Source: Beroe forskalii (taxonomy: Eukaryota > Ctenophora > Nuda > Beroida > Beroidae). From it: a stretch of 64,000 nucleotides of DNA. Made by a program: the position numbers and the translations under genes. The notes below the pieces were generated by a model. That model was given only the letters and a program-made list of their open reading frames with translations. It searched no databases and was not told the DNA's origin. The stretch covers positions 372,001-436,000 of the forward strand of contig WFMF01000048.1 of assembly GCA_011033025.1 (NCBI GenBank), in the 5' to 3' direction. Shown piece by piece: positions 1-64,000 of this stretch; position 1 is the first letter of the stretch; each line of letters starts with the position of its first letter.

Positions 1-1138
1 CTAGGCAAGGTACACTGTAGAGTTTACAGCGTAGGATTAATTAAGAATATTAGTGTTTCACACTCCACAGTTTACATTGAGACTTGAGCTGATCATGATT
101 AAAGTGGTTTTTAAGCTTAATTAATAAGGCATATGAGTCACTCATTTCAACTTATTTCATCGGCTTTTAACGTTGCAATGTTCACTTGTTTTTAAGGTTT
201 AATGGACGTATTGGAATTCTATGGCACGTACTTAGTAGTTACTAGTTACTCATAAGCGAGCCTAAGATACTAGTATACTATGATGTTTCTAGCGTTAATA
301 CTTTAATAAAACACTTAACGCCGAGTATTATATTCTAGTATTTTACATATGCTTACAGAAGCCGAGTCTAGCATATTTGTTCATAAGTTTGCATTTATAT
401 TAAGCGATTCCCCAATTTTCATTATCGTGTCAATTTGTTGCCAAATAAATCCCAATATTAAAGTTTCTATTCCATACTTTGTTATCCGGGCGCTTGGGCA
501 CTGTTTAGTGTTTATTTGCGTAAGACTTTGCTCGCAATTCACAAGGACAGAAGAATTTGATTCTAAGTACTTTAATACCGCTCATAACGCTGTGTTAAAA
601 ATCCTGTTTAATCGTGTTTATAATTCTGTTTAACAAAGTAAATAATTAGACTTTTCATTAGATAACTTCGATCTTCTACAATAAAGTAATAACGTAATAA
701 CACAATAGCATACTATGATGAGCAGATGGTTTACAGTTATATTTACTTAAATATATTTCATATAAGAGTTGTGTGTATGAATAAAATTATAAGCTCATAA
801 CAAAATTGTTTGCCAGAGATTTCTTGAAATTACACACAAACTATATACGTTTTTTGGTTAATTAAGTTTTTCGACAAAACAAAAAAGTCCGGTCTATTTG
901 CTGCACTTTTGGTGCTTGAAATTACTGCAATTTGCTGTTCAAAGTCTGCTACAATTCGTATAATTTAACTCTCCTCTCGGCTTTTCTCTCCCTCTAAAAA
1001 ACGTTAACACTCTGTAAGAAGGAAGTTTATAGCTGCCAAATATAGAACCATTACGTAAACCAATGTAATCAACAAAGTCATTCTAATGGAAGAACCATGT
1101 TTTCTTCTCCTGGACAGCGCGCCAAATGGAACAAAGGG
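1..1138. other. AT-rich sequence without a recognisable gene
   Basis: The stretch is AT-rich with short scattered open frames of up to about 94 codons. None shows a recognisable domain, coherent composition or splice framework. I see no gene, RNA or mobile element here. Confidence 0.5.
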
Positions 1139-1247
1139 AGGAGAAGAGGAGACAAGTTCGGCAACTAAATTATAGAAAAGGAGACAAGTCCAGCAACTAA
1201 ATAATAGAAAAGGAGACAAGTTCAGCAACTAAATAATAGACAAGTTC
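1139..1247. repeat. Short tandem repeat, about 35 bp, three copies
   Basis: Three successive copies begin with GGAGACAAGT and continue into GCAACTAAAT, with a few substitutions between them. A partial fourth start (GACAAGTTCC) follows. No function is suggested. Confidence 0.75.
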
Positions 1248-4210
1248 CATTAGAAAACGACTGCTATTATACCGACTTGTTATAAAAGTATAAACGAGTG
1301 TCAAGGAGCTATACATCTGACGATAGTCTTTGTTAAGCTACGTATAGGTACCAATAGTTACGATAACAGAAGAGAACGCATTGTTAACGTTATAAACTCG
1401 CTATCGTAACCCGTGATAATGACGTCATCTCCCCCGCCGACTCTTTACCCCAGAACAGCACAACAACACCTGTCCTGTTCTCAAATAAAGCGTTCTTGTT
1501 TTGTTCTACCAAACTTATTATCACCTTCACAACCTCCTTCAGAGAGAGTAAAAGATCGCGTATTTGCGTTAGGTTGCACTACTGACGTCATGATCAGGGG
1601 TTACAATGGTGATGTTGTGGACGTAGCGCCTGGCTACCGGTCGTACGTGACGCGTTTTAATGTATGATAATATAGCGACCATGATATGAGATAAATATAC
1701 TGCACAATAAAACACAAAATACAGTCAATTAACGAGTCAATTAACTAATTAACTGCACAGTCATTAGTGTACCCTGAGGCGGGGGTATAATGTACATTAT
1801 GCGGGACGAGACACTCAGGTGTGTGGACTCCGGGACTCCCTCTTATCTCTCTGCTGTGTCCGACGCAGTGTTTGTGTGTTCCCTGTTCCCTGTTGACAGC
1901 TTCCAGATCACGTGACCCTGGTCACGTGACCGTTATCCGTGTATACCATATTACATATTCCCTCCCTGCTACTACGTCAACTTGTGTACGTCCTTGACGC
2001 CGAGTGTTTTGTAGCGCTGCTACTGCCTTTCCGCACTCCTTGTAAATATGGTACCCCTATTCGTTTAGTTAAAAATACAGCCTGTATATCCGCCGCGGTA
2101 TACACTTGTGTTAAGTGCCGGTGTGAAGAGTCTTTTGTTTGCTCTGAGTAGGGGCTATTTGAATTCTAATAAGCCACCTCTGGTCCTTTTTTTCTTCTTG
2201 TGTTGCATATTACTGCAGTAAGTTGCGAGATTTTAGTTACTTTCCTTAATCGGCCCTCCTTGCAATTAATTAATTGGTTAACACCCGCTTCCTGATTCCG
2301 CATAAGTCTGATTGCCCTCCTATTTGAGTTACATTATCACAGCTAATATTCCTGTCCGCCGAGGTTGCTATGCAAAATTTCAAATAATTTAGAATAACCC
2401 CTTTTGAGTTCTTCAGACACTGCTCTTCTTTATCTCCTAGCAAAGCACTGCTCCCCTCTTCAACTTTTATTTAAAAAGGGGAACAAAGGGCCTCAGAGGG
2501 AATAAATTTCCCAGGAGAGGTCCTTCAGTTTCTTATTAACTCGGTTAGGCACTGAAGTGTGAACCCACAGTTCCTTGTGGGTACTTGAGTCTAATTAAGC
2601 CTTGACTAACGCCAGCTTGATCAATGACCATCTGCTGATTTTCAATTAGAATCTTCTTGATAAATACGGGGTGTTACAATCTTACCATCTTGCGTTACAA
2701 GGTTGTTCTTAATAAGTTGATTATGGCAAATTTTGTGTAGGCTTCAGTTAAAGATACGTCGTTTGGTCGATCTCATTTTGTACTTTTATACTATAATGAG
2801 CAAACTGCCTACGACTTTTATAATTGTCCCGCATTAGTTCACACTTCATAGCAGACATTCAAAAAGGAAACCATCTGCTTATTAACTATTTTATTTTCTG
2901 TAGTCTGACAGTGAAAAGAGCATAACACTATCTCAGCTGAATAGAGAGTTTAGTTGCTAATTGTACGAGTTTGTGCGACAGCATAACTCTTTCATCTTTG
3001 CATTTGATAACCATTGCTTCATTATGAGCTTTCTGATCATTTCCTAATCAGAATCCGGACATTGCTCTCGATCATTCGATGCGTCTCGCCTGCGATATAC
3101 ATTACCTGTTACAATATGTACTTCAAAGTACCGGGGAAGTGTCAAAAGTTGATGTTCTGTGTCCATATATATCAACGTTTAGCTTAATAATTTGCCGCTC
3201 GTTAAGTATGTAATTGGTCCGTAATACCTCCCCCGGCTCTCCAGACCCATTATGGACTTTACGCTTCTTTACACATGGTTCTGTACATGATGCCAGATGT
3301 TGGAACATGCTGTTACCACTGCTGAGAGCCGAGTATATTAGCCGCGTCCTTCTTCCTGCAACACGTTTAATTAACGATTAGCTATTTTCACCTGCTTGAT
3401 ACATTGCTGCATGTTTGCTGCTGTGTACACTGTACAATATATAAGAATATATATTTATTGATTCGCGTTATAGTTTTGTGTGTTCGAGAGCGCTCTCCGT
3501 GGCTCTATCTGCTGACAATCTCATGATTTTGTGCGGCTTGTTCTTGTTCATGCTTTGTGCTCTCGACTTGTTATATCTGATATATCTCTCTTTTTGCCAC
3601 AAACCCTCGAAAGGTTTGCATTGAGTGACACTGACGTAGGAATGTTTCTTGATCAGAAATGGGAATGCTTTGCGCTGAGCTGAAATGGAAACTTTTTGAA
3701 AGTTTTGTTTATATCTGGGCGTTGACGTATGCTAAAGATCTTTTGCGGACTCTGTTTGACTTCCTCTATTATTCATGCTTTAGTAACGGCCGAATGCTCG
3801 AGTTTTCTTCCTTTGGACTTACTGTGGAAGTAATCTATTCCTCTCTCTCAAAGACAATGTGCATTAAATACAAATCTTCTGCAAATAAGAGAATAAGAAA
3901 TACGTGCGGTATTTAAGAGCTCTTGAAGTCCGGAATGCACTATACTAAATGTTTATGCGATGTCCTTCGTACTTAGATAATATGATAATATTGTGTATTT
4001 CAGACTTCGGAAGAAAGCCACTTGTTAATATTTACTTGGCCTTTGGGTACGAAGTCAGCTTCATTTTAACTGCGACCTTTTTAATTTTTCCATTAAGGCG
4101 CCTGCACTTTCTTTCTAATGCAAGGTATGAACCAAGAAATTCCAATATATACCTACTTTGCCTACGTTGCCTTGAAGGGTTGCTTTTATCCCTTTATTTC
4201 GATATGCGCT
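1248..4210. other. AT-rich sequence without a recognisable gene
   Basis: Only short open frames occur here, none longer than about 90 codons, and I recognise none. At about 1910-1930 two CACGTGAC sites lie 11 bp apart in a nearly palindromic arrangement. This is an E-box/M-box-like motif that recurs many times later in the window. Otherwise I see nothing. Confidence 0.45.
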
Positions 4211-4318
4211 AAATTTCATGGTCCATTTCAGTCTACACTTATTATACCCTATTGTTCTAATTAAATGATAACGCGCAATAGGGTATATAAGTGTAGGCTG
4301 AAATGGACCATGAAATTT
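4211..4318. repeat. Long near-perfect hairpin (inverted repeat, 43-44 bp arms)
   Basis: The left arm is 4211-4254 and the right arm 4276-4318, separated by a 21-base loop. The arms are complementary along their whole length except for one position that would form a G-U pair in plus-strand RNA and one single-base bulge. The size, loop and mismatch pattern fit either a microRNA-type precursor or a very short palindromic transposon relic. Sequence alone cannot separate the two, and no TA or longer target duplication is obvious at the edges. Confidence 0.8.
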
Positions 4319-4874
4319 ATCTTTTGCCCCTATACTTTACCGTTTTTTATTACTCTTAGTTTTCTATGCTTTATATACAGAACCTTTCTACATTGAATTA
4401 TACACCATTTGGGCATTGTTGCTGTTGTATTGCTTATTATCGTTATTATAATTGAGTAATATTCGGGCCAAACGATTCATTTCGTTAATGATAATGTTTT
4501 ATTTTGGTCGTTACCAAGTCGTATTACGTCGGGTTTAAGTTTAATTCATAACATTATCACATAACTATTCTTGACTCGTGTATTTAGTTCTTGTTGGTGT
4601 GTGTGGGTTAATTAGCAGCGGATATCAGACTTATGTCGGGGATAATTATAGCAACCAACACACATGTTATTCGAATCAACGCTCGTTGCTTTGCACACCG
4701 TTTATTATGATAACTCGGCAATATATGAGCGATAGTTTCACTGCATAATATAGTTAGCGTCAATCGTCATCCCTTGCCTGCGTTAGCCCCTGACATTGCG
4801 TATTGCTGATTGTTCTACCCTGACATTGCGTGTATCATTGAGTGCATTCCTCCTCCGTACAGTGTGTTTATAAA
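4319..4874. other. Gene-free sequence upstream of a candidate exon
   Basis: No coding signal is visible. The motif CCCTGACATTGCGT occurs twice, at about 4790 and 4819, just before the candidate exon. The tract CCTCCTCCGTACAG at about 4848-4861 could act as a 3' splice site. Confidence 0.4.
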
Positions 4875-4993
4875 ATGAGTGGTTTAAAACGCAGCTCCAC
4901 AACCGCCTCCCTCGCTTCCTTCTTCGAGCAGCACCGGTCCCTGGCGTCAGCTGCCAGATCATCCATCAGACGACACACTCACCGACCCGCTAG
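4875..4993 (+). CDS. Candidate first coding exon of an unknown gene
   Basis: An ATG in good context (AAAATGA) opens a frame of about 40 codons, MSGLKRSSTTASLASFFEQH at its start, rich in Ser, Arg and His. It runs to AG|GTTAGTAAGT, which offers two overlapping 5' splice sites (GTTAGT and, 4 bases on, GTAAGT). An upstream in-frame ATG at 4842 exists, but its context is poorer. I do not recognise the protein, and no downstream exon could be identified. The main support is the strong donor and the fact that precisely this exon end plus donor is repeated in tandem downstream. It could also be a chance frame in the repeat founder. Confidence 0.4.
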
Positions 4994-5214
4994 GTTAGTA
5001 AGTACTGTAAGTACTATACGTAGTAAGTCAGACGCCACACTCACCGCCCTGCTAGGTTAGTAAGTACTGTCAGTACTGTCAGTAGTAGGTAGTAAGTCAC
5101 CGACCTGCTAGGTTAGTAAATACTGTCAGTACTGTCAGTAGTAAGTTGGTACACTCACCGACCCGCTAGGTTAGTAGAGTACTGTCAGTACTGTAAGTAG
5201 TAAGTTGGTACACT
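4976..5214 (+). repeat. Tandem repeat of an exon end plus 5' splice site (left part)
   Basis: Four imperfect copies of a 55-80 bp unit are present. Each contains CACTCACCGACCCGCTAG or a close variant, followed by GTTAGTAAGT and then strings of GTAAGT/AGTAAGT-like sequence. The first copy is the end of the candidate exon at 4875-4993. A fifth copy continues at 6718 after a transposon insertion. Every unit therefore carries one or more good U1-type donor sites. Confidence 0.8.
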
Positions 5215-6717
5215 AGGGGTCATTCATAATAACTAAGTATTTCTCAAGTAATTACTAGCGAATAATTACTCGAGTTTTTCTAATACTCAAATTTGCTATT
5301 CATAAAACTTGAGTAATTATCGCCATGTTTGGACTCAGACTCGTACTAAACTCAGCTCGAGTATTTCTCCAACCTAAGAAAAAGCTCAGTGAAATTGAAA
5401 AATACTCGCGTGAAAATACTCAACGCTGAGCTTCGAAGCAGCTTTCTAACTGGCTAGAGTTCCCTGTTGCCTGTTTCACCGAGTGGAATAAGTAAGATAA
5501 CTGAATTGTTTCACGATTGAAACGGTTAAATTTACTTGTCTATCACGAATTACAATGTCGTTAAAGCTAAAATGTGACATCATCATCGTGTAGAGGTCAA
5601 TCCAATGAATAAATTCAACAGAAAATGATCAAAATATGTATTGACAGTCTTAACGGTCTGAATAGCACTGATAGAGCAAACACACATTCCTTCAACGATT
5701 GGTGGTTGGTATGCGGGACTCAAATATCAATGGAATTTCTAGTTTGATAGTGTACCGAGAACAAAAACAATTTCAGATCACACAACTGCCATTCACCAGC
5801 TGATACTTGTAGACGGTTATATATTCATCACGTTCTTGAATTATGCTATTTATTTCAATTGCTCAATCAGAAATAAACTCTGACACAAAAGCAATGTCAC
5901 TAGTAAATGAAACAAATTAGAATAAAACAGAGCAATACGCCGTATTCATAGCAGTTCAAGTCTGCGTTATCTTTTATTATTTCGATCCTCCAATCAGAAA
6001 TAAACTCTGAAACAAAATAAACATTGTAACACGGATGGAATAATCAACCGCGTCTGAGTGGCGCCACTTATATACCGTGATTGAAACGAACGTGATAGAA
6101 ACGAAGATAACCTACGGGTGTTTCAATTATCTCATTCTCTGCTATTGGTTCAGCGCAGTCACGTGACGCACGCACGTGACCTTCAAAGATCAATCGCTGA
6201 AGCACACGCCACACAAATCTATGATCGAATGTTATATACGGTGGAATATAGGAGTAGAGATAAGGAGTTTATATAATAAGGCTGACCCGTGGTCAGTAAC
6301 AATACGATCAAAAATTATTTAACGGCGAGTGCAATAACAAGAGTGAAAGGAAAATTGTTATCCCACTTGTATTTGTCGAAGTCATCGACAAAATGACTGT
6401 TTTGCATGACCAACCCTGTCAAAATACACGTGAGTATTTATTTTGAGAAAATGAAAACGATACTCACTCTAGGAGTACTTGTTTTGAGCATTTACTAAGT
6501 TTATGAATACCAATTTGAGTACTAGTATTTGGGGGCGAGTAAATACTAGTTTATGAATACCGATTTGAGCATGAGTTTGAATTTTGAGGATTTACTCGCG
6601 ACAAAATACTCAGGCTAGTAATTACTAAGTTTTATGAATGGCAAACGTCTACTAGTACTTAGAATTGTAAGAAAATCTCACAATTTGAGTATGAGTTTTG
6701 TTTTATGAATGACCCCT
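5215..6717. mobile_element. Non-autonomous TIR DNA transposon, Harbinger-like, 1503 bp
   Basis: The element starts with AGGGGTCATTCATAA and ends with the exact reverse complement TTATGAATGACCCCT. The direct repeat ACT flanks it (5212-5214 and 6718-6720). The surrounding minisatellite shows the empty site, because other units read GGTACACTCACC with no interruption, so ACT is a true 3-bp target duplication. Inner sequences near both ends share AT-rich motifs around ACTCGAGT and ACTAGTA in opposite orientations. No transposase frame is visible. The TIR start and 3-bp duplication suggest PIF/Harbinger, although the usual target there is TWA, so the superfamily is tentative. Confidence 0.85.
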
Positions 6718-6830
6718 ACTCACCGACCCGCTAGGTTAGTAAGTACTGTAAGTTAGTAAGCTAGTCAGTTGGTAAGTACTACATATTATTCACCGATCCG
6801 ATAGTTTATAAAACCGTACTAAATTATAGC
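6718..6830 (+). repeat. Tandem repeat of an exon end plus 5' splice site (right part)
   Basis: This is the continuation of the 4976-5214 array beyond the inserted transposon. It has one good copy (CTCACCGACCCGCTAG then GTTAGTAAGT) and one decayed copy beginning TTCACCGATCCGATAG. Confidence 0.75.
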
Positions 6831-8754
6831 ACTGTAAGTTATTAACCTAATTTTTTCCTGTTCCCAATCGCGTTTTTGTTTTACAAAAAGGCATTGAGAA
6901 AAGGTTAGCAGAGATCGTGTTTTGTGGTGGTTGTGTGTATACTACCTTTATGCGTACTGTTAAATCTGAAATAGGTGGTGGTGCTGCGCGCGACCGAATT
7001 TGGTCGTATGCGATCCGTGGTGGTATGTCACTTTGCAATCATTTTCAAGCATCCAACTGCTCCTTTATAATATCACTCGCGCCAATATAGCTTGGTGTAA
7101 TGGCATCCTGTACAATGTGCACTGCAGCTACCTTACAGTTATTCGGGTTCAATGCTCTGTTCATCCTAATGTTGAAACTTGGATATTGATTCTTTTTTAA
7201 AATCTTCATCATTCTTCAATTTCATCAAACTTTTCAATGATAAGAGGTGCATGAATGTCGTTCGATCTTCTTGGAATTCTCTATCGAATTTTGTCTTATG
7301 ATTGGGATTCAATCAAATTAACATTTTTCTTTAAGCAGGAGACAATAATTGACAATGAGCAATAGAGTTCGAGCAACGATGACAGATGATTGATCAATGA
7401 CGATCGATCAATGATGATTTTTTAGCAATTTCGCTGAGGAAAGTAAGGGATGAACATTTGTCCCGGTATCTACAATCTCATGAATTTACGACTTTGCGAA
7501 ATATAAACGCAATCTTGGCTAGTGATCCTTCTTTCTATCTTCAAGTTTGCACAGTTGATCATAAAATCGAAAATTTCGACGCTCAGGAAGAGCAATCCTC
7601 GATCCTATGACTGTGGTATCTGAGCAACATAGCATCAAACTGCAGAAACATTATCAGGAAAGAAAATAATGGCACGAGTTCATATGATATAATTATTTTC
7701 ATCAATGGAAACGCTTGATAATGCGCAACGCTTGATGTGGGAACGAGAGGTCGGACAAACTCAAAAGGAAACAAACAAGAATGAATGCGTACGCGCGCAA
7801 CAGAACATGGCAGGTGTTCTTGAATTATTTTGCGCGCGCAGTAAAATGCACGTGCGACTTGTGATCACGTTCGACCTTTATCATGCTTTCATGAAATTAA
7901 TTCGCGCAGAAGTTATTACAGAAAACGAGCGAAATTATTGTTTTCAGTTTATACTTACGAATGGAATATTTATGAAATTGATCAAATAATATTAGTATTG
8001 CGATGTGACACTTGATAGATAAAGTGTTTTATCGTCAACTCAACCAGTATTAGCGGGACGGACAATGGTCGACGGTGACTTTTAATGACGGCGTGTTTTA
8101 ACACCAGCCCCGGGGAACAGGAAATTAAGCGCCTGCATACGGGAACAACGTGCACAAAAAATGTGCTGACAGGCGCAATTCTTGTTATTGATAGATCCTT
8201 TCTTTCAATCTGGGTCATCCTCTTCTTTGAATCGTCTCAAGTTCCTTCCTTAGTCACGTGTTTTAATTGCTGAACACTCTTGGCTGATGCGTAATAAGTA
8301 TTGTAAATTTGTGAAATCTTTATATATATTATTCTCATCCTGATCCATCGTGTTTAAATATTTTTGAGAACTTCTTAAAACCAAATGTGATTCAGCGGAC
8401 TTCCACTCTTTTACTTTGCAGGACTTGCGTCAGCTAAGTAAAGTAGGGCGGCGCTTTCGCTCCAATAATTACCAACTTTAGGACCTTACCTTTAAAACTA
8501 CTTTTGAATACAACCAAGTATGAGTTTGCTCACGATGATTCAAATCGAAACATGAGAAAGCTAAGAGATCTCATCACTGAGTGAAATATCGCCAGTACCC
8601 CAGGGAAATCTATCAATTGTAAGGCTATTTCTACCTTTTTGTTAATAAGTAAGAGTAATTAACGAGCTACACCCTATGAAATGCGTCCTTGAATATCAGT
8701 AGAATTGATAAAGGTGGACTACCAAGGTTAGCTTGGCACGTTTACCGCTTTTAT
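6831..8754. other. Gene-free sequence
   Basis: Only short unrelated open frames occur, up to 94 codons, and some overlap on opposite strands. I see no recognisable protein, RNA gene or repeat. Confidence 0.4.
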
Positions 8755-8850
8755 GAAAGTATGACTGAGGATTTCACCGAGACTCGAACCATGGATGTCT
8801 CGAATGACAGGTACAGTTCTTATCCACTCAACCTTTGTAGAAAAGACTAT
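8755..8850 (-). repeat. tRNA-like relic, possible SINE head
   Basis: Read on the minus strand, an A-box-like GGTTGAGTGGATAAG is followed about 35 bases later by a B-box-like GGTTCGAGTCT and GGTGAAATCC, as in RNA polymerase III internal promoters of tRNAs and tRNA-derived SINEs. The T stem and acceptor stem do not pair properly, so this is not a working tRNA. It is most likely a decayed SINE head, though chance similarity is possible. Confidence 0.3.
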
Positions 8851-10854
8851 ATTTCTTCCTTTGTACATGATCAAAGCCTTCAGAATTAGGAAAAAAGAAC
8901 GCATAGATCCTGATCCCCCGCCTAGGATGCACTGAAGTCAAACGTTCTGTATTAACTTTTGTTAATTAAACTAGGTTTCTGAAGACTGTAGAGCTTTAAT
9001 AAATATAAGAAATTAGTATGTCCCAACATTACATGCCCTTGAGTAATATATATTTTGGAGTTAATTCACCTCGATTCTGGGAATATCAAACAAAGCTGAG
9101 CGAGGGGTTGCTGCATTTCAATTAACCGACGATTATACCAAGTTAGCTAGGGAGTGATCTGAGGGAGCTCCCTGCGCCTGTGTACAGTGTCGCTAGTATC
9201 ATACAGCTCGCTGAGAGAGAATAGGCGGGGTGATGTCAACAATGCTCCATTTTAAACTGTCAAAATGACGTCATTTTCTGAAACAAAGGATTAGGGGGAG
9301 GGACATACTTTTATACTTTTATAATACTCTGCTATTGACTTATTGAGAGCTCTATTTGTGTGTGGATTATGCTAATGTCATAATAATAATGTGTAATACA
9401 GGTATAATACGCCATATAGCGTACTTAAGTAACCGAGGACTCCTGATTTCAGATTGTAGGTGCATGAAATCAAGGTAGCCGGTTTCTTGATTTAATCTAT
9501 ATGATTGCAAAACCTCGGCAATCAATTCCGTGGAAAAGTACGTGGCATCATGAGATTTGCAGCTGTCATGCTGATGCTTTCAAGATAATGGTTTTGTCAC
9601 ATAAGTTTAAGCTTAAATTGAGGGTTATAGAGGCATAATAAATTGAGTTATTGAACATTAAACTCCCTGGTTATGACTTAGGTTAGTGCTAGTCATTACA
9701 GTTCAATACAGCTGCTGGGCGTGTCTCGAAAACACACAACAGAGTTTTATCTGACACCTTCCAAACCCTAATATTAGAATGAATTCGTCGGCAGTCTTCA
9801 CGGAATTTGAAGATTCTATAATTACATGATCCAATTATTGCAGAAGGCATGTAAATTGAATATTTTGAGCATACATGAAATTCTAGATCACGAATTTGGG
9901 CAATTTTAATCAGCTCAGAATTTACTCGTCTAATAGTTCTTTGTGTAAAGAGGGTTAAGATTTCTCAGATTACTGAACAGTGGGCGCAGGTTGACCTAGT
10001 ACTCTATTAGCTGTTATTACCAGTCACCATCTTCTTGGACGGTCTGTATTAAATCTAAGAGCGTTGATAAAAACGGTCAACAGACGTTTCTATTTTCCGT
10101 GTGATATGGATGTTTGTTGAATGTAAGTCTGGAGAAATTTGAGACTTGAGAAATTTTGTGGCGGCCCACATTTCAGGAGGAAATGTGTATTGTCAGAACG
10201 AAATCTCTCTTATAGTACCTACACCATCTGGTCATCTAGACTTCCGGTACCTCTAATTGAAAAAATGAAAATGAAAATGCAGTCCTCTTTATGAAAGGGG
10301 GGGGGGGAGGAACAATCCCAATAAAACCCGAGTGGCTATGGGGGGTTTGATTTGTCGAAGAATGCAGGGCTTGACCAAATTCCTTCAAAAAAGTGTCATT
10401 TTTGTTGAGTAATTACCGCTCCTGTCTCAAAGAGTCAAATGACACCATTGTGTTTGAAAATTTCAAGAATTTCATCACAATTAAATCGACGATATATCTT
10501 TGAAAAAAAGACACCACGGGGTCTAATTTTCCGGGGTTTATCGGAGTTGCCCCCCCCCCCTCTCTCTCACTCTCCGTCTCCCATAGGCTTTTTCTTGCGA
10601 ATCGGGAAATTATCATCAACTTCCCAGTTTCCCAATGCCAATCTACTCATCTATGGATTATAATACTGAATTGTGAATATCCTATTTCTCAAATCTTGTG
10701 AGCTCATGGGATCTTGCTTCTTGGTAGGGTCCTAAATCTTGCAACTTCCCAATTTAGCAATTACTGTGCTGATATAATTTATGTTGAACTGTGAGGTGTA
10801 GGCCACTGGTCACACAAATATAAAAAACCCGTGATCTTCACACTTATACCTTGA
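8851..10854. other. Gene-free sequence
   Basis: AT-rich with a G10 run near 10299-10308 and a C11 run near 10550-10560. No coding signal or mobile element is recognised. Confidence 0.4.
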
Positions 10855-11010
10855 GGCATATTATACACTACACAGTCTACACTGTCCCACATGACATACT
10901 CAGACATACCTTACATGGCATACACACTGCTCCCGTGAATGACATACTCAGACATACACACTGCCCCACATGACATACTCAGATATACACACTGCCCCCA
11001 CATGTGACAT
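10855..11010. repeat. Imperfect tandem repeat, about 30-45 bp unit
   Basis: About four irregular copies of a block built on CACACTGCCCCACATGAC and ATACTCAGACATA occur in a row, with unit-length differences between copies. Confidence 0.65.
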
Positions 11011-12239
11011 ATCCATGTGTACTTTGGATAGCATCAGAGACCCTCCAGCCAGATTATTGGAGCATTAGTCCACTCCAAAATGTGAGTAGTGCTTTGCACG
11101 TCTACCATGACACTGAAACGTTGAAATGCGCTTAACAATCTGAAATTGATTGTTTGAGGGTTAATGAACTGAAGAAAATATAATTTACCCGCTTTTATAA
11201 TTATCTTGTTGATTTGTTGAATTCATGTCCGAGTCAGAACACTGACCATTCTGAAACAGCCCGATGTTGTCCTTTCCACTCTTTACTATTCAACAACAGA
11301 ACTAAAAGTCTACTATTCACAAGACTACCACATTTCACTCATAACAGGTGTTGAAGGTGACGCCATCACCTTGCTTTAACATGCACCGTTGATGACTCCA
11401 CTTAAGCACTTTGCTCTAAAACTGCTGCACTGGGTACCAGGTGGTACTCTCATTTCACTACTCTAGAGGTACCAGGTGGTACTCCATTACCAGGCGGTGG
11501 TTCACATGATGATCTGCCTGGTCCTCACACAACTCCGTGCACCTTCACTCCTTCATGTACACATACACATGACACATGTTCGCGGGAATTAACTTCTCGT
11601 AGTCATTATAATCATCATAATGAGGGATATGTTAAGTGGATGAACTGGGGGCTCATGAGCCATAACAAGATGAAGCTGCGTGGTGTGATACTGTAGGGGT
11701 TCGGACTCTACGACACTGGACACTACGGCACAGGACACTAAAGTACAGGACTGTTGGGCACACTTTGCAGTTTTGGGGGGACGCTGCGGCACACTTTGGT
11801 TTTTGGGTGGACTCTGCGGCACACTCTAAGGCACGGTTGCAGTTAGGGTAATGTAGTAGGGGACATTTGTCCCCTAACGCCAGATACCTCTCGTCAGAGA
11901 TCAGGAACATACGGTAGATGCTGAAGGGTTTAGAACTGTAGCAGATTGGTTTAATGCTACAATCTTACGATGAACAAAATAAGCAAATAGCATGATGAAC
12001 AAGAGAAATTCGTTTAACTCTAGATACCTGCTTTGTTTGCACTGCTTCCAAATATCCTCCTATAACTGCAGTGTCAATCATTGTTCTCAAATGATAACTT
12101 CTTATCGCAGCAAATAGGAGAGCAAGTGATAAGAGCCATGGGACCATGTTTAATTTCTAGTATAAGCTCCATATTACATGTCTAATAATGCGATATTATA
12201 TGAGCATATTACCCATCAACAACATCAAATTACCAACTG
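11011..12239. other. Gene-free sequence with minor repeats
   Basis: The motif TACCAGGTGGTACTC is repeated at about 11435-11485. GGCACACTTTG / GCTGCGGCACAC blocks repeat two or three times at about 11690-11840. Open frames of up to 85 codons over these repeats are compositional. No gene is recognised up to the gap. Confidence 0.4.
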
Positions 12240-12339
12240 NNNNNNNNNNNNNNNNNNNNNNNNNNNNNNNNNNNNNNNNNNNNNNNNNNNNNNNNNNNNN
12301 NNNNNNNNNNNNNNNNNNNNNNNNNNNNNNNNNNNNNNN
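12240..12339. other. Assembly gap (100 N)
   Basis: Exactly 100 undetermined bases, a conventional placeholder for a scaffold gap of unknown size. Confidence 0.99.
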
Positions 12340-12589
12340 TTTTTACGGAAAAAATTTCGAATTTTTAAAAATTTTTAAATGGGCCAGCCCTGAAAAAAGC
12401 TTAGTTTTTTAAATGGCTTTTCACAATTTGATATTTTTTTTTTACTCAAAAATTTTAAACCCCTGCAAGGGTGCAGGCCCAGAGGATCCATGGTATGGTC
12501 CAAAATTTGCACCAACTGACCCTCTTACAAAAATTTTATTTTTCTTATATACTTTTATATTGACTAAACTCCTTTTAATAAAAGAAAGA

Positions 12590-13813
12590 TGAAAAGGGCT
12601 CAGTAGAAAATTACAGACCAATTTCCTGACATCCTTAGTAATGAAAATTTTCGAACGTTGCATAAAGAAAGAGCTTTTAATGAATGCGAACGCCTCCTAG
12701 ATGTAACAGCATGGCTTTATAAATGAGAAATCGTGTACTACTCAAATGGTCCCATTTATCCACAATATTTCGTTATCCCTTAACAATAAATTATAAAACT
12801 GATATTATTTACTTTGACTTCGCCAAAGCTTTTGACAGTGTCTCACATGACTTGATATTGCATAAACTAAAGGATAATTTTAATATAAATGGACCCATGC
12901 TCAGGTTTTATTCGGGCATATTTGAAGGGACAGGAAACAACAGGTAGTGGTGGATCACTTTCTTTCAGCTCAGTTGCCAGTTAACTCAGGGAGTACCCCA
13001 AGGTTCTATTCTAGGCCCTTTGCTTTTGTTTGTTTATTAATGACATGTTCTACTGTATAAGCCCTGAAACGAACATCGCCCTTTATGCCGCAGATGATAC
13101 GAAAATCTGGAGAAATTGAGAAATCGGCTGATCATTTTGCTCTACAAGCTGACATAGATAATCTTCATAACTGGTCTGTACTAAACAAGATGAAATTCCA
13201 TCCTTCGAAATGTAAAGCTCTAGCTGTAACAAACCAAAGAAACATACTCCATAATCCACCATGTACAATTTTCCAGTACAAAACTTTCACAATATAGGAT
13301 TATGTTGCATCCAGGTAGACCTGGGAATCACAGTAAACTCTAGACTTTTATGGTCAGAACAATGCACCAGTCTCTATCTAAAGCAAACTCCCGTCTAGGA
13401 CTTGTAAACACATTTGTCATTTCACCTGTGATAAAAAGACAAAAAAAACCTTCTACCTTACACTAGTTAGGTCTCTATTTGAGCATTGCTCTATTTTGGC
13501 ATCGGTTAGCTCCAACCAGCTCAGTGGTTTTGAAACCATCAAAAACGGGCCGTTAAATTGGTTGAAGGCCGTCCCCATGACCATATTTGTGATACTGAAT
13601 ACTACAATAAACTGAAAAACCCTGAATATCCCTCAATAAAAACACAAATTTTCATAACTGACTTAATCATGATGTTCAAATCATACACTCTCTCATCCCC
13701 ATCACCTTACCAGAAGGCTTTCATATCATTAAACATACTGAAGTGAGGAGCACCAGAAGTACAAATGATATTGTAAACAAAGAGGATTGTTCGAGATTAA
13801 AATGTACCATAAG
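12590..13813 (+). pseudogene. CR1/L2-like LINE, reverse transcriptase (5' part of a split element)
   Basis: Decayed reverse-transcriptase coding sequence of the CR1/L2/Jockey type, readable across several frames. In order I see ENYRPIS, then DFAKAFDSVSHDLILHKL (RT motif with catalytic Asp), GVPQGSILGPLL, ADDTKIW after a Tyr/Ala, and HNWSVLNKMKFHPSKCK. The thumb region LVRSLFEHCSIVW and YYNKLK come last. Stops and frameshifts break it throughout, so it cannot be active. It is cut at 13813 by an inserted L1/Tx1-like LINE and resumes at 18115. The 5' end may run into the scaffold gap. Confidence 0.85.
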
Positions 13814-15843
13814 AGAATTGGTGAGAGCGGGCTACCCTGATGTAAGCCTCTACTTATATAGATCGGTTCACTTAAATGACCGTTAACATTAGCATAGTTC
13901 ATACATCCATGGAATGCTACTTTAACTAATTTAATAAGGTACTCCGAAACCATGGCTTTCAAGGTTTCGAAGAAAGTCGTGTTCTACGCTATCAAAAAGC
14001 CTTTTCGAAGTCTATTTGTAATATAAGGCCTTCTTCGTTCGGGTTATTATTAATGTTCGAGTGTGAGGCACATCAGCAGTAGATTATCGCACGTACTTTT
14101 ACCTGCCTGAAATCCTGACTGTACATCACTAATGATAAAAGGCAGAATTTTAGGATTCTGTTCTTAATCACATGGGTAAAATTTTATAGTCAATATTAAG
14201 TAAGGTAATAGGTCTCCAGTTTTTCAGCTGGACTAAGCTCTGCTATGTTTTGGAGGCTTCGGAATAAGTGTTAGAATACCTATCCTCTGGGAGGTGACAT
14301 ACTACCATTGTTTATAGCTTCCTTATAACATTTATACAGAGTAATTCTAATATCTGCCCAGAATTCCTTATAGAACTCCGCTGTTAGTAGCCCATCCCAC
14401 CAGGTGATTTGTTGTTCTTCAGAGTTTTATAAAACTGAATCCATTTCTTCTAAACTAAACTCACCGTCTAAACGCTCTTTAATTTCCTCATTTAAACGAT
14501 CGGTGTTGGATGTCGCTATGTACTCTTTCATACTTTCCTTACTACCGTTTCTAGTTCTAAATAGATTTCTGTAAAACTCAACAACATGCTTTGAGATTTC
14601 GTCTTGCTCGTATAGTTCTCTATTATTATTATCAAGTAATTTCATGATACTTTTCTTTTTACTATTAGTTTTTTCTAGCCCGAAGAAATATTTAGTGGAC
14701 CTTTCCCCTTTTCAATCCATTGGGCTCGAGCCCTCGTAATAATGCCTTGAGTTTCGTTATCTAATATCTTATTTAGCTTTACCTCGGCTTCGAATAGATC
14801 ACTTCTAAGGGCCTCGACATTCATGGAAATCGGGAGTACTCTTTATTTTTTCAATATCTTTTAATAACTTATCCTTTTCTCGCAATACTTCCTTTTTCTT
14901 ACTCGAACCATATCTAATAGCATAATCCTTGATCCTGAATTTAATTACATCCCAAAGCCCTGTGTAGGAGTCATAGCTAGAGTTAGTGGTTTCCTCTATA
15001 ATCCTTCTAACCTCAGCTACAAAGCCCTCGTCTTGTAGGTGCGAATTATTAAACTTCCAGTAGCCCCTCCCCCTCTCTATAGTGCTACCTTGAATGTTTA
15101 ACGTTAGATAACTATGATCTGAGTTATATCCATGGCTGATACCTGTATCACATACCGGAAAATCACATAGGTTATCGTCTATTAGGAAGAAGTCCAATCT
15201 AGCCGCTGTTTTATACGTTTTATTGAAGTGCGTGTACTTGCGTTCCTCCCCTCTTGATCTTCGGAATACATCCGAGAGACCATAGTCGCTTATCATAGTG
15301 TTAATATAGCTCTGATAATATTTGTTAGCGTGCTGTGGTGTTCCACCTAATTTATCTAGGTCATTATTAAGAACTGTATTCCAATCCCCTGCCATAATCA
15401 AATAATCTTCCCTAGATCTGCCGAGGGATTCAGTAAACACATTCTCAATAAAACCATGGTCGTCGTTGTTCGGACTATAGTTATTTACAAGGCAATATTT
15501 AACCGAGTTGTACATTATTTCTAGTAATAATGCTCTGCCTTGACATATATGTTTAATCTTTTTCACTTCTATATCTTCATTATTTTTAATCAGAATAGCT
15601 ACTCCTTAGAATTTGACGATCCATGACTAAAGTAAATTTTGCCCTGCCAGTTATTTTCCCATTCCGTTTCGAGTTCAGCTGTTGAATGTGTTTCCTGTAA
15701 GAATATTATGTTCTCTTGTTTCTGTTGTAGCCAAGTTAGTACTTTATTCCGTTTACTTTTGTTCCCCAGACCGTTACAGTTCATAGAGCCTATTTTTGGA
15801 CCTGCTCTACCCTTGCTATTTATCACTCTATCCATAGTCTTTA
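13814..15843 (-). pseudogene. L1/Tx1-like ORF2: AP-endonuclease and first part of RT (inverted segment)
   Basis: From 15835 downwards an AP-like endonuclease is readable: SMNCNGLGNK, LQETHS (metal-binding Glu), AGDWNTV, ARLDFFLI and NSDHSYL (catalytic Asp-His). The linker GYWKFNNSHLQDEGF typical of L1/Tx1 follows. Further down come KNWRPIT, DYKIL and AFHGCMNYANVNG, then RGLHQGSPLSPIL, where the segment stops abruptly at the left target-site duplication. The longest intact piece is 253 codons (14805-15566). Several frameshifts and stops make it non-functional. The missing continuation of the RT is found on the plus strand from about 15844. Confidence 0.85.
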
Positions 15844-17592
15844 CTTATAGTCGCTCAAATTTTCACGCTGAAATTAAACCGAAACCCGAATATAAAAGGT
15901 ATAAAAGTTAATGGGATAGATATCCTCCTGAGCTTATTTGCAGATGATACCGATATGTTTATTGAAGCATCAATTGAGTGCCTGGAGGCGGTGTTCCTTG
16001 AACTTAGTGACTTTGGTCAGTACTCAGGTTGTAGATAATGTAGATAAAACTAAATGCATTCCTCTAGGCAGAGCTAAGGATAACCCCGAACTGTTAAAAA
16101 AACATCATGGATAGAAACTACAACCCAGATTTTATTCAAAGTAGTTTTATTGCACTCGGAATACAATTTGCGAATAATATGTCTATAACAGATATTATGG
16201 AAGTGAACTATGAAGCCAAAATAACAAAAGCTAAATCTTGGGTAAACATATGAATAGGAGGATCTCACTCTCATGGGCAAAGGCACAATTATAAAATCTC
16301 TGATCTATGCGCAATTCTCATACCTAGCTTCACCCATGATTAATCCATCAGTTACACTAATCAGGAAGATCGACACCATGACTTATAACTTCTTGTGGGG
16401 CTGCAAGCGAGATAAGATTAAACAGGGAGGTGGTAAAAGGAGCACTAGTTGTGGAGGTTTGGGCCTTTTCGATTTTCAGAGTTTACTATAAGTCTTAAGC
16501 TGACTCTTATTAGAAAAATATTGGATCCGAAATTCCAAACATAACTGGAAGAACGTTTTAGTAAGTCAGTTAAAGTTTCCAAACAGACCCTGAAATATCG
16601 ATAGAAAATGCCCTCGCTCACCCAAGCTATGTTATTGTTGGGGATTTATTAAAATGCTATCAAGATTGGAAAACTAAATCAACTACTGCTAAGGGCAGTT
16701 GTACGAACCATTGTGTCTGGAACAACGATAATATTACAGATATTGGCTCAGATTATGGAACAATGGTCTTATTTCTAAAATGGTATCTTGTATATTACAG
16801 ATTTCATGGATGATGATAACACCCTGATGCCGCTAATCTATTCTGCGAACGCTGGAATTTAGATAGTACTGTTATTACCCCAAAAACCTATGTAGATATA
16901 AAATGGCGATTAGAAAGTTCAACTGCCCGATGGTGACTCATAGAGATATTTCCAGAATCGATAAGAAGGATAGCCTGCAATTTTTCAAGGACGCTAATAA
17001 AAATGTATGTAAATCGGTTAATGGAGGTAAAATCCGCGGTCAAATGCAGGTCACATCCTCACCAGACGATCTGCCTGCACTCAAAGCATGGACTACGCAC
17101 CTTAATAAAGATTATGTAGACTGGACAGTAGTGCTAGATAATACCTTCAATAGCATTACCAACAATTACAAATTAATTCAATTTCAATATAAGTTACTTA
17201 TGCGGATATCAACCTGTAAATATATGAGATACAAAATGAGAATTGCAACGGATAATGGTCAGTGCAGTCTTTTACCATACCTCCTTAGAAACTCTAGAAC
17301 ATATATTCCTAAAATGCCCACACACAGGTATTCCTAGATAAGCTGCAAAGATTCATTAAGAATAACATAGACCTATTATGATGATAGAAATAAGATGTTC
17401 TTCATGCTATGTAACCATATCGACCCGACCATTAATTATCTAAATCTATCTGCTAAATGGTACATTAGTAAGAACTTTCAAAACTCTAAGTCTCTAGATT
17501 GGCTAGAATATACGAGATATACGAAATTCGCGTTAAACGGCGATAGATCAAATATCCGTTATTCTACTGGAGAAGCTGACTCCGTGATCTAG
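15844..17592 (+). pseudogene. L1/Tx1-like ORF2: second part of RT and C-terminal domain
   Basis: The frame enters at IVAQIFTLKLNRNPNIKGIK and reaches LLSLFADDTDMFIEAS, which holds the F/YADD active site and directly continues the inverted segment. Next come KGTIIKSLIYAQFSYLASPM and FLWGCKRDKIK, then GGLGLFDF. The C-terminal region follows with NNYKLIQFQYKLLMRIST and a degraded Cys/His knuckle (CS...KMPTH after a frameshift). Multiple stops and frameshifts break the frame. The product would have been the retrotransposition polymerase of an L1-clade element. Confidence 0.8.
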
Positions 17593-18059
17593 ATACTCTT
17601 CATCTCTCTCGGTTATCTCGTTCCTGCTCCTCCCTCCCTGAATTCTCTTTTTCTGACACCTTCAGATCTTGTGCTGTGCCAGGGTGGTGAAATCTGACGT
17701 GGTGAGGAGCTGTCTGCTGATGAGGTGTTATATGAAATTACAAAAAACCAAAAAAAATCGAAAAATGTATAAAAAAAACACAAAAAAAAGAAAAATAAAG
17801 CTAGAAAAGAACGTAAAACAAAATAAAAAGAAAAGAAAAGAAAAGAAAAATTGAGTTTATAATTTATTTTAATTTATTTTAATTTATTTTTTTCATATTT
17901 ACTTTTATTTCAGGTATTTCAGATTTTGTGGGATGAAGGCTGAGGCAATAGACAAGGGAAAAATGTCACTGTTTAAGTCCATGTACACGATGATGAATGT
18001 GACAGGATGTGAGAGCGCCCTAACAAGGAGCTCAGTGATCATTCGCCACACTCTGAGTG

Positions 18060-18114
<55 letters not shown>
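17593..18114 (+). other. LINE 3' end, A-rich tail and possible 3' transduction
   Basis: After the last coding remnant the sequence becomes A-rich (17744-17851, with AAAAG steps), a plausible first LINE tail. A 208-base unrelated segment follows. It contains a pyrimidine tract with TTTATTTCAG followed by GTATTTCAG, then non-repetitive sequence, and ends in 54 A residues immediately before the target-site duplication. This order, LINE tail, unique sequence, second poly(A), is what read-through transcription and 3' transduction leave behind. Confidence 0.55.
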
Positions 18115-18767
18115 ACCATAAGGCTTAATTGTGATAACTTTAGAATTCATTTTCTGTAGAACAATGGTCATATGGAACAAAATCCCCTATAATATCAGGC
18201 AAGTTAAGAGCATCTCCACCTTTAAATCACAACTCAAAACTTTCCTCTGGAAAGCAGATCTAGATTGGCCCGATTAATTGGGTCGGTCTAGGAACTGGAT
18301 GGTTTTTAAGTCATAAGGCAAGAGCAAACATACCCTTATTCAAGAAATTTTCTAAATTCGTATTTTTCGAAATGATGGTCTTGATGCAGAAAAGTAAGTT
18401 GTGGTCTGGGTCTTTGCTGTTTAAAAGTGACAATTTAATTACCAATATATGATTACAATTGACAACCATATTATTTCAATTTTGGTTAATTTACCAAATT
18501 TGTGAGTTTGTGATTTAATTTTATCAGATGACATAATTATTGATTACTATTGTTATTATTTATTATATATAAATGACCTATTTATTGATTGATGTTTATG
18601 ACGGGCCTCCCTGTAATAATGGTTAACGCTGTGTTGGGAGTTTAGCCCAGATTTTGCACTTGATTTATATTTTACTGTGCTATTTTGGCTAAGTAGGAAA
18701 GACAGAATGTTTTAACCTGAATGACATTGTAAAATATATTTCATGTAAAATTTGAATTTTGAAATTA
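18115..18767 (+). pseudogene. CR1/L2-like LINE, C-terminal end and 3' UTR (3' part of the split element)
   Basis: The frame reads FCRTMVIWNKIPYNIRQ then STFKSQLKTFLWKADLDWPD followed by TAA at about 18274-18276, the usual C-terminus of CR1/L2 RT proteins. The 3' UTR contains GGGCCTCCCTGTAATAATGG and TTGGGAGTTTAGCCCAG-type sequence resembling LINE 3' ends. It ends in a short A run at about 18766-18777, which leads directly into the 30-bp array. It is the continuation of 12590-13813. Confidence 0.8.
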
Positions 18768-20126
18768 AAAAAAAAAATCAACTGTTATCAGTCTGCCTGT
18801 GGTAAAATCAACTGTTATCAGTCTGCCTGTGGTAAAATCAATTGTTATCAGTCTGCCTGTGGTAAAATCAACTGTTATCAGTCTGCCTGTGGTAAAATCA
18901 ACTGTTATCATTCTGCCTGTGGTAAAATCAACTGTTATCAGTCTGCCTGTAGTAAAATAAATTGTTATCAGGCTGCCTGTGGTAAAATCAACTGTTATCA
19001 GTCTGCCTGTGGTAAAATCAACTGTTATCGGTCTGCCTGTAGTAAAATAAATTGTTATCAGGCTGCCTGTGGTAAAATCAACTGTTATCAGTCTGCCTGT
19101 GGTAAAATCAACTGTTATCAGTCTGCCTGTAGTAAAATCAATTGTTATCAGTCTGCCTGTGGTAAAATCAACTGTTATCAGTCTGCCTGTGGTGAAATCA
19201 ACTGTTATCAGTCTGCCTGTGGTAAAATCAACTGTTATCAGTCTGCCTGTGGTAAAATAAATTGTTATCAGTCTGCCTGTGGTAAAATCAACTGTTATCA
19301 GTCTGCCTGTGGTAAAATCAACTGTTATCAGTCTGCCTGTGGTAAAATCAATTGATATCAGTCTGCCTGTGGTAAAATCAATTGTTATCTGCCTGTGGTA
19401 AAATCAATAGTTATCAGTCTGCCTGTGGTAAAATCAACTGTTATCAGTCTGCCTGTGGTAAAATCAATTGTTATCAGTCTGCCTGTGGTAAAATCAACTG
19501 TTATCAGTCTGCCTGTGGTAAAATCAATTGTTATCAGTCTGCCTGTGGTAAAATCAATTGTTATCAGTCTGCCTGTGGTAAAATCAATTGTTATCAGTCT
19601 GCCTGTGGTAAAATCAATTGTTATCAGTCTGCCTGTGGTAAAATCAATTGTTATCAGTCTGCCAGGTAAAATCAATTGTTATCAGTCTGCCTGTGGTAAA
19701 ATCAATTGTTATCAGTCTGCCTGTGGTAAAATCAATTGTTATCAGTCTGCCTGTGGTAAAATCAATTGTTATCAGTCTGCCTGTGGTAAAATCAACTGTT
19801 ATCAGTCTGCCTGTAGTAAAATCAATTGTTATCAGTCTGCCTGTGGTAAAATCAATTGTTATCAGTCTGCCTGTGGTAAAATCAACTGTTATCAGTCTGC
19901 CTGTGGTAAAATCAACTGTTATCAGTCTGCCTGTGGTAAAATCAACTGGTATCAGTCTGCCTGTGGTAAAATCAATAGTTATCAGTCTGCCTGTGGTAAA
20001 ATCAATAGTTATCAGTCTGCCTGTGGTAAAATCAATTGTTATCAGTCTGCCTGTGGTAAAATCAATTGTTATCAGTCTGCCTGTGGTAAAATCAATTGTT
20101 ATCAGTCTGCCTGTGGTAAAATCAAT
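18768..20126 (+). repeat. 30-bp minisatellite, about 45 copies
   Basis: Unit core is CTGCCTGTGGTAAAATCAA plus TGTTATCAGT, 30 bp, with mainly C/T, G/A and single-base variants. One truncated unit at about 19389 and one at about 19663 shift the phase. Because 30 is a multiple of three and the unit lacks stops in several frames, long open frames arise on both strands (for example ten-residue repeats of KINCYQSACG). I regard them as by-products. The array starts directly at the poly(A) end of the CR1-like LINE. Two degraded unit fragments lie at about 20270-20310. Confidence 0.95.
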
Positions 20127-20384
20127 AAAATTATTGCTATCGTCGTCTCACTGTATCAATAATACTGAGTACACCACGTTCTTTTAGTTTTTGGACTGAT
20201 TCTAGATGTTGAAGTATACCTTGAGTTTGTGGTCTCCATGACCATGTGTTTCAGAGGAGAAGTTGTCCTGCCTGTGTAAAATCAATGTTATCCCTGCCTG
20301 TGGTCAAATTATAACGTGGGACGTTGTTAGGAGACTGCCTCCCAAAATCGAGGAAACTGCGGTTATCAAGATGCTCAACCTCGG

Positions 20385-21690
20385 CTACCCTTTCAAACCT
20401 AACTCGCTGTGATTTAGGCTACCCTTTCAAACCTAACTCACTGTAATTTGGGCTACCCTTTCAAACCTAACTCACTGTGATTTGGGCTACCCTTTCAAAC
20501 CTAACTCACTGTGATTTAGGCTACCCTTTCAAACCTAACTCACTGTAATTTGGGCTACCCTTCCAAACCTAACTCACTGTGTTTTGGGCTACCCCCTTTC
20601 AAACCTAACTACCTTGACTGTGATTTAGGCCACCCTTCCAAACCCTAACTCACTGTGATTTGGGCTACCCTTTCAAACCTAACTCACTGTGATTTAGGCT
20701 AACCTCGGCTACCCTTTCAAACCTAACTCTGTGATTTAGGCTACCCTTTCAAACCTAACTCACTGTGATTTAGGCTACCCTTTCAAACCTAACTCTGTGA
20801 TTTAGGCTACCCTTTCAAACCTAACTCACTGTGATTTATATTTGGGCTACCCTTTCAAACCTAACTCACTGTGATTTAGGCTACCCTTTCAAACCTAACT
20901 CTGTGATTTAGGCTACCCTTTCAAACCTAACTCACTTTGATTTAGGCTACCCTTTCAAACCTAACTCACTTTGATTTAGGCTACCCTTTCAAACCTAACT
21001 CACTTTGATTTAGGCTACCCTTTCAAACCTAACTCACTGTGTTTTGGGCTACCCTTTCAAACCTAACTCACTGTGATTTAGGCTACCCTTTCAAACCTAA
21101 CTCACTGTGATTTGGGCTACCCTTTCAAACCTAACTCACTGTGATTTAGGCTACCCTTTCAAACCTAACTCACTGTGATTTAGGCTACCCTTTCAAACCT
21201 AACTCACTGTGATTTAGGCTACCCTTTCAAACCTAACTCTGTGATTTAGGCTACCCTTTCAAACCTAACTCACTGTGATTTATATTTGGGCTACCCTTTC
21301 AAACCTAACTCACTGTGATTTAGGCTACCCTTTCAAACCTAACTCTGTGATTTAGGCTACCCTTTCAAACCTAACTTACTGTGATTTATATTTGGGCTAC
21401 CCTTTCAAACCTAACTCACTTTGATTTAGGCTACCCTTTCAAACCTAACTCTGTGATTTAGGCTACCCTTTCAAACCTAACTCACTTTGATTTAGGCTAC
21501 CCTTTCAAACCTAACTCGCTGTGATTTAGGCTACCCTTTCAAACCTAACTCACTGTAATTTGGGCTACCCTTTCAAACCTAACTCACTGTGATTTGGGCT
21601 ACCCTTTCAAACCTAACTCACTGTGATTTAGGCTACCCTTTCAAACCTAACTCGCTGTGATTTAGGCTACCCTTTCAAACCTAAATCTGT
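20385..21690. repeat. 34-bp minisatellite with unit-length variants, about 39 copies
   Basis: Consensus is GGCTACCCTTTCAAACCT followed by AACTCACTGTGATTTA. There are shorter units lacking CACTG-like bases (AACTCTGTGATTTA) and longer units with an inserted TATTT. The short unit followed by the long unit recurs as a pair near 20785, 21235 and 21340, so the array has higher-order structure made by block duplication. Confidence 0.95.
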
Positions 21691-22559
21691 GATTTAAGCA
21701 ACATTTTAACTTTAGGACATGTCAATATGTCATTTGGTATTTCAATCATTCCCGTCAAATCTCACACTTCTGGACCGACATTTGACCTATCTGATCAGAT
21801 TTTTTGATAAATGAAGTGATAATTCAGCAAGATAAACGGATTCGAAGAGTATTTGATAAATATAATGATTAATGCACCAACCCTATTTTGATTTACTTAT
21901 TTGATTTTGTACCTACGTTGAACCTCCTTTGCCACAAAGTTTGAAACTCGTTTATTTAATTTTTATATATTTTCCAAGCGCAGCGCAATAGTAAAAGTAC
22001 CTCAAAAGGTCGAGACTCCACGCTATTAGTATTACGACCATGAAACCATGCTCAACAGCCATTTCCTTAGTAAATGTAATGGTGCCCATTTCGATATTTT
22101 GATTGAAAATTATCATAGTGAAATTGAAATATTGAATGTGAAACGAAAGTCACGTACTGATACTGATAGTGATAGTGATATTTAAAGTTAAGTACTTAGG
22201 GATGTTTCACAGTTTTTTACAGTTACAGTTTTTTACAGGATTATTGATTAAAAAGAGGCATTGGATTGAGTTTGACCGAGCAGTGCGCCAATTTTATAAT
22301 TTGAAGAAAAAAGTTAACCTTAACCATTTAAACTTGAATAACCTTTAGTCCTACTTAAGTTAAAATTGCCAGACAACGTCTGATCTGGCTAAGTTTAAAG
22401 CGGATGCTTCGGATAATATTGATATTGCTGATATTGATAAATGATGATAATGATATTAAAAATAGTTGATTTGTAATTTCATAACAACGCTCCTCAGTTG
22501 TCAATTTCGAATTCAAACTTACCTTAAAGTTAAACCTTTTCGCCGAAGGCAAAGGGGTC
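21691..22559. other. Gene-free sequence
   Basis: AT-rich with no recognisable gene. A short TGATAG/TGATAC repeat lies near 22160-22180, and the palindrome-like CCAGACAACGTCTGATCTGG near 22369 resembles motifs in the next block. Confidence 0.4.
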
Positions 22560-23420
22560 AGACACTGACAACGTCGGACAATTATAAACTATAAGTATTT
22601 GGCATTCCCCTGGCAACCCCTGTTCTTGCCCTAACCAGGACCCTGGTTACGCGCCCCTGGTTAGGGGATTCCCCTAACCAGGGGTGTCGCGAAACGACAA
22701 GGAGCAAGGCGCGGCGCGCGCGTAAAACTAGGGATCTGGTTAGAGCAAACCATTGCCCTAACCAGGACCCTGGTTACGCGCACGGAGTGCGCGGCGCGGC
22801 AAGCGCTAACCATTGCCCTAACCAGGACCCTGGTTACGCACACGGAGTGCGCAGCGCCCCTGGTTTATGGTTAGGGGAAGTCCTAACCAAAACCCTAACG
22901 CTTCCCATGTTGATGTAGGATGTTACACTTACCCTTCCCTCATAGGATTAGGTGTGTGTTGCCAGGCGTTGCCTGGCCCCCTCGCGCGCGCGAAGCGCGC
23001 GCGCCCCGAAAAAAATATGGGGCAGACAACGTCTGGCAAGGTGTGTGTGCGCCGCGCGAGCCAAACATACGTGTTCCGACGGACGCTGCCCGTCTATTTC
23101 TTCTGACTGGATGGCTATCTGACTGGATGGGCGATGGCTTTGCCTAGCTATGGATTTCTTTCCCCTAACCAGGGGCGTTTTAGCGTTTGCCGCGCCGCGC
23201 ACTCCGTGCGTGTAACCAGGGCAGGGTCCTGGTTAGGGCAATGGATTTTTCCCATCCCTAGCGCGCAACATCGGAAGTTTGGAGGGTCGACGGGTACTCG
23301 TGTCGCGGAAAAAATGGCGCGCGGCGGAGGGTAGGGTAAATTTAAAATCCTAACCTGAACCAGGGCCCTGGTTTCGCACACACCCCTGGTTTTAGGGGAA
23401 ATTTGCGTCATTGCACTCCA
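22560..23420. repeat. GC-rich block of inverted and direct repeats
   Basis: The phrase CCCTAACCAGGACCCTGGTT, itself nearly palindromic, followed by CGCACACGGAGTGCGC-like sequence, occurs three times in one orientation (about 22629-22860). It occurs once in the opposite orientation (about 23194-23240). A run of alternating CG (CGCGCGCGAAGCGCGCGCGC) lies at 22982-23003, and CAGACAACGTCTGG at about 23023. This contrasts sharply with AT-rich neighbours. It resembles a foldback or MITE-like element, but I could not define matching ends or a target duplication. Open frames here are compositional. Confidence 0.6.
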
Positions 23421-23639
23421 AGTCCAAACAAGCTTTAGCTAGAAATAGTCAAATAGACGGGCAACGTGCCAACGTCTGCAGTCGATCTGGCAGTGGCAAG
23501 TTCGTCGGGACGTCGGCCGTTGAGAGATCGTGCGATTGCGAATTCAGCTTCGCGGCTGGGGCTATATATCGCATCGTCCGACAAAGCGGGCGTGCGCCGG
23601 GCGTTGTTAATGTTTGATTAATGATGTTCAAAGTTGCCT

Positions 23640-25315
23640 CGTGATACCACTACCAGGCGGAGGATAAGCGCCAAAAGGCGGAGGCTAGGCACCTAAAGGC
23701 AGAGGGTAGGCGCTTAAAAGCGGAGAATAGACGCCTAAAGGCGGAGGATAGGCGCCTAAAGGTTTATACTTAGAGTAGGCGCTTAAAGGCGCGAGGTTGG
23801 TGGTTCGATTCCCGGCCTTGCCTACCGTGCTAAGGGTGAGAACTCTCACCTAAGCAGCCACACGGTTCACTCAGCCGAGCGTACAGGAAACTGTGCGGGA
23901 GGGTTAAATGAGGAGCTGCCCATTGCAGCGAAGTCTCGGGCGAAGAAAGTATGGATTACACTTCCTTTACTGTTTACCGTCACTGGCCTGTTTACTTGAA
24001 TCCTTCGATTCCTGTCATTGGCTGTTACAGCTCTTGGAATAGAAGTAAAACCTTCGAAATAAAATTAAAAAAAATATGCACCTAAAGGCGGAGAATAGGC
24101 GACTTAAGGCAGAGGCTATGCACATAAAGACGGTTGATAGGCGCCTAAAGGCGAAGGATAATCGTCGATAGGAGGAGGATATGCGCCTTAAGGCGTAGGA
24201 TAGGCGCCCCAAGGCGGAGGATACTGATAGGCGCTCATAGGTGGAGGATAGGCGCCTAAAGGCTTAGAGTAGGCGCTTAAAGGCAGAAGATAGGCGCTTG
24301 AAGACAGAGGATTGGCGTCGAAAGGCAGAGGATAGTCGCCAATAGGCGGTGGAAAGGCGCCTAAAGACGTAGGATAGGCGCTTTAAGGCCGAGGATAGGC
24401 GCCTTAAGGCGGAGGACAGGCGCCTAAAGGTGGAGGATAGGCGCCTAAAGGCGGAGGATAGGCGCCTAAAGGCGATAGATAGGCGCCTAAAGGCGTAGGA
24501 TAGGCGCTAAAAGGCAGAGGATAGGCGCCTTAAGGTAGAGGAAAGGCGCCTTAAGGCAGAGGATAGGGGCTTTAAGGCGAAGGATAATCATCGTCGATAG
24601 GAGGAGGATATGCGCCTAAACTTAAAGGCGTTGGATAGGCGCTTAAAGGCAGAGGATAGGCGCCTTAAGGTAGATGAAAGGCGCCTTAAGACAGAGGATA
24701 GGCGCTTTAAGGCCGAGGATAGGCGCCGAAAGGCAGAGGATAGGCGCCTAAAGGCAGAGGAGAGGCGCCTAAAGGCGGAGGATAGGCGCCTAAAGGCGGA
24801 GGATAGGCGCCTAAAGGCGGAGGATAGGCGCCTAAAGGCGATAGATAGGCGCCTAAAGGCGTAGGATAGGCGCTAAAAGGCAGAGGATAGGCGCCTTAAG
24901 GTAGAGGAAAGGCGCCTTAAGGCAGAGGATAGGGGCTTTAAGGCCGAGGATAGGAGCCTAAAGGCGAAGGATAATCATCGTCGATAGGAGGAGGATATGC
25001 GCCTAAAAGCGTAGGATAGGCGCCTCAGGGCGGAGGATAGATGCTTTAAGGCAGAAGATAAGCGCCTCCAGGCGGAGGATAGACGAATTTAGGAGGAGGA
25101 TAGGCGCCGAAAGGCAGAGGATAGGCGCCTAAAGGCAGAGGATTGGCGCCTAAAGGCGGAGGATATGCGCCTATAAGCAGAGGATATAGGCGCCATCGGC
25201 AGAGGACAGAAGCCTAAACCATTGCCAGGGGATATGCTCATATAACCACGGATGACGGAAGATAGGCGTCTATAGGCAAGAGATAGGCGTCTATAGGTCG
25301 GTAAATACATTTCGA
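23640..25315. repeat. 21-bp minisatellite built on a GGCGCC palindrome
   Basis: Unit is about GGCGGAGGATAGGCGCCTAA plus A, about 65 copies, interrupted by a SINE at 23797-24085. A block of several units ending in ATAATCATCGTCGATAGGAG is present at about 24484-24615 and again at about 24848-24995, with a related piece near 24160, so there is a higher-order duplication of about 360 bp. The plus frame encodes seven-residue DRRLKAE repeats (24610-24864), which I take as incidental. Confidence 0.95.
23797..24085 (+). mobile_element. tRNA-derived SINE (5'-truncated)
   Basis: A pol III B box (GGTTCGATTCC) within GTTGGTGGTTCGATTCCCGG lies at the left end, followed by about 240 bases of unrelated body and an A-rich end (AAATTAAAAAAAA) at about 24064-24076. 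The A box is missing, so the element is truncated or has lost its head in the surrounding 21-bp array. The insertion splits that array. Target duplications are hard to see inside the repeat. Confidence 0.55.
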
Positions 25316-27923
25316 CGGTCTCTCCAAGTTCAAAGAATATGTCCTCAAGAGATAATTGGCTTCCCAGCTACTTTCGTTATCTATTGAAAATATGACACAG
25401 AAATAGGAATCTGTTTCAATCATAACAAAGACATGATTCTCTGTAGCATGATCCAGGATTCTCTCCTACTTTTCACTAACATAACTGACATGGACTGATC
25501 GGAGTGAAGCAATTCTGTTATCTGTACTGTGGTTTGTAGATAAAAATACCTAACAATTGCTATTTTAAATGAGACATTCAACTATCCATTTCAAGACTTT
25601 CAGAGACGTATTTCAAACTCGATGGCTCCCATGCCTGATCCCCGCCGAATCCTCTGGAAGTTGAAATGGCAACAGAACCCCCACGTTCATTCAAATACAT
25701 TATTTAAGTGATGATTTCTAATTCCCGAGGCAGGGATGGGGATACTTATTAAATTACAGACCCTGTTATTGAATTTTAGGGGACAAGAAACCCAGGGCAC
25801 AGGACTAATGTTCTGCCAAGAAATTAAATGAAAAACTTAAAACACCTGTTAAGAATATCGTATTGGGGTAAAATACAGCACAGAGCTGCGTTATGGCTGG
25901 GGTGGGTCACACTATAGTGCAGTTCCTAATTAGATGAGACAAATGAAACACGAAATGAGGCGTTTGATCAGAAAATTGAAACGTTAAAATGAAATCCATC
26001 AAAAGTTTTTGGATTCAGATTAATCTAGGGATTTCTGTCTGAGCAGTAAAATTATTTTTGAAAGTTAGATATAAGAAATTCAAGCGAAAATATATGTGAT
26101 TTTGTTCTGAGGTCGTGTATTATTTGAGGATGTTACGAACTATATACTCATGACCTAGCCATGCTATAGTGGTGTTTTCAGAAAATAATTGAATCACTGG
26201 ATTAGAGAAAAATTAACTTGGACAGCAAAATTTTGTAATTTTATTATCGAAACAACACACTCTCACGAAGCCAAAAATAGATCCATCACGAAAAACTCAG
26301 TGAAAATGTTCTCAGGTAGGACCACACATTTGATTCTGTTGCTCATATTAAAGTACTAAAACTTGAAGGTAGTACAGGAAACAGACTACTGTGCTGATCT
26401 GCAGGAACTGTTAAAAAGTTTGGGGATTTTGGCTTAAGTTAGTTTCCGATGGTAATGACGTAATTTGCTGGATGATTAAAAATACCAAACTTTGATCTCC
26501 ACTGCACCATGATATTGGTCCCATTTGCTACTAAAGACTCCCCCGTCTACTCCTTCATCCCGCACCAAGTCGAGCACAGCCACACTTACAAAGTTACAAG
26601 GTGGAGCTCTGAACCACGAGCACTGTGACAGAGCAGCACCAACTGTTACGAGCAAGATCCGAGAGCTGCTTGTGCAAGCCACCACACACACACACACTGA
26701 CCGTTCCTTCCCAGTCCATGGTACAAATCCTGGTCACGTGCTCACAACACTTGCAACTTATTAAAACACATTCAATAATTTAATTATTAACCAACAAGCA
26801 GTGACTAACGTATGTGTGTTGTGTGTTTGATAGATCATAGTCAGACTACAGCGACACTTCATGCACTCAGAGCGTCCAGCACTAACACATGGTTAAAACA
26901 TACCTCAGAGGGGTGATTGTAGGGCTGTGTTTGTGTCAAAAAGTCACATTCCGCCAAATATTATGACATGAGAGCTAATAATAGTACAATATTCTGGTCT
27001 TCTGACTAGTAAGATGCTGAAGAGGTCAAATGTACCCAATCCCAGGGCACATACAAAAGGCAGCGTTGAGTACCTACAAGAACTATTTTTACAAAAAAGA
27101 AGTCATCTTAGATCATCAAATAGAGTGCCAGGAGAGACTCTTCCAGAATTTATTTGAAAACGCGAATCAAAAAGATTATGATTTTTTATCAAATGGAAGA
27201 CAGAATCTTCCCTTTCTTTTGAAATCGAAATGAAAATACATCCCTGTGTTTGCAAATGGGATGAGGAAGTTGACACTTCCCCAAAATCACCAATCAGAAA
27301 TGTTGCTTTGCTGAAAAGATCCATCATGGCTGTGGCTATTTTTCTCGAGAAAAAAAGCAAATCCTTTTGGCTAAAACTCCTGACTTGCTAAACTTTTCGG
27401 TCCAACCAAGGATTAAGACCAATGCTGCAAAGCCTCTTGAAAACTCTGCAAAGAATGTGAAGCCATCTTAAATTCTTGAGCTTTTCAATATTTCTGAAGA
27501 TATTTATATACAGCATTGAGTTTACTTTTTCCATTTTATTTTGCTAATCATATAATTGGACTGGTAGGTAATTACATGGCAAGTCATTTTAGTCGACCCT
27601 CCTGAATAATCGCAATCCAAACCACGTGACCGGCGATCTGGCTTCTGATTGGAGGATCGTTCCCCACCGAGTAGTCTCATTGGTCGCCGAGCACTGATGA
27701 GAGAATCGTGACGATCCTCTCAAAAGTACATGTTGGGGAAGGAGAAGCTGGCGGACTTGTTGCTTACCGTGACAGTACCGCTGTACTGCCAGTAATTTAA
27801 TTACGCGATGTAGCAGTGCGGTGCCGTGTTCGGTGCGTGTCACAGCAAGGCAGTGCCACTCTGTCCGGCATCCAGACTCATGCTGCCCAGACATACACAC
27901 ATACATACATACACACACCACTC
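25316..27923. other. Gene-free or unrecognised sequence
   Basis: Short open frames are present (for example 26525-26764 plus, 27030-27233 plus, 27589-27921 minus). None shows a domain I recognise, and they overlap frames on the opposite strand. A CACACACA stretch lies at about 26684-26696 and one CACGTGAC at about 27624. An isolated exon could be hidden here, but I cannot support one. Confidence 0.4.
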
Positions 27924-30900
27924 AAACACTGCTCATATAGACAAGTAGACACTAACACTGCTCATACAGACCAGTAGACACTGCTCATACAGACCAGTAG
28001 ACACTGCTCATACAGACCAGTAGACACTGCTCATACAGACCAGTAGACACTGCTCATACAGACCAGTAGACACTGCTCATACAGACCAGTAGACACTGCT
28101 CATACAGACCAGTAGACACTGCTCATACAGACCAGTAGACACTGCTCATACAGACCAGTAGACACTGCTCATACAGACCAGTAGACACTGCTCATACAGA
28201 CCAGTAGACACTGCTCATACAGACCAGTAGACACTGCTCATACAGACCAGTAGACACTGCTCATACAGACCAGTAGACACTGCTCATACAGACCAGTAGA
28301 CACTGCTCATACAGACCAGTAGACACTGCTCATACAGACCAGTAGACACTGCTCATACAGACCAGTAGACACTGCTCATACAGACCAGTAGACACTGCTC
28401 ATACAGACCAGTAGACACTGCTCATACAGACCAGTAGACACTGCTCATACAGACCAGTAGACACTGCTCATACAGACCAGTAGACACTGCTCATACAGAC
28501 CAGTAGACACTGCTCATACAGACCAGTAGACACTGCTCATACAGACCAGTAGACACTGCTCATACAGACCAGTAGACACTGCTCATACAGACCAGTAGAC
28601 ACTGCTCATACAGACCAGTAGACACTGCTCATACAGACCAGTAGACACTGCTCATACAGACCAGTAGACACTGCTCATACAGACCAGTAGACACTGCTCA
28701 TACAGACCAGTAGACACTGCTCATACAGACCAGTAGACACTGCTCATACAGACCAGTAGACACTGCTCATACAGACCAGTAGACACTAGACACTGCTCAT
28801 ACAGACCAGTAGACACTGCTCATACAGACCAGTAGACACTGCTCATACAGACCAGTAGACACTGCTCATACAGACCAGTAGACACTGCTCATACAGACCA
28901 GTAGACACTGCTCATACAGACCAGTAGACACTGCTCATACAGACCAGTAGACACTGCTCATACAGACCACAGACCAGCAGACACTGCACTGCTCACAGAC
29001 CAGTAGACACTGCTCATACAGACCAGTAGACACTGCTCATACAGACCAGTAGACACTAGACACTGCTCATACAGACCAGTAGACACTGCTCATACAGACC
29101 AGTAGACACTGCTCATACAGACCAGTAGACACTGCTCATACAGACCAGTAGACACTGCTCATACAGACCAGTAGACACTGCTCATACAGACCAGTAGACA
29201 CTGCTCACAGTAGACACTGCTACAGACCAGTAGACACTGCTCATACAGACCAGTAGACACTGCTCATACAGACCAGTAGACACTGCTCATACAGACCAGT
29301 AGACACTGCTCATACAGACCAGTAGACACTGCTCATACAGACCAGTAGACACTGCTCATACAGACCAGTAGACACTGCTCATACAGACCAGTAGACACTG
29401 CTCATACAGACCAGTAGACACTGCTCATACAGACCAGTAGACACTGCTCATACAGACCAGTAGACACTGCTCATACAGACCAGTAGACACTGCTCATACA
29501 GACCAGTAGACACTGCTCATACAGACCAGTAGACACTGCTCATACAGACCAGTAGACACTGCTCATACAGACCAGTAGACACTGCTCATACAGACCAGTA
29601 GACACTGCTCATACAGACCAGTAGACACTGCTCATACACAGACCAGTAGACACTGCTCATACAGACCAGTAGACACTGCTCATACAGACCAGTAGACACT
29701 GCTCATACAGACCAGACACTGCTTGTAGAGACCTGCACTGCAAATAATATACAGACCAGTAGACACTGCTCATATGCACAGACCAGTAGACACTGCTCAT
29801 ACAGACCAGTAGACACTGCTCATACAGACCAGTAGACACTGCTCATACAGACCAGTACACTGCTCATACAGACCAGTAGACACTGCTCGTCTGCTCATAC
29901 AGACCAGTAGACACTGCTCATACAGACCAGAAGACACTGCTCATACAGACCAGTAGACACTGCTCATACAGACCAGTAGACACTGCTCATACAGACCAGT
30001 AGACACTGCTCATACAGACCAGTAGACACTGCTCATACAGACCAGTAGACACTGCTCATACAGACCAGTAGACACTGCTCATACAGACCAGTAGACACTG
30101 CTCATACAGACCAGTAGACACTGCTCATACAGACCAGTAGACACTGCTCATACAGACCAGTAGACACTAGACACTGCTCATACAGACCAGTAGACACTGC
30201 TCATACAGACCAGTAGACACTGCTCATACAGACCAGTAGACACTGCTCATACAGACCAGTAGACACTGCTCATACAGACCAGTACAGTAGACACTGCTCA
30301 TACAGCCAGTAGACACTGCTCATACAGACCAGTAGACACTGCTCACAGTAGACACTGCTCACAGACCAGTAGACACTGCTCATACAGACCAGTAGACACT
30401 GCTCATACAGACCAGTAGACACTGCTCATACAGACCAGTAGACACTGCTCATACAGACCAGTAGACACTGCTCATACAGACCAGTAGACACTGCTCATAC
30501 AGACCAGTAGACACTGCTCATACAGACCAGTAGACACTGCTCATACAGACCAGTAGACACTGCTCACCAGACCAGTAGACACTGCTCATACAGACCAGTA
30601 GACACTGCTCATACAGACCAGTAGACACTGCTCATACAGACCAGTAGACACTGCTCATACAGACCAGTAGACACTGCTCATACAGACCAGTAGACACTGC
30701 TCATACAGACCAGTAGACACTGCTCATACAGACCAGTAGACACTGCTCATACAGACCAGTAGACACTGCTCATACAGACCAGTAGACACTGCTCATACAG
30801 ACCAGTAGACACTGCTCATACAGACCAGTAGACACTGCTCATACAGACCAGTAGATACTGCTCATACAGACCAGTAGACACTGCTCATACAGACCTGGTA

Positions 30901-31700
30901 GACACTGCTCATACAGACCAGTAGACACTGCTCATACAGACCAGTAGACACTGCTCCTTACAGACCAGTAGACACTGCTCATACAGACCAGTAGACACTG
31001 CTCATACAGACCAGTAGACACTGCTCATACAGACCAGTAGACACTGCTCATACAGACCAGTAGACACTGCTCATACAGACCAGTAGACACTGCTCATACA
31101 GACCAGTAGACACTGCTCATACAGACCAGTAGACACTGCTCATACAGACCAGTAGACACTGCTCATACAGACCAGTAGACACTGCTCATACAGACCAGTA
31201 GACACTGCTCATACAGACCAGTAGACACTGCTCATACAGACCAGTAGACACTGCTCATACAGACCAGTAGACACTGCTCATACAGACCAGTAGACACTGC
31301 TCATACAGACCAGTAGACACTGCTCATACAGACCAGTAGACACTGCTCATACAGACCAGTAGACACTGCTCATACAGACCAGTAGACACTGCTCATACAG
31401 ACCAGTAGACACTGCTCATACAGACCAGTAGACACTGCTCATACAGACCAGTAGACACTGCTCATACAGACCAGTAGACACTGCTCATACAGACCAGTAG
31501 ACACTGCTCATACAGACCAGTAGACACTGCTCATACAGACCAGTAGACACTGCTCATACAGACCAGTAGACACTGCTCATACAGACCAGTAGACACTGCT
31601 CATACAGACCAGTAGACACTGCTATTACAGACTTAGTAGACACTGCTATTACAGACTTAGTAGACACTGCTCATACAGACCAGTAGACACTGCTTTTCCA
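27924..31700. repeat. 23-bp minisatellite, about 160 copies
   Basis: The unit CACTGCTCATACAGACCAGT plus AGA is extremely uniform over 3.7 kb. A few variant junctions occur, notably GTAGACACTAGACACTGC at about 28785, 29052 and 30167, which mark duplicated blocks. The outer edges are more diverged (27925-27956 and 31620-31700), the usual pattern for arrays homogenised by unequal exchange. Confidence 0.98.
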
Positions 31701-33936
31701 GACCGGTACACATATGGCTATTATGTAAACAATTGCCAAGTTTGTTAGTTCTATAGCCATTTTCGTCCAGCAAAAAAAATTAAAAAACTAAAAGCTTGCG
31801 TTTGAAAATAGTGAAGGAAGCATCTGAGACCTCCGAAACCTATCTTAAACGATTGCTTGTCAAATTTTAAAAACTTAAGTAGGAGTCGACCCCTCTCGAG
31901 TGAATGCGTATACCAAAATCTCAAGATATCATCTCTTCTCGAAGTCGAACATGCTCTGCCAGGACACTAAAAAGATATACGAAAAAGAACCGCTAAAATC
32001 ATCATTGCTGTGAAAAAAACGTAATTTTGGATCACTTTGAAGCACTATCTCGAAAATTTTCTACCGCGTCATGATTTCCCGACTTACGTAACATCTTTGA
32101 CTTTGAGGTTTGAGGTTTAGCCACAAAGTAAGTTTAATGGCGATAGGTGAAAAAATGAGGGCGTGGGACTGAGAGGCCTCAAAAAATGGGACTGCAAACT
32201 ACGCCCGAGCATGGCGACTTTGATCAGCTATATATCAGCTCACGAACATAGCTCTATCTCTTCCAGACGTATTGAGGTTTGATGGACCCTCAAAAACGTA
32301 AATTTGAGCCGTGCGCCAAAGTCGAAAAATTGGCAGTCAAATATCTCTTCCAGAAAGTATTGAGGTTTAATTTTTTCACTTGCTTGGAGTTGGTACAAGA
32401 ATAGATCAAGAGATGACCGATGGAAATGAAGTGCACGTGACTTCACGTTGACGTTTTGTAGAAATAAGGGAAATTTGAAATCTCAGTCTTTAGATCGAAT
32501 TTTCGACTTGATTCCATTGAAACAGGTCACAATACAAAAGACAACATATTTCAGGTCCATATTTCTCACGTGAGTTCACGTGGAAATTGTGTAGAAATTA
32601 GGGAATCACTTGAATGAATTCTATTTTTGATGCTTGATGACACATTATGTTTAGATCATAAAAACCCTCTAACAATTAAAAGCAGCGCCCCTGTGACTCT
32701 GAGGGGTTTGCTAAGACAGCCGCTTGCGTATTTTTGTGGTAGAAAGTGCCGTATTTGTTTCTCCCCGATTTTGGCGTAAATAATTAGCTATTAATTTAAT
32801 TGATAAGATCTATTTTATCAAATTTGAAATTATCAAAATGAACTATTGTACAATGTACACTGTACAGTTAAATTTCCAGCAAGGACAGAGATTTCGACTT
32901 TCAAGTGGAAGTAGGGTTGAATAGACAGGAATTATCATGGCATGAGCTCAAAAATTCTATTAGTTGTTCAATGTCATCCATGGCATCATCACGTTGATAA
33001 TATATACCATCCATTCCTAAAACCTGAGAAAAGAGCTAAATTTTGATAGAATGCGGGTGGGGAATTTGTTGGCTGAGTACCTAGCACTCAGTAGATCACA
33101 CACTGATAAACACGCCTCGTTCTATTAATCTACTGTATAAATTAATAACACAGATAAACAACCACTCCCTCACATCTCACAGCCCAAAAAAACCACCAAG
33201 TTGAAGGTCCTAATCACACTCCTACACCAGTCCTCCTTGCTAAAATCCAACAGAGCAGAAAAATCACTGCTCTATTTAATCCGGCGACGTGAGCGTGTCT
33301 CACAAAACCTTTTTCCTGGTCTACCTCTCACGTGGAATTAGAATTTTTCAATCAAATTCTCTAGATTAAACGAGCATGGTGAACCATTGAGAGAAATTCT
33401 AATAATCAGCTTCCGCGCGGCAAACTACTTTTCACATATTAAATTAGGGCGGACCTCTGGATTGAGTATGTTAATGGGAGGCCTGGAATAGGATCATCCG
33501 AATATATGCACAATATCACTCGTTGAAACACGTGTGTAATGAGGCTGTGTCACGTGACCATGTCACGTGTTCCTGGGCTCTATAATATCTCTCACCTCAC
33601 TGCTTGAATCACGTGACACTTGACTGGATCTAGTTTTAAAGCACGAATCACCGTGCCTGGATCGAGCAAGCACGATCAGTGTTAACTCGCACGTTATACG
33701 AGCGAGACTGCAGCTCAAAGCAGCGAGATTCCCTCTCGGAATGTTTAATAAACTTCTAAAAGTTTGAATGTTAATTGAATACTTGAAATATAAAATGAAA
33801 ATATATCGGTTACAGGCACGGATTTAAAACACGACGGAGAGAGCGTCGTGTCCCGGTGTGGCGGTTTAACGAGTATAGCACGGCTAGAGTGGGAACGTGT
33901 GAATATCATTAAACTGTGAAAATAATTATTATATTT
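31701..33936. other. Gene-free sequence with E-box cluster
   Basis: No gene is recognised. Two related blocks containing ATCTCTTCCAGA and GTATTGAGGTTT lie at about 32255 and 32343. Another diverged pair around TTCACGTGGAAATTGTGTAG / TTCACGTTGACGTTTTGTAG is at about 32440 and 32573. At about 33526-33615 several CACGTG or CACGTGAC sites cluster. Confidence 0.4.
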
Positions 33937-33958
33937 CATTATATGGTAATTTGGTAAC

Positions 33959-34575
33959 CTGTCGACGGACAGTTACCGGTCGGTTAACGGTCGGTTATCG
34001 GTCGGTTACCGGTCAGTTAACGGTCGGTTAACGGTCGGTTAACGGACGGTTACCGCCCACGGACAGTTACCGGTCGGTTAACGGACACTTAACGGACGGA
34101 CAGTTACCGGTCGGTTACCGGTCGGTTACCGGTCAGTTAACGGTCGGTTAACGGTCGGTTAACGGACGGTTACCGCCCACGGACAGTTACCGGTCGGTTA
34201 CCGGTCACTTAACGGTCGGTTAACGGACGGTTACCGCCCACGGGCAGTTACTGGTCGGTTAACGTACGGTTACCGCCCACGGAGAGTTAACGGTCGGTTA
34301 CCGGTCACTTAACGGTCGGTTAACGGACGGTTAACGCCCACGAACAGTTACCGGTCGGTTAGCGGTCGGTTACCGGTCACTTAACGGTCGGTTAACAGAC
34401 GGTTACCGCCCACGGGCAGTTACTGGTCGGTTACCGGTCGGTTACCGGTCACTTAACGGTCGGTTAACGGACGGTAACCGCCCACGGACAGTTACTGGTC
34501 GGTTACCGGTCGGTTACCGTTCATTTAACGGTCGGTTAACGAACGGTTACCGCCCAAGGTCAGTTACTGGTCGCT
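33959..34575. repeat. Left subterminal tandem array of the Merlin element
   Basis: Repeats of a 10-bp theme (GGTCGGTTAC / GGTCGGTTAA) are grouped into blocks of roughly 60-90 bp by GACGGTTACCGCCCACGG and CAGTTACCGGTC. The array is in opposite orientation to that at 35812-36271, so the two could fold together. Confidence 0.95.
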
Positions 34576-34964
34576 AAAGGCCGTTTTAAGCATCTCAATT
34601 GTTTTCCAGACCCTCAAACCCCCTCTCTTCAGTCAGCAATTGCAAACCCTTTCTCCATTCGGATGCTACATGATTATGTAATTAGCTAAAACCAATTTTA
34701 ATGCTTTAATGGCACTTATTAGATGATGATGTATAATATACTTCCATTGACAAACACTTATAAATATAATACAGTATATGGCACACCGTTTAACTTATGA
34801 GTAAGAAATTGCCATCCGTTTATCATGGGTAAGTGAATGTTGCACTTAGTAGGAAATTTTAACATTTAAATTATTTGAATTAGCCCCCCCCCCACGCCGC
34901 ATCAGAGCATCAGCTAATAAAACAAAGTTTAAATCAATTATACGGTAAAATACGATATTATATA

Positions 34965-35465
34965 TCTTAATCAAAAATTCGTCTCATCAGTTCAGGGATC
35001 TCCTTGCTGAAAATCTGTATGATGGAAGGACCAGTTCTGGTAAGGTTTCGCTTCTTCACCCACATGAATACACACAGAGCAATCGCCATGCTAGAGGAGT
35101 TTGATCGGATTTGTCCAGTTCCAAGCCGCCTGGGCATGAAACCACATGCCCTCACAGGTGTTGGTGTGTTCAACAGTGAGTAGGTCCACGAAGCCTTTTC
35201 TTTGGTTGACCACCAGACGGGTGAAGCCATGATGAGAAAGGGAGCCGTCTGTCAGGATGACAGTTCCTGCTTAAACTTACTTCTTGATGAGACGGATGAG
35301 GGTGTATTTGTATCGCCTGTTCCCTGGACACTCAACAAGGAAACAGTCCCTGCTGTTCCAACAGCAACCACCAAGCACCCACTTCCCCTTAACACGTCGT
35401 CCCCGAGTATACTTCCTCTTCACGAATTTGGATTCGCATCAACCTCCAGGACATGTCATGTACTC
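34965..35465 (-). pseudogene. Merlin (IS1016/ISXO2-like) transposase remnant
   Basis: Read from 35465 downwards over several frames, I see VDAN, where the first catalytic Asp is expected, then FVKRKYTRGRRVKGKWVLGG. RDCFLVECPGNRRYKYTLIR and VILTDGSLSHHG (second catalytic Asp) follow. After that come NQRKGFVDLLTVEHTNTCEG and MWFHAQAAW, where the third active-site residue lies (HTNxxEGxW). Parts fall in different frames, with single-base indels, so the enzyme is inactive. The last open piece is 34967-35230. The usual N-terminal part is short or missing. Confidence 0.8.
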
Positions 35466-35811
35466 GTAGTAGAACTGAAGAGATGAGAACTGCACTGACG
35501 ATTAAAGGAAATTATGAGGCTGAAAGGGTTTCTCTGCTCCGGAAAAGGTGCTATTTTTTAATGATACTAACCATTGCTACAAAAAATCCTCGTGAAATCC
35601 CCATGTTCCTATCGTGAGATTTCACACCTTCATATTATGGCACAACGACATTACTAGCTATATACGTGATGAAATTGGTATCTCCCACCTTACTAAACTA
35701 GAGGTTACTTCTCGTTTAGTTTTTATTTTATTTGTAAACGATAGTTCATCAATTAGATAATATGCTAGTTAATTAATATATAACGCATTCAATTGATTGT
35801 GACACTAACGG

Positions 35812-36271
35812 GCCGTGAAGTGACCGGTTACTGACCGTTAACCGACCGGTTATTGCCCGTGGGCGGTAACCGACCGTTAACCGACCGTTAAGTAACCGTT
35901 AACCGACCGGTAACTGCCCGTGGGCGTTAACCGTCCGTTAACCGACCGTTAAATGACCGGTAACCGACCGTTAACCGACCGGTAACTGTCCGTGGGCGGT
36001 AACCGTCCGTTAACCGACCGTTAAGTGACCGGTAACCGACCGTTAACCGACCGGTAACTGTCCATGGGCGGTAAACCGTCCGTTAACCGACTTTAGGTGA
36101 CCGGTCAGTGACCGGTAACCGACCGGTAACTGTCCGTCCGTTAAGTATCCGTCAACCGACCGGTAACTGTCCGTGGGCGGTAACCGTCCGTCAACCGACC
36201 GTTAACCGACCGCTAAGTGATTTATGGTCGGTAACCGACCGGTTACCGACCGGTAACTGTCCGTCGACAGA
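35812..36271. repeat. Right subterminal tandem array of the Merlin element
   Basis: Inverted counterpart of the left array: repeats of GTTAACCGACC / GGTAACCGACC with periodic CTGTCCGTGGGCGGTAACCG. It ends at CCGTCGACAG next to the right TIR. Confidence 0.95.
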
Positions 36272-36292
36272 TTACCAAGTTGCCCATTATAT

Positions 36293-36436
36293 TATAGCAT
36301 GATGGGGGAATAAATTAAACACTAAAATTAAATCATGTGTTCGTGAAATAGGAACTTATTATCAACAACAAATAAAAACGAAATAAATCAAACGTCAATT
36401 CACACACAAAAAACACTATCAGCATATCGCGTGCAC
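36293..36436. repeat. 145-bp flanking duplication, left copy
   Basis: This segment, starting TATAGCATGATGGGGGAATA, is nearly identical to 37985-38125. The two copies bracket intron module A, so the module appears to sit between tandem copies of its own target region. Confidence 0.85.
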
Positions 36437-37984
36437 TTCTTGATCGCTTAATCAATAACAAATTTAATACGTTAATAGTTATCTTTTAATTTCGAAGAAA
36501 ATTCAAAGCTTGTTGGGAAATCAGTTTTGAGCTCCATCTTAACAACTTAACCACCCCAGATTTACTCCATAATAATTCGTTATACTTTACAACTTAACGA
36601 GCTTCCACTACAATTTATTCAAAATGTTCTATGCCTATAATATAATCAGATGTACTGACATCTGTTACTTATGCAGAATTTTTCGTCCGCGTCTAATTCT
36701 TAGTTTCTAGATAACAAAGGCATTGTTCTTTTTCGAAGGTTTCCCAAAATTTGATTGCATGGTTCTCAGCATATAATAGAGTACTGAATTTATCTCTTAT
36801 GTTGATAGCTTGAAACTGGTGAAAAGGATAAGGACGTGTCTTGAAACGATAGCTAAATTTTTCAAGCCGAAATCTTGAAAAATTCGGTGAGACGTTCGAC
36901 ATTGCGATGAGCAGAAATTCACGATCTAACCGAAGCCATGGTGTGGTCCTAATTAAATCAGGTTTTTGCTGAACTAACTCTTCAATCTGGCATCTTTTCC
37001 GTCTATTATTCACAAAAGGTTGTTTACGGTTTAATTTGATATATTCAGTGAAACTTAAGCTCCTCCTCTGTGAAAGACGGCTGAAAGCGGGGTGTGAGTA
37101 CACAGCAGATCGTGACATATCATTGCCTGTCGTGACATATCACGTCCCCGTGATTTTAGTGACGTTTCAGAAGTTTGCCACATCTAGCATACAAGGCTGT
37201 TTAATAATATATAAGTGAACTAAATTATACGGCGAAAATGGCTACACATTTTGTGAGTCTAGTTGTTGCTACTAAAAGGTAGAGATCTGAATATTACCGT
37301 ATGTTTCTACTAATGAGCAGTAGAACGCGGCACAGTGGCTCATTGACACTGTCTATTTTAATATGTAACCGACCATTTTCCTCCACTAAGCTGCCACAAA
37401 AGCTCCTCTTACCTCCGAACAAAGTCAAAAACACACTTAATAACCAGGGGATTTAGTCTACCACTTTTACACAATGCACAATGTCAATCAGAGAGTAGCA
37501 GCGTCGACCAATAAAAAGGTCTAAAAGGGTCATGTGACTCGTAAAGGTCAAGCGACCAATCAGGTGACTTCGTAGTGTCGTGTAACAAGTTCACCGGAAT
37601 ATGAGACTGAGGAGTTTTGACAAACTCTCCATCGGAAAGCTAATACTCTGTCTTTAGTGAGACAGGAGAATCTACGGAACTATGATCCCCAAATTACATT
37701 TATAAAGGGATCCATTAAAGGTTTTATTGACACGAGAGCAAGGGTAAAACTTTTAGCAAAAAAACTGCTATTTTATAAATTGTGAAATTCAACTGTAGAT
37801 TTACGGCTTGAAACTCTAGAGGGTAGGGGTTTTGTTTTCTAGCCAAGGCTATTCGGTATACAGTCCTTCTGAGTCCTTCTAATAACATTATAGGGAAATT
37901 TGTTATGAGTAATTTTGAATAATTTTGAATATGAGTAATCGGGACATTTTTTGGGGACATCAAAATCATCAAATATGAATATTA
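36437..37984. repeat. Homeobox-intron module, copy A
   Basis: A 1.3-1.5 kb sequence starting near TTGATCGCTTAATCAATAAC is homologous along its length to copies B (39815-41230) and C (55025-56600), in the same orientation. B and C lie in the intron between the two homeodomain exons, while A lies 3' of the gene with no exon. A 141-codon open frame on the minus strand (36693-37118) is broken in B and C, so I do not call it a gene. The end GAATATGAGTAATCGGGACA also ends copy B and recurs before the large array at 46.9 kb. Confidence 0.85.
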
Positions 37985-38125
37985 TTATAGCATGATGGGG
38001 GAATAAATTAAACACTAAAATTAAATCATGTGTTCGTGAAATAGGAACTTATTATCAACAAATAAATAAAACGAAATAAATCAAACGTCAATTCACACAC
38101 AAAACACTATCAGTATATTATCGCG
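37985..38125. repeat. 145-bp flanking duplication, right copy
   Basis: Second copy of 36293-36436, directly adjoining the 3' side of intron module A. Confidence 0.85.
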
Positions 38126-38734
38126 TGCGGGTATAATCGGACCATAATAAGAGTAACCAGAAATTATTAAGGTCGGCCAATTAGACACTCTCAGTCTAAC
38201 TGTCAAAAAACAATTAATTAATAAATATTACGAGGTCATTATCATATTATTATTGTTCACATTAATAAAAACCCTCTATCATTCTCTAGTAATTAGGTGT
38301 CTCTTAAATAATCAATCTAGTGTTCTATAGTGCCCTAGAATATCCTAGTAATAAGAGTTTTCTAGATGATCACTATTCTATCTGAAATCTTAGTTCTCCC
38401 CACAGGGTTTAAGTTAGTCCTTTACTCCTTTTTACCTCTTAGGGCGACATGAGTTGTCTCTACATCAGACATCCCACTAGGTGAAGTGTCTTCTTGAGCA
38501 AATAGTCCCTTTCTGTTACTTCTGCTTCACTGTTGGGGTAAGTGTGCAGTGATGAGAGCTGTGTCCCTCCTTATCTCTGGTAGCAGTGTGGCAGTGTAGC
38601 AGTGTGACAGTGTCGCAGTGTGGCAGTGACTATTGCACATCATCTCGAGCACACTGCACACATCAGTAGCTGCTAGCACTTGTAGGAGGAGTGATGACAT
38701 CAATGACTTGTAGCAGTTAGACACTACCACACGG
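38126..38734 (-). other. 3' flank of the homeobox gene, intact copy
   Basis: Sequence downstream of the stop codon on the minus strand. It contains a short TGGCAGTG/TAGCAGTG repeat at about 38586-38630. The part from about 38640 upwards is shared with the second gene copy (from 53521). No polyadenylation site can be assigned with confidence. Confidence 0.45.
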
Positions 38735-39078
38735 TCAACTGATGCGTGAGTTAAGTCCTGGGTGTAAGTGTTCTGAGAGTGAAGTGAAGTTGGTAATCCC
38801 GGATATGACGTCACCCCGGGAGGAGGAGGAGGAAAGGGAGGCTGAGAGGAGGCCGAGTTGATGGAGGGTCTCGTAGGGGGAGGCGGAGGGAGGGGGAGAG
38901 GAGGAGAGAGGAGGGGTGCCCAGGGTCGAGGGGCTCAGGTTCAGGGACGAGGAGAGAGTGGGTAGAGTGGACAGCCACGGGAACTTGTTGAGGGCAGGGG
39001 CTTTCCAGATCAGTCCGGAGCTGTGGGTGGAGGAGGGGGTGGAGCAGCTCGTAGGGACAGAGGAGGTGATGGGAACCC
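38735..39078 (-). CDS. Paired-like homeobox gene, last coding exon (intact copy)
   Basis: A good 3' splice site (CTTCTGTTTTCAG) precedes an open frame of 114 codons including the stop. It is rich in Ser, Pro, Leu and Thr, with HSSGLIWKAPALNKFPWLST and SPYETLHQLGLLSASLSSSS as its clearest parts, and ends at SRIS. Low-complexity Ser/Pro-rich C-terminal tails are common in PRD-class transcription factors and often carry transactivation activity. No OAR motif is seen. The splice phase fits the preceding exon if that exon ends at ACAA|GTTCGT, joining as an Arg codon. A second copy at 53535-53951 carries indels. A one-base indel near the 3' end would give a different tail (NTYTQDLTHAS), so the exact C-terminus is uncertain. 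Confidence 0.65.
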
Positions 39079-39278
39079 CTGAAAACAGAAGGTGGGTTAG
39101 AGGGCACAAATACAGTTGGGTCAAGAGTCTTTTCAGTGAAAAATTGACATTCTACTTGGAAAATAATCAATAACGATTGTAATTATACTGATACTGACTC
39201 GTAACACAAAACATAATATTCCTCACAAATCACATTATTTCGGAATATTAATAGTATTGCAGTCAACAAATCACGAAC

Positions 39279-39435
39279 TTGTCTCGTGGTTGTGTTTCTC
39301 CGCACTGTTGTTCGGCTGTGACTTATCTGCGCAGGTTCCTCCGATAAGTCGCATACCCCGGGGGACCGGCCCCGGTCTACCACTCGACAACTTCTCTCGC
39401 TTCCTCCACTTAGCTCTCCTGTTCTGGAACCACAC
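39279..39435 (-). CDS. Paired-like homeobox gene, recognition-helix exon (copy 1)
   Basis: After the acceptor CTTCAG the frame begins VWFQNRRAKWRKREK, homeodomain residues 47-60. It shows the invariant Trp48, Phe49, Asn51 and Arg53 and Gln at position 50, the mark of the Q50 paired-like group. A basic, Gly/Pro-containing stretch follows, then NNSAEKHNHET. The frame meets a TGA at 39271-39273. A donor ACAA|GTTCGT just before it is conserved in both gene copies and gives the phase (1) needed by the last exon. The intron before this exon is phase 0 at homeodomain position 46/47, a position used by many PRD-class genes. The copy at 54148-54304 is almost identical. Confidence 0.88.
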
Positions 39436-39814
39436 CTGAAGTATGGGGATTGTAATGTACAGTTGGCAAACTGCTGAAGTAGGAATGTCAAAATAATATA
39501 TCTATATATGAAGTTGACAAACTACTCTGTAGCTATAGACTGTAATAAATGAGTGTTCAGCATTACACACGGAGTTTTTCTGGATACTGGAACGCTTGCT
39601 ATCATGCGTTTTAGTATAAAAATGGATATTTCTGTAGATATCTGTCCAGATATATCTGGATATCTTATATCTGGTTATGGCACATCTGGTAATATGGCAT
39701 ACCTAGATTACCCTTACGGCCCTTTGACGGGGCCTTATTAAGGCCTTATAAAGGTCGATATGTATCATAGTAACTTCCCGGAAAAATTTATGTACTGCAG
39801 CTGAATTTAATACT

Positions 39815-41230
39815 TCCTTGATCGCTTAATCAATAACAGAAATTTAATACAGTTAATAGTTATGCTTTTAATTTCGAAGAGAAAATTCAAAGCTTGATGG
39901 GAAATCAGTTTTGAGCTCCATCTTAATGCAACTTAACCATCCCGTAGATTTACTCCCATAATAATTCGTTAGTACCCCACACAACATTAACGAGCTTGCC
40001 ACTACAATTTATTCGAAATGTTCAATATAGCGCAGCGCTATAATATAATCCAGACAGTGTCACGTGACCATCTGTATAACATATGCAGAATATTCGTCCC
40101 AAGCGTCTAATGTCCTTAGTTTCTAGATAACAAAGGCATTGTTCTCTTTCGAAGGATTCCAGCAATTTGATTAGCATGGTTCTCCAGCATATAATAGAGG
40201 TACTGAATTTATCTCTTATGTTGATAGCACGAAACTGGTGAAAAGGATAAGGACGTGTCTTGAAACGAGTAGCTCAGTTTTTCAAGCCGGAAATCTTGAA
40301 AAATTCGGTCGAGACGTTCGACATTGCGATGAGCAGAAATTCTACGATCTAACCTGAAGCCATGGTGTGAAGTCCTAATTAAATCAGGTTTTTGCTGAAC
40401 TAACTCTTCAATCTGGCATCTTTTCCACGTCTATTATTCCACACAAAGGTTGTTTACGGTTTAATTTGATATATTCAGTGAAACTTAAACGCGCTCCTCT
40501 GTGAAAGACGGCTGAAAGCGGGGTGTGAGGAGTACACAACGAATCACGTGACATATCACGTGCCATATCACGTGACATATCACGTCACACGTGATTTGAG
40601 TGACGTTTCAGAGTTTGCCACATCTAGCATACAAAGGGGCTATTTAATAATATATAAGTGAACTAAATTATACGGCGAAAATGGCTACATTTTATTGAGT
40701 CTAGTTGTTGCTACTAAAAGGTAGAGATCTGAATATTACCGTATATTTCTACTAATGAGCAGTGGGCAACATTTCACAGTGGCTCGTGACACTGTCCTAT
40801 TTTATTATGTAACCGACCATTTTCCTCCACTAAAAGCTGCCACAAAAGCTCCTCTCTACCTCGAACAAAAGTCAAAACACACTTAATAGCCAGGGGATTT
40901 AGTCTACCGCACACACAATGCACAATGTCAATCAGAGAGTGACAGCGTCGACCAATAAAAAGGTCTAAAAGAGGGTCATGTGACTCGTAAAGGTCATGTG
41001 ACCAATCAGGTGACTTGTTAGTGTCGTGTAACAAGTTCACCGGAATATGGGGACTGAGGAGTTTTGACAAACTCTCATCCGACTTAATATACTCTGTCTT
41101 TAGTGAGACAGGAGAACTCTACACAGGAACTATGATCCCCAAATTACATTTTATAAAGGATCCATTAAGTTTTGAATATGAGTAATCGGGACATTTTTTG
41201 GGGACACTCAAAAATCATCAAAATGAATAT
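39815..41230. repeat. Homeobox-intron module, copy B
   Basis: Copy of modules A and C, in the intron just 5' of recognition-helix exon copy 1 (minus-strand sense). It lacks about 200 bp present in A and C near its right end (after CCATTAAG) and ends in GAATATGAGTAATCGGGACA. Pairwise differences from C are mostly small indels. Confidence 0.85.
40543..40602. promoter_or_regulatory. E-box array (CACGTGACATAT repeats), intron module B
   Basis: Tandem 12-bp steps ATCACGTGACAT place three full CACGTG cores and related CACGTC/CACACGTGA sites within 60 bp. TCACGTGA is the M-box/CLEAR-type E-box bound by bHLH-ZIP factors such as USF, MITF and TFE. The array has about four steps here, about six in module C and only degraded steps in module A. 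A regulatory role is inference. Confidence 0.45.
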
Positions 41231-41574
41231 GAGGAATTCTTGTAGAAAATCCAAAATCTATTCAAAAATCATCAACATGAATATGAATAATTCTACAAAA
41301 TTTGTAAAAGTTACTCAAAATTACTCATTAATCAAAAATGTGACTAATGACTACCACGTGACTGGGAACTGGTCACGTAAGATTTGCAAAGTCCAAATCA
41401 TGCGACCAAACTTGATATTTGATCGTTAGCAGGACACTCGTCACTCACCAAACATGGGTGCAATGTTGTTGTATAGTACAATTTGGCTGATATAGGTACA
41501 TAGTGATAAACTTTACACGGGTGCAACAATATGTAGCACGATATAATTTAAAAGGTTATCAAGTGTGGAGCATA

Positions 41575-42190
41575 GAATGCTGCGAAATGTGAACCAAAGA
41601 CTGGTGTCTTCGTTGGAACGTAAACGAGTGGAATTTAGATGCGAGCAAAGTTTAGAACTTAGAATGGACCTTGAATGTGGTTCAGGTAGGCTGGCGACAC
41701 GTGTGTAACACAGACTGGTTTCAAGTTGGGACGTAGACTTGAATAATGTCTGGATTTAGTGGAACATGGATTGGTGTCATGTAACAAGTTGATTGGAGTA
41801 AGTCAAGTGTGGAACGTAGACTGGAGTGAAGTGTGGAACGTAGACTGATGTCAAGTGTGAAACGTAGACTGATGTCTAGTGTGGACTGTTTACTGCAGTG
41901 TCTAGTTGAAAGTTATATTTTAGAAAATGTGGAACTTAGATTGGCGAAAAGGGTGGAACGTTGAGTCAGGTGAGGACCGTAGACTGCTGCCAGGTATGGA
42001 ATATCGACTGGTGTCTAGTTGGAAGTTGAAACGTAGATTAAGGTTTGAAATCCGCACTTGACACCAATCTACGTTCCACACTTTACTCCAAAAGATGCGT
42101 TCAATACTTTTCTACGTTCCAACTTGATACCAGTCTAACTCTATGCTCCACCAGTCTACGTTCCACGCTTAACTTCACCCCCTGGTGTGA
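41575..42190. repeat. GTGGAACGTAGACTGG repeat cluster, left
   Basis: About twenty diverged copies of a 22-26 bp motif around GTGGAACGTAGACTGGTGTC occur on the plus strand up to about 42050. The orientation then switches to the reverse complement (ACCAATCTACGTTCCACAC) to about 42175. The cluster is related to 44575-45530. Confidence 0.8.
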
Positions 42191-42400
42191 ACCCCTACTG
42201 ACCACTTCCTGATCTTACACTTATCCTTACACTTATCATTACTGTTTCAAAAGCACTTAAAATATCAATCAACCTTTAATGACGTTTTACTGGTCAATGA
42301 CTAGTCGATCAATGCACCCTAAACGCACCATAAGACCACAAACACACTCATAGTTAAGTTAGTTATGTTATTCAAGTTAGTCAAGTCAGTCAAGTCAAGT
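42186..42400. repeat. Left arm of a large inverted repeat
   Basis: About 215 bases starting GTGAACCCCTACTGACCAC are matched in reverse complement by 43005-43262 (ending GTCAGTAGGGGTTCACC) with moderate divergence. The pair brackets the 9-bp array. A foldback element or a large palindrome is the natural reading. Confidence 0.8.
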
Positions 42401-42985
42401 CAGTCAAGTCAGTCAAGTCAGTCAAGTCAGTAAAGTCAGTAAAGTCAGTCAAGTCAGTCAAGTCAGTCAAGTCAGTCAAGTCAGTCAAGTCAGTCGAGTC
42501 AGTCGAGTCAGTCGAGTCAGTCGAGTCAGTCGAGTCAGTCGAGTCAGTCGAGTCAGTCGAGTCAGTCGAGTCAGTCGAGTCAGTCAAGTCAGTCAAGTCA
42601 GTCAAGTCAGTCAAGTCAGTCAAGTCAGTCAAGTCAGTCAAGTCAGTCAAGTCAGTCAAGTCAGTCAAGTCAGTCAAGTCAGTCAAGTCAGTCAAGTCAG
42701 TCAAGTCAGTCAAGTCAGTCAAGTCAGTCAAGTCAGTCAAGTCAGTCAAGTCAGTCAAGTCAGTCAAGTCAGTCAAGTCAGTCAAGTCAGTCAAGTCAGT
42801 CAAGTCAGTCAAGTCAGTCAAGTCAGTCAAGTCAGTCAAGTCAGTCAAGTCAGTCAAGTCAGTCAAGTCAGTCAAGTCAGTCAAGTCAGTCAAGTCAGTC
42901 AAGTCAGTCAAGTCAGTCAAGTCAGTCAGGTCAGTCAAGTCAGTCAAGTCAGTCAGGTCAGTCAGGTCAGTCAGGTCAGGTCAGT
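42377..42985. repeat. 9-bp tandem array (AGTCAGTCA), about 67 copies
   Basis: Almost perfect repeats of AGTCAGTCA fill the centre of the inverted repeat, with a block of about eleven units carrying GTCGAGTCA (42490-42590). Nine bases is a multiple of three and the unit has no stop on the minus strand, so a 185-codon TDL-repeat frame appears there. It is incidental. Confidence 0.97.
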
Positions 42986-43004
42986 CATGTCAGTCAAGAC
43001 TGAC

Positions 43005-43262
43005 CTGACTGACTAGACTATCTTGATCGAGCTAACTTGACTGACTTGACTAATTTGACTGACTTGACTAACATAACTAACTCAACTATAAGTGTGTTTA
43101 CGGTCCCATGGTGCGTTGAGGGTGCATTGATCGATCACTGGTCATTGACCAGTAAAGCGTTGACATCATAAGGTTGAGTGATATTTTAACGGATTCAAAA
43201 CAGTAATGATAAATGTTAGAATAATGATCAGCAAGTGGTCAGTAGGGGTTCACCAGGGAGTC
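43005..43262. repeat. Right arm of a large inverted repeat
   Basis: Reverse-complement partner of 42186-42400. Shared pieces include the CACTGGTCATTGACCAGTAA segment and GATCAGCAAGTGGTCAGTAG. Confidence 0.8.
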
Positions 43263-43273
43263 ATTGGCATGCT

Positions 43274-44550
43274 TAGGGGGGGGGGGCAACCCCCCAAAAC
43301 CCCCCAAAATTAAGCCCCCCATTGGCAATTTGTTATATCCACCTGGGGGGCTAAATTAAACCCCCCAAAATTAAACCCCCCAAAATTAAACCCCCTATCG
43401 ACAGCAAAAATGGGTCTAAAATGGGTCAAAATTAAGCAACAAAAAAGGTACCATTTCGAAAAAGCGCAAAAAATCGGACACAAATTTGGTACCATTTCAA
43501 AAGGATACGTCTGAAAAATCAGAAACGAAAAAGGTACCAATTGAAAATGATGCCAAAAATCAAAAACAAAATTGGTACCATTTAATTAAAGGGCTGAAAA
43601 CCTGAAACAAAAACGGTACCATTTCAAAAAGGTGCCAAAATCAGAAACGAAAATTGGTACCATTTGGAAAATGAGTGAAAAATCACGAACAAAAATGGTA
43701 CCATTTCAAAACAGTTCCAAAAATATGCAAAAATGGTACCATTTGGAAAATGTGTCAAAAACCGGAAACAAAAATGGTACCGTACCATTTCAAAAAGTGC
43801 CAAAAATCACGAACAAAAATGGTACCATTTCAAAAAATCGCCAAAGATCACGACCAAAAATGGTATCATTTAAAAATCGTGGAAAAATCAGAAACAGAAA
43901 AGGGTACCATTTGGAAAATGTGCCAAAACCGGAAACAAAAATGGTACCATTTCAAAAAGGTGCCAAAAATCACGAACAAAAATGGTACCATTTGGATAAA
44001 TTGCCAAAAAATCACGAACAAAAACAAACGGTACCATTTCAAAAAAGTTCCAAAAAACTCGAACAAAAATGGTACCATTTCAAAAAAGTTCCAAAAATTA
44101 TGAACAAAATGGTACCATTTGTAAAATGTGTCAAGAATCGGAAACAAAAATGGTACCATTTCAAAAAAGTGCCAAAATCAAGACCAAAAATGGTACCATT
44201 TGGAGAATGTGTCAAAAATCACGAACAAACACAAACGGTACCATTTCAAAAAAGTGCCAAAAATCACGAACAAAAATGGTACCTTTTCAAAAAAGTTCCA
44301 AAATTATGAACAAAAATGGTACCATTTAGAAAATGTGCCAAAAATCACGAACAAAATTGGTACCATTTGGAAAGAAGTAGTCAAAAATAGTGAACATAAA
44401 TGGTACCATTTTGAAATGGTGCAAAATGCCCCTTTTTTCACAGTTAAGGTTGTTTTGACACTGAAAATTAAGCCCCCAAAACCCCCCAAAATTAAACCCC
44501 TATTGGCGATTTTTTATATCCACCAAAATTGAGGGGTTGCCCCCTACTTA
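43274..44550. repeat. About 40-bp repeat centred on GGTACC, bounded by inverted G/C-rich ends
   Basis: From about 43445 to 44410, 23 or 24 units of roughly 40 bp each carry an AATGGTACCATTT palindrome followed by AAAAATCACGAACAAAAA-like sequence. The left end (TAGGGGG...CAACCCC with ATTGGCAATTTGTTATATCC) and the right end are inverted relative to each other at the extreme tips (right end reads GGGGTTGCCCCCTA). They also share ACCCCCCAAAATTAA blocks. This looks like a foldback or MITE-like composite. No clear target duplication is visible. Confidence 0.7.
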
Positions 44551-44574
44551 CATACGACCCTCCATCCTAAAATA

Positions 44575-45530
44575 CACATTTGATACCAGTCTACGTTCCA
44601 CCAGTTTAAGTTCCACACTTTTTCCAATCTACGTTCTGCACTTTTCTACATATCAATGTTCCAATTAGACTTTGTAGTATACGGTCCAAAATAGGCACCA
44701 TTCTACGGTTCATACTTGACACCAGTCTTCTTTGAAGTGTGGAAAGAAGTTCTTTACACACTTAATTCTTGTCAACGTTCCAATATGTTACTTGACACCA
44801 ATATATTTTTCACTCCAGTCTTCATCCCAACTTGAAATCAGTCTTCGTTCCACCATTGCCAATTACAGTTACTCCAGTCTACGTTTCAAACTTAACTCCA
44901 GTCTACGTTCCTCACTTTTATACTTCAGTATATGTTCCAGGCTACGTTTGACACTGGACTTCAGTCAATTTTCCAACTTGAAACTAAATTGACACCAGCA
45001 TACTTTTACGTTTCACACTTTACACCGGTTGCACACTTTACTCCAATCTACGTTCCACAGTGGTAAAGTGGTAAGTGGAACGTAGATTGGAGTAAAGTGT
45101 AGATGTAGCCAGCTGTGGAACATAGACTGCTGTAAAATGTGGAACGTAGACTGCTGGAAAATGTAGATCGTAGACTGCTGTAAAATGTGAACCGAATACT
45201 GGTGTCAAGTTGGACCGGAGCGTGGAATGTAAATTGGAGTTAAGTGTGCAACGTAAACTGCAGTATCTATTTAATTTGGAATTACGTAGATTTGTAGAAA
45301 AGTACAGAACGTAGATTGGAGTAAAATGTGGAACTTAAAGTTAAACTGGTGTCAAGTGTGGAACGTAGAGTGGTATCAATGGTGGAACGTAGAGTGGTAT
45401 CAATGGTAGAACGTAGATTGGTTTCAAGTGTGAAATTTAGACTGGTGCCTAGTTTGGACCGTACACTGAGGTCAATTGTTGATCGCAGACTGGTGTCAAG
45501 AGTGAACCGTAAACTACAGTGAAACAACCT
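44575..45530. repeat. GTGGAACGTAGACTGG repeat cluster, right
   Basis: Same motif family as 41575-42190: reverse orientation (CCAGTCTACGTTCCAC) to about 45060, then forward orientation to about 45530. The two clusters together frame the inverted repeat and GGTACC block roughly symmetrically. Confidence 0.8.
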
Positions 45531-46914
45531 CCTTTATAGATTCATCTCAATCTCATATGATGAGGTAATCAGGATGAACTGGAATCAGTGCTACGCTGTG
45601 TTAATAGCTAAATGTTGTCAGAGCAAATAGCCCGAATAGGGGGTCAAAATCGACTGATGTTACTGTTAGACAAGACAAGTTTCTTGAGATAAGAACATAG
45701 CAGGAGAACTGTATTTAGACGAGTGTTGCCGTGAAAAATGACAAAAGACATGCACCAATTAGCATCATGGTAACACTTATGGACTATGGATTAAATAAAT
45801 TGGACATCCTTACCGGTTTTGATCAAATTTATTCAATGGGGCTGGCAACTGGCGAGATGGGGTGAGTCTGTGTATCCAACTTGCCAGCCCCATTAAAATT
45901 TATTTGATTATTCCTTGCAATTTTATCACTTAATAAAGAGCTGTTAACTGTTTCAAAGAAAAGGTGCTCAATTGTAATCAAAGACTGAGGGAGCTTTTGC
46001 CTAGCTAATTTGAACAATAATTGCATGCTGGATAAATTGCAACTCAGCCATCGTAAGCGATTTGCAAAAAAATAACATTCGGGAATCGGACATCTATGAA
46101 ATTGTTTGCTGCGTTGACTTGATGCAGAACGAAACGTTCACTATTTGCGCGCTGAGAATGCGCGCAATCCGCAGATCCGCGGATTAACAGTGAGCATAGG
46201 AAAAACGTTCGAAATTTTATGGTGCAGGTGTACCTACTTTTTACTGTCTTGTGGAATCTGAATACATTTTAACTTTAATAAATCATCAAAACTATCAAGA
46301 ATCAAACGTAACTATAAGTTGTGGGATGTCAAAACTCGAAAAAATGAATACTTAAGTAGAACGTGGGTATCGTCGAATGTTGATTGTTGATAAACAAAAT
46401 AGAGGAAAATGTTAAATCTAGAGCTCAATGGACTGGTCAATGTTCAAAAACAACGGAGATAAATTCACAAGAAGCTCAACAGAGGCACAAGGCTAACAAT
46501 AATAAAAAACAAAAACAGGAAAGTAATAGCACGTACAGGGAAACTTCATGTAAATCCATGTCCCGAGGTCCCGTTGGAACGGGTTGGAAAGCAATTGCAA
46601 ATAGATCAAGGCAGAATAGGAGGATTCCTGGAGGAGACTATCTTACAATAGATGCAATCATTTCCATAAATAAACTAAGAATTACATCAAAGCATCAATC
46701 AGAGAACCATAAGTACACACGCAGTACACACTACACAGCAACACACTGCATTCCATTTCTTTTCCCCAAGTTAACCTAATCAGTGCATGTTACCCAATGT
46801 AGATGAAATATCCAGATGAAGATAATGTTATCCAAACAAATTAACAACGCCGCACAATGTTTCCGGTACAAGATCAGAATTCAGAATAAAAGGGAGAATC
46901 AGAAAAATTGAATT
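45531..46914. other. Unrecognised sequence with one hairpin
   Basis: A hairpin lies at 45823-45906 (arms AATGGGGCTGGCAA and TTGCCAGCCCCATT extended by AT-rich pairing, about 25 bp each). An open frame of 131 codons (46384-46779, plus) is Lys/Gln/Asn/Ser-rich, matches nothing I recognise and may be chance. No gene is called. Confidence 0.4.
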
Positions 46915-47018
46915 TTTGAATATGAGTAATTGGTGTAATTTTACTCATTATTCGTCAAAAGAGTTTTTGAATATGTGTAATCCGCTATTTTTTTGGGGAC
47001 ACTCAAAAATCATCATGT
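46915..47018. repeat. Copy of the module-end sequence next to the large array
   Basis: TTTTTGAATATGAGTAAT and TTTGGGGACACTCAAAAATC are shared with the right ends of intron modules A (about 37925-37975) and B (about 41172-41222). This suggests that 41.2-46.9 kb is an insertion between module B and the array. Confidence 0.7.
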
Positions 47019-50000
47019 CAGAGTACGCATTGCACCCACCTGAACTCGCTGCTCTGTGAGCTGGAGTACGCATTGCACCCACCTGAACTCGCTGCTCTGT
47101 GTGAGCTGGAGAGTACGCATTGCACCCACCTGAACTCGCTGCTCTGTGAGCTGGAGAGTACGCATTGCACCCACCTGAACTCGCTGCTCTGTGAGCTGGA
47201 GAGAGTACGCATTGCACCCACCTGAACTCGCTGCTCTGTGAGTTGGAGAGAGTACGCATTGCACCCACCTGAACTCGCTCTGAGCTGGAGTACGCATTGC
47301 ACCCACCTGAACTCTCGCTGCTCTGTGAGCTGGAGAGTACGCATTGCACCCACCTGAACTCGCTGCTCTGTGAGCTGGAGAGAGTACGCATTGCACCCAC
47401 CTGAACTCGCTGCTCTGTGAGCTGGAGAGAGTACGCATTGCACCCACCTGAACTCGCTGCTCTGTGAGCTGGAGAGAGTACGCATTGCACCCACCTGAAC
47501 TCGCTGCTCTGTGAGCTGGAGTACGCATTGCACCCACCTGAACTCGCTGCTCTGTGAGCTGGAGAGAGTACGCATTGCACCCACCTGAACTCGCTGCTCT
47601 GTGAGCTGGAGAGAGTACGCATTGCACCCACCTGAACTCGCTGCTCTGTGAGCTGGAGAGTACGCATTGCACCCACCTGAACTCGCTGCTCTGTGAGCTG
47701 GAGTACGCATTGCACCCACCTGAACTCGCTGCTCTGTGAGCTGGAGAGAGTAGGCATTGCACCCACCTGAACTCGCTGCTCTGTGAGCTGGAGTACGCAT
47801 TGCACCCACCTGAACTCGCTGCTCTGTGAGCTGGAGAGAGTAGGCATTGCACCCACCTGAACTCGCTGCTCTGTGAGCTGGAGTACGCATTGCACCCACC
47901 TGAACTCGCTTCTGTGAGCTGCTCACTGTGAGCTGGAGAGAGTACGCATTGCACCCACCTGAACTCGCTGCTCTGTGAGCTGGAGAGTACGCATTGCACC
48001 CACCTGAACTCGCTGCTCTGTGAGCTGGAGAGAGTACGCATTGCACCCACCTGAACTCGCTGCTCTGTGAGCTGGAGTACGCATTGCACCCACCTGAACT
48101 CGCTGCTCTGTGAGCTGGAGTACGCATTGCACCCACCTGAACTCGCCTCTGTGAGCTGGAGTACGTGCACCCACCTGAACTCGCTGCTCTGTGAGCTGGA
48201 GTACGCATTGCACCCACCTGAACTCGCTGCCTGTGGAGAGAGTACGCATTGCACCTGAACTCGCTGCTCTGTGAGCTGGAGTACGCATTGCACCCACCTG
48301 AACTTGCTGCTCTGTGAGCTGGAGTACGCATTGCACCCACCTGAACTGAGCAAGCATTGCACCCACCTGAATTGCTGAGCTGGAGAGAGTACGCATTGCA
48401 CCCACCTGAACTTGCTGCTCTGTGAGCTGGAGAGAGAGTACGCATTGCACCCACCTGAACTCGCTGCTCTGTGAGCTGGAGAGAGTACGCATTGCACCCA
48501 CCTGAACTCTGCTCTGTGCTCTGTTGCACCCCACCTGAACTCGCTCGTGAGCTGGAGTACGCATTGCACCCACCTGAACTCGCTGCTCTGTGAGCTGAGG
48601 AAATTGCACCCACCTGAACTCGCTGCACCCACCTGAACTTGCTGCTCTGTGAGCTGGAGAGAGTACGCATTGCACCCACCTGAACTCGCTGCTCTGTGAG
48701 CTGGAGTACGCATTGCACCCACCTGAACTCGCTGCTCTGTGAGCTGGAGAGTACGCATTGCACCCACCTGAACTCGCTGCTCTGTGAGCTGGAGAGAGTA
48801 CGCATTGCACCCACCTGAACTTGCTGCTCTGTGAGCTGGAGAGAGTACGCATTGCACCCACCTGAACTCGCTGCTCTGTGAGCTGGAGAGTACGCATTGC
48901 ACCCACCTGAACTTGCTGCTCTGTGAGCTGGAGAGTACGCATTGCACCATTGCACCCACCTGAACTCGCTGCTCTGTGAGCTGGAGAGAGTACGCATTGC
49001 ACCCACCTGAACTCGCTGCTCTGTGAGCTGGAGAGAGTACGCATTGCACCCACCTGAACTCGCACCCACCTGAGCTTGCACCCACCTGAACTGCTGCTCT
49101 GTGAGTTGGAGAGAGAGTACGCATTGCACCCACCTGAACTCGCTGCTGCTCGCTGCTCTGTGAGCTGGAGAGAGTACGCATTGCACCCACCTGAACTCGC
49201 TGCTCTGTGAGCGGGAGAGTACGCATTGCACCCACCTGAACTCGCTGCTCTGTGAGCTGGAGAGAGCGCATTGCACCCTGTGACCTGAGCTGGAGTACGC
49301 ATTGCACCCACCTGAACTCTGCTCTGTGAGCTGAGAGTACGCATTGCACCCACCTGAACTCGCCGCTGCTCTGTGAGTTGGAGAGAACTCGCTGCTCTGT
49401 ACGCATTGCACCCACCTGAACTCGCTGCTCTGTGAGCTGGAGAGAGTACGCATTGCACCCACCTGAACTCGCTGCTCTGTGAGCTGGAGTACGCATTGCA
49501 CCCACCTGTGAGCTCTGGAGCTAGTAAGCATTGCACCCACCTGAACTCGCTGCTCTGTGAGCTGGAGTAAGATTGCACGCATTCCCACCTGAACTCGCTG
49601 CTCTGTGAGCTGGAGAGTACGCATTGCACCCACCTGAACTCGCTGCTCTGTGAGCTGGAGAGAGTACGCATTGCACCCACCTGAACTCGCTGCTCTGTGA
49701 GCTGGAGAGAACTTGTACGCATACATTGCACCCACCTGAACTCGCTGCTCTGTGAGCTGGAGTACGCATTGCACCCACCTGAACTCGCTGCTCTGTGAGC
49801 TGGAGTACGCATTGCACCCACCTGAACTCGCTGCTCTGTGAGCTGGAGAGAGTACGCATTGCACCACCTGAACTCGCTGCTCTGTGAGCTGGAGAGAGTA
49901 CGTATTGCACCCACCTGAACTCGCTGCTCTGTGAGCTGGAGAGAGAGAACGCATTGCACCCACCTGAACTCGCTGCTCTGTGAGCTGGAGAGAGTACGCA

Positions 50001-52870
50001 TTGCACCCACCTGAACTCGCTGCTCTGTGAGCTGGAGAGAGTACGCATTGCACCCACCTGAACTCGCTGCTCTGTGAGCTGGAGAGAGTACGCATTGCAC
50101 CCACCTGAACTCGCTGCTCTGTGAGCTGGAGTACGCATTGCACCCACCTGAACTCGCTGCTCTGTGAGCTGGAGAGAGTACGCATTGCACCCACCTGAAC
50201 TCGCTGCTCTGTGAGCTGAGAGAGTACATTGCTGGAGAACTCGAGCTGGTGTACGCATTGCACCCACCTGAACTCGCTGCTCTGTGAGCTGGAGAGAGTA
50301 CGCATTGCACTCACCTGAACTCGCTGCTCTGTGAGCTGGAGAGAGAACGCATTGCACCCACCTGAACTCGCTGCTCTGTGAGCTGGAGAGTACGCATTGC
50401 ACCCACCTGAACTCGCTGCTCTGTGAGCTGGAGAGAGAGTACGCATTGCACCACCTGAACTCGCTGCTCTGTGAGCTGGAGAGAGTACGCATTGCACCCA
50501 CCTGAACTCGCTGCTCTGTGAGCTGGAGAGAGTACGCATTGCACCCACCTGAACTCGCTGCTCTGTGAGCTGGAGCGCAGTATTGCACCCACCTGAACTC
50601 GCTGCTCTGTGAGCTGGAGTACGCATTGCACCCACCTGAACTCGCTGCTCTGTGAGCTGGAGAGTACGCATTGCACCCACCTGAACTCGCTGCTCTGTGA
50701 GCTGGAGAGAGTACGCATTGCACCCACCTGAACTCGAACTGCTCTGTGAGCTGGAGAGAGTACGCATTGCACCCACCTGAACTCGCTGCTCTGTGAGCTG
50801 GGTACGCATTGCATTGAACCCTCTGTGGGCTGGAGACTCGCATTGCTCTGCTGCTCTGTGAGCTGGAGAGTACGCATTGCACCCACCTGAACTCGCTGCT
50901 CTGTGAGCTGGAGAGAGTACGCATTGCACCCACCTGAACTCGCTGCTCTGTGAGTTGGAGAGAGTACGCATTGCACCCACCTGAACTCGCTGCTCTGTGA
51001 GCTGGAGTACACATTGCACCCACCTGAACTCGCTGCTCTGTGAGCTGGAGAGAGAACGCATTGCACCCACCTGAACTCGCTGCTCTGTGAGCTGGAGAGA
51101 GTACGCATTGCACCCACCTGAACTCGCTGCTCTGTGAGCTGGAGAGTACGCATTGCACCCACCTGAACTCGCTGCTCTGTGAGCTGGAGTGCACCTGCAC
51201 CCACCTGCACCCACCTGAACTCGCTGCACCCACCTGAACTCGCTGCTCTGTGAGTTGGAGAGTACGCATTGCACCCACCTGAACTCGCTGCTCTGTGAGC
51301 TGGAGAGAGTACGCATTGCACCCACCTGAACTCGCTGCTCTGTGAGTTGGAGAGAGTACGCATTGCACCCACCTGAACTCGCTGCTCTGTGAGCTGGAGA
51401 GTACACATTGCCACCTGAACTCGCTGCTCTGTGAGCTGGGTACGCATTGCACCCACCTGAACTCCGCTGCTCTGTGAGCTGGAGTACGCATTGCACCCAC
51501 CTGAACTCGCTGCTCTGTGAGCTGGAGAGAGAGTACGCATTGCACTCTGCCTCTCGTGCTCTGGAGCTGGAGTACGCATTGCACCCACCTGAACTCGCTG
51601 CTCTGTGAGCTGGAGAGAGTACGCATTGCACCCACCTGAACTCGCTGCTCTCTGTGAGCTGGAGTAAGCATTGCACCCACCTGAACTCGCTCTGTGAGCT
51701 GGAGTACGCATTGCACCCACCTGAACTCACTGCTCTGTGAGTTGGAGAGAGTAAACATTGCACCCACCTGAACTCGGCTCTGTGAGCTGGAGTACGCATT
51801 GCACTCACCTGAACTCGCTGCTCTGTGAGCTGGAGAGAGAGAACGCATTGCACCCATCTGAACTCGCTGCTCTAGCCGAGCTGGAGAGTACGCATTGCAC
51901 CCACCTGAACTCGCTGCTCTGTGAGCTGGAGAAGAGGCGCATTGCACCCACTTGAACTCGCTGCTCTGTGGTTGGAGAGAGTACGCATTGCACCCACCTG
52001 AACTCGCTGCTCTGTGAGCTGAGAGAGTCGCATTGCACCCATCTGAACTCGCTGCTCTGCCTGGAGCTGGAGTACGCATTGCACCCACCTGAACTCGCTG
52101 CTCTGTGAGCTGGAGAGAGTACGCATTGCACCCACCTGAACTTGCTGCTCTGTGAGCTGGAAGAGTACGTATTGCACCCACCTGAACTCACTGCTGTGAG
52201 CGAGAGAGTAATGCATTGCCCTAATTGACTCCGCTTAACTCTGGAGCTGGAGAGAGTGCCTTGCACCCACCTGCTCACTGCCTATTGAGTTGGAGAAAGT
52301 ACACGTTGCCCCACCTGAACTCGCTGAGAGGCACGCATTTTAACCCACTGAACTCGCTGCTCTGGTGAGTTGGAGAGAGTACGCATTGCACCCACCTGAA
52401 CTCGCTGCCCTGTGAGCTGGAGAGAGTACATATTGCACCCACCTGAACTCGCTGCTCTGTGAGCTGGAGAGAGTACATTGCACCCAATCTGAACTCGCTG
52501 CTCTAAGAGCTGGAGTACGCATTGCACCCACCTGAACTCGCTCCTCTGTGAGCTGGAGAGAGAGTACGCATTACCCACCTGAACTCGTTGCTCTGTGAGG
52601 CTGGAGAGAAAGTACGCATTGCACCCACCTGAACTCGGAATACACCACCTGGTTTCAGCTGTGAGCTGGAGAGAGTACGCATTGCCACCTGAACTCGCTG
52701 CTACTGGAGAGAGTGTGCACCACCTGAACTCGCTGCTCTGTGAGCTGAGAGAGCACATTGCACCCACTGAACCTCAAGCTACTCTGGGTGAGCTGAGAGA
52801 GGATGCATTGCACCCACCTGAACCTGCTGGCTCTGTGAGTTGGAGAGAGTACGCATTGCAATCTAATTCC
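47019..52870 (-). repeat. Minisatellite made from a homeobox exon/intron boundary, array 1 (about 125 copies)
   Basis: Units of 43, 45 or 47 bp differ by GA steps. On the minus strand each reads TACTC(TC)nCAGCTCACAG, then AGCAGCGAGTTCAG, then GTGGGTGCAATGC. This is the end of the homeodomain exon (coding [10 protein letters not shown]) joined to its 5' splice site and the first intron bases, in the same order as at 59476-59520. There is no stop codon in any minus frame, so very long frames run through it. Noise grows toward the right: from about 52190 onwards units are heavily altered by small indels, resembling unpolished sequence. Confidence 0.97.
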
Positions 52871-52879
52871 GAACTGCTG

Positions 52880-53020
52880 CCTGGGTGAGCTTTAGAGAGG
52901 AAGTATCCCCTCCCCTCCTAAAACACACATCTGGGTCTTTGAAAGACTTCTCCCCTGCTGGGCCATGTAATCGTTATCCTGTTCTGACGCTGCAACTTGG
53001 GCTTCCTTTGGATTTCACTT
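52880..53020 (-). pseudogene. Damaged copy of the first homeodomain exon
   Basis: Minus-strand sequence matches 59520-59650 piece by piece: AAGCCCAAGTTGCAGCGTC, AACAGGATAACG, CCCAGATGTGT and GGGAGGGGA. Many single-base and short deletions destroy the frame, and the acceptor reads CAAAG instead of CAG. It lies at the right end of array 1, exactly as the intact exon lies at the right end of array 2. Either a decayed duplicate or poorly corrected sequence would explain it. Confidence 0.75.
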
Positions 53021-53520
53021 TGAAAAGAGAATGGGCTGAATGTTGGAAATTGTACGAAGAAATCCATGATTAATTAATTAATTCGGTGAAGGAGGATGGG
53101 GTAAGAATGATTGAATTTCACTGATTATTTCAAGAAGATTAACACCTAGAGGTTTTAATGGGTCAATGTAGAGTTGTGAAGTAAGAGCACTATTTGAAAA
53201 TATTGAAAAGGGGTATGCACACAAGTTGAAGTTATTTCCTTGAATATAACACTCTGACTCAAGTCATTTGTTTTGTTTGTTGAAAAGACTGTTTAAGCCT
53301 GGTACGATGATCTCCTTAAAGCTGGTGTAACAATTAAACTCATTTAATTTGGATATGCAGTAATAAATACTTTGTAATTTTAAAAATATAATCCAAGCTT
53401 TTATCAAACAATGATATCAAATAAATTATATCTGGTCACGATTCATAAACGGAGAGAAGGCGGGGAGAGGAGGTCCTGTGGCTAATCTTCGAAACAACCT
53501 CCTCCTCAGATTATAACTAA
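53021..53520. repeat. Duplicate of the sequence upstream of the first homeodomain exon
   Basis: Homologous to 59650-60157 with many small indels. Homology stops at 53520|53521, where the 3' end of the duplicated last exon begins. This marks the junction of the tandem duplication. Confidence 0.8.
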
Positions 53521-53534
53521 ACATCTCGACACTC

Positions 53535-53951
53535 CCATCAGTAGCTGCTGCTGGCAGCACTTGTAGGAGGTGATGACATCAATGACTTGCAGCAGTTGGG
53601 CACTGCCACACGGTCAGCTGATGCGTGAGTTAAGTCCTGGGTGTAAGTGTTCTGAGGTGAAGTGGGGTTGGTAATGCCGGATGCGGCGTCACCCCGGTGG
53701 AGGAGGATAGGGAGGAGGCTGAGAGGAGGCCCCAGCTGATGGAGGTCTCGTAGGGAGGCGGAGGGGGGGGAGAGGGAGGGAGGGAGGGGTGCCCAGGGTC
53801 GGGGGCTCAGGTTCAGGGACGAGGGAGAGAGTGGGTGGAGTGGACCCAGCCACGAGGGAACTTGTTGAGGGGCAGGGGCTTTCCAGATCAGTCCTGAGCT
53901 GTGGGTGGAGGGGTGGGCAGCTCGTAGGGACAGAGGAGGTGATGGGAACCC
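53535..53951 (-). pseudogene. Paired-like homeobox gene, last exon (second copy, with indels)
   Basis: Acceptor CTGTTTTCAG and GGGTTCCCATCACC match the intact copy at 38735-39078, and HSSGLIWKAP is shared. Base losses in C-rich runs (for example after GAGCTGC) move the frame several times relative to the intact copy. One long open frame survives only by switching register, so the product differs. These could be true mutations or homopolymer errors. Confidence 0.7.
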
Positions 53952-54147
53952 CTGAAAACAGAAGGGTGGGTTAGAGGCACAAATACGTGAGGTCAAAGTC
54001 TTTTCAGAGAAAAATTGACATTCTACTTGGAAAATAATCAATAACGATTGTAATTATACTGATACCGACTCGTAACACAAAACCTGTATCCTCACAAATC
54101 ACATTATTTCGGAATATTAATAGTATTGCAGTCAACAAATCACGAAC

Positions 54148-54304
54148 TTGTCTCGTGGTTGTGTTTCTCCGCACTGTTGTTCGGCTGTGACTTATCTGCG
54201 CACGTTCCCCCGATAAGTCGCATGCCCCGGGGGACCGGCCCCGGTCTACCACTCGACAACTTCTCTCGCTTCCTCCACTTAGCTCTCCTGTTCTGGAACC
54301 ACAC
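54148..54304 (-). CDS. Paired-like homeobox gene, recognition-helix exon (copy 2)
   Basis: Acceptor CTTCAG is followed by VWFQNRRAKWRKREK, with Trp48, Phe49, Gln50, Asn51 and Arg53. The same basic tail and ACAA|GTTCGT donor as copy 1 follow. It differs from copy 1 by a handful of substitutions and keeps an open frame. It is the copy nearest to the intact first homeodomain exon (59491-59648), 5.2 kb upstream in gene sense, and so the likeliest splicing partner for it. Which of the two recognition-helix exons is used in vivo cannot be decided from sequence. Confidence 0.85.
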
Positions 54305-54659
54305 CTGAAGTAATTATAATGTACAGTTGGGAAGCTGCTGGAGTAGGAATGTCAAAATATTATGCAGTTGGCAAACTACTCTGTAGCTAGACTGTAATTT
54401 ATGAGCGTCCAGCATTACACACTGAGAGTTTCTTGGTGTCTATAATACTGAAACGCATGCTCTCAGGGAAATAAAAATTTGAATGGAAACTTCTGTAGAT
54501 ATCTAATAGATATCTACAGAAATTTCCATTATCTATCTAGATATCACGATATGTTAAATTTGTTATATCTGGTAATGGAATATCTCGTAATACGGAATAC
54601 CTACATTACCTTTACGGCCCTTTGGCGGGGCCTTTTAAGGCCTCTTATAAAGGACCAAA

Positions 54660-54975
54660 TCTACCTTTCCAAATTGATTCAGAGAGCTCATGGTTAAAAA
54701 AGGTCGGTATTCCACTTTTTCCGATTCCACTAGTGATATGCAATGATGCATTTCATAAAGGTTTAGCTCGTAAATGACAGTTAATTAATCGGTTGAATAA
54801 CGGCCGGTTAAATAAATTAAGTCCAGATAATTTTAACTCAATGGCATCTTTAGTATCCTCACTATCTGGGATATGTTAGTATTTTTGACATATAATTCCC
54901 CTGTGATACATAGGGGAATTATATAATGCGGTCTTGGGGCTGGTTCAAGAAGGCCGTTGATATCAAGGTTGATAT
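54660..54975. other. Segment present only in gene copy 2, with a hairpin
   Basis: Compared with the matching place in copy 1 (about 39752), about 315 extra bases are present. They contain ATAATTCCCCTGTGATACATAGGGGAATTAT in two halves as a hairpin at about 54892-54926. It is an insertion here or a deletion in copy 1. Confidence 0.55.
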
Positions 54976-55024
54976 GTAATGAGTAACTTCGCGGAAAAAT
55001 TTATGTACTGCAACTGAATTTAAT

Positions 55025-56600
55025 ACTTCCTTGATCGCTTAATCACTAACAGAAATTTAATACAGTTATATTTAATACAGTTTTTATAATAGTTATGCTT
55101 TTAATTTCGAAGAGGAAATTCAAAGCTTGATGGGAAATCAGTTTTGGTCTCCATCTTAATGCAACTTAACCATCCTTAGATTTTCCCGCAATAATTCGTT
55201 AGTACCCACACAACATTAACAGGCTTGCCACTACAGTTTATTCGGAAATGTTCAGTATAAAGCGCAGCGCTTTAATATAATCAGACAGTGTCGTGACCAT
55301 CTGTATAACATATGCAGAATACGTCCCAAGCGTCTAATGTCCTTAGTTTCTAGATAACAAAGGCATTGTTAGAAGGATTCCAGCAATTTGATTAGCATGG
55401 TTCTAGCTCCGGCATATATAATAGAGGCACTGAATTTATCTCTTATGTTGATAGCACGAAACTGGTGAAAAGGATAAGGACGTGTCTTGAAACGAGTAGC
55501 TCAGTTTTTCAAGCCGGAAATCTTGAAAATTCGGTCGAGACGTTCGACATTGCGATGAGCAGAAATTCTACGACCTAACCTGAAGCCATGGTGGCAAGTC
55601 CTAATTAAATCAGGTTTTGCTGAACTAACTCTTCAATCTGGCATCTTTTCATCTATTATTCACACAAAGGTTGTTTAGGTTTAATTTGATATATTCAGTG
55701 AAACTTAAACGCGCTACTCTGTGAAAGACGGCTGAAAGCGGGGTGTGAGGAGTACACAACGAATCACGTGACATATCACGTGACATATCACGTGACATAT
55801 CACGTGACATATCACGTGACATATCACGTCACACGTGATTTGAGTGACGTTTCAGAGTTTGCCACATCTAGCATACAAAGGGCTATTTAATAATATAAGT
55901 GAACTAAATTTATACGGCGAAAATAAAGCTGCATTTTATTGAGTCTAGTTGTTGCTACTAAAAGGTAGAGATCTGAATATTACCGTATATTTCTACTAAT
56001 GAGCAGTGGGCAACATTTCACAGTGGCTCGTGACACTGTCCTATTTTATTATGTAACCGACCATTTTCCTCCACTAAAAGCTGCCACAGAAGCTCCTCTC
56101 TGCCTCGAACAAAACACACTTAATAGCCAGGGGATTTAGTCTACCGCACACACAATGCACAATGTCAATCAGAGAGTGACAGCGTCGACCAATAAAAAGG
56201 TCTAAAAGAGGGTCATGTGACTCGTTAATGTCACGTGACTGATCAGGTGACTTGTTAGTGTCGTGTAACAAGTTCACCGGAATATGGGGACTGAGGAGTT
56301 TTGACAAACTCTCATCCGACTTAATATACTCTGTCTTTAGTGAGACAGGAGAATCCTACACGGGAACTATGATCCCCAAATTACATTTTGTAAAGGATCC
56401 ATTAAGTTTTATTGACACGAGAGCAAAGAATTAAAAACGTTGAGCAAAAACTGCTATTTTATAAATTGTGAAATTCAACTGTAGATTAACGACTTCGGAA
56501 TGGACATGTTGCCCTTTTGCTCTAAACTCTTGAGGGTAGGGGTTTTGTTTTTTAGCCAAGGCTATTCGGTATACAGTCCTCCTGGGTCCCTTCTGACATT
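55025..56600. repeat. Homeobox-intron module, copy C
   Basis: Copy of modules A and B, in the intron between the two homeodomain exons of gene copy 2. It keeps the right-hand part (GCTATTCGGTATACAGTCCT) found in A but absent from B. Confidence 0.85.
55763..55842. promoter_or_regulatory. E-box array (CACGTGACATAT repeats), intron module C
   Basis: Five successive CACGTGACATAT steps are followed by CACGTCACACGTGATTTGAG. The same array has fewer steps in module B and only degraded ones in module A, so its copy number is unstable. Binding by bHLH-ZIP factors is plausible from the motif only. Confidence 0.45.
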
Positions 56601-56679
56601 ATAAGCCATAGGGCAAATGAAAAACAGGAAATAAACATGATGCGTTACTGAGAAAGTGTTCTGTAGGAACTCAACTGCT

Positions 56680-59519
56680 CTGTGAGCTGGAGAGTACGCA
56701 GCATTGCACCACCTGAACTCGCTGCTCTGTGAGCTGGAGTACGCATTGCACCCACCTGAACTCGCTGCTCTGTGAGCTGGAGTGCATTGCACCCACCTGA
56801 ACTCGCTGCTCTGTGAGCTGGAGAGAGTACGCATTGCACCCACCTGAACTCGCTGCTCTGTGAGTTGGAGTACGCATTGCACCCACCTGAACTCGCTGCT
56901 CTGTGAGCTGGAGTACGCATTGCACCCACCTGAACTCGCTGCTCTGTGAGCTGGAGAGAGTACATTGCACCCACCTGAACTCGCTGCTCTGTGAGCTGGA
57001 GAGAGTACGCATTGCACCCACCTGAACTCGCTGCTCTGTGAGCTGGAGAGCACGCATTGCACCCACCTGAACTCGCTGCTCTGAGCTGGAGAGAGTACAT
57101 TGCACCCACCTGAACTCGCTGCTCTGAGCTGGAGTACGCATTGCACCCACCTGAACTCGCTGCTCTGTGAGCTGGAGAGTACGCATTGCACCCACCTGAA
57201 CTCGCTGCTCTGTGAGCTGGAGAGAGTACGCATTGCACCCACCTGAACTCGCTGCTCTGTGAGCTGGAGTACGCATTGCACCCACCTGAACTCGCTGCTC
57301 TGTGAGCTGGAGTACGCATTGCACCCACCTGAACTCGCTGCTCTGTGAGCTGGAGTACGCATTGCACCCACCTGAACTCGCTGCTCTGTGAGCTGGAGTA
57401 CGCATTGCACCCACCTGAACTCGCTGCTCTGTGAGCTGGAGTACACCCACCTGAACTCGCTGCTCGTGAGCTGGAGTACGCATTGCACCCACCTGAACTC
57501 GCTGCTCTGTGAGCTGGAGAGTACGCATTGCACCCACCTGAACTCGCTGCTCTGTGAGCTGGAGAGAGTACGCATTGCACCCACCTGAACTCGCTGCTCT
57601 GTGAGCTGGAGTACGCATTGCACCCACCTGAACTCGCTGCTCTGTGAGCTGGAGAGAGTACATTGCACCCACCTGAACTCGCTGCTCTGTGAGCTGGAGT
57701 ACGCATTGCACCCACCTGAACTCGCTGCTCTGTGAGCTGGAGAGAGTACGCATTGCACCCACCTGAACTCGCTGCTCTGTGAGCTGGAGTACGCATTGCA
57801 CCCACCTGAACTCGCTGCTCTGTGAGCTGGAGTACATTGCACCCACCTGAACTCGCTGCTCTGTGAGCTGGAGAGAGTACGCATTGCACCCACCTGAACT
57901 CGCTGCTCTGTGAGCTGGAGAGAGTACGCATTGCACCCACCTGAACTCGCTGCTCTGTGAGCTGGAGAGTACGCATTGCACCCACCTGAACTCGCTGCTC
58001 TGTGGAGAGAGTACGCATTGCACCCACCTGAACTCGCTGCTCTGTGGGCTGGTACCCACCTGAACTCGCTGCTCTGTGAGCTGGAGAGAGTACGCATTGC
58101 ACCCACCTGAACTCGCTGCTCTGTGAGCTGGAGAGAGTACGCATTGCACCCACCTGAACTCGCTGCTCTGTGAGCTGGAGAGAGTACGCATTGCACCCAC
58201 CTGAACTCGCTGCTGGAGAGAGTACGCATTGCACCCACCTGAACTCGCTGCTCTGTGAGCTGGAGAGAGTACGCATTGCACCCACCTGAACTCGCTGCTC
58301 TGTGAGTTGGAGAGAGTACGCATTGCACCCACGTGAGCTGGAGAGTACCACCTGAACTCTGCTCTGTGAGCTGGAGAGAGTACGCATTGCACCCACCTGA
58401 ACTCGCTGCTCTGTGAGCTGGAGAGAGTACGCATTGCACCCACCTGAACTCGCTGCTCTGTGAGCTGGAGTACGCATTGCACCCACCTGAACTCGCTGCT
58501 CTGTGAGCTGGAGAGAGTACATTGCACCCACCTGAACTCGCTGCTCTGTGAGCTGGAGAGTACGCATTGCACCCACCTGAACTCGCTGCTCTGTGAGCTG
58601 GAGAGAGTACGCATTGCACCCACCTGAACTCGCTGCTCTGTGAGCTGGAGTACGCATTGCACCCACCTGAACTCGCTGCTCTGTGAGCTGGAGAGAGTAC
58701 GCATTGCACCCACCTGAACTCGCTGCTCTGTGAGCTGGAGTACGCATTGCACCCACCTGAACTCGCTGCTCTGTGAGCTGGAGTACGCATTGCACCCACC
58801 TGAACTCGCTGCTCTGTGAGCTGGAGAGAGTACGCATTGCACCCACCTGAACTCGCTGCTCTGTGAGCTGGAGAGAGTACGCATTGCACCCACCTGAACT
58901 CGCTGCTCTGTGAGCTGGAGTACATTGCACCCACCTGAACTCGCTGCTCTGTGAGCTGGAGAGAGCCGCATTGCACCCACCTGAACTCGCTGCTCTGTGA
59001 GCTGGAGAGAGTACGCATTGCACCCACCTGAACTCGCTGCTCTGTGAGCTGGAGAGTACGCATTGCACCCACCTGAACTCGCTGCTCTGTGAGCTGGAGT
59101 ACGCATTGCACCCACCTGAACTCGCTGCTCTGTGAGCTGGAGAGAGTACGCATTGCACCCACCTGAACTCGCTGCTCTGTGAGCTGGAGAGAGTACGCAT
59201 TGCACCCACCTGAACTCGCTGCTCTGTGAGTTGGAGAGAGTACGCATTGCACCCACCTGAACTCGCTGCTCTGTGAGCTGGAGAGAGTACGCATTGCACC
59301 CACCTGAACTCGCTGCTCTGTGAGCTGGAGAGAGTACGCATTGCACCCACCTGAACTCGCTGCTCTGTGAGCTGGAGAGTACGCATTGCACCCACCTGAA
59401 CTCGCTGCTCTGTGAGTTTGGAGAGAGTACGCATTGCACCCACCTGAACTCGCTGCTCTGTGAGCTGGAGAGAGTACGCATTGCACCCACCTGAACTCGC
59501 TGCTCTGTGAGCTGGAGAG
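56680..59519 (-). repeat. Minisatellite made from a homeobox exon/intron boundary, array 2 (about 62 copies)
   Basis: Same unit as array 1 but cleaner. It begins inside the intact first homeodomain exon: the exon's own last 29 bases and donor form the first unit (59485-59519). The founder has GCTTACTCTCTCC where later units have GCGTACTCTCTCC, so a short similarity between exon and intron could have seeded slippage. Units are 43, 45 or 47 bp by loss or gain of TC. A few truncated units occur (for example about 57440, 58045, 58330). Confidence 0.98.
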
Positions 59520-59648
59520 AGTAAGCTATCTCCTCCCTCCCAAACACATCTGGGTAGTGGGTCTCCTGGAACGACTTCTCTAGGCCCTCTAGTTGGGCTG
59601 CTGTGAACGTTATCCTGTTTCGACGCTGTAACTTGGGCTTTGATTTCA
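59491..59648 (-). CDS. Paired-like homeobox gene, first homeodomain exon
   Basis: After CTCGCTTTTCAG the frame reads [20 protein letters not shown] and continues to [11 protein letters not shown] and [10 protein letters not shown], giving homeodomain residues 1-46 (Arg5, Phe8, Leu16, Phe20, Leu40, Arg44). It ends at CAG|GTGGGT, a phase-0 intron at 46/47. RRNR, THYPDVF and RVQVWFQNRRAKWRK are PRD-class hallmarks, and together with Gln50 indicate a paired-like gene without a recognisable paired box here. I cannot assign it to a named family. The protein would bind DNA in the nucleus as a transcription factor. Its exon end has seeded array 2. The exon enters in phase 1, whereas the N-terminal exon ends in phase 2, so an intervening exon is probably missed. 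Confidence 0.92.
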
Positions 59649-60447
59649 CTGAAAAGCGAGAATGGGTTGGAATGTTGAAATTGTACGAAGAAATCCATGA
59701 TTAATGAATTAATTCGGTAGTTGAGGATGGGGAACGAATGATTGAATTTCCACTGATTATTTCTCAAGAAGATTAATTAATCTAGAGGTTTTAACGTGGG
59801 TCAATGTAGGAGTCAGGAAGTAAGAGCACTATTTGAAAATATTGAAAAGGTATGCACACAAGCTGAAGTTATTTCCTTGACATAACACTCGACTCAAGTC
59901 ATTTGTTTTGTTTGTTGAAAAAGACCTGTTTAAGCCTGGTACGATGATCTCCCCCAAGCTGGTGTACTCACCAACTCATTTAATTGGATATGCAGTAATA
60001 AACACTTTGTAATTTTAAAAATATAATCTGCTTTTATCAAACAATGATATCAACAAATTATATTCAATACGATTCAATAAACGGAGGAGAAGGCGGGGAG
60101 AGGAGGTCCGTGGTACACGCTCCTTTCGAAACAACCTCCTCTCAGATTATAACTAAATTTGGAGCTCCCGACCCCTGCCCCAACATCGTACGACGTGTCA
60201 TGACACACCAATTGACAGGTGGCCAATGAGCGGCCCGCATCCCCGTCACGTGACACCGGATTATCCACTTGGGAAAGGTATGAAGTAATGGTACAAGGTC
60301 CGGGCGAGCGGTGCAGGCAAATAGGATCAATTAGCTGTGACAGGGAGGAGGTACGCTCCTCTCCAACGAGGCTAGGGGAGCACTAACTGAACTACATTCC
60401 TCCCCCTACACCTTTCCCAGACCCACTGACTCACTGCTATTCAATTA
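59649..60447. other. Intron sequence upstream of the first homeodomain exon
   Basis: The part up to 60157 is duplicated at 53021-53520. No coding signal is recognised. An unidentified small exon of the homeobox gene could lie between here and 61916. Confidence 0.5.
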
Positions 60448-61142
60448 CCTTATTACAGGAAATATCGCCTTCAGAAAAATGAGCCTACATGTCATTAAGC
60501 TACATGAAATTAAGCCCTTTTTGAGGCTCTAGGGCTTAATTACATGTAAGCCTAATTTGATGCATTCTTAAATACATGCAGCCAAATTATCATTGTGGAG
60601 ATATAAATTTCATGAGATAGAAATTTCAGCCTTGTATGCAAATAATTAAGACTTTATATGTTCCGAATTGGGAAATTTTGGCCTTATTTCTTAATTTGAC
60701 ACTGATAGTTTAAATTACTCTCCAATTACCACTCAACACAATTAATTAAAATTGGGGAATTTTCAGAGACGAAAATTACTATGACCAAATAACCTATAGA
60801 ATAAATTATCACAGCATCATGAGAATCTTATCAGTTACATCAAATTAATGATGGAATATGTTTCCACAAAACGGCATTGGAAACATTGTCAAGGAGTGAG
60901 CTCCAAGATCTGTCTGGCAATACCAGTGGCTTTCCATCCGGCACCATATCAAAGCTTAATCAATACTGAATTATATAAATAATTGAAAAAAAATCAATGT
61001 TTTCGAACTTATTATAATCAAATTTGCTTCAAAAATTGGTCCTCATGAAATTAAGAATACATGTCATTAAGGTGCATGAAATTAAGCCCTTTTTGAGACC
61101 TTAGGGCTTAATTATATGTAAACTTAATTTCCTGTAATAAGG
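60448..61142. mobile_element. TA-flanked inverted-repeat element (Tc1/mariner-like MITE), 695 bp
   Basis: Ends are CCTTATTACAGGAAAT and its exact reverse complement ATTTCCTGTAATAAGG, each bordered by TA. Just inside, GAAATTAAGCCCTTTTTGAG and AGGGCTTAATTA occur near both ends, so each end can also form its own hairpin. No transposase frame is present. It sits in an intron of the homeobox gene. TA duplications are typical of Tc1/mariner-type elements. Confidence 0.75.
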
Positions 61143-61784
61143 TATACGTGAGGAAAGGGATCAATTCAAATTTAAAGAATGACGAAATTGATGGAGCACC
61201 CACTCTCCAAAATTATTGTTATTACTACAGGTTTTATTAGAGACGTTTATCTAAACACACAGAAAAGATAAAAGGTTATTAGAAAGCATACTTGAGTTGA
61301 AAGAAGCGTTTTCAGGCGATCGCGAGCCTGACCCATCCAATCCTAGAATTCGTTCAATGCTGTGCTTCACTGCAGAGTCAGGTGACCTGAAAGTGTGGTC
61401 AACACGTCAGAAATGTGGTCAGTGTCAGAAATGAGTGTGATGTTATCCAGAAAGATTGTAGTGCGGACTGTACTGGACTCTATAAAGATCATAAGAAAGT
61501 TTATAAAAATGTTATCACAAAAAATTTCAAATTCTGCTTGAATTTACCCTTCAAAGTTCAACCAGCCGTTGTCCAGGAATCATATGATCACTTTGAACAT
61601 TTCCGAAAAAAATTGGATCAAAGTAAAGATTTTTAAAAAGTAAAGAGTCAGGACTCTGGAGTCCGAAGAAATGTACTGAGTAACGGAATTTAACAAGTTA
61701 TAAACGATAATGTCTCTAATAATTGTAAATTAAATTCTACTAGGTTAAGTTTGCTCTTTGGAATTTAATAATCCACTGTCTACA
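61143..61784. other. Intron sequence with an unrecognised open frame
   Basis: Apart from the 73-codon frame at 61415-61636, which is annotated separately, nothing is recognised. Confidence 0.4.
61415..61636 (+). other. Unrecognised 73-codon open frame
   Basis: The frame includes CSADCTGLYKDHKKVYKNV, a Cys-x3-Cys-x-Gly-Leu-Tyr arrangement slightly reminiscent of the extracellular part of DEG/ENaC/ASIC channels, and ends after Asp-Phe at a TAA. The similarity is too thin to name the protein. It lies antisense inside an intron of the homeobox gene and might be a fragment of another gene, a pseudogene piece or chance. Confidence 0.2.
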
Positions 61785-61935
61785 TGGGTAGAATTAATTA
61801 ATGTATAACCTCTGGTTGTGGATGCCTGGTTGTGGATGTCTGTTTGTGGATGTCTGGTTGTGGATGTCTGTTTGTGGATGTCTGTCTACATGGGCAGGAT
61901 TAATTAATGACTAACCTCTGGTTGTGGATGTCTGT
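61785..61935 (-). repeat. Duplicated exon-1 end and splice donor with 14-bp repeats
   Basis: Minus-strand CATCCACAACCAGAG then GTTAGTCATTAATTAATCC is the end of the N-terminal exon with its donor. It is repeated about 105 bases downstream as CATCCACAACCAGAG then GTTATACATTAATTAATTC, and both are followed by CCCATGTAGACAG. Between them are five 14-bp repeats of GACATCCACAACCA / GACATCCACAAACA, which is exon-end sequence. The second donor (GTTATA) is weaker. Confidence 0.88.
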
Positions 61936-62319
61936 TTGCGTCTGTTCCGGACTGCAGGGCTCCTCCATGATCTCGAGGGAGGAGTTGGCACAGTGCTGCA
62001 CCTCCACCTCCTCCTCCACACTGTGTTCTCCTCCTCTGTCCTCCTCCTCGGGTGGCTGTTTCTCCTGCACCCTGTTCTGTACAGAGGACAGCAGGGCAGT
62101 GATGCTGGAGGGGGACAGCACCATGCTGGCTGACACGTGCTCTCCCCCACTCTGCGTGGTGCAGTAGGGCGGGCTGAAGATGGAGCTGGCCATGCTGCCC
62201 GGCACTGAGGTCAGGGACAGGGTCGAGGGCAGCAGGTACGGGTGCAGGGGCGCTGTCTTCGCTATGTCCTTCAGAGAGGTGGGCTCAGGTGTCGGCTTAG
62301 GAAGGGGTACCACTGCCAT
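61916..62319 (-). CDS. Paired-like homeobox gene, N-terminal coding exon
   Basis: The frame starts MAVVPLPKPTPEPTSLKDIA. An in-frame TAA immediately upstream fixes this as the first possible ATG, and a 3' splice-like TTCTTGCCCTAG lies about 25 bases before it. It continues through VLSPSSITALLSSVQ, an acidic stretch (PPEEEDRGGEHSVEEEVEV) and EEPCSPEQTQTDIHNQ to AG|GTTAGT at 61916/61915, about 135 codons. Pro/Ser-rich and acidic composition suits a transcription-factor N-terminus. ITALLSSV is only faintly like repressor octapeptide motifs. Assignment to the homeobox gene rests on strand, position and composition. Direct joining to the next exon found would be out of frame. Confidence 0.6.
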
Positions 62320-64000
62320 TTAGAGGCTCTCTTACGAATGTAGCTAGGGCAAGAAATGGTATTATAAAAATAATATTAATTTTTAAATGTTTTAAAGCGG
62401 AAGTCAGAATTGTAAAATAATTACATTTCTCACAAATTCTACTCATTCAAAAATTTTAAGATATACAGCGTTATTTATCGCGTGAGATTTGATTATAATA
62501 TTGGGCGAATTATCCCGTAGCGTAAATGAAATAAATTTCCATAGAAAAAGTCCCTTTATTCCCGAATTTTTAGAAAATTACAAGTGGATATTGAGATTTA
62601 GCATCCTCCTCAGAGTGCAGGTTACTTTCAGACAAAAATTCTGCGGCACAATTTCGTTTTTTGAGGCTCTCAGATTGGTGTAAGCAAAACGTGACAAAAA
62701 TAAGGAAGGTACGAAAATAGAAGGACTTATAAGATTTTCTCATACCGTTTTCGACTTTCAAGTCCTGCTTTCCAACAATCCAACAAAAGGAAAATCAACC
62801 AATCATGTTCTTTAAAATTTATGGTGATGCATTATTCAACATGCCTGAATTTTGGATACAAAATGCTACTTGATGCTCAAGCTTTGAACAATTATTGTTT
62901 ATTAACAGTAACTCCAGATTTATTTAACCAAAATTAAAATCTCATGCCTGTTAGTTATCATGCTGTCATAAAGTTGATATTTCTGTATTTTAACCAATTT
63001 ATAATTTTGTAGCTAAGGATGTAACCACGAAGTATACACTACAAAATTGTGTGTTTTACTGACTAACCAACCACATAATCATTACAAGCACTATGAATGG
63101 CTATGCAGAATTTATGAGGATTATTCTGCCGTATGTCAGGATCAAGAAGCTGACAGTTACAAGATTTGACATAGTTGGAAGCAAGGTTAAGTAATAAGAA
63201 ATTATAAGTACTTGCTGGGAAAGCTCGTCAAAGAAAACACTCAACTTAAATGTTGAGTCGATAACTGTAGATTGTGAGCCACGAGAAATGATATCTATCC
63301 TGAGTTACAATAATCAAGAGCAAGATTTCCGATAACAGTAAAACGACTTGATCTGGGACGTACTGAGATTGCACTTTATATCCAGCTCACCTATAACACT
63401 AGGCCCGAGAGCACCGGACACACCTCGCGTAATTGAAAATTGACAAAGATTATCACGAAATACTAATTTACTAGAGCGATGGTTAACTCCACTATATGCC
63501 CCCTGGGAAGTAGATTAAGGCTTGCAACATGATTAATGATTGTTTAATGTAAGAAATTAATAATTAGCTGCGAACTAGTGGCGGAGAATAAATATTATCA
63601 CAGAACCTAATAAACTTATAAAACTGCGCAACGTTAACTAATCTAAAACAGTTGAAGTAAAATATTATATTAATCGCTAATCTCACACGCCCAGAATCGG
63701 TTAGTGGGATCGAGGATTAGTGAAGCACTGAAGCAGAATAAAGTGTGATTAGTAAAGTGTGATTAGTGAAGTGTAATTAGTGGAGTGTGATTAGTGAAGT
63801 GTGATTAGTGAAGTAACCACTCGACGGAAGCAGCTCGGCACGCGACTCAGCTCGCTACTCTTCATATAATAATGCAGTGAAAGTGTGGTTTATGATGGCA
63901 TCACACGAATCAGATTAAACCCCCAACCGAGTCAGATTATAATCGAAATAATGGAGCTCCTAACTGTAAACGGGTTAATTGATTAGTATATCACGCCACG
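62320..64000. other. Upstream region of the homeobox gene, no further gene seen
   Basis: AT-rich sequence with only short open frames. It should hold the promoter or a 5' non-coding exon of the minus-strand homeobox gene, but no TATA box or initiator stands out. Nothing else is recognised apart from the small repeat at 63736. Confidence 0.4.
63736..63815. repeat. Short tandem repeat GTGTGATTAGTGAA, about five copies
   Basis: Consecutive 16-18 bp units around AGTGTGATTAGTGAAGT with small variants. ATTA cores are generic homeodomain half-sites, so the cluster could bind homeodomain proteins, but that is speculation. Confidence 0.7.

Follow-up and report, generated by a model that had tools for sequence, protein, structure and literature searches.

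A minisatellite spanning a homeobox exon-intron boundary in the genome of the ctenophore Beroe forskalii

The homeobox gene and the array at the end of its first homeodomain exon

The DNA analysed here, a stretch of 64,000 nucleotides from the Beroe forskalii assembly (hereafter the window), carries a paired-class homeobox gene on its minus strand, with the homeodomain split over two exons, a and b (Table 1). In the genome profile search, homeodomain residues 1-46 were matched at C558:431488-431625, which corresponds to exon a. Exon a ends with CGAGTTCAG|GTGGGT, and exon b opens at 54304 with GTGTGGTTCCAG (VWFQN), directly preceded by ttacttcag. Joining the two exons yields a complete homeodomain (Pfam 1-57, E 1.8e-24), whose top match among solved structures is aristaless-like 4, on which the assignment to the paired class is based. 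In a paralogue on contig C167, an intron likewise interrupts the homeodomain at Q46|V47 (LTEARVQ|GTGAAT ... CCCCAG|GTGTGGTTCCAG; approximately 850 nt), and no donor copy was seen in the 500 bases of this paralogue that were inspected by eye; at locus L054, the intron at the homeodomain 46/47 place measures approximately 290 nt. Since the joined exons give a full homeodomain and the C167 paralogue is split at the same place, the end of exon a is considered sound and lies where the first-pass annotation of this DNA had put it, with the donor at 59491/59490; position 59648, given there as the limit at the exon end, is rather the probable start of exon a.

Table 1. Features of the homeobox locus and of its presumed second allele (coordinates in the window).
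Feature	Position	Strand	Description
Exon a	59491..59648	-	Homeodomain residues 1-46 and a few preceding residues; 5' end set by the acceptor ttttcag, counted by eye
Exon b	54140..54304	-	Begins VWFQNRRAKWRKREKL... after the acceptor ttacttcag|; drawn to the first in-frame stop
Intron, allele 2	54305..59490	-	Separates homeodomain residues 46 and 47; 5186 nt long, the array making up more than half
Array 2 (allele 2)	56667..59523	-	About 62 units of 47/45/43 bp; from TRF, donor count and unit analysis
Array 1	47020..52870	-	About 125 units; most likely the same intron, allele 1; exon-side 1.5 kb raw-read-like
Exon b of allele 1	39271..39435	-	98% identical to exon b of allele 2
Low-quality exon a copy and upstream flank	52871..53521	-	About 7 indel events per 100 bp
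Apparent haplotype junction	53521..53522	.	Exon-a flank abuts exon-b flank; 53522 corresponds to 38641

The array that covers this boundary (array 2) is built from a 47-bp unit comprised of the last 33 bases of exon a (TACTCTCTCCAGCTCACAGAGCAGCGAGTTCAG, 11 codons, read as TACTCTCTCCAG CTCACAGAGCAGCGAGTTCAG) and the first 14 bases of the intron (GTGGGTGCAATGCG), a division that corrects the 29 exon plus 14 intron bases proposed initially. Units of 45 and 43 bp correspond to the 47-bp unit minus one or two CT steps. TRF delimited the array at 56667-59517/59519 with a period of 47 and 64.6 copies; the real exon end is represented by the most exon-proximal 33 bases (59491-59523). By direct count on the minus strand, array 2 contains 63 CAG|GT donors, 61 of them exact copies of CAG|GTGGGT, with a spacing between neighbours of mostly 47 (23 cases), 43 (15) or 45 bp (10). 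The central claim of the first-pass annotation, that a homeobox exon-intron boundary has grown into a large minisatellite whose units nearly all carry a donor, is thus borne out by about 62 units and 61 exact donors.

The units are very homogeneous: among the 59 units of at most 52 bp, 46 fall into five exact types, and a column count over 60 of the 62 units (two units of 66 and 32 bp being omitted) revealed five substitutions, the other variation consisting mostly of CT steps and short deletions. The nine donor positions showed no substitution, against about one expected under an even distribution; because units were cut at CAG, which favours intact donors, no inference on donor conservation is drawn from this count. 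Across the 216-Mb assembly (1134 contigs), the exact 30-base word formed by the exon end and donor was counted 166 times, namely 126 times in the window, where the occurrences divide into 72 and 54 between the two arrays, and 40 times on contig C109. Exact copies are therefore limited to C558, the contig of the window, and C109, and the array is not part of a dispersed satellite.

The window contains further long minisatellites, located at 18774-20126, 20383-21696, 24074-25186, 27926-31712 and 33972-36257, with units of 30, 34, 21 and 23 bp and a GTTAACGGTCG family present in both orientations.

Array 1, contig C109 and the number of loci

The second array of about 125 units that had been reported at 47019-52870 was recovered by TRF (47020-52637, 124.6 copies, with additional rows to 52860), and contains 125 CAG|GT donors by direct count, 110 of which are exact CAG|GTGGGT. 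For the array on C109, the corresponding numbers are 88 and 68. The assembled arrays comprise about 62 (array 2), 125 (array 1) and 100 (C109) units, the latter two including low-quality stretches.

In the genome searches, which score the best candidates, exon b gave two full-length matches (100 and 98%) and two short ones in paralogues, and exon a was listed twice with the homeodomain profile, in the window and on C109, the copy beside array 1 being absent from the list. Two complete matches to exon b and two clean ones to exon a fit most simply with a single locus that has two alleles. A real tandem duplication bridged by one low-quality read is less likely, and the same counts led to the rejection of a separate gene locus for array 1. 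By self-alignment, pieces of 38641-53521 match 53522-60157. Just past the junction, 4.8 indel events per 100 bp were counted between the two copies, dropping to 0.4 at 54100-54340, while the remaining intron differs between the presumed alleles by 2.6% substitutions and 1.9 indel events per 100 bp. Two stretches of the C109 flank, when compared with the window, showed 1.2-1.6% substitutions and between 0.5 and 1.1 indel events per 100 bp. When the arrays were compared as maps of unit types, none of 200 shuffles reached the alignment score of array 1 with array 2, in which units 1-62 of array 2 align to units 56-124 of array 1; the two maps against C109 were uninformative, their scores being reached by 28 and 23 of 200 shuffles.

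Judged by their sequences, arrays 1 and 2 are most likely the two alleles of one intron, partly assembled in series, and not two loci; both the exon copy counts and the indel profile point this way. Such serial joining is in keeping with long-read assemblies of Beroe ovata, which are described as nearly doubled in size through separately assembled alleles (PMC11184263). The exon-side 1.5 kb of array 1 (about 51400-52870) contains hardly any standard-type unit, and since the extra units of array 1 sit on this poor-quality side, the difference in length between the alleles may be overstated.

Several observations on the assembly of this region are recorded here. Raw-read-like sequence with many indels of 1-2 bases extends over about 51400-54100, at the apparent join of the two haplotypes. 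C109 is noisy throughout and worst over its first 1300 bases (L009 1-1300), at a contig end inside the array, which looks like an uncorrected read. A segment of about 5.8 kb (41173-47019) is present in allele 1, is missing at the matching place of allele 2 and looks like an insertion; a direct repeat of 51 bases, whose copies at 41170 and 46965 differ by about six mismatches, lies on either side of it, and the segment contains a 70-copy array of 9 bp and a 23-copy array of 41 bp. A third, indel-rich partial copy of the intron at 36435-37892 matches 39812-41173 and 55025-56603. At matching places of the presumed alleles, a ATCACGTGACAT repeat has 3.9 copies (40543-40589) versus 5.9 copies (55763-55833).

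Boundary copies at other genes

Whether array-like copies accompany other exon boundaries was examined in a hand-picked sample of 18 homeobox exon ends (19 fetched, from 104 matches), 20 of 120 kinesin matches and 20 of 135 kinase matches, mostly partial-domain matches whose boundaries were taken from the ends of protein-profile matches, not from transcripts. The sample includes the related pairs L062/L065 and L091/L093. For each match end, a zone of 80 bases was aligned against the adjoining 260 bases, and a score of at least 36 was counted as a copy. A copy was present anywhere in 13 of 58 donor zones and covered the match end in 10 of 58. Eight of the 58 are clear donor cases (L054, L055, L065, L069, L078, L081, L095 and L106); L096 and L107 are donor cases of low complexity. 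Among acceptor zones, 7 of 47 contained a copy anywhere and 5 of 47 a copy across the boundary (L071, L074, L078 and the close paralogues L091 and L093), seven of these 47 zones being homeodomain starts, which need not be exon starts. Copies were also found in 10 of 58 intron interiors, and in none of 47 exon interiors (45-125 nt before the exon end, compared with the intron). In a mismatched control, which covered the donor zones, comparison with flanks of other loci gave 2 copies in 3306 pairings.

A first, smaller test had given copies in 6 of 36 donor zones, 3 of 16 acceptor zones, 5 of 36 intron interiors and 2 of 36 exon interiors; the exon-interior matches were those of L055 and L069, where copies reach deeper into the exon, and the window of the larger test lay further from the exon end. 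Left out were L067 (a match without a boundary) and, in the first test, L075 and L080 (no GT near the end) and the acceptors of L070 and L089 (no site). Neither the smaller nor the larger test showed a preference for donors; as intron interiors carry copies as often as donor zones do, donors are not singled out. Local tandem duplications seem to arise readily in this genome; those that leave one good exon edge would survive, and copies inside exons would be removed by selection.

Individual cases resemble the homeobox array in their construction. On the donor side, L054 has four donors in a 36-bp unit (...ACACAAGTCAAG|GTAGGTGCC...), L055 about ten copies that look donor-like by eye, some of which include longer stretches of exon, and L069 three copies of a longer exon end. 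The acceptor side shows mirror cases, in which the intron end and the first exon bases are repeated upstream of kinesin exons: in L071, tttcag|CTAAGTCTGGTAGATCTGGCAGG (the kinesin stretch LSLVDLAGSERAA) occurs five times upstream of the exon start, in L074 the gene's own exon start is repeated five times, and one exon of L078 bears an array at either end. Outside the boundary sample, L021, fetched for its homeodomain, contains at 82-398 five copies of a 62-bp unit (GAGCACAACTC...GAGCACTTG|GTAAGAG, with GGGGTTAG before it), and is likely another donor-side boundary array.

Larger units may be copied as well: at G000:C291:171201-174881, matches to kinesin profile positions 221-264 and about 266-300 recur within 4 kb, which suggests tandem duplication of whole exons.

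The same assembly includes a mitochondrial contig of 13,339 bp (G000:C1134; L045 and L046), with 57% T and long frames on one strand only. Its COX1 gene uses TGA as Trp and contains AGA/AGG, at positions that we take to be conserved Arg. ARAGORN found no tRNA on this contig. A Proton_antipo_M match of 494 aa is read as the probable ND5; after it come two frames, of 368 and 313 aa, that have no Pfam match. For the mitochondrion of Beroe forskalii, use of the coelenterate code, a tRNAscan-SE search that yielded no tRNAs and two unidentified frames (1,065 and 669 bp) downstream of ND5 have been described (PMC6991124), the second frame being shorter in that account than on C1134. On these features, the contig probably comes from a Beroe-like ctenophore.

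Splicing outcomes, precedents and interpretation

In computed joins of the 63 CAG|GT donors of array 2 to exon b, 26 were in frame and 37 out of frame; 25 of the 26 in-frame donors would place 78 or more extra residues between positions 46 and 47 of the homeodomain, and only the first, exon-proximal donor gives an intact homeodomain. RNA folding of one to three units was no stronger than that of shuffled sequences (z -0.30, 0.51 and 0.67).

Tandem duplications of exon-intron boundaries have been described in amphioxus genes under the name of 'mirages' (PMC3087553, PMC3902484), which answers the first-pass remark that no described case of this kind was known at this scale. Amphioxus mirages are thought not to disturb splicing, and the globin gene BflGb6 carries boundary repeats in 6 and 3 copies (PMC3087553); mirages are also on record for Adh and, together with similar repeats in PGBD5, for troponin C (PMC3902484). 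As in the mirages of these accounts, the units of the Beroe array span a boundary, combining 33 exonic with 14 intronic bases, and retain the AG/GT splice signal (63 CAG|GT, 61 of them exact CAG|GTGGGT). Donor and acceptor sides are affected in amphioxus and likewise within this one genome (donors in L054, L055, L069 and L078; acceptors in L071, L074 and L078). Copy number is reported to differ between amphioxus haplotypes; at the Beroe locus it may differ, the assembled counts being about 62 (array 2), 125 (array 1) and 100 (C109), with low-quality stretches. Aberrant assembly, as seen at the Beroe locus, is mentioned for one amphioxus locus too. The differences are those of size, with about 62 and perhaps 125 copies compared with the 6 and 3 of BflGb6, and of setting, the present case being a homeobox gene of a ctenophore genome, known here from DNA. 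The homeobox array looks like a member of the mirage class, a large one in a new setting. By title, and within open-licence papers, the ctenophore minisatellite literature yielded nothing on point.

A minisatellite with multiple splice donors was reportedly found by Turri, Cuin and Porter (1995) in the human interferon-induced gene 6-16/IFI6, with a unit said to be 12 nt long. Two downstream repeat units of this minisatellite are described as acting as splice donors (PMC4526556); it resembles the Beroe array in offering several donors, use of the extra ones being reported for IFI6. Internal tandem repeats at exon-intron boundaries also occur in human segmental duplications, where the variable ones have, on average, units of 30 bp in 4 copies, and a part in the creation of introns is discussed for them (PMC2812944). 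These repeats, and Rogers' AG/GT duplication model of intron gain (as cited in PMC3087553), share with the Beroe array the tandem duplication of a segment with splice signals; the Beroe intron lies at a place common to the C167 paralogue, and no intron gain is seen.

We consider it probable that the array is a tolerated boundary-spanning minisatellite of the mirage type, with splicing from the exon-proximal donor and removal of all other copies as intron. A short tandem duplication would have copied the last 33 bases of the homeodomain exon together with the first 14 bases of the intron, after which slippage or unequal exchange would have expanded and homogenised the copies to tens, with a copy number that probably differs between the two alleles. 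The spliceosome is predicted to join the exon-proximal donor to exon b; the other copies would leave inside the intron, the protein would be unchanged and the array would be selectively neutral. It is on this removal of the spare copies with the intron that the proposed tolerance depends. The donors of the array are identical in sequence, the preference for the first one being an assumption. On the sequence evidence, the array is most likely harmless to the gene.

The first-pass annotation had instead seen in each unit a possible 21-base microexon coding for LTEQRVQ, with its own acceptor and donor, which could supply homeodomain variants with repeated LTEQRVQ. Every 47-bp unit indeed shows TACTCTCTCCAG before CTCACAGAGCAGCGAGTTCAG|GTGGGT, but the supposed acceptor, a pyrimidine tract plus CAG, is the exon's own coding sequence (its YSLQ codons), and the introns implied between units would measure 22-26 nt, versus 5186 nt at this gene, about 850 nt in C167 and about 290 nt in L054. 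Homeodomain positions 46/47 fall inside the recognition helix, where the extra residues would sit, and the joins that break the frame (37 of 63) or insert at least 78 residues (25) leave the variants unsupported; microexons appear exceedingly improbable. That the exon truly runs on through array 2 is likewise very hard to uphold. The sense strand of the array is stop-free in three frames, except for one stop at the far edge (position 2847 of 2861), giving open frames of 987, 1009 and 1043 aa, of which the 1009-residue one continues exon a. However, when the 14 intron bases were shuffled and the exon part was kept, 54% of the shuffles were also stop-free, and the openness of the three frames was accordingly discarded as evidence; moreover, the homeodomain would be lost after residue 46, and array 1 and C109 have stops in all frames, partly from sequence error. 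The sole other Pfam match in the 1009-residue frame (56671-59700, minus strand) is FtrD-like, with no stretch passing alone, and is probably spurious; matches of this type are a hazard for automatic gene prediction.

A role as a splicing regulator, in which competing donors or U1 sites would tune the amount of intact homeobox mRNA and array length would set the output, is unlikely. It would draw on the 61 identical, strong-looking donors within one intron (CAG|GTGGGT scores 31 by hand with ad hoc weights, a value reached by 9 of 36 scored donors) and on the human minisatellite reported to supply several donors. Kinesin and kinase genes, however, have boundary copies too, as do acceptors and the interiors of introns, and nothing therefore points to a homeobox or donor function; the donor-position count is uninformative for the reason given above, and folding gave a null result. 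The U1 snRNP landing area suggested at first pass is unsupported as well. Assembly artefact as the source of the large arrays has in its favour the raw-read-like sequence at about 51400-54100 and on C109 and the haplotypes apparently joined in series, but is scarcely credible given that 46 of 59 array 2 units fall into five exact types, that the array recurs in a separate contig, and that eight clear donor and five acceptor cases show the same structure at other loci. Doubt is limited to the lengths of the arrays and the doubling of the locus.

Returning to the tolerated mirage, its interest lies in the scale of the array and in how often such structures recur across this genome. Among the sampled donor ends, about one in seven (8 clear cases of 58) has at least one spare copy. 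We tentatively propose, as a possibility somewhat short of even, that a genome-wide process keeps making such arrays and that, given how frequent boundary copies are at donors and acceptors and how often their splice signals are intact, the spliceosome must select sites by position and not by strength, taking the copy that lies closest to the exon body and yields the shortest exon. If this is true, the homeobox array with its approximately 60 identical donors would be an extreme natural test in a non-bilaterian animal.

The occurrence of these arrays in a ctenophore suggests that mirages, which in the literature consulted are reported from amphioxus, are not a cephalochordate peculiarity, and mirages beyond amphioxus bear on intron evolution and on the assembly and annotation of such genomes. 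The choice of the spliceosome among many identical sites is usually studied with engineered minigenes. Here, one endogenous intron with approximately 60 identical donors provides a natural test of splice-site choice, and since spare donor copies are frequent elsewhere in the genome, RNA sequencing of this animal could read the rule of choice directly.
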